Translations under genes and position numbers: made by a program
The notes under the pieces: model-generated
The model's database searches: none
What the model was told of the DNA's origin: nothing
The model's input: the letters and a program-made list of their open reading frames with translations, nothing else
From: Hadesarchaea archaeon
Lineage (GTDB): Archaea; Hadarchaeota; Hadarchaeia; Hadarchaeales; Hadarchaeaceae
Length of the DNA: 64,000 bases
Direction of reading: 5' to 3'
Assembly: GCA_029259175.1 (NCBI GenBank)
Contig: JAPDJH010000001.1
Span: 62,001 to 126,000, forward strand
Shown here: positions 1-64,000 of the stretch, piece by piece
Layout of the letters: each line of letters starts with the position of its first letter
Position numbering within the stretch: the stretch's first letter is position 1

Positions 1-645
1 GCTGTTCAAAGAAAGAACATCCTCGTATCTCCCAGCCGATATCGCGGATTAGAATATTCAGTACCAAAGGAAATATCGGCTGCCGCTCCGTTCGTGATCG
101 GGAGTTTGTTGGTCGAAAAACAGGTAGAAGTACAGTGTAAGGATGAGACCCCCCGAGACCGGGAATTCCTCGAGCTTTTGAAAAACATGGGTGTCGTGGT
201 CCACCGGCGCAGACACGCCGTTTTTCTAAACGCTGAACGCCTGCGGGGGCGTGCACTAAACCTCTCAAGTATGCCCGAACTCGCTCCTTTCTTCGCCGTT
301 CTCGGAGTGTTTGCGAGGGGCAAAACCCGAATTGTGGAGGCTCAGGAGGCTCGAAATATGAAAACGGATAGAATCGCGGCGATTGTGCGTGCGCTTAAAA
401 TCATGGGGGCAAAAATTGTCGAAACGCCTGACGGTCTCGTAGTGAAGGGTACGCACCGCCTGAAAGGAAAAGAAGTAGATGGGGCAAACGACTACGCCGT
501 CACAGCCGCACTGACAGCCGCCGCTCTCAGGTCGGAGGGGGACACCCGAATCACAAACGGGATAGAATCTCTTAAACGCGGATATCCGCAGTTCATCCGA
601 ACCTTCAGAAATCTGGGGGCAGAAATCGGGACGGCAATAAAATAG
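1..645 (+). CDS. aroA: EPSP synthase-like enzyme, C-terminal part, cut by left edge
   Basis: This is the last ~214 residues of a 3-phosphoshikimate 1-carboxyvinyltransferase-fold protein (shikimate pathway). The frame is open from base 1. The first in-window start (GTG at 94) lies inside homologous sequence, so the gene begins upstream. The segment VPKEISAAAPFVIGSLL matches the family SSAA segment, and GYPQFIRTFRNLGA matches the terminal SYPxFxxxLxxLGA motif. Two active-site motifs are altered. The usual KE(S/T)DR reads MKTDR, and the usual NDHRMAM reads NDYAVTA, so the catalytic Glu and the PEP-binding Arg of characterised enzymes appear replaced. It may be a divergent or inactive paralogue; the fold call is safer than the activity call. 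Confidence 0.72.
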   Translation, partial: AVQRKNILVSPSRYRGLEYSVPKEISAAAPFVIGSLLVEKQVEVQCKDETPRDREFLELLKNMGVVVHRRRHAVFLNAERLRGRALNLSSMPELAPFFAVLGVFARGKTRIVEAQEARNMKTDRIAAIVRALKIMGAKIVETPDGLVVKGTHRLKGKEVDGANDYAVTAALTAAALRSEGDTRITNGIESLKRGYPQFIRTFRNLGAEIGTAIK

Positions 646-807
646 ATAATGATGCCGATCGGAATCAAATGTTTTGGACTTTTGTCACCAAAGGGTTCGC
701 CCACAGTGGTTATTTCATTCACATTAAAACACAACAGGACCCAAGAATCTCATGGACTGGCGAGCGCCATGCACAATCTAATTAATCCGCGGAGGTCAAG
801 TTATGCT

Positions 808-1659
808 GTGAAAGGCCAGCTGAGTTTAGAATTCATGATCGTGTTCGTAGGGCTGTTGCTCATAGTGGGAAGTATCACATATCCCCTGTATGAAACTTCG
901 CGAAACAAAGCAGAACGGCTTAACACGCTGGCGGAAGCCCGGAAGGCTGCGACGCTTCTCGCAACGGCGCTCAACTCGGTCTATGCTGGCGGGCCCGGAT
1001 CGAGGCAGACCGTGGAGTTCTGGTTGCCGCGAGGTGTCGTGAACATTGAAATGAACACGCTGAACGACGGGGTCGTAACCAGTGATGGGGCGGTGCAGCC
1101 CAACGGAAGAATCGATGTCCAAGTTTTCTTCGACTTCAACGGGGACGAGAACTGGGACAACACCCGCGATTCCGTCGTGATCGTTGAAACTCTCCTTCCC
1201 AGTGCTTGGGACGAAAATGGGAATGAGAGAAGCAGCTCTTGGCTAACCGAAAATGCAATACAGATAATAAGAGACGAGAATTTTATTTATGATTCGATAC
1301 ATCGGACAAAGCACCGGGTTACTTTGGAATATCAAATTCGGTATTACGAGAACGTGTTGGTGGACTGGACTCCGATAGAAGACCGGTGGGGGGTTGATTT
1401 TAAATTCCGGGCGATTGTCAACGGAATTCAACTCAGAGTGCTTGCCGAAAATCTGATTTGGAACGACTGGGTGTGGGCGAAGTTCGGAAACAAGTGGGAT
1501 ATGGATACCGGCAACACTTTTACCATTACGTTAACGGAAAACGGTACCACAGTGGCCATTGAAGTTGAGAATGGCCAGATAAGAATAACCTACGCGCCTG
1601 TTTTGCCCCCTTGGTATCGATGTATATCAATCACTGATGAAATCTTGGAGCGTGCATAG
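808..1659 (+). CDS. pilin-like protein with class III signal peptide
   Basis: This is a 283-residue secreted pilin-like protein. The GTG start at 808 has a good ribosome binding site (GGAGGT at 791-796, 11 nt upstream) and gives the N-terminus MKGQLSLEFMIVFVGLLL. That is the Q-x-S-x-E class III signal followed by one hydrophobic segment, as cleaved by archaeal prepilin peptidases of the EppA/PibD/FlaK type. Starts further upstream add residues with no such logic. The rest is a polar, predicted beta-rich extracellular domain. It heads a run of six pilin-like genes and one small regulator-like gene ending at 5580, mostly joined by 4-base overlaps. The subunit's position in the pilus is unknown. 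Confidence 0.85.
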   Translation: MKGQLSLEFMIVFVGLLLIVGSITYPLYETSRNKAERLNTLAEARKAATLLATALNSVYAGGPGSRQTVEFWLPRGVVNIEMNTLNDGVVTSDGAVQPNGRIDVQVFFDFNGDENWDNTRDSVVIVETLLPSAWDENGNERSSSWLTENAIQIIRDENFIYDSIHRTKHRVTLEYQIRYYENVLVDWTPIEDRWGVDFKFRAIVNGIQLRVLAENLIWNDWVWAKFGNKWDMDTGNTFTITLTENGTTVAIEVENGQIRITYAPVLPPWYRCISITDEILERA

Positions 1660-1661
1660 GG

Positions 1662-2135
1662 ATGCGTGGGCAAACAGCCGTAGAGTATCTCGCCGTGTTC
1701 TCAGTGGCTCTGGTCGTTATCGCCGTCGCTGCCGTCGCCCGGATGATAGATCCTGCCCGGGAGAGTGGTGAATCGGCTCTTGTCATGGCACAGGCTAGGG
1801 AAGCCGTCGACCTCATAGCGTCGGCTGTGGATTCAGTGTACGCGAGCGGGCCGGGATCCGCAGATGGGGTCACCGTCCGCGTGGATGCAGTGTGGAGCTT
1901 GATTCTGGACAACGAGAATTCGGAAGTCAAAATCCAGGTCTCGACCTCAGGAGGTGTTAAAGAGTTCCAAGCCTCGCTTCGTTATCCTCTGAATGGCCAG
2001 CACACTCTGCCAAATCTCTCCTCGGGAGTGTACGTGGTCGTCGCAGACTGGCCAACGAGCAATGGCGGTGAGGGGATCGAGGTGGTGGCCGAAAACAAAA
2101 TCATCCGGATTCACATCAACCCACTGGAGGGATAA
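1662..2135 (+). CDS. pilin-like protein with class III signal peptide
   Basis: This is a 157-residue protein starting MRGQTAVEYLAVFSVAL, a class III prepilin signal (G-Q-x-A-x-E-Y) and hydrophobic helix, then a small extracellular domain. It starts two bases after the preceding pilin gene stops, so the two are surely co-transcribed. The helix is followed by the motif SVYASGPGS, matched by SVYAGGPGS in the preceding gene, so the two are paralogues. It is probably a minor pilin. Confidence 0.85.
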   Translation: MRGQTAVEYLAVFSVALVVIAVAAVARMIDPARESGESALVMAQAREAVDLIASAVDSVYASGPGSADGVTVRVDAVWSLILDNENSEVKIQVSTSGGVKEFQASLRYPLNGQHTLPNLSSGVYVVVADWPTSNGGEGIEVVAENKIIRIHINPLEG

Positions 2136-2138
2136 AAC

Positions 2139-2603
2139 ATGAGAGTACTTCGAAATCCAAATGGGTTCTTCTCTATTGACGCGATGTTTGCCGTCACATT
2201 ACTCCTCATGATCGTGTTGAGCTTTACCAACGTATACGAAGCGCGGACACAAATGGCGGAGCTGATGGGTGCCAAGCTGGAAGCGCAGGCGCTGGCAGAG
2301 AAAATCGCGGGAATCGTCAACGCGGTTCATGCAGGAGGGGAAAACATGGAGATCCGGTTCAGGCTGCCAAAATTCACGGGAGGTGGATTTGGCTATGTAG
2401 TGCATTTTAATTCTCTCGAGCGTTGCGTGGCGGTGGAAAACGCACAGGTGTGGGGAACTGTAATCGCAACAGTTGGGATGGAAAATGTCGTAATGCGCTA
2501 CGCGGGAGAGAACGTGTTGTATTCCGCCCAGTTCGAAAACTCACTCGTGGCCAGATGGGGAGAAGGTGTGCTGGAAAACTGGATCGAGGTGACAGTGGTA
2601 TGA
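2139..2603 (+). CDS. minor pilin-like protein, variant signal (FSID)
   Basis: This is a 154-residue protein. After a short positive N-terminus it has GFFSIDAMFAVTLLL, where the usual Glu of the class III signal is Asp and the Gln is Phe. A single hydrophobic helix follows, then a small domain. VNAVHAGG echoes the VYAGGPGS motif of its two upstream neighbours. It lies 3 nt after the previous gene and overlaps the next one by ATGA. It is probably a minor or priming subunit of the same pilus. Confidence 0.75.
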   Translation: MRVLRNPNGFFSIDAMFAVTLLLMIVLSFTNVYEARTQMAELMGAKLEAQALAEKIAGIVNAVHAGGENMEIRFRLPKFTGGGFGYVVHFNSLERCVAVENAQVWGTVIATVGMENVVMRYAGENVLYSAQFENSLVARWGEGVLENWIEVTVV

Positions 2604-3025
2604 AAGGACAGGCAAGCGTGGAGTTGCTGGTGCTCGTGGGCGCTATTCTTGTATCAATTGCTTCAATGCTCTACTTGGGAATGGCCAGCAACGAACAAAC
2701 GGTTGTGGCCCAAGCAGCACGGGACGGGATAGAGAACGCTGCGCTTGCGCTCCAGTTGGAGTACGGGTGCGAACTCAGCGCCACGCATGTAGGAGTATCC
2801 CACGGCGATATCACTATGAGCATAAAGATAAGAAACGCCCCGCCACAAGGCTTCACCTGGGAGAACTTCAGGGACAACGTGGTGAAGCCCCTCCTCCGTG
2901 AACAGGTGCTTCGTTTTGTGGGATACGCTTTGAGCGGGAACTTTCCCGAAGCTGTTGGGCCTGTGAGCGGGCGCTACTATACCTACGATGTGGAAAACAT
3001 CGAAGTGGAGCGGGTGGTGCTATGA
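2600..3025 (+). CDS. pilin-like protein with class III signal peptide
   Basis: This is a 141-residue protein. The ATG at 2600 overlaps the upstream stop (ATGA) and yields MKGQASVELLVLVGAILVS, a canonical Q-x-S-x-E class III signal plus helix. A longer in-frame extension back to 2423 overlaps the upstream gene and would bury the signal, so it was rejected. The mature domain has a single Cys in the short motif YGCELS. Co-translated with both neighbours by overlapping codons. Confidence 0.85.
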   Translation: MKGQASVELLVLVGAILVSIASMLYLGMASNEQTVVAQAARDGIENAALALQLEYGCELSATHVGVSHGDITMSIKIRNAPPQGFTWENFRDNVVKPLLREQVLRFVGYALSGNFPEAVGPVSGRYYTYDVENIEVERVVL

Positions 3026-4041
3026 AGGAGGAGCGAGGACAAGTCTTCACGCTCGACATGTTTCTGGCGCTCGTGCTCACCGCGATGGTACTGAGCTACT
3101 CCGGGCTGGCATACGAACAAGCGCGGCACGCTGGAGAGCGTCTCTCCCGATTCTCGCTCGAGCGGATCGCGAACGACGCGGCGGATGTGCTGGTGAAAAC
3201 TCTGGGAGAGCCCGAAAACTGGTACAAAGATGCCACGACCCTGCGGGTTCTTGGCTTTGCCGAGGAAAATGACGGACAACCGGTTCCATCCACTGTAGAT
3301 ATTAAAAAATTTGGCCAGTTCCGAAGACTGCTTCACGGGGATAACTGGACCGACCCTGCAAACGAGAATGCTGTAAACGCCATCAAGAAGCTGTTCGGAG
3401 GAAGCGAAAAATTCGAAATAAGGTTGTTGGACGAAAACGGTCAAGAGCTGTGGCACGCCTTTCCCGGATGGGAGATAGGCGAAAACTCCGGGGCCGAGAA
3501 CTCTACCGAGGTGGTGGTCGTTAGGCGTCTGATCTCGTTGCGCTATGGGAGCGCAATAAGGAGTACCACCGGCAGAATCGTGAGACTGGATGTGCAGCCT
3601 GAAAAAGAAAAGGAGAACTGGTTGTATTTTGACGTGTACGCCGGCGAAGCAAAAGCATATGATTGGTACATCATCGTTCAGGGAGAGCGCGAGAGTGGAA
3701 ATCCGCATGTCCAAATCTGGGTAAATGAAAATACTGGTAACTTCGACTATGAATTCGTCGCAGCAACTGATGCACCTGAGCAGATCTACCCAAATCCTGA
3801 TCTGCCGGCCACTCATCGAGTCACACACGGAGGAATGGAAAACGATCCCACCATAAAATCCGAAAACAGATTTCCCCAACCATATCCTGGAACGAACTAT
3901 CTCTATCTCAAATTCACGGCTGGCCGCTGGAGCTGGCTCCAAATATACGTGGTCTTGATTCCACAGTGCTCAGATTGGGGAGAAGCGTCGACCGTTATTC
4001 AGCCTCTGCCTGCCGTTCTCGAAGTGAAGATGTGGAGATGA
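3022..4041 (+). CDS. large minor-pilin-like protein, variant signal (FTLD)
   Basis: This is a 339-residue protein. Its N-terminus RGQVFTLDMFLALVLTAMVL keeps G-Q but has a TLD core in place of SxE, then one hydrophobic helix. The segment FSLERIANDAADVLVK resembles LERYANDAMEALYN in the pilin at 4394, so both belong to one minor-pilin family. The long C-terminal domain is Trp- and Tyr-rich and is predicted extracellular. It is the largest subunit of this operon, so it could be a tip or adhesive subunit; that is inference. Confidence 0.75.
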   Translation: MKEERGQVFTLDMFLALVLTAMVLSYSGLAYEQARHAGERLSRFSLERIANDAADVLVKTLGEPENWYKDATTLRVLGFAEENDGQPVPSTVDIKKFGQFRRLLHGDNWTDPANENAVNAIKKLFGGSEKFEIRLLDENGQELWHAFPGWEIGENSGAENSTEVVVVRRLISLRYGSAIRSTTGRIVRLDVQPEKEKENWLYFDVYAGEAKAYDWYIIVQGERESGNPHVQIWVNENTGNFDYEFVAATDAPEQIYPNPDLPATHRVTHGGMENDPTIKSENRFPQPYPGTNYLYLKFTAGRWSWLQIYVVLIPQCSDWGEASTVIQPLPAVLEVKMWR

Positions 4042-4065
4042 AAACCTTGAGATTAGCCAAAAAAA

Positions 4066-4086
4066 GGTTGTAACTTAGTTATAACC
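4066..4086. promoter_or_regulatory. inverted repeat in front of the small winged-helix gene
   Basis: GGTTGTAAC, a 3-nt spacer, then GTTATAACC: 8 of 9 positions pair. It ends 2 nt before the ATG at 4089. The following gene encodes a winged helix, so an autoregulatory operator is plausible but unproven. Confidence 0.45.
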
Positions 4087-4088
4087 AA

Positions 4089-4397
4089 ATGGTGAAAGAA
4101 ATGGAAAACCCGTTCGCCTATAGGGCTGAGGTCTCAGGCGCTAATTTCGTAGATCGAGCAGAATTCGAACACCTGCGGGAAAACCTGCGCAACAAAATCC
4201 AGCGCAAGCTGTTGCTCATCCTGGCCCGGGTGCCCCATTCCCAGCTCACTTCTACCGAGTTCATCGCCAAATGGTGTTTCAAATCAGCCGCCCATGTGGA
4301 AAAGGCTATGAAGGGACTGGAGAAAAAGGGAATCGTGGAAAACGGGAAAAACAACGACATCTTTTTCGCAGAGCGGATAAGGAGGCTAGAGGAATGA
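4089..4397 (+). CDS. small winged-helix protein, internally deleted AAA-ATPase relative
   Basis: This is a 102-residue protein. Residues ~6-30 (NPFAYRAEVSGANFVDRAEF) match the extreme N-terminus of archaeal STAND/AAA ATPases, which usually reads NPF..G..V.G..F.DRE.E. Residues ~38-95 look like the winged helix found at the far C-terminus of the same ATPases. The whole P-loop domain between them is absent; there is no Walker A or B. It overlaps the next pilin gene by ATGA and sits behind an inverted repeat, so a retained role as a DNA-binding regulator of the pilin operon is more likely than decay. This is inference from arrangement. Confidence 0.65.
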   Translation: MVKEMENPFAYRAEVSGANFVDRAEFEHLRENLRNKIQRKLLLILARVPHSQLTSTEFIAKWCFKSAAHVEKAMKGLEKKGIVENGKNNDIFFAERIRRLEE

Positions 4398-4897
4398 GCA
4401 GACCAGATCAGTGCGGGTTCATCTTCAGCCTCGACGCTGCTCTGGCCGTCGTCATCGTGATGCTGGCGCTTGCAGGGGTGGCCCGCGTGGGGACGCTCGG
4501 CTTCTACGAAAGCTATGGCTATCTCAGGCTCGAGCGCTACGCCAACGACGCGATGGAGGCGCTCTACAACGTGGGAGCGCTGGACGAGAATGGAAACCTC
4601 ACAACAGCCTACGACAACATCCGGTGGCTGCTGGATAACGGGCAGACCGCGCAGGCCGAGCTCACGGCGGAAAACTGGCTCATCCGCATCTTCCCCAACG
4701 ACCTGTACTTTAAACTCGTTGTAGGAGATGAGAATTCTCCCTTGCTTGACAATGTCTTTCCGGAGTACGGAAATGATGATGCATGGGTTGCTGCGTTTGA
4801 AAACGCGGAGGAATTCGGAGTTGCTCAGAGGGTCTGGGTCGTGGGGAGCGAGTTCGTCCCCGCAAAGCTCTACGTGTGGAGGTGGCCGCGACCATGA
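4394..4897 (+). CDS. minor pilin-like protein, variant signal (FSLD)
   Basis: This is a 167-residue protein. The ATG at 4394 overlaps the upstream stop. The N-terminus has CGFIFSLDAALAVVIVMLAL, a variant prepilin signal with Asp where class III has Glu, followed by the membrane helix. LERYANDAMEALYN after the helix is shared with the protein at 3022. A domain with several Trp residues follows. It is probably a minor pilin subunit. Confidence 0.75.
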   Translation: MSRPDQCGFIFSLDAALAVVIVMLALAGVARVGTLGFYESYGYLRLERYANDAMEALYNVGALDENGNLTTAYDNIRWLLDNGQTAQAELTAENWLIRIFPNDLYFKLVVGDENSPLLDNVFPEYGNDDAWVAAFENAEEFGVAQRVWVVGSEFVPAKLYVWRWPRP

Positions 4898-5580
4898 GAT
4901 CCGACCAGCGCGGGTTCGTGCTCAACGGGATCGCTCTGCTCCTTGTTCTGCCAGCCTTTCTGTTGGCAGGTGTCGGGCTCAAGCTGATCAGCACCGCTCA
5001 GGAAACAGTTGCGATCCAGCTAGTTGCGGACAAGGTTTTCTACACAAGCTGGGATTTGGACAGAACTCTAGATATGATTTGGATAGAAAACGTGCTCTTC
5101 GACAACGAGAGTAACACCAACCGGTACTTCAGATGGCTTGCGGAGAACTATCGGGCCGCAACGGGAATGCTCGTGGAAATCGCGCCCAGCTGGAAGTTCT
5201 GGATTCATGTGGACAACAACGGGGCCGACCACTACGCCGGCACCAAATATTGCAAAATCGCGCGGGGATCGCTCGACAACTGGTTTTACTATTTTGAGGA
5301 CTTGGACGAAGCAACGGGCGAAACTCCTGACTGGGATTACAATGAACCAATCCTCCGGATCGAAAAAATTGGAGAAAATCTGAAGGTAACCATTGAAGCA
5401 TATGGAGGAAGTTACTGGGCGGACATTTACTACGGAGACGATCTGATTTGGGAAAACATCCGCTCCGACAACGTGGGAATATCGACCTGGATCCCAAGCA
5501 CGGTGCAACTGTCTCTCGAAACCAGCATAATGGATCCTAACCATGTCGCCAGCCGGACCTCAACGGTTAAACTCTGCTGA
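4894..5580 (+). CDS. minor pilin-like protein, last gene of the operon
   Basis: This is a 228-residue protein. The ATG at 4894 (overlap ATGA) gives MRSDQRGFVLNGIALLLVLP, a weak relative of the prepilin signals upstream: R-G-F at the cleavage site but no S/A-x-E/D core. One hydrophobic helix and a Trp/Tyr-rich extracellular domain follow. Whether the prepilin peptidase cleaves it is unclear. The operon context is the strongest evidence for its assignment. Confidence 0.65.
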   Translation: MRSDQRGFVLNGIALLLVLPAFLLAGVGLKLISTAQETVAIQLVADKVFYTSWDLDRTLDMIWIENVLFDNESNTNRYFRWLAENYRAATGMLVEIAPSWKFWIHVDNNGADHYAGTKYCKIARGSLDNWFYYFEDLDEATGETPDWDYNEPILRIEKIGENLKVTIEAYGGSYWADIYYGDDLIWENIRSDNVGISTWIPSTVQLSLETSIMDPNHVASRTSTVKLC

Positions 5581-5653
5581 TTGGCTGATTATTTGTTCAC
5601 ACTTCTCAAGCGCATCTGTTTAAAGTCAGACAAAACAGTTAGAATGTGAGAAA

Positions 5654-6412
5654 ATGGGCGGCAGAAAAACCAAGGGCTTTTTTTATCGGATCGGAGAGGC
5701 AGTGCTCAACCCGAGAGTGCCAAAACCACGATTACGAACCCCCAAGGAGAAAAAGAGAGAAATCCCGAAACTCCTCCGCGGTTACTTCGAACGGCGTCAG
5801 CTGGAGTGGCCCGAATACGTGATGTTCAAGGTTCAGGTGGCGATACTGTTGCTTTTTGCTATGGCGCCCATCCACCTAGTCTTCCTCCGGCAGTACGAAA
5901 CGCATTCACTTGCCGCAATGATTGCGCTCTCCGCGTATCTCGTTTACCTCGCCGCGACCCAAGTGAAACAGGCTTTCTTCGCGGACCGAGGGGCGTACTG
6001 GACCTTCATCGGAATGTGTCTGGCCCTTGTATGGGGATTTCTGGGAGTGTTGAAGAGACTCGCTCCCGTCTTGAACGCGGGGTCGATGTTCGAGATCATC
6101 TTCTTAGTAATAGCGATGATTTTCGCTGTAGTGCTCGCGTTCGCAGGGTTCAGAATAAAATATGGAAGAAACTACACTTTTGGAACCATCAGATCCGTGA
6201 GGGGGAACAAAGCGCTCGTGCGAATCGGCTACGATATCTGCAGCAACGTAAAGGCGGGAGAGTACTTGGTCGACAGCCTCGTCCGGGTCAGACCCGGCGA
6301 TCGGGTGAAAGTTGGTGTGGACCGTCCCCTCCTCGGACTGCGGGGGTCGAGCGTGCGGGCGGTGCTTGGAAAGGTGGGGAAATCGCGAGCCTCGCAAAGG
6401 CGCCGTATCTGA
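5654..6412 (+). CDS. membrane protein of the DUF2101 type
   Basis: This is a 252-residue protein. A basic N-terminus of ~55 residues precedes four predicted membrane segments (about 57-160) and a soluble C-terminal domain. The C-terminal pattern YTFGTIRSV..ALVRIGYDIC..VKAGEYLVDS..VRPGDRVKV matches my memory of archaeal DUF2101 proteins, whose function is unknown. A TTTAAA box lies ~35 nt upstream of the ATG, so it has its own promoter. A link to the pilus genes on either side is possible but not shown. Confidence 0.6.
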   Translation: MGGRKTKGFFYRIGEAVLNPRVPKPRLRTPKEKKREIPKLLRGYFERRQLEWPEYVMFKVQVAILLLFAMAPIHLVFLRQYETHSLAAMIALSAYLVYLAATQVKQAFFADRGAYWTFIGMCLALVWGFLGVLKRLAPVLNAGSMFEIIFLVIAMIFAVVLAFAGFRIKYGRNYTFGTIRSVRGNKALVRIGYDICSNVKAGEYLVDSLVRVRPGDRVKVGVDRPLLGLRGSSVRAVLGKVGKSRASQRRRI

Positions 6413-6506
6413 ATCGTTCAGAAGAGGTGTATGAAGCGCGGATTGGTTTCTTTTGAATGGCTACCCAAAACGTTCAGTTTTACTTTGAAATTGAAATCTC
6501 ATAAGA

Positions 6507-6514
6507 TTTAAAAA
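6507..6514 (+). promoter_or_regulatory. TATA box of the vapBC pair
   Basis: TTTAAAAA lies 30-37 nt before the ATG at 6544, the spacing expected of an archaeal promoter giving a short or leaderless mRNA. Confidence 0.55.
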
Positions 6515-6543
6515 CATTGTGTGATCAATTTTACTTGAGAAAG

Positions 6544-6777
6544 ATGGAATACGAAACAAAGATTTCAAAAGGATATCAAGTCGTGGTTCCCGCCAAGCTC
6601 CGGAAGAAGTATTGCTTAATCCCTGGCGACAGACTCCTCTGGGAGGATAGAAAAGGAGAATTGAGGGTAAGAATCCGAAAAAGATTAACGTGGAAGGATA
6701 TCGCCGGGATGGTTGCCGGAGAAAAACGGACAAATGCTGTAGAGCTGAAGAAGAAAGCCCAGAGAGGAGAGCTTTGA
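6544..6777 (+). CDS. vapB: AbrB-type antitoxin (VapB)
   Basis: This 77-residue swapped-hairpin AbrB/MazE-fold protein is the DNA-binding antitoxin of a VapBC pair. The N-terminal half shows the family pattern: KISKGYQVVVPAKLRKKY, then PGDRLLWE and an RVRIRK strand. The basic C-terminal tail (about 55-77) would wrap the toxin. The ATG at 6544 fits the TATA box at 6507; an in-frame TTG further upstream lies too close to it. Its stop overlaps the toxin start, the usual arrangement for co-translated toxin-antitoxin genes. Such antitoxins normally repress their own promoter. Confidence 0.85.
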   Translation: MEYETKISKGYQVVVPAKLRKKYCLIPGDRLLWEDRKGELRVRIRKRLTWKDIAGMVAGEKRTNAVELKKKAQRGEL

Positions 6778-7160
6778 TCTTCCTCGATTCTTCGTTTTTC
6801 GTAGCCCTCGTGTGCGTAAAGGATCGTTGGCATTTAAGGGCCAAAGACTTGGTCAGAACCTTACCAAAACGAAAAGTGACCAGCGACTTCGTGGTTTCAG
6901 AAAGCGTTACTGTCGTTGGAGCACTGGGCGGAGGAAAAGCAGGAGCGAAGTTATATAACTTTGTTATGGATAACTGCGAGGTAGTCTTTGTAGACAGGGA
7001 ACTATTGGAGAAGGCAATCGCGACTTATTTGAAATACGACGGAACACTTTCGCTCGCCGATGCCGTGGCGGTGGAAATCATGCGCGGGCGCGGCATCAGA
7101 AAGATATGCTCCTTCGACACAGATTTTGACAAGGTGCCCGGGATTTCGAGGATCCACTAG
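6774..7160 (+). CDS. vapC: PIN-domain ribonuclease toxin (VapC)
   Basis: This is a 128-residue PIN-domain endoribonuclease. The TTG start at 6774 overlaps the antitoxin stop (TTGA) behind a GAGAGGAGAG ribosome site, and gives MIFLDSSFFVAL with the first catalytic Asp. Further acidic residues are at SES (~residue 41), LADAVAVE and FDTDFD near the C-terminus, completing the four-acid set of active PIN nucleases. Targets of archaeal VapC proteins are usually tRNA or rRNA; this target is unknown. All key residues are present, so it should be active. Confidence 0.85.
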   Translation: MIFLDSSFFVALVCVKDRWHLRAKDLVRTLPKRKVTSDFVVSESVTVVGALGGGKAGAKLYNFVMDNCEVVFVDRELLEKAIATYLKYDGTLSLADAVAVEIMRGRGIRKICSFDTDFDKVPGISRIH

Positions 7161-7315
7161 CAAGCATTTCAGGTGTTAACTATATCAGCAATTTTTATGC
7201 TAAAATAACCGATGCGCTTGAAATCCCGAAAGATGCCAGTTTAAACATGGGGAGAAAATCTAACTTGAATTTGCCGTCTTTTCTTCGAATCGCTTGACAA
7301 AAGTTGCAGCTTGTG

Positions 7316-8059
7316 CTAAAGGAAAGAGAACACTATCGTCCAGTACAGATCGCCATAGAAGACGCCGACGAGAAGACCAAGGGCCAGCAGGGGGGCAAAG
7401 GGCATGCCCCGCTTGAGCTTCAGGCGGTTCTGGAGTTTTCGCTGGCGGACAAGCCGTTTCAGCACCCTTACTTGGGTTCGAGAAAGCCCGGCCGCGCGGT
7501 TGGGGTCGGCGTATATTTTGACACCGCGTGGCTTTATTCCGAGCCAAGACCTCGTCCGCCGGATCTTTCCATTTTTCTCGTAAATGAGTTCGGCTGGAAT
7601 CATTCCCTCCTCAAGCTCTGTGATCCGGACGATGTCGTAGAAAACACTTTTGCCCAAAATCTTCCGCACGAGCGCATACACCGCAATCACCGGAACTGCC
7701 AAAATCAAGGAATTGAAGAGTACGGTGATGAAAAAGGGATAGAGTAACTGGTAGGTACCGGGCGGCTGGTAAAACGGCAAAAGGGCCCCGTAAGCCGTGA
7801 AGAGCTTTACATCTCCGCCGGCCCACCCTCCCGTGAGCCAGAGGGCATAGCCCAGCAGAAAGGCAAAACCCGCCCCCAGAGCACCGGAAACCGCGTTCCA
7901 CCAATCCCCGTTGAGGCCTCCCCACACAAGATGCACGAGTATCCCACACCCAATAAGCGAGTAGGTCAGCCAATTAGGGATAATGCGCCATCTCAAATCA
8001 GTGTAGACGGCGATGGCGCTTCCAGCCAGAGCCGCCCCTGCTAGCACGCCTTGAATCAC
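7316..8059 (-). CDS. archaeal prepilin peptidase (A24 family)
   Basis: This is a 247-residue membrane aspartyl protease that removes the N-terminal leader of pilin precursors at the cytoplasmic face. The two catalytic aspartates are visible: Asp21 in YTDLRWRIIPN and Asp83 in GGWAGGDVKLF, the GxGD-type motif. Six or so hydrophobic segments are spread along the protein, with a basic ~80-residue C-terminal region. The start is GTG at 8059. It is the last gene of the minus-strand pilus block, just after two class III pilins, which are its obvious substrates. It is equivalent to EppA, FlaK or PibD; which one cannot be told here. Confidence 0.9.
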   Translation of the reverse strand: MIQGVLAGAALAGSAIAVYTDLRWRIIPNWLTYSLIGCGILVHLVWGGLNGDWWNAVSGALGAGFAFLLGYALWLTGGWAGGDVKLFTAYGALLPFYQPPGTYQLLYPFFITVLFNSLILAVPVIAVYALVRKILGKSVFYDIVRITELEEGMIPAELIYEKNGKIRRTRSWLGIKPRGVKIYADPNRAAGLSRTQVRVLKRLVRQRKLQNRLKLKRGMPFAPLLALGLLVGVFYGDLYWTIVFSFL

Positions 8060-8143
8060 GGGTTAGAGTTCACGCGAGTTTTAATGATGTTTTCGGTGAA
8101 CTTTATTTGGAAATCCGGCCAATTGGTCTGCAGCTCTCCTAGA

Positions 8144-8341
8144 TCAAGCAAAAAGCCCAGCACCCAGCTTCAGCAGATTCTCCACGTGCTCAACCGTGTT
8201 TTCGATCTGGTTCTCGACCGAAGAGCCCAGACCCGCGGAAGCAAAATAGATGGTGTACACTATCCCCCCCACGATCACCAAAATGGCTGCCAGCAACACC
8301 AGGAACTCAACGGAGGCTTGCGAGATTTCTCGAGAACACAT
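8144..8341 (-). CDS. short class III pilin
   Basis: This is a 65-residue pilin. The N-terminus carries SQASVEFLVLLAAILVIVGG, a Q-x-S-x-E class III signal plus a hydrophobic helix, and little beyond: a short amphipathic tail with SVENQIENTVEHVENLL. The ATG at 8341 is preceded ~25 nt upstream by an A/T box (TTTTTTTAAAA on the minus strand), so the mRNA is probably leaderless; a TTG one codon earlier is less likely. Its small size is typical of structural or platform-associated archaeal pilins. Confidence 0.85.
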   Translation of the reverse strand: MCSREISQASVEFLVLLAAILVIVGGIVYTIYFASAGLGSSVENQIENTVEHVENLLKLGAGLFA

Positions 8342-8414
8342 CAAAAGAAGTTGGTTTTAAAAAAAGAAAAAGCTTATGCTAGTAGGGTCTTAGATGAAAG
8401 ATGAGCTAACCTCT

Positions 8415-8822
8415 TTAGACCCCACCAGCGATTGTGAAAATCTTTGTGGAGCCCTTGTAGGTAAATCGAATCTCAGAGTTTTTCGGCACTGCCTCTGTAC
8501 AAGTAACAGTTATCTGCGTTCCACTATCGATATTGCCAGTACTGGGAGAAACCGAGGAAGTTATGTCAGTGCCGTCTGGTTTGTACACTTTAATGGTCAC
8601 AGCGGTCGCATCAAGCGGAGACGGAGAAACAGTGTCCACCACAAACAGTACTTGGGTATTGTCAGTGTCTGATACTTTTGGATATCCGGTTGTCGGAGTG
8701 ATTAAGAAGGATGGGCCCGTGCTCGTCACATAATATACTGCAATGGCCACGATCACTAGAACCGCTGCCAGCATCAGCAAGTACTCAGTCGCACCCTGAC
8801 CGCGCTTACTCAACATTTTCAT
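8415..8822 (-). CDS. class III pilin, probable major subunit
   Basis: This 135-residue pilin has the N-terminus KRGQGATEYLLMLAAVLVIV, a near-ideal class III signal with the assembly helix. The mature domain is a Thr/Ser-rich beta sandwich ending in TYKGSTKIFTIAGG. It has the strongest ribosome site of the region (GGAGGTGGTGA) and two TATA-like boxes, as expected for a highly expressed major pilin. It lies upstream of the short pilin and the peptidase and downstream of the motor genes, on the same strand. Confidence 0.85.
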   Translation of the reverse strand: MKMLSKRGQGATEYLLMLAAVLVIVAIAVYYVTSTGPSFLITPTTGYPKVSDTDNTQVLFVVDTVSPSPLDATAVTIKVYKPDGTDITSSVSPSTGNIDSGTQITVTCTEAVPKNSEIRFTYKGSTKIFTIAGGV

Positions 8823-8867
8823 TTTCTCACCACCTCCACAGGCTTTTTAAAACCCCCTTTAAAAGCA
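8823..8867 (-). promoter_or_regulatory. promoter and strong ribosome site of the major pilin
   Basis: On the minus strand, A/T boxes lie at 8865-8857 (GCTTTTAAAG) and 8853-8843 (GTTTTAAAAAG), then GGAGGTG at 8837-8831 before the ATG at 8822. The upstream box leaves room for a leader containing the ribosome site, so it is the better promoter. Confidence 0.5.
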
Positions 8868-8949
8868 TGTCCCCTCACATATGAGAAATACTCGACATTT
8901 TTGTAGGTTTTTTATCCGCAGAAAGCATTAGTAATCGAGGGGCAACCGC

Positions 8950-9522
8950 ATGCAACTTCTGACATCTGTCCAACACGGATCTACCGTGAAAAAAGCCCTG
9001 GAAAAAGCGGGTGCGGAACTCAACCGCGCTTTGGCCGAGATCCCGGGCCATATTTCAAAACTCGACGCAGATGTCGACTCCGGTTTTGCTGGGGCAACCG
9101 TCCGCATCGCCATTGCCGTTGACGAGCGCGACTTCAGACCCAAGTGCATCCTGTGGGCAAACGAGGGTGGTGGAAGCGCCCGCGAGGCCCTGCACAAGGC
9201 CCAGTCCCGGATAAACATGAAACTATCGAAACTTCAAGGAGAAATCGCCGACTTTTATCTCAAATTCATCACCACCCCTCTCAAGCGCACTTATGCCACC
9301 CTCATCGTAGCGGTAAACCACGTGGTCCCCCAGAAGCTAAAAGGTCTCCCCGGGCGAGAGCGGCGGGAGCGCCTAATGTCAATCCTCCGCCTACTTGGAA
9401 ACGACCCGCACACAATAAACATCGCAGGGGTCGCAAAAGCTTTCGGCGTTTCGCGCGATACCATCTACCACGATTTAGAGTTGCTCGGCTTCAAACGCCG
9501 CCCGGAGCCATTCCGGCAATAA
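8950..9522 (+). CDS. putative DNA-binding protein with C-terminal HTH
   Basis: This is a 190-residue protein I cannot name. Residues 1-~120 form an alternating helix/strand domain rich in Ala and Lys with no motif I recognise. Residues ~150-185 (NIAGVAKAFGVSRDTIYHDL) look like a DeoR/HTH_11-type helix-turn-helix. It is transcribed against the surrounding pilus genes, and its 3' end overlaps that of the TadC-like gene by 32 nt. A regulator of the pilus locus is a reasonable guess. Confidence 0.6.
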   Translation: MQLLTSVQHGSTVKKALEKAGAELNRALAEIPGHISKLDADVDSGFAGATVRIAIAVDERDFRPKCILWANEGGGSAREALHKAQSRINMKLSKLQGEIADFYLKFITTPLKRTYATLIVAVNHVVPQKLKGLPGRERRERLMSILRLLGNDPHTINIAGVAKAFGVSRDTIYHDLELLGFKRRPEPFRQ

Positions 9523-10441
9523 TCATCTTAGCTAAATTGAACACCACGAGCGATGCAATCATGAAGCCTATCGAGTGCCCGATTCCCTTGGACATCTTTC
9601 CGTACCGAATCACTCCCACCGCGAGACCGCAGATAAAGGCTTGAATCGCCACATACAGCATCCCGATTGTCCCCATCTCAGGCGGGAGGCCTCGAGTCGC
9701 TGCTGCTCCAGCCACTTCTCCTCCTATCTGAATTCCTCCTACCCCAATAACCAGACCCACTATAAATGGGCATGCAAACAACGAAACTGCATACAAAAAC
9801 ATTACCTGCTGTGTGGTCAGAGACTTCCGCTCACGCTGAATCGCGTGTACCTCCTTGACGTCGTTGGCCACAGCCTCCAACACATTCGCCAGCGATGCTC
9901 CCCGCTCGATCCCCTCCACTATCAGATTGAACGCTCGCCAGTAGAGTGGCGAATATGACCGCCTCGCCATCGCCAGCAAAGCATTCTCGAGCGTCCTGCC
10001 GCGCTTGACCTCTGCAACCGCGCGCTCGAACTCCCTCGAGAGCTCCCCATAGTTCGACTTCGCTATGTCCTCGAGTGCTGCGTCCACCGACACTCCCGCT
10101 CGCAACGTCCCGGCCATTTGGCGCAAAGCATCTGGAAGAACACGCTCGAGCTCCTCTGCCCTTTTCCCGGCTAAGTATTTCGGAACCCACACAATCAGGG
10201 CAGGGAAAAACACAGCCGCTACGAGCGGAACGAGCACTGGTACGGGGAGTGGATAGTGGATGAAAAGCCCCAGAACCGACAAAACGGCACACAGCACTAT
10301 GGTCACCAAAATGGCAGTACTCACATATTCCTCCGCCGCGAGTGCGATCTTGGTAGACTCTAACCTCCGATCCAGATCTCGTAAAAACTTCTCCGGGAAA
10401 ACCCGCTTCACACCCGCTGAAAGTTTGGCCATCAGTCCCAT
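9491..10441 (-). CDS. pilus membrane platform protein, TadC-like (T2SSF domain)
   Basis: This 316-residue protein has two N-terminal hydrophobic segments (about 38-85), a cytoplasmic helical bundle of the type II secretion F family (LPDALRQMAGTLRAGVSVDAAL, about 115-230), and three or four membrane segments near the C-terminus. Proteins of this kind anchor the secretion ATPase and turn its cycle into pilus extension. It is paired with a second F-type protein 3 nt upstream, the TadB/TadC arrangement. The ATG at 10441 follows directly on that gene. Confidence 0.88.
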   Translation of the reverse strand: MGLMAKLSAGVKRVFPEKFLRDLDRRLESTKIALAAEEYVSTAILVTIVLCAVLSVLGLFIHYPLPVPVLVPLVAAVFFPALIVWVPKYLAGKRAEELERVLPDALRQMAGTLRAGVSVDAALEDIAKSNYGELSREFERAVAEVKRGRTLENALLAMARRSYSPLYWRAFNLIVEGIERGASLANVLEAVANDVKEVHAIQRERKSLTTQQVMFLYAVSLFACPFIVGLVIGVGGIQIGGEVAGAAATRGLPPEMGTIGMLYVAIQAFICGLAVGVIRYGKMSKGIGHSIGFMIASLVVFNLAKMIIAGMAPGGV

Positions 10442-10444
10442 TGC

Positions 10445-11539
10445 TCACAACCTCGGCTCAAACCGCTTTATCATGAACACGAAATAAAACAACATAAATG
10501 GGAGCAGGACGAGGTAGAGCACGCCAGCCGTCTGCGGCGGCATCCCTCCTCCACCTCTGCTGCTCATGATCATCAGCACGACCATCAACATGGATGGGAC
10601 TACAGCGGAAGCGAACATGTAAATCATAGTCATCAAGTTGAGCGACTGAACATAGTCGCGTAACTTCATTCGCATCTCGTATGCTGTCTCATCCGCCAGC
10701 ACGTTGAGTGTGCGTGAGAGATCACCTCCGGTTCTCAAAGTTCTCAATATTTGCCTGATCGCCCTGCGCAGCGGTTCCGAGTTCACGCGCTGATCAAGCG
10801 CCTCCAGCGCTTCTTCCATGCTCATCCCAGCATTAACATCATGGATGGTGCGTCCGAACTCTTCCGACAAAGCCCCGTAGTCAGCGGTGCTGACAGAAAC
10901 CATCGTCTCTGGTAACCCAATTCCCGAGGTCAGCTGAGTTGCCATGTGTCTGAGCGCATATGGTAACATCCGATTTACCTCGACCGATCTGGCAAATGCG
11001 CGTCTCCGCGGATAAGACTTTCCGATGGCAAAAGTGAAGAGGAAGCCCATAAAGCCGGCCAATATAGCAAACACAACTGGGAGTCTAAGCAAAAAACCGA
11101 ACACGATTCCCGTAATACCAGCTATCATGCCAGCACCAATAACGAACGCCACATAACGCTCCGGAGCGATATTCATATTCGCACGGTAGAGATCAGCAGA
11201 CAATCCCTTGAACGACGACACCAGCTTATCGGCGGGTTTTCTGAGAATACCGTAAAAGAGATCGGAGAGCCGTTCAGAGAGCGGGCGCTTGAGTTCCTCC
11301 CGCTCCTCCCAGCGCTCTTCCTCGCGTGCACGCATTTCCTCACGGATCTCTTCCTCACGCATCAGCTCCAGTCGCTTGATCTCCAGCAATCGGCGCGTCA
11401 GCTCATCCTTGGGCTTGATCTCCTCCGCTTGCTTCACAGGGATTACTCGCCCTGTCCTTTCCCCGGTGCGGATCACGAAATCTCCAATAGCTGTGAAGAA
11501 CCGGGAGAGAGATAGCTTCTTGCGTTTTCGGCGCGGCAC
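10445..11539 (-). CDS. pilus membrane platform protein, TadB-like (T2SSF domain)
   Basis: This 364-residue protein begins with a highly charged ~100-residue cytoplasmic region (runs of Glu/Arg such as EEEIREEMRAREEERWEE, probably helical). Two membrane segments (about 130-175) follow, then a T2SSF bundle with the family pattern LPYALRHMATQLTSGIGLPE, and C-terminal membrane segments. It partners the TadC-like protein and the ATPase encoded 11 nt upstream. The three together make the motor and platform of a type IV-like pilus. Confidence 0.88.
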   Translation of the reverse strand: MPRRKRKKLSLSRFFTAIGDFVIRTGERTGRVIPVKQAEEIKPKDELTRRLLEIKRLELMREEEIREEMRAREEERWEEREELKRPLSERLSDLFYGILRKPADKLVSSFKGLSADLYRANMNIAPERYVAFVIGAGMIAGITGIVFGFLLRLPVVFAILAGFMGFLFTFAIGKSYPRRRAFARSVEVNRMLPYALRHMATQLTSGIGLPETMVSVSTADYGALSEEFGRTIHDVNAGMSMEEALEALDQRVNSEPLRRAIRQILRTLRTGGDLSRTLNVLADETAYEMRMKLRDYVQSLNLMTMIYMFASAVVPSMLMVVLMIMSSRGGGGMPPQTAGVLYLVLLPFMLFYFVFMIKRFEPRL

Positions 11540-11550
11540 AGAGGCACACC

Positions 11551-13227
11551 TTATCGCTCACTCTTTACTCGCTTCAGGATCGCATCAGGATCTTGATAGT
11601 ACTCTTGGATCACCTTGCCAACCTCGAAGATGTTCCGGATGTTACGTTTTTTCATCCACTCCAACACGGCTGCGCGCTTCTCGATTTCGATTTCGATTTC
11701 CTTGCCGCTCATCCCGCTGAACTCCGCGATAGTCCGCTTGACCTTGCTCGGCACCCCCGTGGGCTCCAGCTTGTCGGCTCGCGGGTTCCACTTGAATATC
11801 CGGCTCAGCTGTGGCTGTCCCCCCTCGATCCCCGTTATCTCCGCCACCTCGGTAACCCGCCTTATCTGGCCCCGCTGACGGTGGTAAATCCTGTTTTGCA
11901 TGATTATCATATCGAGAGCAGGGAGCATTATCGGCGGTACGGACATGGGCGGCTCTATCAGGCGCGTCACCGTCTCCGCGGCCGAGTTGGCGTGCAGAGT
12001 TCCCATGCATCCATCGTGGCCTGTGTTCATTGCCGTGAACATGGTTCTGGCCTCCGGCCCTCTGACTTCACCCACAATCATTCGATCGGGACGCATTCGA
12101 AGCGCGTTCTTAACCAAATCATCCATCGTGATCTCCCCGCGCCCTTCCACGTTGGGCGGTCTTGTCTCCAGCCTCACCCAGTGCTTGTGGGGGAGCTGGA
12201 GTTCGGCCGTGTCCTCGATGGAAATAATCCGCTCACGCCCGGGAACGAATGTCGTCGCCGCATTCAGAGTGGTTGTTTTCCCGCTCCCCGTGCCGCCCGA
12301 AATCAGTATGTTTGCTGGCTTCACCCCCATACCGTCCACGGCCAGCCACAGAAAGGCTGCGAAATCGACCGACATGGTTCCAAAGTTGATAATATCGATA
12401 ATCGTCAACGGATCCCTCCTGAACTTTCGGACAGAGATCGTCGGCCCATCGAGAGAAACAGGGGGGATTGTGGCATTGACACGACTTCCGTCCGGCAGCC
12501 TCGCGTCCAACAAGGGAGTCTGCTGATCAATACGTCTACCTACCAGCCGAGCCATCTTATCGATAAGATACTTTATCGAGTCCTCGTCATGGAACACTAT
12601 GTTCGTATAACACATGCCATGCTTGCGGTGGTACACGTACACCGGTCTGCCCACACCGGTCACCATTATGTCCTCTAACTGGTCATCAGCGAGCAGAGGA
12701 TCCAGCAATCCAAAACCGATCATCTCGTGAACGATCAATTCACCCAGCTCCTTCAGGCGGCCAGGAGGGATCCGCAACCCTCTGCTCTCCCGTTCAAGAA
12801 TACGCAGAACTTCTTGCGTGAACACCCGGTTCAGCTCCTCCGGACTGAGCTGGGAAGGATCAACCCTTATCTCTTCCACCGCCCGATCCTTTACTTTCGC
12901 AAGCAACTCTCGTTCACGCTGGGAGAGTTCCGGGATCTTGAGCTTGTAGAACGGGATAGGCTCGTCCGTCGCCCAAATCTCCACCTTCCCGTATCGATCC
13001 AGCATCTTGTGACCGGCTGGTGCCTTTTCTATGGCCGCTATAGAAACGGTTGGTCTCGCCGGCTTCTCAACCACTTCTTCTTTTTCTACCGGGATAGCTT
13101 CTGGCGCTGGTGCAGGGACCTCTCCTAGGATTTCCGATAGAAGGCCTCCTTCGCCTGAGCCGAAGGGGCCCAATCCGGATTTCTTACCTGCTTTTCCTTT
13201 GCTTGATTTCTTGGTCTTTTTGGGCAT
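11551..13227 (-). CDS. type II/IV secretion ATPase of the pilus (TadA/PilB-like)
   Basis: This is a 558-residue hexameric motor ATPase. The ATG at 13227 has GGCGGTGT upstream. A longer open frame exists but runs antisense through tRNA-Lys and is not coding. The first ~90 residues are basic, then Pro/Glu-rich. The conserved core holds Walker A (GGTGSGKTTT, ~310), an Asp box (SIEDTAELQL), Walker B (RMIVGEVRGPEA) and a His box (GTLHANSAAET), all intact. It is first in a minus-strand operon with the two F-type proteins. It powers assembly of the class III pilins at 8.1-8.8 kb and probably those at 0.8-5.6 kb. Confidence 0.93.
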   Translation of the reverse strand: MPKKTKKSSKGKAGKKSGLGPFGSGEGGLLSEILGEVPAPAPEAIPVEKEEVVEKPARPTVSIAAIEKAPAGHKMLDRYGKVEIWATDEPIPFYKLKIPELSQRERELLAKVKDRAVEEIRVDPSQLSPEELNRVFTQEVLRILERESRGLRIPPGRLKELGELIVHEMIGFGLLDPLLADDQLEDIMVTGVGRPVYVYHRKHGMCYTNIVFHDEDSIKYLIDKMARLVGRRIDQQTPLLDARLPDGSRVNATIPPVSLDGPTISVRKFRRDPLTIIDIINFGTMSVDFAAFLWLAVDGMGVKPANILISGGTGSGKTTTLNAATTFVPGRERIISIEDTAELQLPHKHWVRLETRPPNVEGRGEITMDDLVKNALRMRPDRMIVGEVRGPEARTMFTAMNTGHDGCMGTLHANSAAETVTRLIEPPMSVPPIMLPALDMIIMQNRIYHRQRGQIRRVTEVAEITGIEGGQPQLSRIFKWNPRADKLEPTGVPSKVKRTIAEFSGMSGKEIEIEIEKRAAVLEWMKKRNIRNIFEVGKVIQEYYQDPDAILKRVKSER

Positions 13228-13382
13228 TCGACACCGCCATATCTTTTTTTCATTCGGTAAAAAAGTGTTTTTTACAGAAAATAAACTAAGAAGAAAGCTT
13301 TTTAAAACCCTGCTGTTGAAAAGCATATATCGATATAAATCGTGAAAAAGCAAGGATAGGATGATGCCCTTGTACGATTTCT

Positions 13383-13457
13383 GGGCCCGTAGCGCAGTCT
13401 GGCTAGCGCACCGGCCTTTTAAGCCGGGAGTCGTGGGTTCGAATCCCACCGGGCCCG
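13383..13457 (+). tRNA. tRNA-Lys (TTT)
   Basis: A full cloverleaf is visible: acceptor GGGCCCG/CGGGCCC, D arm GCGC/GCGC, anticodon stem CCGGC/GCCGG with loop CTTTTAA (anticodon TTT), 5-nt variable loop, T arm GTGGG/CCCAC with TTCGAAT, discriminator G at 13457. CCA is not encoded and there is no intron. Confidence 0.97.
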
Positions 13458-13477
13458 CTCACTAGAGGTGACAAGAG

Positions 13478-13717
13478 ATGAAGGAGATAGACATTCTAAA
13501 ACACGAACTCGTCCCGAAACACGAAATCTTAAAGCCAGAAGAAGTGAAAAAATTAATGGAAGAGTATAAAATACAGCCCCACCAATTACCATGGATTCGA
13601 TCAGGAGATCCCGTTGTCAAGAGAATAGGAGCGAAAGTGGGTGATGTAATCAAAATCACCCGAGAAAGCCCAACAGCCGGCAAAACGATTGCATACCGAT
13701 ACGTGGTGGAGGGATAA
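13478..13717 (+). CDS. rpoH: RNA polymerase subunit H
   Basis: This is 79-residue subunit H, the archaeal counterpart of the C-terminal part of eukaryotic RPB5. The family hallmark [22 protein letters not shown] is visible in its first half, and [20 protein letters not shown] in its second. GAGGTGAC sits 11 nt before the ATG. It opens the RNA polymerase operon, one base before rpoB, in the order conserved across archaea. Confidence 0.97.
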
Positions 13718-13718
13718 A

Positions 13719-16700
13719 ATGAAAGACACGTGGCCATGTGTTGAAGCCTTTTTTAAGGAAAAGGGACTTGTTCGTCAACACTTAGACTCTTACAACGATT
13801 TTATCGAGCGCGGGCTTCAGCAGGTGATCGATGAGATCGGCGGGATAGATCTCGATGTCGAGGGTGTCCGCGTAGAGTTCGGGCGTGTGCGTCTGGGAGA
13901 ACCCGTATCCCACGAAGCTGACGGATCAACTCCTGATTTGTGGCCGAATGAGGCCCGATTAAGAAACCTCAGCTACACCGCACCCCTCTATCTTGAAATG
14001 TCGCTGGTTATCCACGGCGAAAAACTTCCACCCGAAGAAGTCTACATCGGAGAGCTCCCAATTATGCTCAAGTCCAAAATATGCAGGTTGTACGGGTGCT
14101 CGGAAGAAGAACTGATCCAACACGGGGAGGATCCACTAGATCCCGGTGGATACTTCATTATCAACGGATCAGAGCGAGTGATAGTGGCTCAAGAAGATCT
14201 AGCGTCCAACACGGTTCTAGTGGAACTCGATGAACGAGTTGGGACAGAAGTAGCAAAAGTCTTCTCAAGCCACCGCGGATTCCGTGCGTTCGTCGTCGTT
14301 GAGAGGAAGAGAGAGGGATTGCTGCGGATCTCCTTCCCGGCCATACCCGGTCAGGTGCCATTCGTCATAATCATGCGAGCTCTGGGGCTGGAAAGCGACA
14401 AAGAAATCGTTGAAGCCGTTTCGGAAAGGGAAGAGATATTCAAAGAACTCATGGAAAACCTACAGGAGGCTGCAGAAATCAAGACACGGGAAGATGCACT
14501 CGACTTCATCGGAAAGCGTGTAGCTATCGGCCAGCCAAAGGACTACCGGCTCCAGCGCGCGCAAGAAGTTCTAGACAAATACCTGCTCCCACACATCGGA
14601 ACAACACCCGATGCTAGGCTCAACAAAGCTTATTATCTTGGACGGATGGCTGAGCAAGTAATAGAACTCGCGCGTGGCGAGCGTGCTCCTGATGATAAGG
14701 ATCACTACGCTAACAAACGGTTGAAATTGGCTGGGGATTTGCTGGAAAACATTTTCCGGCTTGCTTTCTTGAATTTGGTAAAAGATATCAAATACCAGCT
14801 GGAGCGGGCAGTGACGCGTGGAAGAGAACTTCAGCTCAAAAACGCTACTCGAGCGGATGTTTTGACTGAGCGGATTCGCCACGCGCTCGCCACTGGGAAC
14901 TGGCCCGGAGGACGAACGGGAATAAGCCAACTGCTCGACCGCACGAACTACATTGCCACTGTATCCCACTTGCGCCGTGTCGTGTCGCCTCTAAGCCGGA
15001 GCCAGCCACACTTCGAGGCTCGTGATCTCCACTCAACTCACTGGGGCAAAATCTGTCCAGCTGAAACACCGGAGGGGCCCAACTGTGGTTTGGTGAAGAA
15101 CCTAGCGCTCACTGCAGAGATCTCTATCGGCACATCAGAGGAAAAAGTGGAAAAAGTGCTCCACAGACTCGGAGTGAAGAAAATCACAAAAAGTAGCGAA
15201 CGAAAAGGGAAAACTGCTGTTTATATCAACGGTAGACTTGTCGGCATCACCGACAACGGTGTCGAGTTGGCACGTAAGATACGCGAATATCGGCGAAAGG
15301 GAGAACTCGATGAACAAGTAAATGTGACGTACAAAGTTGACACGGACGAGGTCAAAATAAACACAGATGCTGGCAGAATCCGCCGGCCGGTGATCGTGGT
15401 TGAAAACGGAAAACCAGCACTCACGGACGAAATAATAGAGCAGGTCGAGCGCGGCGAACTCACCTGGAACGACTTGATAAAAAGAGGCATTGTGGAATAT
15501 CTAGACGCAGATGAAGAAGAAAACGCATACATAGCTGTGTACCCGGAAGAAGTCACGCCCGCACACACGCACTTAGAACTCCACCCACTAACAATCCTCG
15601 GTGTCTCAGCAGCGCTTGTTCCCTATGCAGAACACAATCAGTCCCCCCGCAACACCTATGGAGCCAACATGGCAAAGCAGGCACTTGGTCTCGGATTCAC
15701 AAACCTGCATACAAGAGTTGACACTCGCGGCCACTTCTATCATTATCCACAGGTGCCTCTCGTGAAAACGAAAATCATGGATGTACTGGGATTCGACAAG
15801 CGCCCCGCAGGACAGAACTTGGTGGTCGCCATCGCCACATACGGGGGATACAACATGGAAGATGCCATCATCATCAATCGAGCCACCATTGACCGTGGCA
15901 CTGGCCGCACCACATTTTATCGGACATACGAAGCCGAAGAAATCCGATATCCGGGAGGCCAGTTCGATAAATTCGAGATTCCGAGTGAGGAAATTCGCGG
16001 ATATGCGGACGCCTCCTTTTACAGAAACTTGGGAGAGGACGGCGTAATCGAAGTAGAGCGAGAGGTCAAGGGAGAAGACGTGCTTATCGGAAAAACGAGT
16101 CCCCCACGGTTCTTAGAAGAAATCGGTGAGCTAGCAGCCGCTGGTGAAAAAAGACGGGAGAGTTCGGTGCGTGTAAGACCCAACGAACAAGGCATTTCTG
16201 ACATGGTTCTAAAAACGACCACACCAGACGGGACCAATTTTGTAAAAGTTCGCGTTCGGGATTTGCGAATCCCTGAGCTGGGAGATAAATTTGCTTCCAG
16301 ACATGGACAGAAAGGAGTAATAGGACTAATCCTAGATGCAGCAGACATGCCGTTTACCGAAGATGGACTCATCCCCGACATCATAATCAATCCGCACGCC
16401 ATTCCCTCAAGAATGTCTGTAGGGATGTTGTTAGAAATGATTGCCGGCAAGGTCGGAGCTATGCTCGGGAAACGGATGGACGGAACTACCTTTAGCAATG
16501 TGCCCGAAAGAGAGCTCCGCAGGATGTTGAAGGAACTCGGGTTCAAACACACTGGCAAGGAAGTCATGTACAACGGAATTACCGGGGAGCTGATCCCCGT
16601 GGACATATTCATCGGCGTTTGTTACTATCAGAAGCTTCACCACATGGTCCAAGACAAGATCCATGCACGCGCGCACGGTCCCATCCAAGTGCTCACGCAC

Positions 16701-17018
16701 CAGCCCACAGAGGGGCGAGCACGAGAAGGCGGTCTGCGATTCGGCGAGATGGAGCGGGACTGTTTGATCGGCCATGGCGCCGCCATGTTGTTAAAGGAAA
16801 GACTGCTAGACGCCTCTGATCTGTATCGAGCGCTTGTCTGTGGAAAGTGCGGCAACCTTGCATATTATGACGTGAAAAAAGACACTCCCGTGTGCAGACT
16901 GTGTGGTGAGGAGTCGGACATCCACGAGGTGGAAATGTCTTATGCATTCAAATTGTTATTGGACGAGCTGAAATCGATGGGGCTCATGCCACGAATAAAA
17001 ACTAGAGAGAGGGTGTAG
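13719..17018 (+). CDS. rpoB: RNA polymerase subunit B (unsplit)
   Basis: This is the 1099-residue second-largest catalytic subunit. The ATG at 13719 directly follows rpoH, and the N-terminus [20 protein letters not shown] is typical. The protein is continuous; many methanogens split it into B'' and B', so the lineage is not one of those. Landmarks: [18 protein letters not shown] in the central domain, the [12 protein letters not shown] catalytic-region motif near residue 860, and a C-terminal zinc site CGKCG..CRLCG at ~1041-1066. Confidence 0.98.
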
Positions 17019-17020
17019 AG

Positions 17021-21119
<4,099 letters not shown>

Positions 21120-21123
<4 letters not shown>

Positions 21124-21548
21124 TTCGGCTCACTGCGGAAGAAATCAGACACATCGGATTGTTTGAGAGCTTGACGGGGGTTGAAGTCAAAGACTGTGTG
21201 ATAGATGAAGAAAAGGATTTCATAACTTTTCTGGTCAAAGAAAACCAAGTGGCCAAAGCAGTTGGAAGAAACGGAAGCAAGATCCGGCGAATACAACGCG
21301 TGCTCGGGAAAAACATAGAGGTAGTCGAGTTCTCTGAGAATCCCGAAAAGTTCGTTAGGAATATTCTGGCCCCGGCCAAACTAGACAGAGTCGAGATAAT
21401 CGAAAGGGAAAATGGTGAAAGAATCGCAGTCGTTTACGTGGACTTTCAAAATCGTAAGCTTGTTATAGGAAAGAGAGGACGCAAGATCAATAACGCGAAA
21501 AAACTGGCTCTGCGGCATTTCAACATCGCAAACATCGTGCTCAAATGA
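21120..21548 (+). CDS. nusA: NusA-like transcription factor
   Basis: This 142-residue protein consists of two KH RNA-binding domains, the archaeal short form of NusA without the bacterial N-terminal and S1 domains. GXXG loops are visible as AVGRNGSKIRRIQ (~45) and VIGKRGRKINNAKK (~115). It overlaps rpl30e by ATGA. It is thought to act in transcription elongation or termination, coupled here to RNA polymerase genes. Confidence 0.95.
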
Positions 21549-21596
21549 TGAGGTTTTTAACTGCAGAACCATCTATAATTAGTTTAGGTAGGTCAA

Positions 21597-22031
21597 ATGA
21601 AATCCCCAACCGGTGAATTTGCGGCGAGAAAACTGGCGGTGACTAGGCAACGGTTTAGATGGAAGAGCGAGCGATATAAACGGCGCATGCTTCGACTAAA
21701 GGAAAAACACGATCCACTGGAGGGAGCGCCACAAGCACGTGGGATAGTGCTGGAAAAAGTGGGGATCGAAGCGCGCCAGCCCAACTCGGCAATAAGGAAA
21801 TGTGTGAGAGTCCAGCTGATCAAAAACGGAAAACAGGTGACAGCCTTTGCCCCTGGAGATGGGGCTATCAACTTCATCGAGGAACACGACGAGGTAATAA
21901 TCGAGGGAATTGGAGGAAGAAAAGGAAAATCGTATGGGGACCTGCCGGGTGTTCGCTACCGGGTGGTAAAAGTCAATGGGGTGTCTCTGAAAGAGCTGAT
22001 CAAAGGAAAGAAAGAAAAGCCCACAAGGTGA
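21597..22031 (+). CDS. rps12: ribosomal protein uS12
   Basis: This is the 144-residue small-subunit protein of the decoding centre. [20 protein letters not shown] and [18 protein letters not shown] are the family signatures; the lysine and proline near the decoding site are in place. A TTTTTAAC box 40-odd nt upstream may give an extra promoter. Its stop overlaps the rps7 GTG (GTGA). Confidence 0.97.
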
Positions 22032-22639
22032 AGACCGTGTTCAAGTACTTTGGTGAGTGGGATGCGGAAGGCGTGGAGATAAAGGACCCGGGGCTGCGCC
22101 GATATATCGTGCTGGAGCCCAAGCTCGTGTTGCACACATGTGGGCGGCATGCCAACAAACAATTCGCCAAAGCACAGGTCAACATCGTGGAGCGGCTCAT
22201 CAACAAGCTCATGAAGTCAGGTCCCGGAGTCAAAAAACTCCGAGGGAAGTTCATACGCGGGGGGAAGGCCTGCGGAAAAAAACAAAAGACGTACAACATA
22301 GTCAAACGGGCGTTCAAGATCATCGCAGAACGAACAGGAAAGAACCCCGTGCAGGTATTGGTGGATGCGATTCAAAACTCTGCCCCGCGCGAAGAAACCA
22401 CAAGGATCACTTATGGAGGGATTACTTACTACGTGGCGGTGGACGCGGCGCCCCAGCGCAGGGTTGATACGGCGCTGAAAAACATCGCGGCGGGGGCTTA
22501 TGCTGCTTCCTTCAAAAACAAAACCCCCATCGAAGAATGTTTGGCAGAGGAAATAATCCTCGCGGCAAACAACGATGTGAAAAGCTTCGCCGTGTCACAA
22601 AAAGAAGAAATCGAGCGAATAGCGAAAGGAGCTAGGTAA
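22028..22639 (+). CDS. rps7: ribosomal protein uS7
   Basis: This 203-residue protein starts at the GTG at 22028 overlapping the rps12 stop, giving [18 protein letters not shown]. An in-frame extension upstream lies inside rps12 and is not used. The core has [18 protein letters not shown], the [13 protein letters not shown] helix and PREETTRI, as in archaeal and eukaryotic S7 (S5e). It nucleates assembly of the small-subunit head. Confidence 0.97.
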
Positions 22640-22642
22640 AAC

Positions 22643-22650
22643 TATTTATA
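22643..22650 (+). promoter_or_regulatory. TATA box before tuf
   Basis: TATTTATA lies ~55 nt ahead of the EF-1A start. A long ribosome site (GGAGGGAGGTGAAG, 22687-22700) directly precedes the ATG at 22702. This suggests a separate strong promoter for elongation factor synthesis. Confidence 0.55.
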
Positions 22651-22701
22651 GGCGTGGATAGAAAAAATGGCGAAATAATTGAAAAAGGAGGGAGGTGAAG
22701 T

Positions 22702-23964
22702 ATGGCAAAGCCGCACCTGAACTTGGTGACGATTGGCCACGTAGACCACGGGAAGTCCACCCTGATGGGCCGACTGCTCTACGAGACCGGTGCCGTCAAA
22801 GAGGAAGACATCAAGAAGTTCGAGGCCATGGGTGACAAAGGGAAGACCTTCAAGTTCGCGTGGGTCATGGACGGTCTCAAAGAGGAGCGTGAGCGCGGAC
22901 TGACCATCGATCTCGCGCACAAGAAGTTCGAGAGCTCCAAGTACTATTTCACTATCATCGACGCACCGGGACACCGTGACTTCGTTAAGAACATGATCAC
23001 CGGGGCCAGCCAGGCAGACGCTGCCATTTTGGTGGTTGCTGCAGACGACGGCATCATGCCGCAGACGCGCGAGCACGCTGCGCTGGCGTTCACTCTGGGA
23101 GTGGGACAGATGATAGTAGTGATCAACAAGATGGATCTGGTGGACTACAAGCAGGACGTTTACAACAAGCTCAAGCAAGAAGTGACAGAGCTGCTCAAAA
23201 CGGTCGGATACAAGAACGCCGAAAAGTTCCCCTTCATTCCAGCTGCGGCGTTCCACGGGGAGAACGTGACCAAGCGCAGTGAAAAAATGAAGTGGTACAA
23301 CGGCCCCACCGTGCTCGAGTCTCTCGACACGTTCGAAGTTCCGCCCAAGCCTGTGGATAAGCCGCTCCGAATCCCAGTTCAAGACGTGTATTCCATTACC
23401 GGTGTCGGTACGGTTCCTGTGGGGCGCGTCGAAACAGGGGTGCTCAAAGTCGGTGACGCCGTGGTGTTCGAGCCAGCGGGAGTGAAGGGAGATGTGAAGT
23501 CCATCGAGATGCACCACGAGTCCATCCAGCAGGCAGAGCCGGGAGACAACATCGGGTTCAACGTGCGCGGAGTTGCAAAGGACCAGATCAGGCGTGGAGA
23601 CGTAGTCGGACACCCCAACAGTCCACCCACAGTGGTGAAGGAGTTCAAGGCTCGGATAGCGGTGCTGCAGCACCCAACAGCCATTTCCGCAGGATACACG
23701 CCGGTGTTCCACGTGCACACAGCGCAAGCAGCCTGCAAGATCACTCAGATCGTGAACAAGCTGGATCCGAAGACCGGAGAGCCCGTCGAGGAGAATCCAC
23801 AGTTCATCAAGCGCGGAGATATGGCAACGATCGTGGTGACTCCGACCAAGCCGCTGGTGATCGAGAAAGCATCGGAGATCCCACAGCTCAGCAGATTCGC
23901 AATCCGAGATATGGGGATGACGATCGCAGCCGGGGTCTGCGTGGACGTGACTCCAGCAAGGTGA
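22702..23964 (+). CDS. tuf: translation elongation factor 1-alpha
   Basis: This 420-residue GTPase delivers aminoacyl-tRNA to the ribosome. GTPase motifs are all present: GHVDHGKST (G1, residues 10-18), DAPGHRDF (G3), NKMD (G4). Residues after ~225 form the two beta-barrel domains. The archaeal insert [13 protein letters not shown] (effector region) is intact. The gene is G/C-biased at third positions, as expected for high expression. Neighbours rps7 and rps10 give the classic str-operon order. Confidence 0.98.
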
Positions 23965-24004
23965 GTTTTTTAATCCCCTTTTCATCTAATTTTGGGGGCA
24001 GTCT

Positions 24005-24316
24005 ATGCAAAAGGCGAGAATAAAGCTAGCTAGCACTGACATCGAAAAGCTGAATCATGTGTGCGAACAGATAATCGACATAGCGAGGAGAGTGGGGATC
24101 GAGAAGTCCGGACCCATACCCCTGCCCACCAAGCGGATAAAGGTGGTTACGCGAAAATCACCCGATGGAGAGGGAACAGCCACTTTCGACCGCTGGGAGA
24201 TGCGAATACACAAGAGGCTCATCGACATAAAAGCAGACGATCGCGCGTTGAGACAGCTCATGCGTATCCAGATCCCCGAGGAAGTGTCAATCGAGATAGA
24301 GCTCAAATCGAAGTAA
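24005..24316 (+). CDS. rps10: ribosomal protein uS10
   Basis: This 103-residue head protein of the small subunit shows [20 protein letters not shown] at the start, [20 protein letters not shown] in the middle and [20 protein letters not shown] near the end, all standard archaeal S10. It lies 40 nt after tuf. A T-rich stretch in the gap (GAGTTTTTTAATCCCC) may partly terminate upstream transcripts. Its stop abuts the convergent rio1 gene. Confidence 0.97.
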
Positions 24317-25090
24317 TTAAGGGTGTTCCGAACCTGTGATGTTTTTCTCGAGTTCCTCGGGCGGAGGAGCATCCACCCCCAATCTGCGAAAATAGCGTAC
24401 GAGGTTGCTCAGATCGCGACGCAAGTACTCGCGCGACATGGGGTTGCCGAGTTCCGTGCCCATTGAAAAATCGATGAGTACTGGATCCGGGGTAAGAAGC
24501 ACGTTGTACTCACTAAGATCGCTATGAACCAGTCGCGCGTCACGGTAGAGACGTGCAACAGCATCGAGCAGGATCTGATATGCTCGTTGGGGGTCCTCCG
24601 GTGCTGCGTCCTTCATACGGGGATATGGAACGCCTTCCTCTCCGAGGAACTCCATGGCCAACACGTTCTTCTCGCAATCGATGGGGCGCGGAACGGGAAC
24701 CCCCGCTTCATAGGCACGTTGCAAGTTCTTGAACTCTCGAGAAGTCCAAGCAAAGATTATGCGGCGGCGCTCGTGGGGGACACGAGCGTAGCGCGGATCT
24801 CCAGCAAGATAGCGATACATGCTCTTGAAATCCGTGGTGGCAATACGGTAGATCTTGAGCGCAACAAAGTTCCCGATTTGGTCGGCAGCGCAGAATACGT
24901 TGGCCTCCTTGCCGGTGGATACAGCGCCGTAAACAAACTCGAAGACCCCACGGTTCATCATGCGATAGAGAGTAAGCAAAGTAGAACTATCGAAAACACG
25001 AGCCATTATTTTGTAGATTTCGGCATCTTTCTCAAGGCGTTCTGGTTTATGGCGGTGAAGGGCTGCGAGAAGGGAATCGAGCTCCGACAT
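24317..25090 (-). CDS. rio1: RIO1-type serine/threonine kinase
   Basis: This is a 257-residue atypical kinase/ATPase involved in small-ribosomal-subunit maturation. The RIO nucleotide loop STGKEANVF is at ~59, the catalytic loop HSDLSEYNVLL at ~189, and the metal-binding DFSMGTE at ~207. The signature with Met after DFS and the overall length fit RIO1 rather than RIO2, which carries a winged helix. It is last of three minus-strand genes (cimA, aIF1A, rio1). Confidence 0.93.
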   Translation of the reverse strand: MSELDSLLAALHRHKPERLEKDAEIYKIMARVFDSSTLLTLYRMMNRGVFEFVYGAVSTGKEANVFCAADQIGNFVALKIYRIATTDFKSMYRYLAGDPRYARVPHERRRIIFAWTSREFKNLQRAYEAGVPVPRPIDCEKNVLAMEFLGEEGVPYPRMKDAAPEDPQRAYQILLDAVARLYRDARLVHSDLSEYNVLLTPDPVLIDFSMGTELGNPMSREYLRRDLSNLVRYFRRLGVDAPPPEELEKNITGSEHP

Positions 25091-25106
25091 AGTATCAAAT
25101 ATCGAT

Positions 25107-25400
25107 TTATTCCCAAAGCCCCTGTTTGCGCAACCACTCCAACTGAGTCATGGTGTACCGGAACACGATATCGGCCCGCTCCTCCCCCTGAACCGGCCAA
25201 GGCTTTACCACCACCACATCACCCTCACGAACCCACATCCGTTTTCGTAGCTTTCCCGGAATGCGACAATTGCGAATGCGTCCGTCCCTGCACCGCACTC
25301 GTACTCGATCAAATCCAAACATCTGATCAACGATGCCCAATATCTCTCCTTCCTGCGGGAGGTATAGCTTATCACTCTCTCCGGGCTTGAATTTCGGCAT
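25107..25400 (-). CDS. eif1a: translation initiation factor aIF1A
   Basis: This 97-residue S1-like OB-fold initiation factor shows [20 protein letters not shown], then [20 protein letters not shown], the diagnostic core. The ATG at 25400 is preceded by an in-frame GTG that touches the cimA stop; either could serve. It sits 16 nt ahead of rio1, a pairing common in archaea, so both probably serve small-subunit assembly and initiation. Confidence 0.95.
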
Positions 25401-25403
25401 CAC

Positions 25404-26900
25404 TCATCCCCGCATCTGCCTATCCCAAAGCAAACGATTTACTCCATTCAGCATGGCCTGCACGCTCGCCATTATGATGTCGCCACTGATTCCTCGCGCC
25501 GTGACTATCCGCTTGCCGTCTGTGAGCTTTACCACCACGTCCACCACAGCATCGGTGCCACCAGAAATTGCATCTACATGATATTCCATCAACCGAATGT
25601 TGGAGATGCCTTCAACCACCTTGCGGATGGCGTTCATCGCCGCGTCCACCGGTCCTACACCTGTTCCAGACTCGACGACCTCACGATCCATGAAGCGGAC
25701 ACGTACGGAAGAAGTGGGGGTGATCTTGTTCCCGCTAACCACCGTGAGTTCTTCCAGCTTCACCAGATCTTTGAACTTGCGCCCCATGACCGAATCGATG
25801 ATTGCCCTCAGCTCGGTGTCCGTCACGGTCTTGCCTTGATCCCCGAGGCGTTTCACGCGCTGAAAGATCTCGAGCACCTGCTTGCGCGTTGGCTTGAAAC
25901 CCATTCGCTTCAGCTCACTCTCGATAGCATGAGTCCCCACGTGTTTGCCGAAAACGAGCTTGCGCTGCTGGCCCACCTCCTCCGGAGAGATGGGTTCGTA
26001 GGTAGAGGGGTGTTTTAGCACTCCATCCACGTGGATTCCCGCCTCATGAGCAAACGCGTTGTCTCCCACTAGCGGCTTCACGGGGGGTATGGGCAAACCA
26101 GTCAGACGCTCCACTAGCTTGGACACCGAATAGAGCTTCCGCGTCTTTATCCGTGTGCGCACCCCATAAAAATGCTTTAGAGACACAACAACTTCTTCCA
26201 ACGGTGCATTCCCACCACGCTCTCCCAGACCGTTGACTGTGGCATGGACCTCTCTCACACCCCCTAGAATCGCGGAGACCGTGTTAGCAGTCGCCATCCC
26301 AAAGTCGTTGTGGCAGTGAGCCGCTACCGGAATCTTCAGCATGCGAACGAAACGGGAATAGAACTCACGCGCTCGCTCGGGTGTGAGAATTCCAACAGTA
26401 TCACACAAACACGCCCGATGTGCTCCTCGCTCCTCCGCCTGCTTCATCAGGTCTAACAGAAACTTCTGATCACTCCGTGTTGCGTCCTCGGCCGAAAATT
26501 CCACTTTCAGCCCATGTTCAATCGCATACTCTAGTGTGGAGAGAGCCATCTGGACCACCTGGGCGCGCGTTTTCTTCAGCTTGTATCGAATATGAAGATC
26601 CGAAGTCGGAACCACCAAGTGCACACTGTCGACATCGCACCGTCTAGCCGCGTCCACGTCCTCCTTGGCAGCTCGGACAAAACTGCAGATTTCTGCCTTC
26701 AGACCAGCTTTAGAGATCAGCTTGATGGCTTTTCGCTCGCCCTCGGATGTGATCGCGGATCCGGCCTCGATTATGTCGACGCCTAGCGAATCGAGAGCTT
26801 GAGCGATCTCCAGCTTCTCTTCTGGAGTAAGGGCTAAGCCCGGTGTCTGCTCTCCGTCCCGCAGTGTCGTGTCAAGCACCACAACGCGCTGCTTGGCCAT
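25404..26900 (-). CDS. cimA: (R)-citramalate synthase
   Basis: This 498-residue protein condenses acetyl-CoA with pyruvate to citramalate, the entry to isoleucine from pyruvate. The TIM-barrel start [12 protein letters not shown], the metal-binding HCHNDFGMATAN and the C-terminal regulatory domain (from ~380) mark the LeuA/CimA/HCS family. EAGSAITSEGERKAIKLI and CDVDSVHLVVPTSDLH match methanogen CimA as I remember it, better than LeuA. It diverges from leuA across a 68-nt gap, giving both branched-chain entry enzymes a shared control region. Confidence 0.85.
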   Translation of the reverse strand: MAKQRVVVLDTTLRDGEQTPGLALTPEEKLEIAQALDSLGVDIIEAGSAITSEGERKAIKLISKAGLKAEICSFVRAAKEDVDAARRCDVDSVHLVVPTSDLHIRYKLKKTRAQVVQMALSTLEYAIEHGLKVEFSAEDATRSDQKFLLDLMKQAEERGAHRACLCDTVGILTPERAREFYSRFVRMLKIPVAAHCHNDFGMATANTVSAILGGVREVHATVNGLGERGGNAPLEEVVVSLKHFYGVRTRIKTRKLYSVSKLVERLTGLPIPPVKPLVGDNAFAHEAGIHVDGVLKHPSTYEPISPEEVGQQRKLVFGKHVGTHAIESELKRMGFKPTRKQVLEIFQRVKRLGDQGKTVTDTELRAIIDSVMGRKFKDLVKLEELTVVSGNKITPTSSVRVRFMDREVVESGTGVGPVDAAMNAIRKVVEGISNIRLMEYHVDAISGGTDAVVDVVVKLTDGKRIVTARGISGDIIMASVQAMLNGVNRLLWDRQMRG

Positions 26901-26968
26901 CGGAACACCTTTCTACTATGGGGAAACTAGTTATTTAATGGCATCCAGTAAAGACTAAGGGGTCGTCC

Positions 26969-28519
26969 ATGAAGAAACCGAAGTTCATCGGAGATTATGT
27001 AAAGCTATCGGGAGAACTGCAGCACCTGCCAAGCCGGGTACGCATATTCGACACCACGCTCCGAGATGGCGAACAAACCCCTGGGGTCTCGCTGACAACC
27101 GAACAAAAGGTGATGATAGCCAGACAGCTAGACAAGCTGGGTGTGGACACTATCGAAGCAGGCATGCCCATAGTCTCGCCTGGAGAAAAACAAGCCGTGG
27201 AAAAAATCGCCAAAACGGGTTTAAATGCTGAGATATGTGCGCTTGCCCGCTGCGTAAAAGAAGACATTGATGCCGCTCTAGACTGTGACGTCGATGCGAT
27301 CCACGTTTTCATTGCCACGTCCGACATTCATCTGAAACACAAGCTGAAGCTCACCCGCGAGCAAGCGCTAGAACAGGCTGTACGTTTTGTTGAATATGCA
27401 AAGAAACATGGCGTCGTGGTTGAATTCTCAGCAGAGGATGCAACCCGTAGCGATGTGGAATATCTAAAAAAAGTATACCGAGCAACAGTAGAGGCTGGAG
27501 CTGATCGTGTCAACGTCCCCGATACCGTTGGTGTAATCACGCCCCGCGGAATGTACCACCTAGTGCGACAGATAAAAGAAGTCATCGACGTCCCGGTGAG
27601 TGTACACTGCCACAACGATCTCGGCCTAGCTGTTGCTAACTCGCTCGCCGGGGTGGAGGCCGGTGCCGAACAAGTTCATGTAACCGTAAATGGGCTGGGG
27701 GAGCGCGCTGGAAATGCCGCGCTGGAAGAGGTTGTGATGGGGCTCCGGATATTCTATGGACTCAAACCTAAAGTGCGCACAGAGTTGTTAGTAGAGACCT
27801 CCGACTTGGTAGAAAGACTGACCGGGGTGACCGTATCTCCCAACAAGGCAATAGTTGGTGACAATGCCTTTGCGCACGAATCCGGAATTCATGTCCACGG
27901 GGTCTTGGAATTTCCCGGAACGTACGAACCGCTCTCGCCCGAGCTTGTGGGGCACCACCGGCGGGTCGTGCTTGGAAAGCATGCCGGAGCCCGATCGGTG
28001 CGCAGCCAGCTGGAAGAAATGGGAATACGACCGACCAGCAAGCAACTGAAGCTCATAACTCAAAAAGTAAAAGAGCTCGGCGATAAGGGGAAAAAGGTCA
28101 CTGATGCGGATTTGCGAGCCATTGCCGAACACGTAATTGGGGCACTTCCGCCCGAGCAAAAAACAGTAGAGCTGAAGGAGATCACCGTCACGACGGGGAG
28201 CACCATTACTCCAACAGCCTCCGTTAGGCTTTCAATTAAAGGGGAAGAACGGGTTGGATCGGCTACAGGTGTTGGACCGGTCGATGCCGCGATTGGAGCC
28301 ATCCGAAATGTCATGAAAGAGATCTCCGGACTCCGGCTCAAGGAATACCACCTAGACGCGATCACCGGCGGGAGCGACGCGCTGGCGGAGGTGACGGTGA
28401 AGCTGGAGGACGAGCGAGGCAACCTCTACATCGCGAAGGGCGTGCGGGAGGACGTGGTGATCGCCAGCGTTGAGGCCATGATCAACGGGATTAACCGCTA
28501 TTTTGCAAGGCGGAAGTGA
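26969..28519 (+). CDS. leuA: 2-isopropylmalate synthase
   Basis: This 516-residue enzyme catalyses the first committed step of leucine synthesis (acetyl-CoA plus 2-oxoisovalerate). It has [28 protein letters not shown] and a C-terminal leucine-binding-type domain after ~400. The substrate-pocket segment reads [14 protein letters not shown], unlike the EAGSAITS of the neighbouring CimA, which supports the split of roles. The first ~20 residues form a short extension. An ATTTAA box lies ~37 nt before the ATG. A homocitrate-synthase role cannot be fully excluded. Confidence 0.85.
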
Positions 28520-28583
28520 GTTTTTCACCGTTAGTAAACCCCCATCACGGATTGTACAGGAGTAAATGTTTAAACAACATATA

Positions 28584-28612
28584 TTCACTAACTGAATTAT
28601 TCAGTAGGTGAA
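28584..28612. repeat. imperfect palindrome upstream of an ATPase-gene remnant
   Basis: TTCACTAACTGAAT and ATTCAGTAGGTGAA are inverted copies (12 of 14 positions pair) around a single T. It ends 3 nt before the ATG of a tiny open frame. It looks like a former operator or promoter element. Confidence 0.5.
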
Positions 28613-28615
28613 TAA

Positions 28616-28708
28616 ATGCGATTCATCAACCGAAAAGCTGAGCTCAGAACCAAGAGTTCAATTCATACACATTTGGTACTTACAAGTCCCAAATATCTAA
28701 ATTTTTAG
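28616..28708 (+). pseudogene. N-terminal stub of an archaeal AAA (STAND) ATPase gene
   Basis: A 30-codon open frame begins MRFINRKAEL, closely like the first residues of archaeal NTPases that start M.FI.RE.EL. It then loses all resemblance and stops. No Walker motif follows. With the palindrome just upstream it looks like the surviving 5' end of a deleted gene. Two short hairpins, CTAAATTTTTAG (28697-28708) and CCAAATTTTTGG (28727-28738), lie at and after its end. Confidence 0.45.
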
Positions 28709-28760
28709 GAACATATGAAGACCAAATACCAAATTTTTGGGAATGCTCTTAGTTGAACAA

Positions 28761-29348
28761 TCACCACCTCCCCGACACGTAGGGGTACTCCTCTTCGAGC
28801 CACTGGAGAGGATCCCACTCTGAGGGCAGACCAATATACTCGAGCCAATTGTTGCCCGGAATATGCTCCATGCCCCATCTGAGCAACTCAGCATTCACGT
28901 TAATCCAGTGATTATCGTTTTCAATGTAAATCACCGCGATTAACCTACCGTAATGATCGCGATAGGGGCCTTGCTCTCCGCTTTGAGCATCGTTCAGATC
29001 CAAATACACGATGGTGTTCGGCGGCAATAAATTCTCCAAGAACTGCTTTGCCTCGAATGCGCCATTTTCTGGTGGATCTGTCCACGTTTCCGGAGCATCG
29101 ATGCCACCACCGAATCGCACATGCTCTATGCTGTTTTTAGAGATATGCGCCGCCGGGTCTACACCCGCAAGCACTTCGAGTATCTGCACGCTCACCGTAT
29201 CTCCGTCAATCACAGAGTCTATCTGAGCAACTACCTCGAAATGAATCTCCTCGTTTTCAATTTTGTGAACCAAAATTATGTTACTGAACAAAACATAACC
29301 TACGAGGGAAAGCAAGATAAACACGCAACTCAACACAAGTCCTCGCAT
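28761..29348 (-). CDS. membrane-anchored or secreted thermonuclease-like protein (SNase fold)
   Basis: This protein of ~195 residues has one N-terminal hydrophobic segment (about 3-25; signal peptide or anchor), then a staphylococcal-nuclease-like OB fold. DSVIDGDTVSVQI, IDAPETW, YLDLN and DHYGRLIAVIYI match the family pattern, including the VDGDT strand, the Asp/Glu around the calcium site and the YGR arginine. The stretch HVRFGGGIDAPE has one extra Gly compared with the usual form. It probably degrades or processes nucleic acid outside the cell. ATG at 29348 is preferred; a GTG three codons upstream is possible. Confidence 0.75.
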   Translation of the reverse strand: MRGLVLSCVFILLSLVGYVLFSNIILVHKIENEEIHFEVVAQIDSVIDGDTVSVQILEVLAGVDPAAHISKNSIEHVRFGGGIDAPETWTDPPENGAFEAKQFLENLLPPNTIVYLDLNDAQSGEQGPYRDHYGRLIAVIYIENDNHWINVNAELLRWGMEHIPGNNWLEYIGLPSEWDPLQWLEEEYPYVSGRW

Positions 29349-29409
29349 GCGTGTCACACTCTAATTATAAGCACAACACTTAAACATCGAAGAAAGGCAT
29401 CTTAAACGG

Positions 29410-30525
29410 ATGAAGCATCTTCCGCTAGAAGAAGCCCACAAAGAAGCTGGTGCCCAATTCGTCGAGTTCGCAGGATGGTGGATGCCCATACAGTACTCTT
29501 CAATCAGTGAAGAACACATGGCTGTTCGGGAACATGCGGGGCTCTTCGACGTCAGCCACATGGGAGAATTTCTCATAACGGGACCTGGAGCACTAGAATT
29601 CTTGCAACACATAACGACTAACGATGTCTCTACGCTGAGTGAGGGTGGTGCACAATACTCCACCGTGCTCAACGATCGAGGGGGTGTGAAAGACGACGTG
29701 GTGATTTACCGCATGGGGAAAGCCAGATTCATGCTCGTGTGTAACGCTGTGAATGTAGAAAAACTGGAAAAATGGTTCATCGACCACTGCCCCAGCAATG
29801 TGGAGATCAAAAACATATCAGAATCAACAGTCCTGCTAGCGCTTCAAGGTCCAAAAGCCCAACAAATTTTGGAGTCACTCACCCCTGCTGATTTGCGGGC
29901 TATACGGCGCTTTAACGGTGCGTGGATCGAAGTGGCAGGGACACAGTGCTGGGTCAGCCGCACCGGGTACACCGGAGAAGACGGGTTCGAAATATTCTTT
30001 GTGGATATGAAGGATCTCGAGCCTGCGGTAAAGACTTGGAAAACCCTGCTCAGTGCTGGGGAGAAACTGGGACTCAAGCCCTGTGGCCTCGGTGCCCGCG
30101 ACACTACCCGGATCGAGGCAGGATTGTGTCTCTATGGAAACGAACTCACAGAAGACACCACGCCACTTGAAGCCCGTATTTCATTCGTGGTAAAGTTTGA
30201 GAAATCCGATTTCATCGGAAAAAACGCCTTGCTTCAACGGAAACAGCAAGGATTACGAAAAGTACGGGTTGGATTGCGCATGTTGGATCCGGGGATTCCG
30301 CGAAAAGGCATGAAAGTCTTAAGCCAAGGAGAACCGATCGGCACCATCACATCAGGGACATTTTCCCCGTTGCTCAAGCAAGGAATAGCGATGGGTTATG
30401 TGCCGCCCAACTTCGATTTTGGCCAACAAGTAGAAATAGAGATCCACGGGCGCCCGAGACGCGCAGAACTGGTAAAATGGCCTTTTTATGACAAGAAAAG
30501 ATACGGATGGACGAGGGAAGGATAG
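29410..30525 (+). CDS. gcvT: glycine cleavage system T protein (aminomethyltransferase)
   Basis: This is a 371-residue folate-fold enzyme that moves the methylene carbon of glycine onto a pterin cofactor, tetrahydromethanopterin or tetrahydrofolate. The start EEAHKEAGAQFVEFAGWWMP and the motif FDVSHMGEF are classic, as are SRTGYTGEDGFEIF (~185) and LGARDTTRIEAGLCLYG (~225). Length is normal. No other glycine-cleavage gene is nearby, but it runs straight into an FrhB-like redox gene and lies near mer and cofE, so the region handles C1 carriers. Confidence 0.93.
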   Translation: MKHLPLEEAHKEAGAQFVEFAGWWMPIQYSSISEEHMAVREHAGLFDVSHMGEFLITGPGALEFLQHITTNDVSTLSEGGAQYSTVLNDRGGVKDDVVIYRMGKARFMLVCNAVNVEKLEKWFIDHCPSNVEIKNISESTVLLALQGPKAQQILESLTPADLRAIRRFNGAWIEVAGTQCWVSRTGYTGEDGFEIFFVDMKDLEPAVKTWKTLLSAGEKLGLKPCGLGARDTTRIEAGLCLYGNELTEDTTPLEARISFVVKFEKSDFIGKNALLQRKQQGLRKVRVGLRMLDPGIPRKGMKVLSQGEPIGTITSGTFSPLLKQGIAMGYVPPNFDFGQQVEIEIHGRPRRAELVKWPFYDKKRYGWTREG

Positions 30526-31611
30526 ATGGGAGGAGTTTTCAGAGATCTTGAAGACGGGGTAATAAAACGGGGTTTCTGTTTGGGCTGCGGTGCATGCGTT
30601 GCAGCGTGTCCAGTGCAGTGCCTTTCGCTTCAGGATGGAACACCCACTCTGCAGGGCAAGTGCATAAACTGTGGAGTATGCTACGAGGAGTGCCTCCACA
30701 CAGCCGGGTTCGATAGGGTGGGCAAGCAATGGAAAGTAGAAATGACAGATCCAGATCTGGGACCCTATCTCTCCATTCACATAGCAGAATCTCCAGAAAA
30801 GGCTGTCAAAGAGCGGGCGCAGGACGGCGGAGCGGTCACTGCCATGCTCAAGACCCTCCTGGAATACGAATATGTCGACGGAGCGATCGTCACGGGTGTG
30901 GGTGCCAAACCGCTACAGCCAGAGGGCAAAGTAGTCACCACGCCAGACGAAGTGGAAGAGTACGCGGGAAGCAAGTACTGCCGCGGCCCACTCTTTACAG
31001 CGGTCAGAGAGGCCGTGAAGCACTATGGGCGTTCGCGGCTCGCCTTGGTGGGACTGCCATGCCAGATAGCCACACTAAGACGAATCCAAACATCGAACCC
31101 GACCAACAGACAATTGGCAGAATCTGTAAAGTTAGCAATAGGGTTGTTCTGCGAGGGGGCTTTTCAATACCGCTTCTTTAGAGAAGTTGTTGAGGGACAA
31201 GCGCGCATACCCTTGGCCGAGGTCGAACGTGTCGAAGTCTCCGGGGACAAGGTTATAGTGTACCGGATGCAAAAGCCGCCTCGCGAAATCGCGCTCGCTA
31301 TCGCGAAAAAATACATAGATCTCGCATGTAGAGTATGCACGGACTTCTCGGCGGTGCTAGCAGACATCTCGGTCGGTGCCGCCGGATCACCCAAAGGAAA
31401 GTCCACGGTAATCATCCGAACGAATGCCGGTGCTGACGCGTTCAATTTTGTCGCTCGTATGAACGGGATCAAGACAAAACCGCTCGAGGTAGGTTCGGGA
31501 GGAATCGAAGAAATCCGAAAAGCCAGTCAGCGAAAGAAAGACGGGGCAAAACGCACTTTGGAGCGCCTACGTGCTTCAAAACAACCCGTTCCTCTCTGGG
31601 CCGAAAGCTAA
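30526..31611 (+). CDS. FrhB/FdhB-family iron-sulfur flavoprotein (F420-linked)
   Basis: This 361-residue protein of the coenzyme F420 hydrogenase/dehydrogenase beta family has two 4Fe-4S motifs at the N-terminus: CLGCGACVAACP (~18-29) and CINCGVCYEEC (~45-55). The flavin/F420-binding core follows, with AQDGGAVTAML, GSKYCRGPL and LVGLPCQIATLRR, and a third Cys cluster ACRVCTDF. It starts directly at the gcvT stop, so the two are one transcript. The electron partner is unknown; linking F420 to C1 oxidation or glutamate synthesis would fit the family. Confidence 0.88.
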   Translation: MGGVFRDLEDGVIKRGFCLGCGACVAACPVQCLSLQDGTPTLQGKCINCGVCYEECLHTAGFDRVGKQWKVEMTDPDLGPYLSIHIAESPEKAVKERAQDGGAVTAMLKTLLEYEYVDGAIVTGVGAKPLQPEGKVVTTPDEVEEYAGSKYCRGPLFTAVREAVKHYGRSRLALVGLPCQIATLRRIQTSNPTNRQLAESVKLAIGLFCEGAFQYRFFREVVEGQARIPLAEVERVEVSGDKVIVYRMQKPPREIALAIAKKYIDLACRVCTDFSAVLADISVGAAGSPKGKSTVIIRTNAGADAFNFVARMNGIKTKPLEVGSGGIEEIRKASQRKKDGAKRTLERLRASKQPVPLWAES

Positions 31612-32570
31612 GCCGACAAAAGGGATGCGCGCTCGAGCACGGCTTTGGGATCAGGGCCGATCGGCGAACCAATAACAGCTGTGGAGAACCCAAGCTTCCG
31701 GACTTCCTCTAAACGAGATTCCAAGTCGGAAAAAGAACCACAAACGGAAAAAGCTTCGATCATGCGGGGAGAAACCGCCTCCCTTGCTTTCTGTATCTCT
31801 CCGCTTCTGAGCCATTTGCGCACCGCTTCCACATCATCTGGTGAAATACCGTGATACTCTAACGAGTCATCCGGAGCTGAGGCGGCAATGAACGCCACTA
31901 TTCCTCGAACCATCCGGCGCGCACGATCCAGGTCGCTGCCAACGGAGACCGCAAGATAAGCCACGGTGTCGAATTCAGGAGATGAAGTACTGCCTCGGAT
32001 CTGGACACGAGCATCGTGAAGATCGTGGGGATGCGAAGCGTTTATTAGCACCCCATCTCCGATGCGCGCTGCCAACTGTAGTATCCGCGGCCGTCTTCCT
32101 CCGACATACACTGGAATGCGATCGGGGGGAGTGAAGCGCAGTTTAGCTTGGTGACATGTGAAAAGCGCGCCCTTAAAGTCGAAGGGCTCGCCCGACCACA
32201 ATCCGCGAGCGATCTCCACAGCCTCCCGAACGGCTGTGATAGGCTTGTGATGCCGAACCCCTAGCGTTAACAGGAAAAAGGGGTCGCCAGCCGAGATGCC
32301 AAGAGCAGCACGGCCTTTGGAAAGCTCCTGTAGGGTTGCTACCGCTGCTGCCGTCACAGCTGGGTGGACTAAATACGGATTGGTGACTCCCGGGCCCAGC
32401 TGGATTCGCGACGTGGCTAGTGCGATCTGACTGAGAGCTATGAAAACTGAGCGGTTATGGTAGTGATCGCACACCCACAACTGATGGTAGCCGAGTTCCT
32501 CCACCAGCTTCGCGATCTCAACCATTCGGTCAAGCGAGATGTACGGAACCAGTTCAACACCAAGCCGCAT
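31608..32570 (-). CDS. mer: methylene-tetrahydromethanopterin reductase (F420-dependent)
   Basis: This is a 320-residue luciferase-fold enzyme converting methylene-H4MPT to methyl-H4MPT with reduced F420. The N-terminus MRLGVELVP, the motifs LGPGVTNPY (~73) and TLQELSKGRAALGISAGD, and AGSPIGPD-like SPIGPDPK at the C-terminus follow methanogen Mer closely. Two ATGs sit side by side (32573, 32570); 32570 gives the Mer-like start. It converges on the FrhB-like gene and is divergent from cofE, which makes its cofactor. Confidence 0.9.
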   Translation of the reverse strand: MRLGVELVPYISLDRMVEIAKLVEELGYHQLWVCDHYHNRSVFIALSQIALATSRIQLGPGVTNPYLVHPAVTAAAVATLQELSKGRAALGISAGDPFFLLTLGVRHHKPITAVREAVEIARGLWSGEPFDFKGALFTCHQAKLRFTPPDRIPVYVGGRRPRILQLAARIGDGVLINASHPHDLHDARVQIRGSTSSPEFDTVAYLAVSVGSDLDRARRMVRGIVAFIAASAPDDSLEYHGISPDDVEAVRKWLRSGEIQKAREAVSPRMIEAFSVCGSFSDLESRLEEVRKLGFSTAVIGSPIGPDPKAVLERASLLSA

Positions 32571-32613
32571 CATCTCCTCTATAAACAGAGAGAGTAAAAG
32601 ACTGGTGGTAGAG

Positions 32614-33354
32614 ATGGAAATCATCCCGGTTCATATGGACAAAAAAATTAGACCCGGCGACGACTTGCCGAGCACTGTGGTGAACGCATTGCGCAACTCC
32701 GGGATAAAACTACGAGATGGAGATGTGATTGCTGTTGCTCAAAGTGTTGTCTCGAAAGCCGAGGGGAGAATAGTTAAACTAAGGGATGTGCGCCCAAGCA
32801 AAAAAGCAAAACGAATTGCTAAAAAAGTGGGAAAAGACCCCCGCGAGGTAGAGATCATCCTGAGAGAATCCGCAAGACTGGTTCGGGTGGCGCACGTTCT
32901 CATTGCACAGACCAAACACGGGTTCGTGTGTGGAAACGCTGGAGTGGATCGGTCCAACGCGCCTCCAGGATGTGTGACCCTGCTGCCCTCCGACCCGGAT
33001 TGGTGGGCAGAAAAAATCCGTGAAAGAATCCAACGCGACACGGGAGCAAGGGTGGCGGTTGTGATAACGGATTCCCAAGGACGACCATTCAGAATGGGAG
33101 CAGTCGGATATGCCATCGGAGTTGCCGGAATGAAACCTCTTATGGACTTGAAAGGCAAGAAAGATCTCTACGGGAGAAAGCTGAGATCCACCATCGTGTG
33201 TCCCGCAGATGCTCTAGCCGCCGCCGCTGTTTTGGTGATGGGTGAAGGAGGAGAAAAGATTCCTATAATAGTGATCAGAGGAGCGCCTTACAAGCGGGGA
33301 GAGGGAAAAATCAAGGAACTGCTGAGACCACGCGAACGAGACCTGTTTTTATAA
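32614..33354 (+). CDS. cofE: coenzyme F420-0:L-glutamate ligase
   Basis: This 246-residue enzyme adds the gamma-linked glutamate tail to F420-0 using GTP. Core motifs include DGDVIAVAQSVVSKAEGR, the NAGVDRSNAP metal-binding segment, VVITDSQGRPFRMGAVGYAIG and DLYGRKLRSTIVCPAD. The ATG at 32614 gives the usual MEIIPVHMDKKIRPGDDL start; longer frames overlap mer. It lacks the C-terminal FbiB-type reductase domain of actinobacteria, as in archaea. Confidence 0.95.
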   Translation: MEIIPVHMDKKIRPGDDLPSTVVNALRNSGIKLRDGDVIAVAQSVVSKAEGRIVKLRDVRPSKKAKRIAKKVGKDPREVEIILRESARLVRVAHVLIAQTKHGFVCGNAGVDRSNAPPGCVTLLPSDPDWWAEKIRERIQRDTGARVAVVITDSQGRPFRMGAVGYAIGVAGMKPLMDLKGKKDLYGRKLRSTIVCPADALAAAAVLVMGEGGEKIPIIVIRGAPYKRGEGKIKELLRPRERDLFL

Positions 33355-33355
33355 T

Positions 33356-34420
33356 TTAGCCAATCACTTCCGCTAGGGCTTTGAGCATTTCTTCGATATC
33401 TTCCCACTGAATATAGCCCATGTTCCCAATGCGAAAAGTACGCTCCTTTACCTCTCCATAACCTTTTGCCAACTCGAATCCGCGCTCCCGCATTCGCTCG
33501 TAGATCTCGATCCCACTCATCCCCTCCGGAGCGTTGACACATGTGACGGTAGGGCTTTCGTATCCCTTGCGGGGAAAGAGTGTTAGGTCCAGCTCCTTGA
33601 TTCCCTCGCGTATCCGCTCGCTTCGCTTACGATAGAGTTCCAAGCGCGCCTCCTTCCCTCCCTCTTTCTCAATAATCTCCAGCTCTTTGCGCAGAGCTGC
33701 AATTTGTGGAATGGGTGGCGTCATGTGAGTGCTCCACTCTCGCTGTTGATAGCGCTCATAAAGTTTAAAGTCGAAATACCATCCCTTATTCGTAGCTTGC
33801 TCCGAAAGCCTCAAAGCCTCGTCGCTAACGCTCGCCACTGCCAAACCGGGCGGAATCCCAAAACATTTCTGAGAACTGGAAAAGCAAACGTCTATTCCCC
33901 ACTCATCCACTTTGATCTCTGCACCGCCCATAGCGCTCACGGCGTCCACAAAAAGCAGCTTACCGTGGGACTTCACGACCTCCGCTAGCTGTGGCAGAGG
34001 GTTTATCAGTCCCACGCTCGTCTCGTTGTAAGTAATGGCAACTGCTTCCACGTCCGGGTTTTCCCTCAAACACCGATCGAGTTCCTCGGGAGTAGTTGGC
34101 TCCCCCAACGGGGTGCGCAGCTCCACCACCTCACGACCGTTAGATCGCGCCACATCGGCATAGCGCTTCCCAAAGGCCCCGTTGATACAGCACAGCATCC
34201 GTTTCCGCACACAGTTGCGAATGGTCGCTTCCATAACGCCGGAGCCGGAGCTTGGAAATAAAAACACCTGATTTCGGGTTTCGAGAAAGCGCTGGAGGCG
34301 CTCAATTGTTTCCTGGTGCAACCGTTGATACTCTACACTGCGATGGCTAAACATCTGAATGGACATCTCCCTCAAAACCTCTGGTCTGCAGGCGACTGGA
34401 CCCACCGTAAACAGCTTCAT
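33356..34420 (-). CDS. class V PLP-dependent aminotransferase (serine/alanine-glyoxylate type)
   Basis: This 354-residue aminotransferase begins TVGPVACRPEVLREM, and the substrate loop FSHRSVEY is typical of the alanine/serine-glyoxylate aminotransferase group. The PLP lysine is in SSSQKCFGIPPG (~residue 190), the PLP-binding Asp in FVDAVSAMGG. It is related to methanogen serine:pyruvate aminotransferase, so glycine/serine metabolism alongside gcvT is a sensible setting; the exact substrates are not readable. A TTTTTTAAAC box ~26 nt before the ATG points to a leaderless mRNA. Confidence 0.85.
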   Translation of the reverse strand: MKLFTVGPVACRPEVLREMSIQMFSHRSVEYQRLHQETIERLQRFLETRNQVFLFPSSGSGVMEATIRNCVRKRMLCCINGAFGKRYADVARSNGREVVELRTPLGEPTTPEELDRCLRENPDVEAVAITYNETSVGLINPLPQLAEVVKSHGKLLFVDAVSAMGGAEIKVDEWGIDVCFSSSQKCFGIPPGLAVASVSDEALRLSEQATNKGWYFDFKLYERYQQREWSTHMTPPIPQIAALRKELEIIEKEGGKEARLELYRKRSERIREGIKELDLTLFPRKGYESPTVTCVNAPEGMSGIEIYERMRERGFELAKGYGEVKERTFRIGNMGYIQWEDIEEMLKALAEVIG

Positions 34421-34473
34421 CTCAAAATCAAATGTCGTTGTGGTTTAAAAAAGAATAGGAAAAAGGGAGCACA

Positions 34474-34686
34474 TCACTCCCAGCCAGCATAGAGTTCCGA
34501 CATGTCGAAGTCGTAGCTCTGGTTCTCGAAGGTAAGCAGATCGTCCAAATCGCTCAGCCACTCTTCGGCCTCTGTTAGCTCCGGCGGAACTTCTTCCTCA
34601 GTTGTTGCGCGGTAACTCACCAGCACAACTGCTGCTATGAGCACGACCACTACTCCTATAGCCACCAACTGCCACGCGCGCGCCAT
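34474..34686 (-). CDS. small single-pass membrane protein
   Basis: This 70-residue protein has one strong N-terminal membrane helix (residues ~6-25, WQLVAIGVVVVLIAAVVLVS) and a very acidic tail (EEEVPPELTEAEEWLSDLDD). No family is recognised. It begins one base after the stop of the large secreted coiled-coil protein on the same strand, so the two probably work together, with this one as a membrane anchor or partner. Confidence 0.6.
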   Translation of the reverse strand: MARAWQLVAIGVVVVLIAAVVLVSYRATTEEEVPPELTEAEEWLSDLDDLLTFENQSYDFDMSELYAGWE

Positions 34687-34687
34687 T

Positions 34688-35899
34688 TCAGCTCACCCCT
34701 TGAACGGAGCCCGTCGCCAGCTCCACTGTCGCCCCTTCCTCGGTCCACGAACTAGAGTGATATTCGTTCTCTCCATAGGTCCAGTAAGTTCCGGTTCCAC
34801 TGAGAACCACGGTGCCCGTTCCGCTCGCTCGCAACCACATGTTTGTGCCGCTAAGAGATGCTCGAATATTGGAGCCGGTGACTCTAACCCATGTGAATCC
34901 AGTATACTGGATGTCACCGTTGTCCAAGTTCTCGGCCACCCCATCTGTTTTTACGTGCGCATTCGGCGAAACCGTTAGCTCCCCGTTCTCAATAGTCGTG
35001 ACTTTAAGCAGTCCGGTGCCTTCGACTTGAACCGTTCCCGAACCCTGCGCCACCACTGTTCCAGATCCAGCCAAGACGACGGTGCATCCCTGAGAGCGCA
35101 GTGAGACCACTATATCTTTCAAATCTTTGAAGGCCGAACACAGGTATTGGAGAGCATCTCGGAGGTGCTGTATCGCGGAAGCGTAAATCTGCCGGAAAGT
35201 TAAGTTGTCTGAAATCTGCGGAATTTTGGCCTCGGCATTGTCCAGTTTTTGCTCCGCCAACTCTATGTGTGAACTGAAATCATCTAGCCACGCTTCCAAG
35301 TCGCTGGTGTCCACACCGTTTTCTTTCAGTTGCTGAATCACCACTTCTACTCGTGACGCCAACGCTTGGGCCCGCTCAACGATCCCTCTGAACCCAGCCA
35401 CTATGAGCTCGGCAGTAATCTGCTTCAAGCGCACCCTGATGGAAAGCCAGTATTGATGCAAGTCCCGATTTGCCGACTTGAGCGCTCCTGTTCCTATGGT
35501 CGCCGAATCAATGTTCGCCCTATAGGTTTGAATCTGTGAGATATAGCCTTCAAGTTCCTGAACGATGTTGTCGCGCGCTTCCTCGCTTAGTCCACGGGTC
35601 GCGTTGGCTCGTGCCTCCAGCATTCGCATATGGGCAATGTAGAGATCCGCCGCTTTCAGGGCAGCTGTGCGGGCCTTTTCTGCCATCGTCTGAAAGTCCG
35701 CTTGTGAACGAGTGCCCATCCACGCAAGACGGGCATCAACGTAATCGGCGCGCGCCTTCAACCACTCAGAGTAGGCCTGGAGGAAGTTCTCCTTGGCTTC
35801 CGCATAGGTCTGTCTCGCTTCCACCCAGCCCTGAGCAGCTACTGGGAAAGCCGACACCAGCATTGCTGCAATCGTCAGCGCCGCCAACCACGATTTCAT
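34688..35899 (-). CDS. secreted coiled-coil protein with C-terminal Gly/Ser/Thr-rich beta repeats
   Basis: This is a 403-residue protein. A signal peptide is clear (residues 1-22, ending PVAAQ). Residues ~25-265 are almost wholly helical and Ala/Arg/Glu/Leu-rich, with the look of a long coiled coil or helical bundle. Residues ~275-400 consist of short beta strands with repeating SGT units (GSGTVVAQGSGTVQVEGTG, later ASGTGTVVLSGTGTYW), suggesting a beta-solenoid. It has a good ribosome site (GGAGAGGTGG). Function unknown; a surface or envelope spacer protein fits the design. Confidence 0.7.
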   Translation of the reverse strand: MKSWLAALTIAAMLVSAFPVAAQGWVEARQTYAEAKENFLQAYSEWLKARADYVDARLAWMGTRSQADFQTMAEKARTAALKAADLYIAHMRMLEARANATRGLSEEARDNIVQELEGYISQIQTYRANIDSATIGTGALKSANRDLHQYWLSIRVRLKQITAELIVAGFRGIVERAQALASRVEVVIQQLKENGVDTSDLEAWLDDFSSHIELAEQKLDNAEAKIPQISDNLTFRQIYASAIQHLRDALQYLCSAFKDLKDIVVSLRSQGCTVVLAGSGTVVAQGSGTVQVEGTGLLKVTTIENGELTVSPNAHVKTDGVAENLDNGDIQYTGFTWVRVTGSNIRASLSGTNMWLRASGTGTVVLSGTGTYWTYGENEYHSSSWTEEGATVELATGSVQGVS

Positions 35900-36063
35900 G
35901 TTGCACCACCTCTCCTGTTTTTTCGGGTAGAGCTCACCGCGCGGCCCCTGTCACCGCACGGATCATTGTGTTCTCAGATGAAGATGCTGGGAGATAGTTT
36001 TTAAGCAAATTTTCGGCTATGCGATGAAAAAGCAGCGATAACGCTTTACTAATCTTTACAAAA

Positions 36064-36085
36064 CTTTATACACCCACCAATTGGT
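36064..36085 (+). promoter_or_regulatory. TATA box and palindrome before the membrane-tethered regulator
   Basis: CTTTATA (36064-36070) is followed by the perfect 10-bp palindrome ACCAATTGGT (36076-36085), in the predicted start-site zone. A ribosome site (GAGGTGG, 36098-36104) precedes the ATG at 36109. The palindrome is a candidate operator for the regulator it precedes. Confidence 0.5.
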
Positions 36086-36108
36086 TTATAATTGTCCGAG
36101 GTGGCTGC

Positions 36109-36810
36109 ATGTGGCGAAAAACGGCCTTTATCGTTCTCCTATTCTTGGGCGGGATGGTGATTCTCGGAGCGGGAGAGGAAAACGCCGCAACTATCCAGGG
36201 AACTGCCTATTACTGGTTTGATCTGGAACCTCTGCCAAAAACCGTGGTAGAGATCGACACCACCCCGTCCCAGACCATGGTGGCGACCGACGGGACCTAC
36301 GAGTTTGAGGTACCGCTGGGGTCTTACACTATCAAAGCCATGTATTACTCCGGAAACGTGCTCCTCTACTACGCCGAAGAAAACGTGGATGTTTTAGAGC
36401 CTGGGACTTACCAGCTAGATCTGATTCTCTTCCCGCTGCCGGAAGAAAATTCGATTGAGGATAACGAAATAGTGCCTCAAATCGAAACACCAGCGGAGGG
36501 TTTGGGAGCGGGTATTGCAATCCTGATCGGTGTTTTTTCTCTCGCGGCAGTGCTCGCATATTATGGGGTGAGGCGCAGACCTCCAAAACTCACAGAACCG
36601 GTTCGGGTTGTTGGACTCCCTGCAGATTTATCGGCTGTGATTTCTATACTTCGACAGCACGGTGGACGAATGGAGCAGCGGGAATTGCGCAGGTTGTTAA
36701 AGTGTTCCGAAGCCAAGCTCAGCCTCATGTTGGCAGATCTAGAGTCTCGAGGGCTTGTAAGAAAAATCAAACGAGGAAGAGGGAATATAGTGGTGCTAAC
36801 GGAACTCTGA
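36109..36810 (+). CDS. membrane-tethered winged-helix regulator with extracellular beta-sandwich
   Basis: This 233-residue protein is built like a one-component sensor. It has a signal/anchor (1-22), an extracellular domain (~28-110) of carboxypeptidase-regulatory/Ig type (GTAYYWFDLEPLPKTVVEID, YEFEVPLGSYTIKAMYY), an acidic linker and a membrane helix at ~133-151 (GAGIAILIGVFSLAAVLAYY). A cytoplasmic winged helix follows at ~165-233 (GGRMEQRELRRLLKCSEAK). Similar membrane HTH proteins are widespread in archaea but mostly uncharacterised. It is divergent from the secreted coiled-coil gene, a natural target. Confidence 0.78.
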   Translation: MWRKTAFIVLLFLGGMVILGAGEENAATIQGTAYYWFDLEPLPKTVVEIDTTPSQTMVATDGTYEFEVPLGSYTIKAMYYSGNVLLYYAEENVDVLEPGTYQLDLILFPLPEENSIEDNEIVPQIETPAEGLGAGIAILIGVFSLAAVLAYYGVRRRPPKLTEPVRVVGLPADLSAVISILRQHGGRMEQRELRRLLKCSEAKLSLMLADLESRGLVRKIKRGRGNIVVLTEL

Positions 36811-36907
36811 TTTATTTGGTTCGCCACGCCTGACAAACTGACTACTCACGACAAGATCTCCAAAGCCTTTAAATAGGCCTCCACATTTGTTAGAAAAAGG
36901 GACTTCA

Positions 36908-37072
36908 ATGCAACGCTATCGGTGTACCAATTGCGGCTATACTTACGATCCAGCTCGGGGCGAACCCAGCTCGGCGATTCCACCTGAGACACCATTCGAG
37001 GAGCTTCCAGATGCCTGGGTTTGCCCCAACTGTGGAACTGAAAAGGAATTTTTCGAAGAGCTCCCAGAGTGA
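36908..37072 (+). CDS. rubredoxin
   Basis: This is a 54-residue iron electron carrier. Both knuckles are present, CTNCGY (residues 6-11) and CPNCG (39-43), with [13 protein letters not shown] between them; the four Cys bind one iron. The ATG at 36908 gives MQRYRC; an earlier in-frame TTG adds no family residues. A TTTAAATAGG box ~35 nt upstream marks the promoter. Rubredoxins usually serve oxygen or superoxide detoxification or F420-linked reductases. Its stop overlaps the GTG of the next frame. Confidence 0.95.
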
Positions 37073-37773
37073 GCTCTCCCATGGCGGGTTCAGCTCTGTT
37101 CACCATCCCGCACTTCACCTCCGGTACTATCGAGAAGCGTCTGAACCGCTTTGTGGTTCAAATAAAAATCAGAAGCCAGAAGGCGTTCGCTCACATCAAC
37201 AACACCGGACGACTATTGGAAATTCTGCGCCCGGGAGCACGGGCGTTTTGCATCCCTGGTAGGTGGAAACGTACTCGGTATCGGCTCTTCGCCGTGGGGC
37301 CTCGAAACCGTGCAGTGCTCATAGACACTAGACTTCAGATGAGCGCTTTTGAACAAGCACTGAAGCTTGGATTATTACCATGATTGAAAAACGTATTCAT
37401 TCATCAGCGCTCGCCGCATTTATTGGGCTCGACTTTTGATTACCTGATTTGCGATACTCACAAAATTCTTGTAGAAGTAAAGAGCGCAGCGCTAAAGTCA
37501 AACGACTATGCCTTCTACCTCGACTGTCCATCAGCCCGAGCTCGTCGTCAGATAAGCGACATGATTCGCACACCTTATTCAAGAAAAATCATCGTCTTTA
37601 TAGCCACTGTGCCGGGAGTGTGTGCGTTCAGACCAAACAAGAATGCTGATCCGGAACTGTACTACCTTCTCCGAGAGGCCAAAAAACAAGGAATAGAACT
37701 GCGCTGCATCCATGTGGTGTTTTCGCCACCAAGAATCCTCCTACTCAACCCCGATCTGCCAGTCCTGCTCTAG
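37069..37773 (+). pseudogene. sfsA: SfsA-family protein split by an in-frame TGA
   Basis: Two halves of an SfsA-like protein lie in one reading frame, separated only by TGA at 37381-37383. The first half (37069-37383) has the N-terminal OB-like part: IEKRLNRFVVQIKI, NTGRLLEILRPGAR, AVLIDTRL. The second half begins with TTG directly after the stop and carries the nuclease-like part with LVEVKSAAL and a diverged rest. Either it is a fresh pseudogene, or the second half is re-initiated at TTG and works as a two-chain protein. The second half lacks the usual SRLDF wording (STFDYLI), so decay is favoured. It overlaps thiC's end by 4 nt. Confidence 0.7.
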
Positions 37774-39056
37774 CGTTTCTGAGCTTCCCGCAAATATTCC
37801 TCTGCCAGCTTCAAAGCACAGTACTGCGAACACATGCTACAGGCCTTGGGATCCATCACCGGGGGCCTCCTGCTCCGAATCTCGCGCGCAAGATCGGGGT
37901 CTATCGCCAGTGCAATCTGTCGCGCCCAGTCGAATCTTTTGCGCGCTTCAGATATCTCATTGTCCCACCGGAGATCTCTTCCCTTTGCTACATCTGCCAC
38001 GTGTGCTGCTATCCGCGTTGCGATCACGCCTGCTTTCACGTCTTCCACGCTGGGGAGACCAAGATGCTCGGTGGGCGTCACGTAGCACAAAAAGTCGGCA
38101 CCGGCCCAAGCGGCCAGTGCGCCCCCGATAGCCGCAACAAGGTGATCATAGCCTGGGGCCACATCCGTCACCACTGGTCCCAGCACATAGAAGGGCGCGC
38201 CATCGCACACGGCTTTTTCCAGTCTCACATTCATCTCCACTTGATTTAGTGGCAAGTGACCGGGGCCCTCAACCATTGCCTGAACATTGGCTTTTCGAGC
38301 GCGCTTTACGAGTTCACCGAGAGTGAGCAATTCGTGGAACTGAGCAGCGTCTGATGCATCAGCAAGACAACCAGGGCGCATCCCATCACCCAAGCTGAGG
38401 GTCAGATCGAACTCACGCGCCAACTCTAGGAGATAATCAAACTCTGCATACAATGGATTTTCTCGCCCATGGTGAATCATCCAAGCCGCCAGCAACGAGC
38501 CTCCTCGGCTGACCATCTTCAGCAATCTGCCTTTCCGCCGCAAAGTCTCGACCACATCTCTCGTCACTCCACAGTGTACAGTAACAAAATCTACTCCGTC
38601 CTCGGCGTGCTTGCGAATCGTGTTAAATATGTCATCGCTGCTCATGTCAATCACGTGTCCGCGACGAGCAACCGCTTCTACAGAGGCCTGGTAAACCGGA
38701 ACTGTTCCTATAGGCACCTCCACAGCTTCGAGTATCATGCGCCTAATCTGATCGAGGTCTCCTCCGATACTCAGGTCCATTACTGAATCAGCGCCATAAC
38801 GCACAGCCACGCGCGCTTTCTCCACCTCCTCTTCGGGGTTCACATAATCAGGTGAGGTACCAACGTTCGCGTTAACCTTGACTCTCAATCCCTCTCCTAT
38901 ACCAACAGCACGCCTTTGTCTGCGCACGTTAGAGGGAATTACAATTCTGCCAGCTGCCACGCCCCGTCTAACAAACTCGACAGAAACTCCCTCTGCGCGC
39001 GCCACCTCTTCTATCTGCCGCGTGACTTTTCCGCCCTTGGCCTCCTCCATCAGCAT
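37770..39056 (-). CDS. thiC: phosphomethylpyrimidine synthase (ThiC)
   Basis: This 428-residue radical-SAM enzyme turns aminoimidazole ribotide into HMP phosphate, the pyrimidine half of thiamin. Motifs: NANVGTS (~62), DLSIGGDLDQIRR, MVEGPGHLPLNQ (~262), and the C-terminal cluster motif CSMCSQYC that binds the 4Fe-4S cluster. It has the short N-terminus typical of archaeal ThiC. The region upstream is only ~46 nt and holds a TTTTAAAC box but no room for a TPP riboswitch. Confidence 0.95.
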   Translation of the reverse strand: MLMEEAKGGKVTRQIEEVARAEGVSVEFVRRGVAAGRIVIPSNVRRQRRAVGIGEGLRVKVNANVGTSPDYVNPEEEVEKARVAVRYGADSVMDLSIGGDLDQIRRMILEAVEVPIGTVPVYQASVEAVARRGHVIDMSSDDIFNTIRKHAEDGVDFVTVHCGVTRDVVETLRRKGRLLKMVSRGGSLLAAWMIHHGRENPLYAEFDYLLELAREFDLTLSLGDGMRPGCLADASDAAQFHELLTLGELVKRARKANVQAMVEGPGHLPLNQVEMNVRLEKAVCDGAPFYVLGPVVTDVAPGYDHLVAAIGGALAAWAGADFLCYVTPTEHLGLPSVEDVKAGVIATRIAAHVADVAKGRDLRWDNEISEARKRFDWARQIALAIDPDLAREIRSRRPPVMDPKACSMCSQYCALKLAEEYLREAQKR

Positions 39057-39102
39057 ATGGGTCCACTACCACCTCTCACACTTTCAAGGTTTAAAACCAC
39101 CC

Positions 39103-40494
39103 CTATCGATACCAGGGCAATCGCTTGTCCAGATAATCAGCGAGGAACTCTCTAAAGCTTCTATTCCGCATTGCTTTGGTTATTTCTCTTCCGACCAACA
39201 ATCTATACCTGCCGGCTTCGATGGATTCGGCAACGTGTTTGCCAAAACCCCGGTGTTCACTGATCACGCGCTTCAAACAACGTACTCCATCCGTCTCAAC
39301 TCTTCTGACCTCGCACACCACCCTTCCCGCTTCATCCACGTAGGGGCCGGCAAGTCTCCTGCGCGAGCCCGAATACTCCCGGAGAAAATCAGTAGCGTCC
39401 ACCGGGATCTGCGGTCCTGGGCGTATCTGAACGGGAGGGAGCCTCGAAATAGAGAGTTCTACTAACACCGCAGCGTTCCGCGAATCTGCCCATACGTCAC
39501 TTCGCAGAATCTCAAATCCCGCCTGTACCACCTCGTTGGAAATTGAACGCTCGGTTTTGCGCAACTGAGGATAAATCACGTCTTCTGGCAGATCATTATG
39601 CCGAAACCATAAACAACACAAGGTTGTCCCTCTCCGTTTGAGCTGGTTCAATAGACTGGCTTGAGTCAGAGAAGGCGGGGAATTCGGGAAGAAGAACTGC
39701 TCACGAGGCTCCTTCAAGAACTCTCTGCACGCCAGCACAAAGATGGCGAAGCTGCGCATCGAAACAGCGGCGGCCACGTTGCGCTTTGGATCCACGGGAT
39801 CCACGACCACGAGCGGCTGGCGCTCAAACAAAACGCGCGGCTCCGCTTCGCTCGGGTAAACGCGCTCGATGTCTATTACTATTCCCGGCTTCCAGCGCGC
39901 TGCGTTTTCCACAAGCTGCTGGAATGACCCGTAATGAATGACCAGCAGCTCGCTAAGATAGCCCGAAAAGCCTTGAATCCGCGCTTCAGCCCCATAAACA
40001 CCAATCCCGCGCAAAAACTGTTTGGTGAGCAACACTTGGTCTGCGAGCTGGGGTGTGAGCCGCTGCTGGACATAACGCTGGTGATGTGGTGTTCTGTCCA
40101 CGGCGCTCTTCAGTTTGCGCGGATCATCGATCCGATAACAAGGAACCAAATCAACTTGGAAGCCCTCGAATTCCATCCGCACATAGGGGTGCTCGGCATA
40201 GTGTTCTCGGCCCGAAGGCCCGGCTACCTCACGAGCGATAGCCAAACCCTGGCGCTCGAGTTCGGCACGCGGCATTTCAGGATCGAAGAGAAGAAAGATA
40301 TCGAGCTCTCGCTCTGATCGCAACCACGTTCCGCGGGCGGCAGAGCCGACAAGCATTGGCTCTGTTTTGACTTTTCGAGAGCGCGCCACCCTTCTAACTT
40401 TGTTCATGACCTGTGTCACTACTCGCTCGAGACGCTGCATATCGGAAGAGGTCGGTTTGATGCGTCTCAATACACGATTCAGCATTGCGACCAT
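39103..40494 (-). CDS. cca: archaeal CCA-adding tRNA nucleotidyltransferase
   Basis: This 463-residue class I enzyme adds or repairs the 3' CCA of tRNAs. The nucleotidyltransferase site GSAARGTWLRSERELDIFLL carries the acidic pair (ELD), with the third Asp in FQVDLVPCY. The RRLTP..QVLLTKQFLRGIGVYG helix region is typical. At least tRNA-Lys in this window lacks an encoded CCA, so the enzyme is needed. The ATG at 40494 fits the TATA box at 40515-40523 for a leaderless mRNA; a GTG four codons upstream is the alternative. Confidence 0.93.
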   Translation of the reverse strand: MVAMLNRVLRRIKPTSSDMQRLERVVTQVMNKVRRVARSRKVKTEPMLVGSAARGTWLRSERELDIFLLFDPEMPRAELERQGLAIAREVAGPSGREHYAEHPYVRMEFEGFQVDLVPCYRIDDPRKLKSAVDRTPHHQRYVQQRLTPQLADQVLLTKQFLRGIGVYGAEARIQGFSGYLSELLVIHYGSFQQLVENAARWKPGIVIDIERVYPSEAEPRVLFERQPLVVVDPVDPKRNVAAAVSMRSFAIFVLACREFLKEPREQFFFPNSPPSLTQASLLNQLKRRGTTLCCLWFRHNDLPEDVIYPQLRKTERSISNEVVQAGFEILRSDVWADSRNAAVLVELSISRLPPVQIRPGPQIPVDATDFLREYSGSRRRLAGPYVDEAGRVVCEVRRVETDGVRCLKRVISEHRGFGKHVAESIEAGRYRLLVGREITKAMRNRSFREFLADYLDKRLPWYR

Positions 40495-40514
40495 TATGCC
40501 TTCCACGGCAATAG

Positions 40515-40523
40515 TTAAATATA
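40515..40523. promoter_or_regulatory. shared TATA box between cca and the MinD-like gene
   Basis: TTAAATATA lies ~25 nt from the cca ATG (minus strand) and ~40 nt from the MinD ATG (plus strand, with GAGAGGG as ribosome site). Its near-symmetric A/T core could serve both directions. Confidence 0.45.
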
Positions 40524-40559
40524 CCCCAAATTAGTGCTAATCGGCTAGAGAGGGTTTCC

Positions 40560-41276
40560 ATGGCGATCGTGCTTAGTCTTGCATCTGTCAAAGGAGGCGT
40601 TGGGAAAACCACGATCGCAGAAAACTTGGCTATCGCGTTGGGAAGAATGGGTCGTCGCGTTTTGCTGATTGATGCTGACATCGCAACATCTGCTCTCAGC
40701 GCCCTGCTGGGTCTGACCGAACGAAATCCTAATCTGCACGACCTGCTCGCGGGCAGAGGGGATCCAAACCGGGCAATCTACGACGCCTACGGGATCCAAG
40801 TACTTCCCTCCGGAGGCACTCTCGGTGGTTTTGTGCGAGCAGATCCCGTGCGTTTGGCCCGTGTGATCGATGTGTACAAGAATAACTATGACTTTCTCAT
40901 AATCGACACGCCTCCGGGAATTACTAAATACTCGCTTGCCCCTCTCAAGATATCTGATAGTATTCTCAGCGTCACTACGCAGGATCCATCTGCAATCGAA
41001 GCCGCTGTAAAACTAGAGGAGGCATGTGCTGCAATGCAACTGAAACTCACTGGTGTTGTTGTAAACCGTGTGCGCAAACCGTCCTTCTTCAAAAAGCTCA
41101 AGTTGTACTCCCGAGCCCAGATCCAGAGCCGGCTGAGAACTCCGATACTTCTGGGGATACCAGAAGACCCCATGGTTATGGAAGCAGCCACCATGAGGAG
41201 ACCCATGCTCTTCTACAAACCTAAAAGTGCTGTTTCAAAGGCTATCTGGGAGCTGGCTCGCAAAATTGGCGGATAA
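40560..41276 (+). CDS. MinD/ParA-family ATPase
   Basis: This 238-residue deviant-Walker P-loop ATPase has KGGVGKTT at residues 11-18 with both lysines, DADIATSAL (switch I region) and IIDTPPGIT (Walker B/switch II). Unlike bacterial MinD it lacks a clear C-terminal membrane-targeting amphipathic helix; the end reads IWELARKIGG. Archaeal MinD homologues place archaella, pili or chemoreceptor arrays. It is followed 50 nt on by a KaiC-like protein and then a row of pilin-like genes, so positioning of that apparatus is the best guess. Confidence 0.85.
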   Translation: MAIVLSLASVKGGVGKTTIAENLAIALGRMGRRVLLIDADIATSALSALLGLTERNPNLHDLLAGRGDPNRAIYDAYGIQVLPSGGTLGGFVRADPVRLARVIDVYKNNYDFLIIDTPPGITKYSLAPLKISDSILSVTTQDPSAIEAAVKLEEACAAMQLKLTGVVVNRVRKPSFFKKLKLYSRAQIQSRLRTPILLGIPEDPMVMEAATMRRPMLFYKPKSAVSKAIWELARKIGG

Positions 41277-41326
41277 ATCATACGCTTGCCTTTATAGGGG
41301 AGAGAGAAAAATTCTAATCGAGCCCC

Positions 41327-42217
41327 ATGGAGATAATTCCAACAGGAATCGCTTCGCTGGACTCGCTCATCGGAGGGGGATTTCCAGCGGGTTCGCTAGT
41401 TCTGCTCCGCTCGGAGATAGGAGCAGGAAGTAAGGAATTCCTCATGAGCTCAGCCATAATGACTGAAGCCGTCAAGCGCAATCTCATAAAACCGGCGGAA
41501 ACCAATGTGAAAGTACCTAAAGACATGTGGTGGGTCACCTTCACGCGCGCGCCGGATGATATCCTGAACGAAGTTGCAATGAGTTTTGAGCGCGACTTGT
41601 TCGAGCTTTTCCGCGATGGTGTGAAATTCCGTGATTTCTCAGAAGACTATTTCAAAACATCGCCGGTGCCGATCGAATGGGTATCCGATCGGCTGAAAGA
41701 AGCCAGAGAAAAGGCCGCCCTCGAGGGTCTGTCATCTGCCTTCGCCTCCCTCTATCGTGCGACTGCTGCACCTGCAACCAGACCAAAAACTACCCTCGAG
41801 TCTCTGGCCGAGTTTCTTACAGACAATGCCACCGACAACATCGTAGTGTTCTACACTCTCAGCGACTTGGCCCGTTTGTATTCGGACTCCGAGAGCCGCT
41901 GGTACGATTTCACTCTCTTCCTCCGGGGACTCCAAAGAGCGGCGAAACGATGGGGCGGTCTAATCTATCTGCCCCTCACGGCGCGGATTCTGGATGAAAG
42001 ACAAGAAGAGGAGATTTCGGCCTGTGTCGATGGTGCCATCAACTTCCAATGGGAAGCAGCCGGACCAACGCGCAGGCGCCGCGTGATGTACTTCCAGAAG
42101 TTCCGGGGCCTGCTTCCGCGTCTCGACGGTGCAGCGGTCGTCAAATTCGAAATCACTATCACCCCAACATCCGGATTCGAAGTAGCTAGGGCGGAACTCA
42201 TCGAGGGTTTAAGATGA
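41327..42217 (+). CDS. RecA/KaiC-fold protein with degenerate P-loop
   Basis: This is a 296-residue protein. The N-terminus MEIIPTGIASLDSLIGGGFPAGSLVLLRSE follows the KaiC/RadA/ArlH layout, but the Walker A position reads EIGAGSKEF (no GKT/S). The Walker B strand IVVFYTLSDL lacks the usual Asp, so ATP hydrolysis is unlikely. It is reminiscent of archaeal HTR-like and ArlH proteins, the latter being cytoplasmic partners of the archaellum motor. It overlaps the first pilin-like gene by ATGA, which ties it to that system. Probably a structural or regulatory relative, possibly still nucleotide-binding. Confidence 0.7.
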   Translation: MEIIPTGIASLDSLIGGGFPAGSLVLLRSEIGAGSKEFLMSSAIMTEAVKRNLIKPAETNVKVPKDMWWVTFTRAPDDILNEVAMSFERDLFELFRDGVKFRDFSEDYFKTSPVPIEWVSDRLKEAREKAALEGLSSAFASLYRATAAPATRPKTTLESLAEFLTDNATDNIVVFYTLSDLARLYSDSESRWYDFTLFLRGLQRAAKRWGGLIYLPLTARILDERQEEEISACVDGAINFQWEAAGPTRRRRVMYFQKFRGLLPRLDGAAVVKFEITITPTSGFEVARAELIEGLR

Positions 42218-42687
42218 GCTCTCGCGGGATTTCTCCATTCGTAGCTACGGTACTGCTCATCTCTCTAACTATTATCGCAAGTTTGCCCGTGGTAGCATGG
42301 CTCTCTAGCTATTACGCGCCGTTTCGACCCCGATACATCGACTTGGCCGTTTATGCAGGGCTAGTGGATGAAAACATTGTGCGCCTACACATTCACCACA
42401 TAGGAGGAGACAGTGCGCGCTTCGACATAACCGAACCAACTACCAGTGTGATATATGGGTGGGCAATCTCGACTGCTACGGGGATAGAAAATCAGCTCTA
42501 CTGCTGGACGTTCGAGAATCCGTATCGGTTCCGCCAAGGGGACTGGGCATATGCCGAGGCAGCTCTCCGGGGGGCCAACTTGGAGGTAGGAGACAGTGTC
42601 CGGATCATCATCGGGCTATCAAAGGTCGGTGTAATTTTTGATGATGAAGTCACCATCAACGTGCTCACTCAAATACCGGGAGGCTAG
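42214..42687 (+). CDS. archaeal type IV pilin-like protein (Pilin_N type)
   Basis: This 157-residue protein begins MSSRGISPFVATVLLISLTI, the archaeal Pilin_N signal (RGISPxxAxxLL) and helix, distinct from the class III signals at 0.8-8.8 kb. A small extracellular domain with HIHHIGGDSARFDI follows, matching IIYHLGGDALGI in the pilin at 46332. It overlaps the KaiC-like gene by 4 nt. Probably a minor subunit. Confidence 0.82.
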   Translation: MSSRGISPFVATVLLISLTIIASLPVVAWLSSYYAPFRPRYIDLAVYAGLVDENIVRLHIHHIGGDSARFDITEPTTSVIYGWAISTATGIENQLYCWTFENPYRFRQGDWAYAEAALRGANLEVGDSVRIIIGLSKVGVIFDDEVTINVLTQIPGG

Positions 42688-42722
42688 TTTGTCCCAGCAA
42701 AAGCCAAAAAATTGCAGAAACC

Positions 42723-42730
42723 TTTATAAA
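42723..42730 (+). promoter_or_regulatory. TATA box of a pilin-like gene
   Basis: TTTATAAA lies 33-40 nt before the TTG start at 42763. GAGGTGAT (42752-42759) follows at the right place for a ribosome site. This internal promoter suggests this pilin is made in larger amounts than its neighbours. Confidence 0.65.
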
Positions 42731-42762
42731 CGGGCCTGATTAGGCATTACCGAGGTGATGAA

Positions 42763-43452
42763 TTGAAGAGGTTTATGGAAGAGAAGGGGATTTCTCCAAT
42801 CATCGCAACAATCCTATTGATTGCAGTTACAGCTGTGGCTGCTGGAGTCATTGCCGCCTACGTGTCAGGACTTTACGTCACCCCTCCATCCGTCATTGCC
42901 GGAACCGCTGACGGCTACGTGTACGACCGTGACAATAACACTGGAGAAACTAACTATCAGAACGGAAAGGTCGTAATCATCGCAACCCTGACGAGCGGGA
43001 GGCTGAGAGATGTTACTGACCCTGACCGAGGATTTAACATCACGCTCACCAACCCTGAGACTGGGTGGTCGGTAACTCTGACACAAGAGGACCTAACAAC
43101 GCCACAGTCGGACAGACCATACTATTCGGGTAAGGGAGCCACCGTAACGTTCGCAGCCACCCTCGAGGACAACAAGGATAAGCCAAACTATGGATCCATT
43201 GTGACACATGCTAGCGAAACAGCACCAGCTGTGAAAGTGATGATTCCGCTTAGCGCTGGCGACGACTGGCTAGGTGGCTCAGCAATAATTCTGATTGACA
43301 ACTTGGTTGATTCTGGTGTTGAAAATCCAGAGGATCCAGGTTCGGTCTTCTGGGACGAGGAACACACCATTTACATCGAGTTCAGCGGACGAGACTCCCT
43401 GTCCCTCACCGGATACGACGGGGCTTACCTGCTTGGACAGGCGCGACCATAA
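42763..43452 (+). CDS. archaeal type IV pilin (Pilin_N type), probable major subunit of the second system
   Basis: This is a 229-residue pilin. The TTG at 42763 follows the ribosome site GAGGTGAT; the mature-type N-terminus is EEKGISPIIATILLIAVTAV, a model Pilin_N signal. The body is a Thr/Asp-rich beta sandwich with DGYVYDRDNNTGETNY early on. It has its own TATA box and a hairpin/T-tract terminator behind it, so it is a single transcription unit, as expected for a major subunit. A downstream ATG five codons in is possible but poorer. Confidence 0.82.
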   Translation: MKRFMEEKGISPIIATILLIAVTAVAAGVIAAYVSGLYVTPPSVIAGTADGYVYDRDNNTGETNYQNGKVVIIATLTSGRLRDVTDPDRGFNITLTNPETGWSVTLTQEDLTTPQSDRPYYSGKGATVTFAATLEDNKDKPNYGSIVTHASETAPAVKVMIPLSAGDDWLGGSAIILIDNLVDSGVENPEDPGSVFWDEEHTIYIEFSGRDSLSLTGYDGAYLLGQARP

Positions 43453-43456
43453 AGCC

Positions 43457-43500
43457 GCTAGCTGTAACTAGCCTTTTTTCTGTTTTTTATTTTTTCTTTC
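43457..43500 (+). terminator. hairpin and T-tract terminator
   Basis: GCTAG, loop CTGTAA, CTAGC (43457-43472) is followed by runs TTTTTT, TTTTTT, TTTTTT to 43500. It stands directly behind the pilin gene and before the next TATA box. Confidence 0.7.
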
Positions 43501-43509
43501 ATCAACCCC

Positions 43510-43517
43510 TATAAAAG
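43510..43517 (+). promoter_or_regulatory. TATA box of the first DNRLRE adhesin
   Basis: TATAAAAG lies 26 nt before the ATG at 43536, the distance of a leaderless archaeal transcript. Confidence 0.65.
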
Positions 43518-43535
43518 CGAAAACATAGATTTGTG

Positions 43536-45200
43536 ATGGTGTTTGTGCTCTCTCGTGCCGAACGCGGTGTGAGCCCTGTCGTAGGGGCCGTCCTAGTCCT
43601 AGGCATCGTCAGCATGGCGATAGGGATATACGTTCAGCAAGTGGTTCCTGGATATCTGAAAAACAACGAGGCCTCGTTTATGCACGAAGCCCGCGATGCC
43701 TTTCTCCGTCTTCAATCCCTTATCCTGAACCACGAGAGCGGGGAAATCGAATTCCCGATGTCGGCAGATCCCGCACCTCTTTTTTCTCCCACACCACAAC
43801 CGAGCCTGATAGAGGTTCACCCTGCATGCTGGATAAAGCGAATACAGCCCACCGATGATGCTTATGTGGATGAAGGTAGCGCAAACACAAACTATGGAGG
43901 GGCTGAAATCCTCTCAGTCCGCTCCTATCAGTCTGGCAATCGATACGTGTTCTTAAAATTTGATGTGTCCAGCGCGATTCCCGATATTGATCCAAACAGT
44001 TTGGTTGAAGCTTGGCTGGTTCTTTACTGTGAAAACATCTCGAAATTCACAGGGTGGCCGTGGAACGAGCCCCCCTCCAGCTTCCCACAGTATGATGAAT
44101 TCTATCTTCCTGACCTTCCCCTAAAAGTCGAAGCATGTAAGGTCCTAGGCGACTGGGATGAATCTACTATCACGTGGAACAACAAGCCAGAGCTAGGGGA
44201 AACCATAAAAGAATCTGCATGGCCATACGCCGACAACCACACCATCAAAGACAACGAGGCTTGGTTCACGTGGGACGTGACCACCTGGGTGCGAGAACGC
44301 ATGGAAGCCGGCCAGCCGGTGAGCATATGCCTGAAACCTGCGTACGAAAACGCGACTCAGGAACGCTATGCCAATTTCTCAAGTAAAGAACGAGGAGGCC
44401 TTCCCGTAGTCGAGCCACCTGACGTGCCCGATCCCGGAGACAGCTTCAACGGCTATGAAACCGACAAAACCACTGGTCATCCGCCCTATCTCAAACCTCA
44501 CCTGACGCTCATATATGAAAACGGAGACGATCCCGGCCCTCCCGTCTCCGATGAGTGGGGACCCATCCTTGAAGATGGCTACATCCGGATAGAACTCCAC
44601 ACGTACGAGTACCCGGAGCATGACTTTGTCTTCGAATCCGGTGCCGTGCTTCAGCAACAGTGGGGACGCGCAAACACGATCATGATTTCTGATCCTGGGA
44701 TCCTCGCCGGAATGAGTCTAGAAGATAATGATGCAATCGTTGTAGTAGTCAACCGGTACCGGATTGTGAACTGGGATCGAATGGCGTCCACATCCGATGT
44801 GCGGGTGCGCGTGCGAGTGTGGGAAAACACGGATTACCGTATTGAACCGACAGATACGGATGGAGATGGAGACATCGACCCCAATCGGGAAAACCTGCTG
44901 ATAACCATTGTCACACCGTATGAATGGCCATGGAAATACTACCTGCGGGATAAAAGTTCTGAATGGAACTCCATGTACTGGAACGGTGGTCTAGCCGACT
45001 ATGTAGACTACTATTACGACACCTTGTGGACCAAGCCCAACTCGAGCCCTCCATCTGGAAACATCTGCGACTTTCAAGCAAAGCTTTACGTGGATAAAAA
45101 CACACGGCTGTACATATGGGGCCGGATCGAAGACCCGTCTGTAAAAGACATCTACTACTACGACCGCACGTTCGATGTGGAGGTGAAAATCGGTGTATAA
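43536..45200 (+). CDS. large pilin-like adhesin with DNRLRE-type domain
   Basis: This is a 554-residue protein. The N-terminus RGVSPVVGAVLVLGIVSMAI is a Pilin_N-type signal and helix. From ~105 to ~330 there is a DNRLRE/CBM96-like beta domain: IQPTDDAYVDEGSANTNYGG, RYVFLKFDVS, WDESTITWNN and TWDVTTWVRERM follow the family closely. A second beta-rich half with Asp-rich DTDGDGDIDPN (calcium-loop-like, ~450) follows. Such domains occur on archaeal and bacterial surface proteins that bind polysaccharide. It is likely a tip or shaft adhesin; the ATG at 43536 suits the TATA box, with a GTG one codon earlier. Confidence 0.78.
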   Translation: MVFVLSRAERGVSPVVGAVLVLGIVSMAIGIYVQQVVPGYLKNNEASFMHEARDAFLRLQSLILNHESGEIEFPMSADPAPLFSPTPQPSLIEVHPACWIKRIQPTDDAYVDEGSANTNYGGAEILSVRSYQSGNRYVFLKFDVSSAIPDIDPNSLVEAWLVLYCENISKFTGWPWNEPPSSFPQYDEFYLPDLPLKVEACKVLGDWDESTITWNNKPELGETIKESAWPYADNHTIKDNEAWFTWDVTTWVRERMEAGQPVSICLKPAYENATQERYANFSSKERGGLPVVEPPDVPDPGDSFNGYETDKTTGHPPYLKPHLTLIYENGDDPGPPVSDEWGPILEDGYIRIELHTYEYPEHDFVFESGAVLQQQWGRANTIMISDPGILAGMSLEDNDAIVVVVNRYRIVNWDRMASTSDVRVRVRVWENTDYRIEPTDTDGDGDIDPNRENLLITIVTPYEWPWKYYLRDKSSEWNSMYWNGGLADYVDYYYDTLWTKPNSSPPSGNICDFQAKLYVDKNTRLYIWGRIEDPSVKDIYYYDRTFDVEVKIGV

Positions 45201-46335
45201 GACCCTCATGCGTGCTGTGGGTGCTGGGCTGCTCCTCGCGCTGCTCTCCACCGGCCAAGTTGCTGCTTGGGGCCAAGCGGTTCACCACGACCAAGCCACC
45301 GATTTGGCGGAAGCCCTGCGGTCTACCCCGTCCATCCCTCAAGAAATAAGAGAGAAATTTGATACTGACACGATCTACGCTCTCTCGCTAGCCCCTGACG
45401 ACTGGAGGGATGTGACCGACACGTGGGGGACCTACCACTACAACATGACCGAAAACGCCTACTACGAGTTCCAGCGCATACGCGATGCGTGGGCTACTGG
45501 CGATTTCGACAACGCTGTTGCTCGGATTGGAATAGTGCTTCACTACGTGGGGGATGTCGTCTACGAGCCGCACAATAAGGGAATCAGAGACTGGTACGAA
45601 GAGTTCATACCCCCACTGGGGAGCGAGGCTCCTCTGTGGGGCTCAGGAGAGGGGGGTGGAATCTTCCTTCCCAACGAGATTCACCACAACGCCCACTACA
45701 ATCACCAAGTCGCTGAGGCCTACAGCGACTCGGACTCCAACTGGATACCCATCAAGCCCGAGAACTATGGACCAGACGACGATGGGAGCCTCGATTACTT
45801 CCTTAATCTGCTGTGGAAACCCAACACCTGGGACACGGACTACATCGATCCCTCAGACCCCGATTTCGGAGGGACTATTTTCGAGTGGTATATCGCAGCC
45901 TGCAACCCACACATTGATTGGTCCTCGGACGACCGGGAGGACAACCGCTGGTTCTACTGGCTAAAAACCCGCGACCCGACCATTCCGAAGCAGGACATAG
46001 ACAACACCATCCGGATTGTGTACAATGGGGTTTACCGTGCAATCCGGGATGGAGAGCGAACTAGGCTCGGCAATCCGTCTAATTTCGATACGGAAATCTG
46101 GCCATGGCCCACGGCCTCTCAATGGCTGAGCGTTGATGAGAGCTGGTATGGAGAGGGAATGGACACCATGCGGTACGCACACGGTATCTCGGGGGGAACA
46201 GAGCCGGCAACCGCTCAGAACACTCGAATGCCACTAAGTTCGCTCGCAGAATACTTGGAGATAGGAGGAGCTGTTCTTATCTCCATAGGACTTGCACTGT
46301 GGCAGGTAGAAAAACGGAAGGGGAGGAGAAAATGA
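45193..46335 (+). CDS. secreted zinc-dependent phospholipase C/S1-P1 nuclease-like enzyme, membrane-anchored
   Basis: This is a 380-residue protein. The GTG at 45193 overlaps the upstream stop region and has GGAGGTGA 6 nt before it. A signal peptide ends VAA-WGQAVHHDQA, leaving the N-terminal Trp that is a zinc ligand in this fold. HYVGDVVYEPHN (~115) is the H..D...H zinc motif, and further His-rich parts are NEIHHNAHYNH and NPHIDW. One membrane helix near the C-terminus (~355-372) and a basic tail anchor it. Substrate, lipid or nucleic acid, is undecided. Its place inside a pilin operon is unusual. Confidence 0.75.
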   Translation: MYKTLMRAVGAGLLLALLSTGQVAAWGQAVHHDQATDLAEALRSTPSIPQEIREKFDTDTIYALSLAPDDWRDVTDTWGTYHYNMTENAYYEFQRIRDAWATGDFDNAVARIGIVLHYVGDVVYEPHNKGIRDWYEEFIPPLGSEAPLWGSGEGGGIFLPNEIHHNAHYNHQVAEAYSDSDSNWIPIKPENYGPDDDGSLDYFLNLLWKPNTWDTDYIDPSDPDFGGTIFEWYIAACNPHIDWSSDDREDNRWFYWLKTRDPTIPKQDIDNTIRIVYNGVYRAIRDGERTRLGNPSNFDTEIWPWPTASQWLSVDESWYGEGMDTMRYAHGISGGTEPATAQNTRMPLSSLAEYLEIGGAVLISIGLALWQVEKRKGRRK

Positions 46336-46805
46336 AAGAAGAGAAAGGCGTCTCGGTAATAGTCGGGGAAGTGCTCCTAGTGGGGATAATAGTGGCCGTT
46401 CTTTCTCTAATGGCTATGCAAATAATCGGCTCGTCGGCTCCCCAAGCGAGAACTTTGGATTTGGAGATAATCGTGGAAAACGCAGAACCTACCCCGGCCA
46501 ACAATTTGCGAGTAATCATATACCATCTCGGAGGAGATGCTCTCGGCATACCGGAAAAAGATGGTGACGAGTTCGGGGTGATCATAGGACATTTCGGGGC
46601 CAATTCTTGGGAAAACGAAGTCGCATGGAACAGCTGGACATTCTCAGAGCCGGAGGACGGATTCGAAATAGGAGAAAACGCGGTTGGATACGTGTCGTAC
46701 GTGGGAGCGAACGCAAACATAGGGGACACGGTATGGGTGACAGTAGTAGATTACAAAGCGGATAAAATCATTTACCACGACACGACCACCATCCAATCGG
46801 GCTGA
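46332..46805 (+). CDS. archaeal type IV pilin-like protein (Pilin_N type)
   Basis: This 157-residue protein begins MKEEKGVSVIVGEVLLVGII, a Pilin_N-type signal and helix, then a small domain with IIYHLGGDALGI shared with the pilin at 42214. The ATG overlaps the phospholipase-like stop (ATGA), fixing the start; the longer frame upstream lies in that gene. Probably a minor subunit. Confidence 0.82.
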   Translation: MKEEKGVSVIVGEVLLVGIIVAVLSLMAMQIIGSSAPQARTLDLEIIVENAEPTPANNLRVIIYHLGGDALGIPEKDGDEFGVIIGHFGANSWENEVAWNSWTFSEPEDGFEIGENAVGYVSYVGANANIGDTVWVTVVDYKADKIIYHDTTTIQSG

Positions 46806-46816
46806 GGAGGGAGGAC

Positions 46817-48799
46817 ATGCGAGTTGTAGATGAAAAGGGGATCTCCTCCGTGATTGGCTTCATTATGATTGCGTCTGCTACGATGATAGCCATCTCCGTC
46901 TATATTGTACAGCAAATGCCGTATGACTGGAAGGAAGACGAATACAATGCAATGCTCGAGGTAAAAAACGCGTTTTTAAAGTTGCGCGAAGTGATCCCGC
47001 GGCTTGACCCGGGGGATGTCGCAACGGTTTCTATACCGCTCGGGGCCCTCTCTCCCCATCCGGCCGTGGCTGGCAGCAGTGGGGGAGAGATAGAAATCAA
47101 GACCGCACGAAGCCTTACTGATGTCACAGGATTCGAAACCAACGCGAACGCGTTCAGTTGGTGGAGAGCGGTGGACACTTATGTAAAGGAAGCCTCACCC
47201 ACCTTTAACTACCAAAGCCCCGACTATGAAAACGAATATCTCTATGTTTCATCCACGCAGGGAAATCGAATATGGACTTTTCTGAAATTCGATCTCGCGG
47301 ATTCGGCTCTCTACGATAGTTATGACTACGAGTTCCGAGATGATGTGGTCATCCATCAGGCCCAGCTGATGCTCTACATAATAGACGCGGATCTCACGGA
47401 AACACCCACCGATAAACTTCAAGTGCTAGTTCCACAGCAGGTGGAGGTGTGGGGACTAGAAAACGACGCTTGGTGGGAAAACATCACCTGGAACGACGCA
47501 CAGAATATCCACGATCCTACTCGGGACGTGAAAATCGAGAACATCACCATCGACAGCGATGGGGAGTGGGCGGTGTGGGATGTCACCGATTTCGTGCGTG
47601 AAAAGTTCGAGCCGTTGCTCGGATGGGGAAAGTGGTACCAGACCAAGTGGTACACCAGCACGGGCACGGCCGAGGTGGGACGATTCAGCTCGGGTTATTA
47701 TAAATACCGGTCCAAAGATTCGACAGTGAACGACGGATCCTCTCTCACGGGTTCTGGAACTCTTACTTCCTCGGTGTTCGATGCTGGAGAGATAGTGTAC
47801 TGGAACTATGCACATTTTTCCTGTGATGGAGATCCGAGCGTTACAGTGTACTTTGACAATGACCCGGATCCGATAACTGGAGGAATTTCGTTCACACTTT
47901 CCGCGGGAAGCTCTTCCGGGAATCCGAATATTTATGCGCGATACGCACAGTACCAAGTTTCGCTGGGGGGAGCGGGCGATGAAGTGTATTCGGTTACCGT
48001 GGAGTACACCGCCCACCTCTCTTTCCTGCTGCGCGAACCGTGGAAGGACGGCCAGAGCCACACCACCACGCTGCAGACCCTCGCGTGCTTCAACTCGGGA
48101 GACAACTCCCGCGCCGAAGCGTATGGCTTTGAACCCAAGCTACGCATTGTCTACTCCCGAACATCGCGCGTGGGCTATGCAAAACAGGGATTGTTGGAAT
48201 TCGGATACGTCAAACTAAAAGGAAACACCGAATACTTCCCTGAAACCAACTACTGCTACGAAGGAGGGGCTGTATTCGTTGAAAGGGGGACCGGATGGTA
48301 TCAAACACTGATTGCCTATCCGCCCGACTTGGTTACCCTCGTGCCGACTGAGGAGAAGATCGTGGAACCGGATGGAAGTGTCAAGCGAGTGGCCATTCTC
48401 TCCGTCACGCGCTACCAAATCATGGAATCTTCTATCGAAGGGGAAAGTGTTGAAGCTTCCGGCGCCACAGCTCTGCGGGCGTCTCCTCAGAGCATCGAGT
48501 GGTTGGTGGAACCACCGGACGAGCCGAACACGGACGAAGTCACCATCACCATCATCACCGAGCATCCAAGCATATGGCGCGATGTGATGGAACAAATTGC
48601 TGCAGAGGTGAACTACGTTCTCTCTGGATACGAATCATACTACACCTATGAGGACTACACATCATATGATTACAGCACCATCAGCCTCACCATCCGCGGG
48701 GATCCCGGCGAAGGAGGAACAAAGTGGACGTTCAAATACTCTGAGAAAGTGGTGTGGCTCAAGGTATCCGCTGGAACGTATTTGGGAGGCAGAACATAG
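46817..48799 (+). CDS. large pilin-like adhesin with DNRLRE-type domain, second copy
   Basis: This is a 660-residue protein. Pilin_N-type start EKGISSVIGFIMIASATMIA, followed by VYIVQQMPYDWKEDEYNAML, mirrors the start of the adhesin at 43536 (IYVQQVVPGYLKNNEASFMH), so the two are paralogues. A DNRLRE-like domain spans ~115-265 (TFLKFDLAD, WWENITWNDAQN, AVWDVTDFVREKF). A second beta domain spans ~280-400 and a long C-terminal beta region is Tyr-rich. GGAGGGAGG lies just before the ATG. Confidence 0.78.
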   Translation: MRVVDEKGISSVIGFIMIASATMIAISVYIVQQMPYDWKEDEYNAMLEVKNAFLKLREVIPRLDPGDVATVSIPLGALSPHPAVAGSSGGEIEIKTARSLTDVTGFETNANAFSWWRAVDTYVKEASPTFNYQSPDYENEYLYVSSTQGNRIWTFLKFDLADSALYDSYDYEFRDDVVIHQAQLMLYIIDADLTETPTDKLQVLVPQQVEVWGLENDAWWENITWNDAQNIHDPTRDVKIENITIDSDGEWAVWDVTDFVREKFEPLLGWGKWYQTKWYTSTGTAEVGRFSSGYYKYRSKDSTVNDGSSLTGSGTLTSSVFDAGEIVYWNYAHFSCDGDPSVTVYFDNDPDPITGGISFTLSAGSSSGNPNIYARYAQYQVSLGGAGDEVYSVTVEYTAHLSFLLREPWKDGQSHTTTLQTLACFNSGDNSRAEAYGFEPKLRIVYSRTSRVGYAKQGLLEFGYVKLKGNTEYFPETNYCYEGGAVFVERGTGWYQTLIAYPPDLVTLVPTEEKIVEPDGSVKRVAILSVTRYQIMESSIEGESVEASGATALRASPQSIEWLVEPPDEPNTDEVTITIITEHPSIWRDVMEQIAAEVNYVLSGYESYYTYEDYTSYDYSTISLTIRGDPGEGGTKWTFKYSEKVVWLKVSAGTYLGGRT

Positions 48800-48814
48800 A
48801 CGAATGGGAATCGG

Positions 48815-49117
48815 ATGAGCCAGCGCCAGGTTCTGAAAATTCTCAGAGAATTCGCGGCCCGAGAAAGACGAGAGAAAGGAGGAGAGGTGCGAATCTACCA
48901 GTTAAAACTCGCAACCGTGCTCAGGAGGGGGCCAATACCGGAGATGAGAATTCGAAGCAGAGGTGGGGCGTGCTATCTGGTAGAACTCCGCCAATCGAAA
49001 CAAACGAGGATATACTTCTTTGACGGAAATGGCCAAATGCTGGGAGCTGAAAACTACGGGCCCGAGGATCCCGAGCTGCAGCGCTTGTTAGACCACTATC
49101 GGCGGCTCCCGGGCTAG
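48815..49117 (+). CDS. small basic protein of unknown function
   Basis: This is a 100-residue Arg-rich protein. The first half is a helix with many charges (LREFAARERREKGGEVRI), the second a few strands (RIYFFDGNGQMLGAENYGPE) ending in a helix with Leu repeats. No family is recognised and no membrane segment seen. It follows the second adhesin by 15 nt and may be the last gene of that operon. Its 3' end overlaps a convergent zinc-ribbon frame. Confidence 0.5.
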   Translation: MSQRQVLKILREFAARERREKGGEVRIYQLKLATVLRRGPIPEMRIRSRGGACYLVELRQSKQTRIYFFDGNGQMLGAENYGPEDPELQRLLDHYRRLPG

Positions 49118-49297
49118 AGCCTGCTTTCTCAGCCAAAGCTTCCGGATTTTGCGGGCGAGAATCCCATCCTCGATGACGAGTCCTCCGCGATAGCCGCACT
49201 CCGCACACTCGTAGAGAGCCAGCTGAGGCAGTCCGGAGGCCCACCCGATTCTGTCCGATCCGCACCGCGGACAGTAACGTCTTCGGGGTTCCAGCAG
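49088..49297 (-). CDS. small zinc-ribbon protein lacking a standard start codon
   Basis: A 69-codon minus-strand frame carries CPRCGSDRIGW and CAECGYRGGLV, two CxxCG knuckles 17 residues apart, an evident zinc ribbon, then a basic helix (RKIRKLWLRKQAL). Upstream the frame meets a stop without any ATG, GTG or TTG. The CTG at 49297, 3 codons after the phosphoesterase stop and behind GAGGTCTGAGAG, is the only plausible start. Coupled translation from the phosphoesterase gene or a CTG start would explain it. Function unknown. Confidence 0.55.
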   Translation of the reverse strand: MLEPRRRYCPRCGSDRIGWASGLPQLALYECAECGYRGGLVIEDGILARKIRKLWLRKQALAREPPIVV

Positions 49298-49301
49298 ACT
49301 C

Positions 49302-49967
49302 TCAGACCTCGATGAGTTCTACACGCACCCGCTCATCAGGCGGGATCTCGATCTCTGCTGCGTAGCCCTTCGAAATCGGCCCTGGGTTGACCATTACCGT
49401 ACGGCCCAGCTTCTCCACGGCTCTGGCTTCGTGGACGTGGCCGCAAGCCAGCGCCAAGGGCTGTTTGTCCTCCACAAATTTCCTGAGGCTTTTGCTTCCC
49501 ACGTGAGCGCCCGATTCGAGCTCATCGAGTTTGGTGTTGTGCGGGGGGGCGTGGGTGACCAACACCCACCTGTAGTTGTCCTCGCACTGCAGTGCTGCAA
49601 GCTCCTCTAGGATCTCGGCTTCGGTGAGTTCGAATGGTGTCTTGAAGGGGGTGATGTTGGAACCGCCCAAGCCCATGAAGCTGACATCACCCACCTTGCG
49701 GCATTTCCCGTGCAGGTTGACCTCGTAGCGATCGAGCACCTGTAGGATATCTTTGGGGTCACAGTTGCCCGGCACGGAGAGAGCTGGCACACCGCTCTCA
49801 CGAACCAGATCGAGCAGACTCTCGGCCACGTCGATGGGCCCGAAGTTGGTCAGATCGCCTATGAGGAGAACACAGTCATAATCCCGCTCGAGGAGTTTTC
49901 TGAGATTGTGCTCCGCGGCAGACACACCGTGAAAGTCTGCAGTCACCAGAATCTTCAACTTGCCCAC
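49302..49967 (-). CDS. calcineurin-like metallophosphoesterase (YfcE/MJ0936-like)
   Basis: This is a 221-residue two-metal phosphoesterase. All motifs are present in order: DFHG (residue ~11), GDLTNFG (~37), GNCDP (~67), THAPPHNT (~138), GHVHEARA (~176). The compact size and one-domain layout fit the YfcE/MJ0936 group of phosphodiesterases, whose natural substrates are not settled. A TTTTTAAC box 30 nt before the ATG marks its promoter. Confidence 0.9.
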   Translation of the reverse strand: MGKLKILVTADFHGVSAAEHNLRKLLERDYDCVLLIGDLTNFGPIDVAESLLDLVRESGVPALSVPGNCDPKDILQVLDRYEVNLHGKCRKVGDVSFMGLGGSNITPFKTPFELTEAEILEELAALQCEDNYRWVLVTHAPPHNTKLDELESGAHVGSKSLRKFVEDKQPLALACGHVHEARAVEKLGRTVMVNPGPISKGYAAEIEIPPDERVRVELIEV

Positions 49968-50031
49968 CGAACCACCATCTGCGGCGGTGTTAAAAACCTT
50001 TGGCGGCTCTCCGGCGCCCGGCGTTAAGTTT

Positions 50032-50874
50032 TTAACCCCCTCGTTCGCGTGCTCGCTCCGACGCTCGCTCGATCGCGCGGTCCAGCCGACTGGAGAGAGA
50101 AGCCCTTCCGCTGATCTTCAGCCGCAGTAGCTTTCGGGCGAGCTCACGAATGGCACGGCTCGCGGCGCTGTTGGGATATGCGGCCACCACCGGGAGATTT
50201 TCGCGGAAGGCCTCGTCCACCGCTTTGTCGAACGGCACGACTCCCAAAACGCGTGCGATTCGAGAGGCCTTCTCGCTCCACTGTTCCCGGCGCGTGCCGC
50301 GCATCAGCTTGGAGAGGACGACTCCGAGCGGTTTCACGCCCATCAATTCTTCGAGTCCCCGGGCAGTCGCTAGAGTGGAGTTGATGGAGTCGTCGTTCGC
50401 CTCGCACACGTAGAGCACGCGGTCAGCCGCCGCCGTGAGAATGAGGTGCTCGTACGAGACGGATGCGGGCGTATCGATGAACACGAAGGAGAACTCGGAT
50501 CGGAGGTCCTCTATCATGCGCTCGAAAATCTTACGCACTCGTTCCATTCGGGATGATACATCTCCGTGTAAAGGAAAGAAGCGCCCACCGGCTGGCATCA
50601 CCGCGAGGTTCGGGTAAAGGAGCGAGCCGTCGGACGCCAGCTGGCAGGTGTAAACCGCGTCCCTCCAGTTCCGCTTGCCCGAGAGCACGTCGGCTAGCGA
50701 GGCCTCGCGGGCAGGACACAGCTTCAGCTCTACAGAGCGCACGTGCAAATCCCCGTCGATGAGGAGAACACGGTCGCGCGGTTTGAGCTGGGCCACCCAG
50801 ATGGCCAAACCCATGGCCACCGTGGTCTTGGACACTCCTCCTTTGGTCCCGACTACGGCTATGACCGCACCCAT
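50032..50874 (-). CDS. MinD/ParA-family ATPase with unusual P-loop
   Basis: This 280-residue P-loop ATPase has the deviant Walker A KGGVSKTT (residues 11-18), where the usual Gly before the catalytic Lys is Ser. DGDLHVRSVELKL and FIDTPASVSYEHL supply switch I and Walker B. The C-terminus is an Arg/Ser-rich helix (SSRLDRAIERASERARERGG) that might bind membrane or nucleic acid. It follows an ArsR-type regulator by 6 nt on the same strand. Cargo unknown; differs from the MinD at 40560. Confidence 0.82.
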   Translation of the reverse strand: MGAVIAVVGTKGGVSKTTVAMGLAIWVAQLKPRDRVLLIDGDLHVRSVELKLCPAREASLADVLSGKRNWRDAVYTCQLASDGSLLYPNLAVMPAGGRFFPLHGDVSSRMERVRKIFERMIEDLRSEFSFVFIDTPASVSYEHLILTAAADRVLYVCEANDDSINSTLATARGLEELMGVKPLGVVLSKLMRGTRREQWSEKASRIARVLGVVPFDKAVDEAFRENLPVVAAYPNSAASRAIRELARKLLRLKISGRASLSSRLDRAIERASERARERGG

Positions 50875-50880
50875 GGAAAC

Positions 50881-51240
50881 TCACACTGCCAAGTCGGGTC
50901 TCCTGTAAATTTGAACCCGGATGTCTGCGCGCCGGCTCACAAGCACCTTGCGAACGCCCCCCTCTTTCACGTCCTTCCGGTACACGAGGCCTGCGCGCTC
51001 CAGAATCCGGAGGTGGTGGAGCACGCGGCTCACATCCATGCGCTTGCCCGTGCTTCGCTCCAGAGATCGAACGAGCTCGGACTGGAAGAGGGGGCCATCG
51101 TCTAGCAACTCGTACATCTGCCGGCGAAGGGGGTGCTGAAGAGCTCGAAAGATCGCGTATGGCTCGGAGACCTCTTTCCAGCCATCATCGCGCTTGAGTG
51201 CGAGCACCGGCTTTCCCGTTTTCTCGATGCGTCCGCCCAT
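50881..51240 (-). CDS. ArsR-type winged-helix regulator
   Basis: This is a ~119-residue protein. The winged helix spans ~25-95: YAIFRALQHPLRRQMYELLD, then RMDVSRVLHHLRILERAGLV as recognition helix, and a basic wing (KDVKEGGVRKVLVSRRADIR). No metal-binding Cys motif is visible. The ATG at 51240 has GGTGA 5 nt upstream; a GTG three codons earlier is less likely. It leads the two-gene unit with a MinD-like ATPase and lies behind a highly structured leader. Confidence 0.8.
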   Translation of the reverse strand: MGGRIEKTGKPVLALKRDDGWKEVSEPYAIFRALQHPLRRQMYELLDDGPLFQSELVRSLERSTGKRMDVSRVLHHLRILERAGLVYRKDVKEGGVRKVLVSRRADIRVQIYRRPDLAV

Positions 51241-51297
51241 CCTGGTCACCGAAACCTAACACGGCTTCACCCGAAGACATGGCAGGTCGGTTTCCAA

Positions 51298-51487
51298 GCT
51301 CCGCGGGGAGCGGAGCCCCCGGATACCAGGGATCTCCGGGTAGCCTCCGTCGCGCGCGACCTCATCGTGCACCAGACCGCTGGCCTGGTGCAGGGCGGTA
51401 AGCCCGCTTCCCGTGCTTAGCCCACGCCTCGGACTTCCACCGCCTTCATCCGGCGCGACACCGCGCGGGATCTCATCCGGAGATGAG
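51298..51487 (-). ncRNA. candidate structured RNA or long structured leader
   Basis: The 434-nt gap between the ArsR gene and nadX holds seven hairpins in a row. Plus coordinates: 51298-51316 (GCTCCGC/GCGGAGC), 51318-51340 (CCCGGA/TCCGGG), 51349-51360 (GTCGCGCGCGAC), 51368-51392 (TGCACCAG/CTGGTGCA), 51394-51444 (GGCGGT/ACCGCC outer stem with an inner stem), 51453-51466 (GCGCG/CGCGC), 51472-51487 (CTCATC/GATGAG). A TTAAAT box at 51500-51495 suits minus-strand transcription toward the ArsR gene. Both strands fold, so strand is uncertain. I could not match RNase P or SRP RNA. The rest of the gap (51490-51674) has the nadX promoter (TTTTTATA, 51617-51624). Confidence 0.5.
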
Positions 51488-51674
51488 CGCAGGGATTTAA
51501 GTCGCTTTGGGGGAGAGGTGCCCGAAAATAACCTTTCGGTGCGGTCAGGATTTATGAGGTTATATTGGGTTATCGGCAACTATCACTCACCTCCCCCTCT
51601 CCTTGGGCTCTCAGGGTTTTTATACCGGGTGGACGGGCGAAAAACAAAATTAGGCTTTCACAGAGAGTGTTAGG

Positions 51675-52490
51675 ATGCTCGGCGTGGGGCTAATCGGGTG
51701 CGGATCCATAGGCACGGCTTTGGCGAGAGCCATAGACCGCGGAAGGGCTGGAAACACCAGGTTAATGGTGGTGTATGACCTCAACCCCCAAGCGGCTAAA
51801 AAACTGGTGGCTGGTCTCAAGCAGAGGCCCAGAATCGCTCGAAGGGCAGATGAGGTCTATCGCGATCGCCGTGTGAGGCTCGTGATAGAAGCCGCATCGC
51901 AGAAGGCGGTGAGGGAATTCGGGGAGCGCATCTTGCGGGCGCGAAAGGACCTGATCGTGCTCAGCGTTGGGGCCCTTGCGGACGGCTCGCTGAGAAAAAG
52001 GTTGGAGAAGACGGCTTTGAAAAACGGTTGCAAGATATACATTCCGTCTGGAGCCGTTGTCGGTATCGATGGTGTCCGGGCAGCCAGCATAGATCAAGTA
52101 AGCAGGGTGGTGCTCACGACGCGAAAACCGCCAAGGGCCCTCGCCAGAAATCCGCTGGTGGGGAAGGAAATTGTGAAGCTGAAGCGGCCGAAAGTGGTCT
52201 TCGAGGGACCCGCCCGGAAGGCTGTTCGAGCATTTCCGGCGAGTGTGAACGTTGCAGCGACTCTTAGCCTCGCGGGGGTTGGCTTCGACAAAACTTGGGT
52301 CAGGATAGTGGCGGATCCGAGTTTGAAGCGCAACGTGCACGAGATCCGGATCGAGGGGCGGGCCGGGCGAATCCTCACGCGAACCGAAAACCTCCCGATG
52401 CGCGAAGCACCGGGCACCAGCAAGCTCGCCGCCCTGTCCACCATCCGGCTGCTGCGCAATCTCACAGAACCAACATACATAGGGGCGTGA
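51675..52490 (+). CDS. nadX: L-aspartate dehydrogenase
   Basis: This 271-residue enzyme oxidises aspartate to iminoaspartate for NAD synthesis. The Rossmann start GLIGCGSIGTALARAID is at residues 5-21; IPSGAVVGIDG and SVNVAATLSLAGVGFDKT are family signatures of the catalytic half. It is followed 6 nt later by nadC, which confirms the pathway. A quinolinate synthase (nadA) is not in the window. Aspartate dehydrogenase, rather than the oxidase NadB, is usual in anaerobic archaea. Confidence 0.93.
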   Translation: MLGVGLIGCGSIGTALARAIDRGRAGNTRLMVVYDLNPQAAKKLVAGLKQRPRIARRADEVYRDRRVRLVIEAASQKAVREFGERILRARKDLIVLSVGALADGSLRKRLEKTALKNGCKIYIPSGAVVGIDGVRAASIDQVSRVVLTTRKPPRALARNPLVGKEIVKLKRPKVVFEGPARKAVRAFPASVNVAATLSLAGVGFDKTWVRIVADPSLKRNVHEIRIEGRAGRILTRTENLPMREAPGTSKLAALSTIRLLRNLTEPTYIGA

Positions 52491-52496
52491 TCCGGA

Positions 52497-53357
52497 ATGA
52501 ACACCCGAGAGCTGCTGCTGGAGATGATTCGCGACGACTTGGGCAGGGGAGACATCACCACCGAGGCGGTTATCGGTTCAGACGTGCGGGCTAGAGGATT
52601 CATTGTGGCGCGCGAAAGGGGGATGCTAGCAGGGGTCCGAGAAGCGTGCTCCGTCTTCAGGCTGGCGGGGGTGAGGACACGAGTTCTGAAAAAGGACGGA
52701 TCGGCAGTGAGGGCTGGGGACAAGATAATGGAAGTGAAAGGCAATGCGCGGAAAATCCTGCAGGTGGAACGTGTTGCGCTGAACCTGCTGATGCGGATGA
52801 GCGGGATAGCAACGGCAACGGCCGAGCTGGTGAGGCTGGCTAAACGTGCAAATCCTAGGGTTGTGGTGGCCGCAACGCGCAAAACCGCCCCCTTGCTCAC
52901 GCGTTTCGACAAGCGGGCTGTGGAAGTGGGAGGGGGGAGCCCGCACAGGCGGGACCTGAGCGAGCAGGTTCTGATAAAGCGGAACCACGTGCGGATAGTC
53001 GGGTCGATCGAGAGTGCGGTTCGATCGGCCAAAAAGGCGAAGCGTCGACCCATAGAGATCGAGGTTTCGACCGCTGAGGAGGCGCTGAGGGCCGCGCGTG
53101 CGGGCGTCGACATCATAATGCTGGACAACATGCGGGTCAGCGAAGTCAGGCGTGCAGTCGAACTCTTGAAGCAGGAGGGGCTCAGGGAAAAAGTAGTGCT
53201 AGAGGTCTCCGGCGGAATAAGACCGAACAACATCCAGCGATATGCGGCGACTGGAGTCGACGTGATATCCAGCGGCTACATGACCATGCGGGCTCCGGCT
53301 CTGGATATGGGGCTGGAGATAGTGGCTGCCTCGCGCTCTACAAATCTGTCGAAATGA
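52497..53357 (+). CDS. nadC: quinolinate phosphoribosyltransferase (carboxylating)
   Basis: This 286-residue enzyme makes nicotinate mononucleotide from quinolinate and PRPP. It shows DLGRGDITTEAVI (~15), NLLMRMSGIATATAEL, VVAATRKTAPLLTRFDK (~130), GGGSPHRRDLSEQVLIKRNH and DIIMLDNMR, all expected for type II PRTases; TRKTAP replaces the more common TRKTTPGLR wording. One operon with nadX. Its end adjoins a TATA box and candidate RNA. Confidence 0.95.
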   Translation: MNTRELLLEMIRDDLGRGDITTEAVIGSDVRARGFIVARERGMLAGVREACSVFRLAGVRTRVLKKDGSAVRAGDKIMEVKGNARKILQVERVALNLLMRMSGIATATAELVRLAKRANPRVVVAATRKTAPLLTRFDKRAVEVGGGSPHRRDLSEQVLIKRNHVRIVGSIESAVRSAKKAKRRPIEIEVSTAEEALRAARAGVDIIMLDNMRVSEVRRAVELLKQEGLREKVVLEVSGGIRPNNIQRYAATGVDVISSGYMTMRAPALDMGLEIVAASRSTNLSK

Positions 53358-53378
53358 TCGCAAAAACGATGGGGCACA

Positions 53379-53386
53379 TTTATATG
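53379..53386 (+). promoter_or_regulatory. TATA box of a candidate small RNA
   Basis: TTTATATG is a strong archaeal TATA sequence. Counting ~25 nt from its centre gives a start near 53407, exactly at the foot of the first hairpin of the candidate RNA. Confidence 0.6.
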
Positions 53387-53406
53387 CCTCCCTTTGCGAT
53401 TCTTAA

Positions 53407-53480
53407 TTGGCGATCGGCACCCGGTCGCCTCGGTCCCCGCCCCCTCTTTGTGGGGACCGGTCCCCCTCCCCTTTCCCAAT
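53407..53480 (+). ncRNA. candidate small RNA with two tandem hairpins
   Basis: Hairpin 1 (53409-53429) has a 9-bp stem, GGCGATCGG/CCGGTCGCC with one G-U pair and a CAC loop. Hairpin 2 (53431-53459) has an 8-bp stem, CGGTCCCC/GGGGACCG with a 13-nt pyrimidine-rich loop. They are one base apart and followed by a C/T-rich tract (53461-53477). The TATA box at 53379 predicts a 5' end at the base of hairpin 1. No open frame is present. It could be a free small RNA or the 5' leader of the DUF763 gene. Confidence 0.5.
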
Positions 53481-53563
53481 ACTTTCAGTGGGTTCTCCGG
53501 AAAGGAACTAGTATAGCGAAAATCATATTCTAAATCGGTGAAGGAGCGGAACCGGTGGAAGGG

Positions 53564-54673
53564 ATGAGGAGAACGGGAATCGCGGAGCTCCCGCTACACG
53601 GCGGAAAGTGCCCGCCCTGGCTTTTCAGGCGCATGAAGCAGCTGGGCGAGGCGATATGCCGGCTCGTGGTGGAGGAATACGGGAGAAAGGAGCTGCTGAG
53701 GCGTCTGGCCGATCCGTTCTTCTTTCAGTCGCTGGGCTGCGTGCTGGGATACGACTGGCACTCCAGTGGTCTGACCACCGTTACGGTCGGGGCGCTGAAG
53801 GAGGGCATTGACGCACGGGAGCTGGGGATCGCGGTCTGTGGAGGGAAGGGAAAAACGTCGCGGCGAACGCCGGAGGAAATCCAGAGGCTGGCCGACGCGT
53901 TCTCCTTTTCGGATTCCAAGGTGGAGGAACTCCAGCGGGCGAGCAGGCTGGTCGCGAAGGTGGACAACGCGTGCGTGCAGGACGGATACCAGCTGTACCA
54001 CCATGCGTTCATCGTTTCCGAAGACGGAGACTGGACAGTGATCCAGCAAGGGATGCACGATCGCTTCGCCAGGCGCTATCACTGGTTTTCGGGGAACGTG
54101 CGCAGCTTCGTCGACGAGCCGCACACGGGAATCGCAGGGGATCGGCGGGAGAGCGCGGTTCTCGACATGACGGCGCGCGAGAGCGAGGAGTGCAGACGGG
54201 CGAGTGTCGATCTCGTGCGCGAGAATCCCAAGAGGCTGCTGCCCTATCTGCGGAAAACCGAGCAGCGCACGCTGGAGGACTACTTTGCGCGCTCTCCGCA
54301 GGCGAAGGTGTTGGTTATGCCAGCACGGCACACGATCTCGGAGCTCACGGAGCGGACCCTGGCGGCATTGCAGCGAGCGTACGAGATCCAGCCCCAGGAC
54401 TACGAGGACCTGATTTCCATCCGTGGGATCGGGCCAAAGGCCATCCGCGCCCTCGCTCTGGTTTCGGATCTGGTCTACGGCAAGCCCCCCTCGTGGCGCG
54501 ACCCGGTGAAGTACTCGTTCGCCCACGGGGGGAAGGACGGGGTTCCGTACCCAGTGGACCGCCGGACGTATCAGACGACCATCCAGATTCTGGAGGACGC
54601 AATTCAGGAAATGCAGACGACTCGGGAGGAGAAGATTCGCGCGCTCCGAAGGCTTCACGAGTTCTTGGGATGA
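53564..54673 (+). CDS. DUF763 family protein
   Basis: This 369-residue protein begins RRTGIAELPLHGGKCPPWLF and has DPFFFQSLGCVLGYDWHSSG (~50) and GGKGKTSRRTPEEIQRLA, the hallmark segments of DUF763, a family found in archaea and some bacteria. A helix-hairpin-helix motif (LISIRGIGPKAIRALALV, ~290) suggests nucleic-acid binding. The biochemical role is not known to me. The ATG at 53564 gives the family start; a GTG three codons upstream is possible. Confidence 0.85.
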   Translation: MRRTGIAELPLHGGKCPPWLFRRMKQLGEAICRLVVEEYGRKELLRRLADPFFFQSLGCVLGYDWHSSGLTTVTVGALKEGIDARELGIAVCGGKGKTSRRTPEEIQRLADAFSFSDSKVEELQRASRLVAKVDNACVQDGYQLYHHAFIVSEDGDWTVIQQGMHDRFARRYHWFSGNVRSFVDEPHTGIAGDRRESAVLDMTARESEECRRASVDLVRENPKRLLPYLRKTEQRTLEDYFARSPQAKVLVMPARHTISELTERTLAALQRAYEIQPQDYEDLISIRGIGPKAIRALALVSDLVYGKPPSWRDPVKYSFAHGGKDGVPYPVDRRTYQTTIQILEDAIQEMQTTREEKIRALRRLHEFLG

Positions 54674-54724
54674 GCGCGCCTCCGAGAGCGTTATAGGGAA
54701 GGAGCCCCCCATTCTCTTGGAAGG

Positions 54725-56557
54725 ATGGAGCGAAAGAAGATCGCTACGCTTTTCGTCGGATTCGCTCTGGTCGCTCTGATCGCGGTAGGGCTTATCCTGC
54801 TCGGTGGAGAAAAAAGGATCGCAGTACCTGAAAACTTTTCCGTCAAATCGGGGATTTTGGAGCACGACGAGGTATGGTCGGGCGAGGTGCTGATCACAGA
54901 CACGGTGGAGGTTCCCCAGGGAGTGACCCTCACCATTGAGCCCGGAACGGTGGTCAAGTTCAAACACTGGAGACACGGGTACGCGGAGCCCGAGGGAAGA
55001 GTTGGGCTCATCGTCGACGGGACGCTCAAGGCCATCGGGACGCCCGATCAACCGATTTGGTTCACCTCAGACGCCACAGATCCCATGAACGGGGACTGGG
55101 AGGGGATCCACTTCCACAATGCCAGCGATGCCAGCATTATCAAGTATGCAATCGTGGAGTTCGCCAATCACTCCAACATCAGTATGTGGAACTCCAGTCC
55201 CACCATTTCGCATGTGATCTCGCGCTGGAACAACTCGGAGGGGATCTACTTAGAGTCTCACTGCTCCCCTGTCATCGAGTACTGCATGATCTACCAGAAC
55301 GGGTTCAACGGGATCGCGATGGAGCAGTTCAACGAAAACGTGTGCATTCAGCACAACTACATTGCCTACAACGGGTCGAGCGGGATCCACCACATGGCCT
55401 CCAGCTCGACGATCAGGCACAACGTCATCGTGGGGAACCAGAACGGGATCTCCTTCATGGACAACAGCTTCGCCCTTGTGGAGCACAACCTCATCCGGGA
55501 CAGCCGGGGGGCGGCCATCTGGTCGGAGACAGGGGGCTCCTCGGCGGTCATCCGCCTCAACACGATCGAGAACAACCCGTGTGCCCTTGGGGGGTTTGAG
55601 TTCTCTCCGTTCGTTCTCGAGTTCAACAATCTGCTGAGCTCGGGGGACGCCGAGATCGCGCTTGAGGAGGAGGCGGCCGGAACCGTGGTGGTGGAGAACA
55701 ACTGGTGGGGGACGACCGATGCGCAGGAGATTTCGGAGAGAATCGCCGCCGGGAGAGCGTCCGTGAGCTTTTCAGCATTTTTGAAGGAGCCGGCGGTCGA
55801 GGCTCCCCAGCTCCTCTTCGACTATGAGGATCTGCGCCCATACGAGCTGGGCTACACCCCAGGAGATCCAGAGCTGGACCGCTTTCCGTGGGTCCTGCCC
55901 GACGACGAGACCCGCAGGGTGGTCAAGCGCATCAGCTCCGGGGACGAGATGCCGTGGAGCCTGGCGTGGGGGGATAATCACCTGTGGGTCGCGAACAATC
56001 TGGGGGTGTTCAAGCTGGATCCGGAGACCGGCGAAGTGGTCGCAGAGTTCCCCAACCCGGGAGTGAGACCGTGGGGGATGGCATTCGATGGGGAGCACCT
56101 GTGGGTGAACGACTTCACAGAGCTCGCGCTCTACGAGCTCGATCCAGACACCGGGGAGGTGCTATCTGAATTCTCGTACGCTGAGCAGTTCCCGGGGGCT
56201 CTGAACGGGCTGGCTTGGAACGGGGAACACCTGTGCCTCACGGGATGGTCTGAGTTCCGGGGGCTGGTCAAGTTCGACCGCGACGGAAATCTCGTTGAGC
56301 AGATACCGACTGAGGAGTGGGTGGGGTGCGGACTGACCTTCGATGGGGAGTTCTTCTGGGCCCCGGACGGCAACGGGAAACTGTGGAAAATCGATCAAGA
56401 AGGAAACTGTGTTGGCTGGATTTCGGCCGGAGGGGCCGTCGGGACGTGGGATCTCGCGTGGGATGGGGAGCACCTCTGGAGCGGGGAGCGGACCTACGAG
56501 GTGTGGGCGGACAACAAGATCTTCGAGCTGGAGATTCTGGAGGTGCAGCCCGCCTGA
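54725..56557 (+). CDS. surface protein: right-handed beta-helix plus beta-propeller
   Basis: This is a 610-residue protein. N-terminal signal/anchor at ~5-27. Residues ~60-350 are a parallel beta-helix of the pectate-lyase/NosD type, with stacked strands and Asn ladders (HNYIAYNGSSGIHHM, RHNVIVGNQNGISFM, FNNLLSSGD, VENNWWGTTDAQ). Residues ~400-605 form repeats of a beta-propeller (WSLAWGDNHLWVANN, WGMAFDGEHLWVND, NGLAWNGEHLCLTG, WDLAWDGEHLWSGE), about five blades. No catalytic acid cluster can be assigned; carbohydrate binding at the cell surface is likely. A TTATAGGG box lies ~30 nt upstream. Confidence 0.8.
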   Translation: MERKKIATLFVGFALVALIAVGLILLGGEKRIAVPENFSVKSGILEHDEVWSGEVLITDTVEVPQGVTLTIEPGTVVKFKHWRHGYAEPEGRVGLIVDGTLKAIGTPDQPIWFTSDATDPMNGDWEGIHFHNASDASIIKYAIVEFANHSNISMWNSSPTISHVISRWNNSEGIYLESHCSPVIEYCMIYQNGFNGIAMEQFNENVCIQHNYIAYNGSSGIHHMASSSTIRHNVIVGNQNGISFMDNSFALVEHNLIRDSRGAAIWSETGGSSAVIRLNTIENNPCALGGFEFSPFVLEFNNLLSSGDAEIALEEEAAGTVVVENNWWGTTDAQEISERIAAGRASVSFSAFLKEPAVEAPQLLFDYEDLRPYELGYTPGDPELDRFPWVLPDDETRRVVKRISSGDEMPWSLAWGDNHLWVANNLGVFKLDPETGEVVAEFPNPGVRPWGMAFDGEHLWVNDFTELALYELDPDTGEVLSEFSYAEQFPGALNGLAWNGEHLCLTGWSEFRGLVKFDRDGNLVEQIPTEEWVGCGLTFDGEFFWAPDGNGKLWKIDQEGNCVGWISAGGAVGTWDLAWDGEHLWSGERTYEVWADNKIFELEILEVQPA

Positions 56558-56623
56558 GCGCGCAGGCGGAGAGTAATGCTTCCAAAAATTATTTTATCGT
56601 GAGGTTCCCTAGAGGAGAATGGG

Positions 56624-56712
56624 CCCGCGGTAACTCAGCCTGGTAGAGTGGCCGGCTGTAGACCCGGACGGCTGAAACCGGCATGTCGGGGGTTCAAATC
56701 CCCCCCGCGGGA
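56624..56712 (+). tRNA. tRNA-Tyr (GTA) with 15-nt intron
   Basis: Acceptor CCCGCGG/CCGCGGG with the archaeal C1-G72 pair and discriminator A; D arm ACTC/GAGT; anticodon stem GCCGG/CCGGC; anticodon GTA at 56658-56660. A 15-nt intron (56662-56676) sits after position 37, the canonical archaeal site. T arm GGGGG/CCCCC with TTCAAAT. CCA is encoded (56713-56715). Its 3' half is the attachment site of an integrated element. Confidence 0.95.
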
Positions 56713-56715
56713 CCA
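56688..56715 (+). other. left attachment site (attL) in tRNA-Tyr
   Basis: The T arm, acceptor 3' strand and CCA of tRNA-Tyr coincide with the 3' end of the integrase gene; its stop codon is at 56694-56696, inside the T loop. This is the usual layout of tRNA-targeting archaeal integrases. The matching right site was not seen in this window, so exact core limits are unknown. Confidence 0.7.
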
Positions 56716-57905
56716 CCTACAACTTGTCCAGATGCCTCCTCAGAAATTTGCGCCATTTCCTCGAGGGCCCCGCTCTCCTGCAGGGCCCGCTCCACGATGT
56801 CCGGAGCCAACTCTAAGAGCTTCCGCACCACGCGGGCCACGATTTCCTCCTCTTTAGTCCTCCGCTCCTCGATTCTGAAGGCTTCTGAAGGCGAGAGCAC
56901 GGCGGAGCACCGGACGCAGTAAACCGCATCTTTGGGGTTCGCGCACCCGCACCTGGGGCAGACTTTCCGATCCCTTCCGGTGTCTATTCCGTAGTGCTTC
57001 AGCAGGGCGTCGTCCACATCCCTTCCAGAAAGATGGACGTAGCGCGCCGGAACTTGGCTCGTCTTGGTCCAGCCGAAGTAGGTCCTGAGCTGGTCTTCCG
57101 TGAGGACCTTGGCGAGGTGGGTGGCTCTGGTGTGTCTTAGAAGATGCGGGTAGATTCTCCGCTTGCTGAGGCCTGCGCGTCGGGCTGCACGCTTCAGGAT
57201 CTTGTTGAAGTACTCCACCGTGATCGCCTCTCCATTGGAGCCGGGCCAGAGCCACGCGCTGGGATTCTCCCGGTTGGGGTGGGAGTTCATCCATATCTGC
57301 AGATCGTGAACGCTCTCGACCAGCCTGATCCGCCTCATCCCGGTCTTCCCGTTAACCACGATTACGGCCCCGTATTGGTCGAATTCGACATCCCTGATCC
57401 GGAGGCCGAGGAGCTCCCCAGCCCTGCACCCGGACTCGTACCCAACATGGATCAGGGCCCGGTCCCGCGGGTTGCGGGCCCCTACGACGAGGCGCTGAAC
57501 GTCTCCGTAGCTGAGAACCCCCTCCGGGAGCTCCCGCCTCACCTTGGGGACTTTGATCACGCTCACAGGCTCGGGCGTGGGATCCCGCGGACTTCTGCAT
57601 CCGTGAACCCAGCGGAGAAAGCGCTTCACCCTCCGCCGGTAGGTGGAAACGGACTCAGGCCTGTACTCCTTCGAGGAGAGGGAGTCCATCCAAGCAATCA
57701 GATCCTCGCGCGTAAGCTCCTCATACGGCTTCCCGTCGCGCCCGAGGGTTAAAACCGCCTGCACGTTCGCCTTGATGCTCCAAGGGGAAAACCCTGAGAT
57801 CCGCATCTCTTGGACGAACTCCTCCAGCTTCCTGCGCCTGGGCTCCGAGAGCACGGACAGGATTTTGGAGAGCCAGCGGTTGAGGAGTTCGTGAGTCAAG
57901 TTCAT
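56694..57905 (-). CDS. tyrosine recombinase (integrase) with C-terminal zinc ribbon
   Basis: This 403-residue integrase has an N-terminal SAM-like DNA-binding domain (~15-105), then the catalytic domain with Arg in ESGCRAGELLGLRI (~165), HLLRHTRATHLA (~258-269, H-x-x-R) and nucleophile Tyr in ARYVHLSGRD (~295). A zinc ribbon follows (CPRCGCANPKDAVYCVRC, ~325) and a helical tail whose last codons lie in tRNA-Tyr. The ATG at 57905 overlaps the upstream regulator stop (ATGA) and has GGAGAGGG before it. All catalytic residues are present. Confidence 0.93.
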   Translation of the reverse strand: MNLTHELLNRWLSKILSVLSEPRRRKLEEFVQEMRISGFSPWSIKANVQAVLTLGRDGKPYEELTREDLIAWMDSLSSKEYRPESVSTYRRRVKRFLRWVHGCRSPRDPTPEPVSVIKVPKVRRELPEGVLSYGDVQRLVVGARNPRDRALIHVGYESGCRAGELLGLRIRDVEFDQYGAVIVVNGKTGMRRIRLVESVHDLQIWMNSHPNRENPSAWLWPGSNGEAITVEYFNKILKRAARRAGLSKRRIYPHLLRHTRATHLAKVLTEDQLRTYFGWTKTSQVPARYVHLSGRDVDDALLKHYGIDTGRDRKVCPRCGCANPKDAVYCVRCSAVLSPSEAFRIEERRTKEEEIVARVVRKLLELAPDIVERALQESGALEEMAQISEEASGQVVGGPAGGI

Positions 57906-58978
57906 TTTTTCCCTCTCCTTTTCTTTTTGATATAAAGACGCATTTTTGGAACCCACAATGGGATTAATACATGCTCTTCGTATGACCTCTCTTCTTGTTT
58001 AAACAGGGTTGCTACTAAATTAGTGCCACAGCATGCAATGGCCTTTATCTCAAATGAACTAATTTTTGAATACGGCATACCATAAATCTCGTAAAACTTT
58101 TTCCGATCTTTTTGGTATACTTCTCTCACCCTGCTTATCTCCGGGCCTTCTACAACAGGTCGTATCCACTCTAACAGCTCCTCAAGTTGTCTTGTGGTGT
58201 TATAATTTCTCGCAACATTAAGCGCGGGAAATATCTCGGGATCATCTCTTTTGTCTTTGAAGAATTCTTCCAATTCTTCGGGCTTTTTTAATGCATATGT
58301 CCACGCTTCACGTGTTCCCGGATGTAAAGGAATCTCGCTAACAAGATATGTAAAAAGTGTTTCTAGTTCGGTTCTAAGCAATTCCCAGTTGAAACGAGCG
58401 AGTCCCCTAATAAGCTCCGCCTCATTAAGGGAGTATTCAAAAAGTTGATATTGTGTTTTTAGCCCCCCTTCGAGAGTCTCGCGCATTTCTTTCGTTTCTT
58501 CCATCCATTCACGGTAGCATGCGAACGATTGAGAATGGGGGCAATCTAAGAGCTTCCCTTTTTTAGATCTTCTGATTTCAAGAGATGAAATAACCAAGAT
58601 GGTATCAATAACATCATTGGTTAGTATCTCCTTTCCTTTTTCGACATCGAGCTGAATAAGGCTTGAAATATTAGATAAGTGTCTCAAAGTTCTTCCAACT
58701 GGGGTATTGTCCACCAACTCTATTAGGATTCTATAACGCTTCCCAGGGCCTCTTTCTAAAGGAGGCGCAACTTTGCGTATTATTTTGCCTTCTTCTTCCA
58801 TTTTTGAAAGGCACTCGCTAAGAGATGTCCGTGCAAGACCTGTTTCTATGACAAGATCTTCGAAGGTTTTAGGTCCTTTTTCTAAGGCTTCTTCAATTTT
58901 TCTTTCACTTATCTTTGGACGCCCACGCTTACGTCCCATGTTCCACCACGCCTTTCGTTTCATTTTCATAAAATCCAT
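57902..58978 (-). CDS. winged-helix regulator of the element, unknown family
   Basis: This is a 358-residue, visibly A/T-richer gene. Residues ~15-24 (GRKRGRPKIS) resemble an AT-hook; ~25-90 form a winged helix (FEDLVIETGLARTSLSECLSKMEEEGKII). The remaining ~260 residues are helical and charged, without motifs I recognise, with a CC pair in ACCGTNL near the end. It is co-transcribed with the integrase by a 4-nt overlap and divergent from the AbrB-like gene. It may control excision, copy number or the divergent replication genes. Confidence 0.65.
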   Translation of the reverse strand: MDFMKMKRKAWWNMGRKRGRPKISERKIEEALEKGPKTFEDLVIETGLARTSLSECLSKMEEEGKIIRKVAPPLERGPGKRYRILIELVDNTPVGRTLRHLSNISSLIQLDVEKGKEILTNDVIDTILVISSLEIRRSKKGKLLDCPHSQSFACYREWMEETKEMRETLEGGLKTQYQLFEYSLNEAELIRGLARFNWELLRTELETLFTYLVSEIPLHPGTREAWTYALKKPEELEEFFKDKRDDPEIFPALNVARNYNTTRQLEELLEWIRPVVEGPEISRVREVYQKDRKKFYEIYGMPYSKISSFEIKAIACCGTNLVATLFKQEERSYEEHVLIPLWVPKMRLYIKKKRRGKK

Positions 58979-58999
58979 ATTTTAGTAGGGAAAACTTAC

Positions 59000-59007
59000 T
59001 TATATAG
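59000..59007. promoter_or_regulatory. symmetric TATA box between divergent element genes
   Basis: TTATATAG lies ~25 nt from the minus-strand ATG at 58978 and ~30 nt from the plus-strand ATG at 59035. Being almost self-complementary it could serve both, so the regulator/integrase unit and the replication unit may compete for one site. Confidence 0.55.
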
Positions 59008-59034
59008 TTTTCTCTAACATATTTTTGTGAAAAA

Positions 59035-59238
59035 ATGGCAGCAGAAACAAAAAGGAGAATAATCAACTTGGGAGGATCGGGTGTAATAGCGATTCCTCCA
59101 GATTTTCGCCGTTATTACGGGTTGAAACCTGGTTCGGAGGTTCGGGTGCTTTACGATTCGGTACTTTTGATTGTTCCTTCCAAGTGCGAGCAGAAGTTGA
59201 AAGAAAAAGAGGAACTAGTCCGGAGGTTACTGGAGTGA
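59035..59238 (+). CDS. AbrB/SpoVT-type DNA-binding protein
   Basis: This is a 67-residue swapped-hairpin regulator: RIINLGGSGVIAIPPDFRRYYG then LKPGSEVRVLYDSVLLIVP is the AbrB pattern. A short charged helix follows. No toxin gene follows it, so it is more likely a transcription regulator of the element than an antitoxin. Probably leaderless from the TATA box at 59000. Confidence 0.82.
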   Translation: MAAETKRRIINLGGSGVIAIPPDFRRYYGLKPGSEVRVLYDSVLLIVPSKCEQKLKEKEELVRRLLE

Positions 59239-59372
59239 AGCCGGAATCCGCCCACACTCCTGCTTTCAACGCGCTTTTCAAATTCGCTCGAGAGCGCGGG
59301 CTCTTGAAGCGCGAAAAAGGAGGGAAGAAGCGTGAAGCCGGGAGAACGACCAAACATGGGGATGGGAAATAA
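59235..59372 (+). CDS. small basic protein of the element
   Basis: This 45-residue protein starts at the GTG at 59235, overlapping the upstream stop (GTGA), with GGAGGT 7 nt before it. It is rich in Lys/Arg (FARERGLLKREKGGKKREAG). No homologue is recognised; translational coupling and the ribosome site support it as a real gene. Confidence 0.5.
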   Translation: MKPESAHTPAFNALFKFARERGLLKREKGGKKREAGRTTKHGDGK

Positions 59373-59577
59373 AGACATCGAAATCCACATCCGGGCTATT
59401 GTCATCTCGCTTGAGCGCGAGCCCGAGGTGGTGCTCACAGCTGGGCAGGCTGGAATCGTTCGCATGCGAGGGGTTGAAAGCGTGAGCGGTGTTCCGAGCT
59501 TTATTCTTCCCGGCCCAAACCCGTCTTCAAGATTCGACAAAACGGGAAGGGTGGAAAGCTATGACATCAAACGGTGA
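59332..59577 (+). CDS. small protein of the element
   Basis: This is an 81-residue protein. GGAGGG lies ~6 nt before the GTG at 59332. The middle is a run of strands (IEIHIRAIVISLE, VVLTAGQAGIVRMRGVESV). It overlaps the previous gene and the start of the primase gene, so all four are one unit. Function unknown. Confidence 0.5.
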   Translation: MKPGERPNMGMGNKDIEIHIRAIVISLEREPEVVLTAGQAGIVRMRGVESVSGVPSFILPGPNPSSRFDKTGRVESYDIKR

Positions 59578-62236
59578 AATCCCGAAAGCTGAAAACCTTC
59601 CGTCCGAACTCCTCAGACTCAACCGCTTCGTCGTCTGGCGCGAGGAGAAAAGAGGGAAGAAGCTGGTCAAGATCCCGTGTGCCCCGTGGAGGACCGGACA
59701 CTGGGGTCCGGCTTCCGCCACCGATCCGGACAACTGGACCGATTTCGAAACGGCGGTGGGATGGGCTGAGAAAAAACCTGACCATGGCGTTGGGTTCGTG
59801 CTCGGCGATGGAGTTGTGGGGATAGACCTCGACGGTTGCATCGACGAGAACGGAAATCTTACAGAGTTCGCGAACGAGCTCTTGCACCGCGCTGGCTCCT
59901 ACGCCGAGCTTTCACCATCGGCGCACGGAATTCACATCCTCGTGCGCGGGAGGCTCGATCAAGCGATCAAGCGGGACGACATCGGGCTAGAGGTCTATCC
60001 ATGCGGTCGGTTCTTCACACTTACCGGGCGGCGCTGGAAGCACGCGCCTTTGGAAATTCGTGAAAACCAAACCCTGCTCGACGAACTCCGAGAGAAGTTC
60101 GGTCGTGAGGTGAGGGTCGAGAAGGGCGGTGAGGGTGTGAGCGTTATCGAAATTATGGAAAAGCTGGCCCCCGAGGGGCTGAAAGCGCTGAAAAAGCGCG
60201 GGAAGAACCTCCAGGGGCCGCACCCGGTTCACGGGAGCACCACCGGCTGGAATTTCTCCATAAACCTTGAGAAGAATTCTTGGTTTTGCTACCGCCACTG
60301 GACTGGTGGTGGACCGTTTTCATTGGTCGGAATCTTGGGCAAAATCATTCAATGTGAAGATGTCCAAAAGTATGGGGGAAAATATCCCAACGAGATTGGG
60401 GACAGGATTTCAGAGCTGGCGCGAAAGCATGAAATCCAGTTTAAAGGAAAAGAGGCCCTTACTGTAGATCTCGGGAAGTACACCCTCCGGGTTTTGGGGA
60501 AGAACGCAATCCTACACGATCAGAAGGGGGATCCGGTCGAGGTTTTCCCTCTCCGCTTCCTGACCGCCGAGCGAGCGAAGGAAAAAATTCGGCAGATAAC
60601 CGGCATTGCGAAGGAGGAGATCGGCGCGAAAATGGCTCAGTTAATTCTGAAGCTCGAGGAAAACGAAAATGAAGAAAAAGACGAGGGTGAACTCGACATT
60701 AAGCCAGTTTTCGAATCGGAGTGGAAGGCCATACACCCAGCTCTCGACTTCCTTGATGGGGTTGCCTACATTGGTGTTCAGCTCCCTTGCGAGGTGGGGG
60801 GAAACGGCAACCCTGCTGATCTTCGGGACTTCCATTTCCTGATCACCAGCGAAAGAGAGAGAATTTTGGGGAGAAAAAAAGAGCTAGCCGAGCGCAGGAT
60901 CAAGCTGGCTCACCGCGTTATCACCTTCCCGAACCGGTGGAGCTTGGACGGTATCAGGAGTTGGCTCGATGGGGGAAAGATCGTTGAAAAAACAAAACTC
61001 TACCGAATGGTGCGGAGCGCGTTCGAGGACTACATGGAGTTCCAAGATGAGACCGATTACGATTTTCTAACCCTATGGACTATCGGCACCTATGTTTTCC
61101 CGATTTTTGGAGCATACCCCTATGTGTTCATTGGAGGGATTAAGGGAGTTGGGAAGACCAAGCTATTGACCCTCCTGAGCCTTATGGCTTTCAATGCTAT
61201 CTTTTCTGGGAATCTCTCCAGCGCTGCGCTCTTCCGTCTGATCCAGAGCGGGAGGGCCACAGTTTTATTGGATGAGAGCGAAAAGCTGGACAACCCGGAG
61301 AGAGCGCAGGAGCTACGGTGCCTCCTGCTGAACGGCTACAAGCGAGGAGGCTTGGTCTACCGCGTGAACAAAGACACGGGGAGACCGGAGCCTTTCGAGG
61401 TTTACTCACCCAAAGCTATCGCCAACATTCGGGGATTGGAAGACATTCTGGAGGATCGCTGCGTCAGCATTGTTATCGTAAAGGGAAAGACGGATGTGAT
61501 TGACCGGGAGCCAGAGATAGAAGACCCGAGGTGGGAGAAAATCCGGGATGCTCTTTATACTTTTGCTCTAACTCACCATAAGAGAATAGTTCAAATAAAA
61601 AATGAAATCGGTAAGCTGGAGGAACTGAGAGCGCGAAGCCGCGAGATTTGGCTCCCCATCCTAACCCTCGCCAAATTCTTTGATGAGGGCAGGGGGCTTT
61701 ACGATAGGATTCTGAAATACGCGATTCAGAAGGAGGATGAGCGCCTCGTCGAAAACATCACGGAGACTCGGGAGTACTTACTGGTGCAAGCTCTCACCAA
61801 ACTCGTCCAATCGAAAAAAAATTCTTCAGAAATATATGAGGATGGGTACCTCCCGGTACATAAAATCAAAGACGCGTTGGCTGAGTACTTCGATGGAGAG
61901 CAGCGCTGGCTCACTTCACGCTGGATTGGGAAAGCCCTCCGGCGGCTGGGGTTCAAGGATAAGCGCCGAGTGGGAACTGGCTACGAATATCTGATCCCTG
62001 CTGATAAAGTTTCGGACCTAGCTGAGAGGCTCCAGATCAGGCGGCCTCTGCTCCAAGAGTTTTACAAAGTGTTGCAGAGACTTGCGGAAAGGAGAGGTGA
62101 GTTCTCCGAGGATGAGCTGATATCTAAGTGTAAAGAGGCGGGAATTGAGAGCCCCCGGCCATTCATCAAGAGAGCCAAAGAGCGCGGAGACTTGGTTCCC
62201 CTCCCAGATGGGAACCTCCAGGTGGTGTTGAGATGA
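59561..62236 (+). CDS. replication protein: primase-polymerase plus helicase
   Basis: This is an 891-residue protein. The PrimPol-type domain (~15-200) has the catalytic GIDLDG (Asp89, Asp91), GIHILVRG (His125) and EVYPCGRFFTLTG. A DnaG-zinc-like stretch follows (~219-250) in which GPHPVHG and CYRHWTGGG put His and Cys where Cys/His ligands sit. The ATPase domain has Walker A GGIKGVGKTKL (~526) and Walker B TVLLDESEKL (~568). The C-terminus (~760-891) holds two winged-helix-like parts. This is the layout of primase/helicase proteins of archaeal plasmids and viruses. The ATG at 59561 is set by GGTGGA upstream. Confidence 0.82.
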   Translation: MTSNGEIPKAENLPSELLRLNRFVVWREEKRGKKLVKIPCAPWRTGHWGPASATDPDNWTDFETAVGWAEKKPDHGVGFVLGDGVVGIDLDGCIDENGNLTEFANELLHRAGSYAELSPSAHGIHILVRGRLDQAIKRDDIGLEVYPCGRFFTLTGRRWKHAPLEIRENQTLLDELREKFGREVRVEKGGEGVSVIEIMEKLAPEGLKALKKRGKNLQGPHPVHGSTTGWNFSINLEKNSWFCYRHWTGGGPFSLVGILGKIIQCEDVQKYGGKYPNEIGDRISELARKHEIQFKGKEALTVDLGKYTLRVLGKNAILHDQKGDPVEVFPLRFLTAERAKEKIRQITGIAKEEIGAKMAQLILKLEENENEEKDEGELDIKPVFESEWKAIHPALDFLDGVAYIGVQLPCEVGGNGNPADLRDFHFLITSERERILGRKKELAERRIKLAHRVITFPNRWSLDGIRSWLDGGKIVEKTKLYRMVRSAFEDYMEFQDETDYDFLTLWTIGTYVFPIFGAYPYVFIGGIKGVGKTKLLTLLSLMAFNAIFSGNLSSAALFRLIQSGRATVLLDESEKLDNPERAQELRCLLLNGYKRGGLVYRVNKDTGRPEPFEVYSPKAIANIRGLEDILEDRCVSIVIVKGKTDVIDREPEIEDPRWEKIRDALYTFALTHHKRIVQIKNEIGKLEELRARSREIWLPILTLAKFFDEGRGLYDRILKYAIQKEDERLVENITETREYLLVQALTKLVQSKKNSSEIYEDGYLPVHKIKDALAEYFDGEQRWLTSRWIGKALRRLGFKDKRRVGTGYEYLIPADKVSDLAERLQIRRPLLQEFYKVLQRLAERRGEFSEDELISKCKEAGIESPRPFIKRAKERGDLVPLPDGNLQVVLR

Positions 62237-62241
62237 GGAGA

Positions 62242-62411
62242 TTAGTGAACTTAGTGAACATAAGTGAACTTGGTGAACTTGGAAAAGAGAGGACATTTTT
62301 TATTAGAAGAGGCGTTGCCCCGGAATGGGTGTTTCAGCGCTTCTCTTGCAACAAAAACGGGGGGTCTCCAGTAAGTTCACTAAATTCACTAAAGTTCACT
62401 AAGTTCACCTG
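62242..62411. repeat. inverted iteron arrays, candidate replication origin
   Basis: Four 9-nt units reading TTAGTGAAC, TTAGTGAAC, TAAGTGAAC, TTGGTGAAC lie at 62242-62278. Four units in the opposite sense, GTTCACTAA, ATTCACTAA, GTTCACTAA, GTTCACCTG, lie at 62375-62411. 96 nt separate the arrays. They stand directly behind the primase/helicase gene. Between 62412 and 62637 I see only an A/T-rich box (about 62604-62616). A frame is open across the whole stretch but encodes low-complexity repeats (LVNLVNISELGELG), so it is probably not translated. Confidence 0.7.
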
Positions 62412-62637
62412 TCAAAACCCGTGGAAAGGCGTAATCTCAATGCCCGACTTCAAAAATTGGAAGGAAAATGCGAAAAAGGGGTTTTCCAGCTTCCTACATC
62501 TTAATCCTCCTCGAAAAATCTTCCGCCCAAAGAAGAGTTTCGGTAAGGGTCTAGGAATAGGCCAAAATACACAAAAAGGAGAATCCAACGGAACCCGCTC
62601 CTCTAATAATATAATAAACGATGGAGGCGACGATTTT

Positions 62638-63525
62638 GTGTCTGTAAACCAAGAACGCGAAGGGGCGCCTTTCATAATGCCATCAACCACACCTTCCAGG
62701 TTTGTGAAACTCCTGCTCCCGTCCGGCGAGCTCACAAAACCCCCCGAGCAGAAGGTGGTGGCCGACTGGGACATTTTCCTCAGGTACTCCCCCGTCGAGC
62801 CCATGTCCCCCGTCGCTCTCCGGTTCCTCTGGGAGTGCATGGAAGGATCCCAAAGCTTCGAGAGCTTCATCGCGCGTGCCTTTTCATTCGAGCCAGCGCC
62901 CGCTGCGGTCTACACACGCGAACTCCACTACCTCAGGAACGAGGGCTACATTTCGGTGCACCACTCGACCAGGCGCGGCGGGAAGCTGTACCGTTACTAC
63001 GCGCCCACGCGAAAGGGGAGGGAGTACATCAGGAGGGCGACCGACTTCAGAGCGGTCGGCGGTCGGGAGGCCCGCGAAATCGCAAGAGCGGTTTTCGATG
63101 AGATGGTGTGGACTGGGTGGTTCATCTCGGTCGCGCGAAAGCAGGTCGGTATCCAAGTTCCCGATCTCGTCGCCCACAACGCCGAGCCCTTCCTGCCCTA
63201 CTGGTATCTCATGAGCTTCGACACGAGCGAGAAAGATCGCGACCGCAGGGCCCACATGCTCGCAGTTGAGGTGGAAACCTCGCGGGAGCTGAGGGCCAAC
63301 CGCGAGCAGGTGCGCAGGAACCTCTCGAAGTGGAAGGATCTCGGGTTCGGCGGTCTGCTCGTCGCCGTCAAAAACAACCGCGATCTGGAATACTTGGCGA
63401 GCCGCTACCTCTCCAGCGTCGACATAGACGAGAAAATCTGGGTTTTCAATGTCGAATCCACAATGTTTCACGATCTCTACTCTATCTTCGAGGAGGAGGA
63501 AGACGAAGAAAATCTGATCGAATAA
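62638..63525 (+). CDS. winged-helix protein with restriction-nuclease-like C-terminal domain
   Basis: This is a ~295-residue protein. The frame is open back to 62233, but the part before 62638 covers the iterons. The GTG at 62638 has GGAGG 10 nt upstream and starts just before conserved-looking sequence. Residues ~60-130 form a winged helix (PAPAAVYTRELHYLRNEGYI). The second half has GIQVPDLVAHN, then MLAVEVETSRELRANREQVR and GGLLVAVKNN, resembling the D..ExE/K pattern of PD-(D/E)XK nucleases. It may act at the origin or in plasmid maintenance; this is inference. Confidence 0.6.
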   Translation: MSVNQEREGAPFIMPSTTPSRFVKLLLPSGELTKPPEQKVVADWDIFLRYSPVEPMSPVALRFLWECMEGSQSFESFIARAFSFEPAPAAVYTRELHYLRNEGYISVHHSTRRGGKLYRYYAPTRKGREYIRRATDFRAVGGREAREIARAVFDEMVWTGWFISVARKQVGIQVPDLVAHNAEPFLPYWYLMSFDTSEKDRDRRAHMLAVEVETSRELRANREQVRRNLSKWKDLGFGGLLVAVKNNRDLEYLASRYLSSVDIDEKIWVFNVESTMFHDLYSIFEEEEDEENLIE

Positions 63526-64000
63526 AACCGGCGAGCTCGTTCCGGGAGCGGGCGCGTGGGACTACCAGCAGGGGACGCAGCTCACCGCCCGGGCGACCCC
63601 GAACGAGGACTGGGTGTTCGAGGGGTGGTACGACGTGACGGAGGGGTCGGAGTCCCTCCTGAGTTCAAACGAGTCGCTCGAGCTCACCCTCGACTCAGAC
63701 CTCACGCTCGAGGCCCGCTTCCACCCGGAGCACGTCACGGTGACCATCGGCGACCCAGTTCCGCCCGAGGGAGGGACCTCGGATCCAAGCCCCGGGACCT
63801 ACGAGGTGGACTACGGGAGCGACTTCACCGCGAGCGCGAGCGCGAGCGAGCACTACGAGTTCTCGGGGTGGGCGACCTCGAACACGAACTTCTACGGGAC
63901 GCTCGTCAGCACCTCGAACCCCTACACGTTCACCGCGACCGAGGACGTCACCCTCTACCCGTGGTTCGAGCCGGGCGGAACGGACGGGTGGGATGGCCTT
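63518..64000 (+). pseudogene. 5'-less InlB-like repeat protein, also cut by right edge
   Basis: The frame from 63518 to the window end reads as surface-protein repeats: GTQLTARATPNEDWVFEGWY, SDLTLEARFHPE, EFSGWATSNTNFYGT, EDVTLYPWFEP, the divergent InlB B-repeat style. It is strikingly G/C-rich at third positions. No start codon exists before mid-repeat (first GTG at 63614), and a stop (63515-63517) closes it upstream. So the 5' end with its signal peptide is missing. Likely a gene fragment at a rearrangement or element junction. Confidence 0.6.

Follow-up and report, generated by a model that had tools for sequence, protein, structure and literature searches.

A nine-gene locus of a Hadesarchaea archaeon that probably supplies the pilins, adhesins and accessory proteins of a split type IV adhesion pilus

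Gene content of the locus

What kind of surface structure is specified by a run of genes in which a MinD-type ATPase and a KaiC-fold protein stand beside pilins, adhesins and a secreted enzyme, and which motor would build it? The question is raised by positions 40560–49117 of the window (the whole 64,000-nucleotide stretch of Hadesarchaea archaeon DNA that was analysed), where an earlier note had suspected an undescribed surface apparatus. We found nine genes in this region, all on the + strand and, judged by their ORF coordinates, with operon-like spacing; both flanking genes, for a CCA-adding enzyme (39103–40506) and a metallophosphatase (49302–49967), lie on the − strand. All of the genes listed in that note were recovered at their positions, on the + strand and joined by overlaps or short gaps. 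Throughout, G000 denotes the genome of the window and other G numbers its relatives; a simple gene caller misassigned some genes on high-GC contigs (G024, G026 and G047), and those were checked separately via search hits.

The first gene (40560..41276, +) encodes a MinD/FleN-type ATPase with an intact deviant Walker A motif (KGGVGKT), which scored 191.5 bits with TIGR01969, slightly under the minD_arch cut-off of 201.75. It is followed after 50 nt by the gene for the KaiC-fold protein (41327..42217, +), which overlaps by 4 nt the gene for a small type IV pilin with an RG↓ISP cleavage site (42214..42687, +; TIGR02537 above cut-off). A second small pilin (42763..43452, +; KG↓ISP; Pilin_N 32.5 bits, above cut-off; TIGR02537 40.6 bits) is encoded 75 nt further on and, after another 80 nt, a large pilin-headed adhesin with CBM96/DNRLRE (CBM96 85 bits) and DUF7289 (31.6 bits) domains (43533..45200, +). 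The adhesin gene overlaps by 8 nt that of a predicted secreted, C-terminally anchored zinc phospholipase-C/P1-type enzyme (45193..46335, +), which in turn overlaps the gene for a third small pilin (46299..46805, +; KG↓VS; Pilin_N 32 bits), whose true start is probably an ATG within this overlap. The second large pilin-headed adhesin follows at +11 (46817..48799, +), its DNRLRE domain scoring 40 bits, above cut-off, and CBM96 24.8 bits, just below. An orphan ORF of 100 aa (48815..49117, +), at +15, ends the run and is possibly co-transcribed with the locus; profile searches returned no family match for it, and no counterpart was present at the relatives' loci.

All three small pilins have a Pilin_N or archaellin/pilin N-terminal domain over the cut-off of Pilin_N or TIGR02537, and five proteins of the locus carry the [KR]G↓[IV]S site that, together with a hydrophobic helix, marks class III-type prepilins. 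CBM96/DNRLRE, with DUF7289, was detected in both adhesins by profile searches.

The MinD–KaiC pair

Family profile searches revealed KaiC/ArlH similarity in the KaiC-like protein over its N-terminus only. By its AlphaFold2 model (pLDDT 83, pTM 0.80) it is a member of the KaiC/RecA-fold superfamily, as Foldseek matched the model to KaiC (E 2e-13) and FlaH/ArlH (4yds; E 9e-13), with a target TM of ∼0.75 against both the KaiC C1 domain and FlaH; this resemblance supports the proposed reading as a KaiC-fold scaffold. The claim that the protein has no working P-loop was likewise borne out by alignment, in which both the Walker A Lys (SEIGAGSKEF) and the Walker B Asp (VVFYTLSDL) are absent. In the module's main clade (eight genomes) the Lys column always holds S, H, N, Y or P, and this clade is without both residues and thus without the marks of an active KaiC; the Lys is retained in the f3 b paralogues and the Asp in most distant lineages. 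As judged from these alignments, loss of the ATP-site residues is a conserved lineage trait. Archaeal KaiC-like ATPases reportedly include inactivated homologues, and the protein resembles this group as a single-domain KaiC homologue, some members of which are predicted to be inactive; unlike theirs, its partner is MinD and not a live KaiC.

A precedent is ArlH, likewise of KaiC fold, which binds ArlI, the ATPase of its motor, without hydrolysing ATP (PMC8978795). The two have in common the KaiC/RecA fold, an expected lack of ATP hydrolysis and a link to a PilB/ArlI-class secretion ATPase. Unlike ArlH, however, the KaiC-like protein is without the Walker A Lys and is paired with MinD, and both families coexist in G025, where a true ArlH (262 bits) is separate from the module's KaiC family. 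Identity with ArlH was rejected (26.1 bits against a cut-off of 215; no intact Walker A), and a search of G000 with the curated ArlH model returned nothing over cut-off.

In the MinD orthologues the deviant Walker A is kept in eight of the eight checked, with a KGGVGKS variant in G008. The association of MinD with the KaiC-fold protein proved to be a conserved one, the two genes being adjacent in all ten of the relatives' genomes where this was testable (both places on the contig).

A PilB3-like motor encoded elsewhere

The locus had been described as having no ATPase or platform of its own. A dedicated partner motor does exist in the genome, outside the window and unlinked to the locus, on contig 3 (G000:C3:92007-95784), where a PilB3-like ATPase is encoded together with a PilC3/TadC-like platform made of a single chain. 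The ATPase (G000:C3:92007-93911) matches T2SSE at 125 bits and PilB3_C at 33.4 (cut-off 27), with PilB3_N at 24.8, just below 27; G000 thus has a PilB3-like secretion ATPase, encoded in trans. The platform (G000:C3:93952-95784) matches T2SSF at 95 bits in two stretches, as two domains.

Because the motor is unlinked in the window genome, the case for its partnership with the locus comes from the relatives. In G007, G008, G024, G025 and G026, and at two separate loci of G023, a T2SSE ATPase adjoins the MinD–KaiC pair or lies within ∼10 kb of it. A platform protein accompanies it everywhere except in G026, where the contig breaks off inside the ATPase; the contig 3 ATPase is 57–69 % identical to the pair-linked ATPases of G007, G008 and G023a. 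Across 27 genomes of the order, a PilB3-like ATPase was found in nine of the 11 with the KaiC-like protein and in none of the 16 without (Fisher p=1.2e-5, a value that overstates independence because the genomes are few and related), and the distribution of the platform matches that of the ATPase. The absence of KaiC from G004 may be a gap, because a truncated MinD match (65 % identity over 48 residues) lies there at a contig edge; recounting this genome as positive gives 9/12 versus 0/15. The four components, KaiC, MinD, ATPase and platform, have correlated pairwise distances (Pearson 0.78–0.93), and in G001, which belongs to the same genus and is 95 % complete, all four are absent together. 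No PilB3-like ATPase was found in two KaiC-positive genomes, G002 (90 % complete) and G012 (76 %), for which incomplete assembly or recourse to a different motor may account.

On the strength of this linkage and co-occurrence, and of the mismatched distribution of a Tad-type machine described below, we consider it likely that the locus supplies the filament, the adhesins and the accessory proteins of an archaeal type IV adhesion pilus whose genes are split between two places, its own PilB3-like motor being encoded elsewhere. It is a known kind of pilus, not a new kind of machine; the earlier note had itself named a nearby dedicated secretion ATPase as the sign of an ordinary pilus locus, and a dedicated PilB3-like ATPase lies beside or near the pair in relatives.

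It is distinctly unlikely that the MinD and KaiC-like proteins are instead general signalling or positioning proteins, comparable to archaeal KaiC hubs, which mainly regulate other processes and adjoin pilin genes incidentally. Such a role would fit the tandem arrangement that the same KaiC subfamily forms with a live small KaiC elsewhere in archaea, usually with no pilus motor genes within ∼10 kb, as well as the FIST sensor gene that adjoins the pair in G007. It would also fit the archaeal MinD proteins MinD2 and MinD4 of Haloferax, which are implicated in the placing of surface machines and affect archaella and chemosensory arrays, and for which the accessible part of the source (PMC11588486) reports no paired KaiC-like gene. 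Nevertheless, six or more genomes of the order have a pilus ATPase by the pair, which co-occurs with that ATPase, and in the more distant G324 the pair is again found beside a PilB3-like ATPase and platform.

Quite improbable is assembly of the pilins by the TadA-like machine at 9.5–13.2 kb (an ATPase with two T2SSF proteins), from which the locus had been proposed to borrow. Its ATPase is the nearest secretion ATPase, ∼27 kb away, and is accompanied by a class III signal pilin and an A24 prepilin peptidase (7316..8059, −; Peptidase_A24 57.6 bits, Arc_PepC 38.8 bits), itself a candidate processor of the pilins of our locus too; moreover, in G002, which has the KaiC–MinD pair, a Tad-type ATPase was the only clear pilus ATPase found. 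However, a TadA-like machine is present in four of the 11 KaiC-positive versus 11 of the 16 KaiC-negative genomes, is adjacent to the pair in none of the relatives' loci examined, and is accompanied by pilins of its own, their order conserved (G002 L058). The module co-occurs with the unlinked contig 3 ATPase and platform but not with this machine, which was rejected as partner on that mismatch.

That the locus is a degenerate archaellum is hardly credible: the contig 3 ATPase is also FlaI/ArlI-like and the KaiC-fold protein structurally ArlH-like, but the ATPase scores 390 bits against a FlaI cut-off of 550 and matches PilB3_C, G000 has no ArlH over cut-off, G025 carries a true ArlH apart from this KaiC family, and archaellum identity was rejected with the curated ArlH and ArlI cut-offs unreached.

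Adhesins, a putative surface enzyme and wider meaning

Conservation of the full gene set, which the earlier note had set as a check, was not found, the order through the pilins and adhesin being kept only in G010; there the pilins 42214..42687 (45 % identical) and 46299..46805 have orthologues in the same places. Pilins related to 42214..42687 are also encoded in G007, next to the motor, and in G003, close to the module; relatives of the adhesin 43533..45200 occur in G010, G007, G008, G003 and G023, again close to module or motor. CBM96 adhesins were rejected as a specific mark of the module, as they occur in 15 of the 27 genomes whether it is present or absent.

Searched alone against Pfam, the phospholipase-C-like protein matched Zn_dep_PLPC weakly (E 0.0036, below cut-off); its family profile matched phospholipases C in the PDB at E 1.9e-5 to 1.2e-4, which points to homology. 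The structure model is weak (pLDDT 55) and its top Foldseek matches, all phospholipase C, have E >0.03. Members of the superfamily have nine zinc ligands, and putative ones in a W/H/HYxxD...H pattern were recognized by eye (Trp, His, Asp, HYxxD, His and HxxxE), not all of whose columns align across relatives; the mature N-terminus is probably the Trp. Features of the zinc-dependent phospholipase C/S1-P1 nuclease superfamily are the Trp after the signal peptide, HYxxD with putative further His/Glu ligands, and a helical fold; unlike that superfamily, the protein has a C-terminal membrane anchor, low similarity, and an association or fusion with a pilin-headed adhesin. In G010 the enzyme is fused in frame to an adhesin, which supports a physical tie between the two. 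Only in G000 and G010 does the enzyme gene lie near the module, other copies being solitary or in other loci, and it was rejected as a core or conserved part.

In the split pilus that we favour, prepilin peptidase would cleave the pilins and the contig 3 motor would polymerize them, whilst the two large pilin-headed CBM96/DNRLRE proteins would serve as minor, tip or side adhesins. With no normal ATP use, the KaiC-fold protein would most likely act, in the manner of ArlH, as a docking ring or adaptor for the motor ATPase, and the neighbouring MinD would be a nucleotide switch setting where or when assembly of the motor takes place. The phospholipase-C-like protein, with its signal peptide and C-terminal anchor, may be enzyme cargo carried beside the adhesin, or joined to it as in G010.

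The MinD and KaiC families have already been tied to archaeal pili (Makarova et al., 2016; PMC4858521), and with the euryarchaeal clade-2 type IV pili (PilB3/PilC3) described there our system shares a PilB3-like ATPase, a TadC-like platform, type IV pilins, a motor often apart from the pilins, large minor pilins or adhesins, and MinD/FleN and KaiC-family ATPases. Unlike in those pili, MinD is here stably paired with one KaiC-like protein without an ATP site, and an anchored phospholipase-C-like enzyme, adhesin-fused in G010, joins the adhesins; these are the unusual features of the locus. As a tentative extension, possible but unlikely, MinD and the ATP-dead KaiC could form a two-protein pilus-motor regulator, a scaffold ring whose switch is handed to MinD in this phylum and, in several archaeal lineages outside it, to a live KaiC, combined with a pilus-borne surface phospholipase/nuclease-like enzyme acting on whatever the pilus binds.

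The control of where and when archaea build pili is poorly known. A stable pair of MinD and inactive KaiC by PilB3-type motors is a small unit that would connect MinD positioning with an ArlH-type motor regulator, and the link between enzyme and adhesin suggests a possible hydrolytic activity, besides adhesion, for some archaeal pili.

The locus and its relatives

The window derives from an uncultured archaeon whose genome assembly spans 1.31 Mb over 23 contigs (completeness 91 %), and nine plus-strand genes, separated by short gaps or overlapping, occupy positions 40560–49117 between opposite-strand genes at both ends. Domain searches confirmed a MinD, three small type IV pilins and a phospholipase C (PLC)-like protein, found CBM96/DNRLRE and DUF7289 regions in two large pilin-headed proteins, matched only the first 30–50 residues of the KaiC-fold protein and found no family for a 100-aa ORF. 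Together with the gene positions, these results bear out the gene inventory of the earlier note, which had proposed an undescribed surface apparatus here. Just past the locus, 50032–51249 on the minus strand encodes another MinD/ParA-like ATPase, a divergent one that scores 104 bits against minD_arch and has a gene with an ArsR-type HTH immediately upstream; GC content is ∼0.60 in 50001–58000 versus ∼0.52 across most of the window.

Among the fetched relatives, a MinD orthologue adjoins the KaiC-like gene in G002, G010, G007, G003, G008, G023 (two loci), G024, G025 and G026; the contig of G012 ends at the KaiC-like gene. A T2SSE-type ATPase adjoins this pair in G008, both G023 loci, G025, G024 and G026, followed by a T2SSF platform in all but G026, whose contig breaks off inside the ATPase. 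Motor, pilins and adhesins all lie within ∼10 kb of the pair in G007, and G010 retains the order MinD, KaiC-like, pilin C, pilin D, adhesin E, pilin G and further adhesins. Conservation in relatives, on which the earlier note had made its proposal depend, was found for the MinD–KaiC adjacency, with pilin and adhesin order kept only in G010. A FIST-domain sensor gene, a possible signal input, stands immediately beside the pair in G007 (L035:8215–9441).

In G010 one open frame of 974 aa unites the PLC-like domain with an adhesin: a signal peptide and Trp precede the PLC-like domain, into which an F5/8-type domain is inserted, and a hydrophobic/basic tail leads on to a pilin head and CBM96. PLC-like genes also stand beside large adhesin-like ORFs in G010 (L055, adjoining a PilB3-like motor), in G007 (L107) and on contig C11 of the window's own genome (L056:9304–13850, a second copy beside a 1196-aa ORF). 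Because further copies in the family are located elsewhere, we regard the putative enzyme as recurrent cargo rather than a core part. Its homology to zinc phospholipases C is supported by a profile match (E-value 1.9e-5); the best Foldseek matches were all phospholipases C, but with weak E-values from a weak model.

ATP-site loss in the KaiC-like protein

An AlphaFold2 model built from an alignment of 13 relatives was of good quality (pLDDT 83, pTM 0.80) and matched KaiC (E-value 2e-13) and FlaH/ArlH 4yds (E-value 9e-13, TM 0.75 on target) in Foldseek. The protein resembles ArlH in structure, in line with the ArlH-like scaffold suggested earlier, but is not itself an ArlH (26 bits versus a cut-off of 215), and G025 carries a true ArlH (262 bits) at another place.

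That the protein lacks a working P-loop was upheld: the motif reads SEIGAGSKEF, and both the Lys and the Walker B Asp are replaced throughout the main clade. In G000 (the window's own genome), G002, G010, G007, G003, G012, G008 and G023a (one of the G023 loci), the Lys position holds S, H, H, N, N, Y, N and P, and the Asp position Y, Y, Y, H, H, H, H and S, respectively. All 13 aligned sequences share the two glycines and the EF of GxGxxEF. The Lys persists, as GESGAGKSEF or GESGGGKSEF, in the KaiC paralogues that adjoin the motor in G023, G024, G025 and G026; in homologues from more distant archaea it is lost, but the Asp is mostly retained. These patterns mark the loss as ancient and maintained, and as neither a sequencing error nor the sign of a dying gene.

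KaiC proteins of a third clade, whose P-loop is altered (e.g. GPPGTRKEDF; G023:C2, G025:C17 and G024:C12, loci L045–L047), occur by themselves, with neither MinD nor motor. A radical SAM gene (L039:13405–14733) accompanies a P-loop-intact KaiC paralogue of family f3, and in L041 and L042 similar ORFs are found at the corresponding position.

The candidate motor

The window's own genome encodes the orthologous motor on contig C3, unlinked to the locus, as a PilB3-like ATPase (92007–93911; PilB3_C over cut-off) and a platform (93952–95784). Across 27 genomes from the order, nine of the 11 that have the KaiC-like gene also encode this ATPase (scored at ≥ 51 % identity, with a clear gap to the next class at ≤ 42 %), and none of the 16 that lack the gene do (Fisher p = 1.2e-5). 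These counts may shift by one or two because the genomes are related, no motor was detected in G002 and G012, which both have the KaiC-like gene, and a MinD fragment lies at a contig edge in G004. The TadA-like ATPase is distributed 4/11 versus 11/16 (p = 0.13), which argues against the earlier proposal that the locus borrows the TadA/B/C-like machine at 9.5–13.2 kb. The pairwise distances of the four proteins (KaiC, MinD, ATPase and platform) are correlated, with Pearson values of 0.78–0.93 to which shared ancestry by itself contributes, and none of the four was found in the nearest genome, G001. The window's separate Tad-type pilus system (7316–13449, minus strand) comprises a prepilin peptidase, a class III signal pilin, two T2SSF proteins and a TadA-like ATPase, in an order identical to that in G002 (L058).

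Proposed mechanism and known systems

Gene content, linkage, co-occurrence, residue loss and fusion are direct observations; from them we infer protein contacts and activities. Most likely, the pilins and pilin-headed adhesins would be cut by prepilin peptidase and assembled by the C3 PilB3-like motor into an adhesion pilus. ArlH binds ArlI but hydrolyses no ATP (PMC8978795); the KaiC-like protein would, in a similar way, dock on this motor as an adaptor or a ring without catalysis of its own. MinD, on the model of other archaeal MinD proteins (PMC11588486), would serve as the nucleotide switch that sets place or time. Archaeal clade-2 pili may have their motor genes away from their pilin genes; MinD/FleN and KaiC-family ATPases are predicted to regulate them, with a FlaH-like role suggested for MinD (Makarova et al., 2016; PMC4858521). 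In the open literature, the only part covered, we found no description of a fixed pair of MinD and inactive KaiC with PilB3-type motors, or of the PLC–adhesin fusion. Inactivated KaiC homologues were reportedly proposed in archaea in a 2017 paper, which PMC13286277 cites.

Several further archaeal families have tandems of this inactive KaiC subfamily and a live small KaiC, whose genes frequently overlap by a few bases (L093–L104 and L044). At the 12 loci checked elsewhere in archaea, the small KaiC that adjoins the same inactive subfamily has an unbroken P-loop (GxxGxGK[ST]), and in the more distant archaeon G324 such a tandem adjoins a PilB3-like ATPase and platform. These tandems, including that of G324, suggest that the inactive KaiC-like protein has a live nucleotide switch as its regular working partner.
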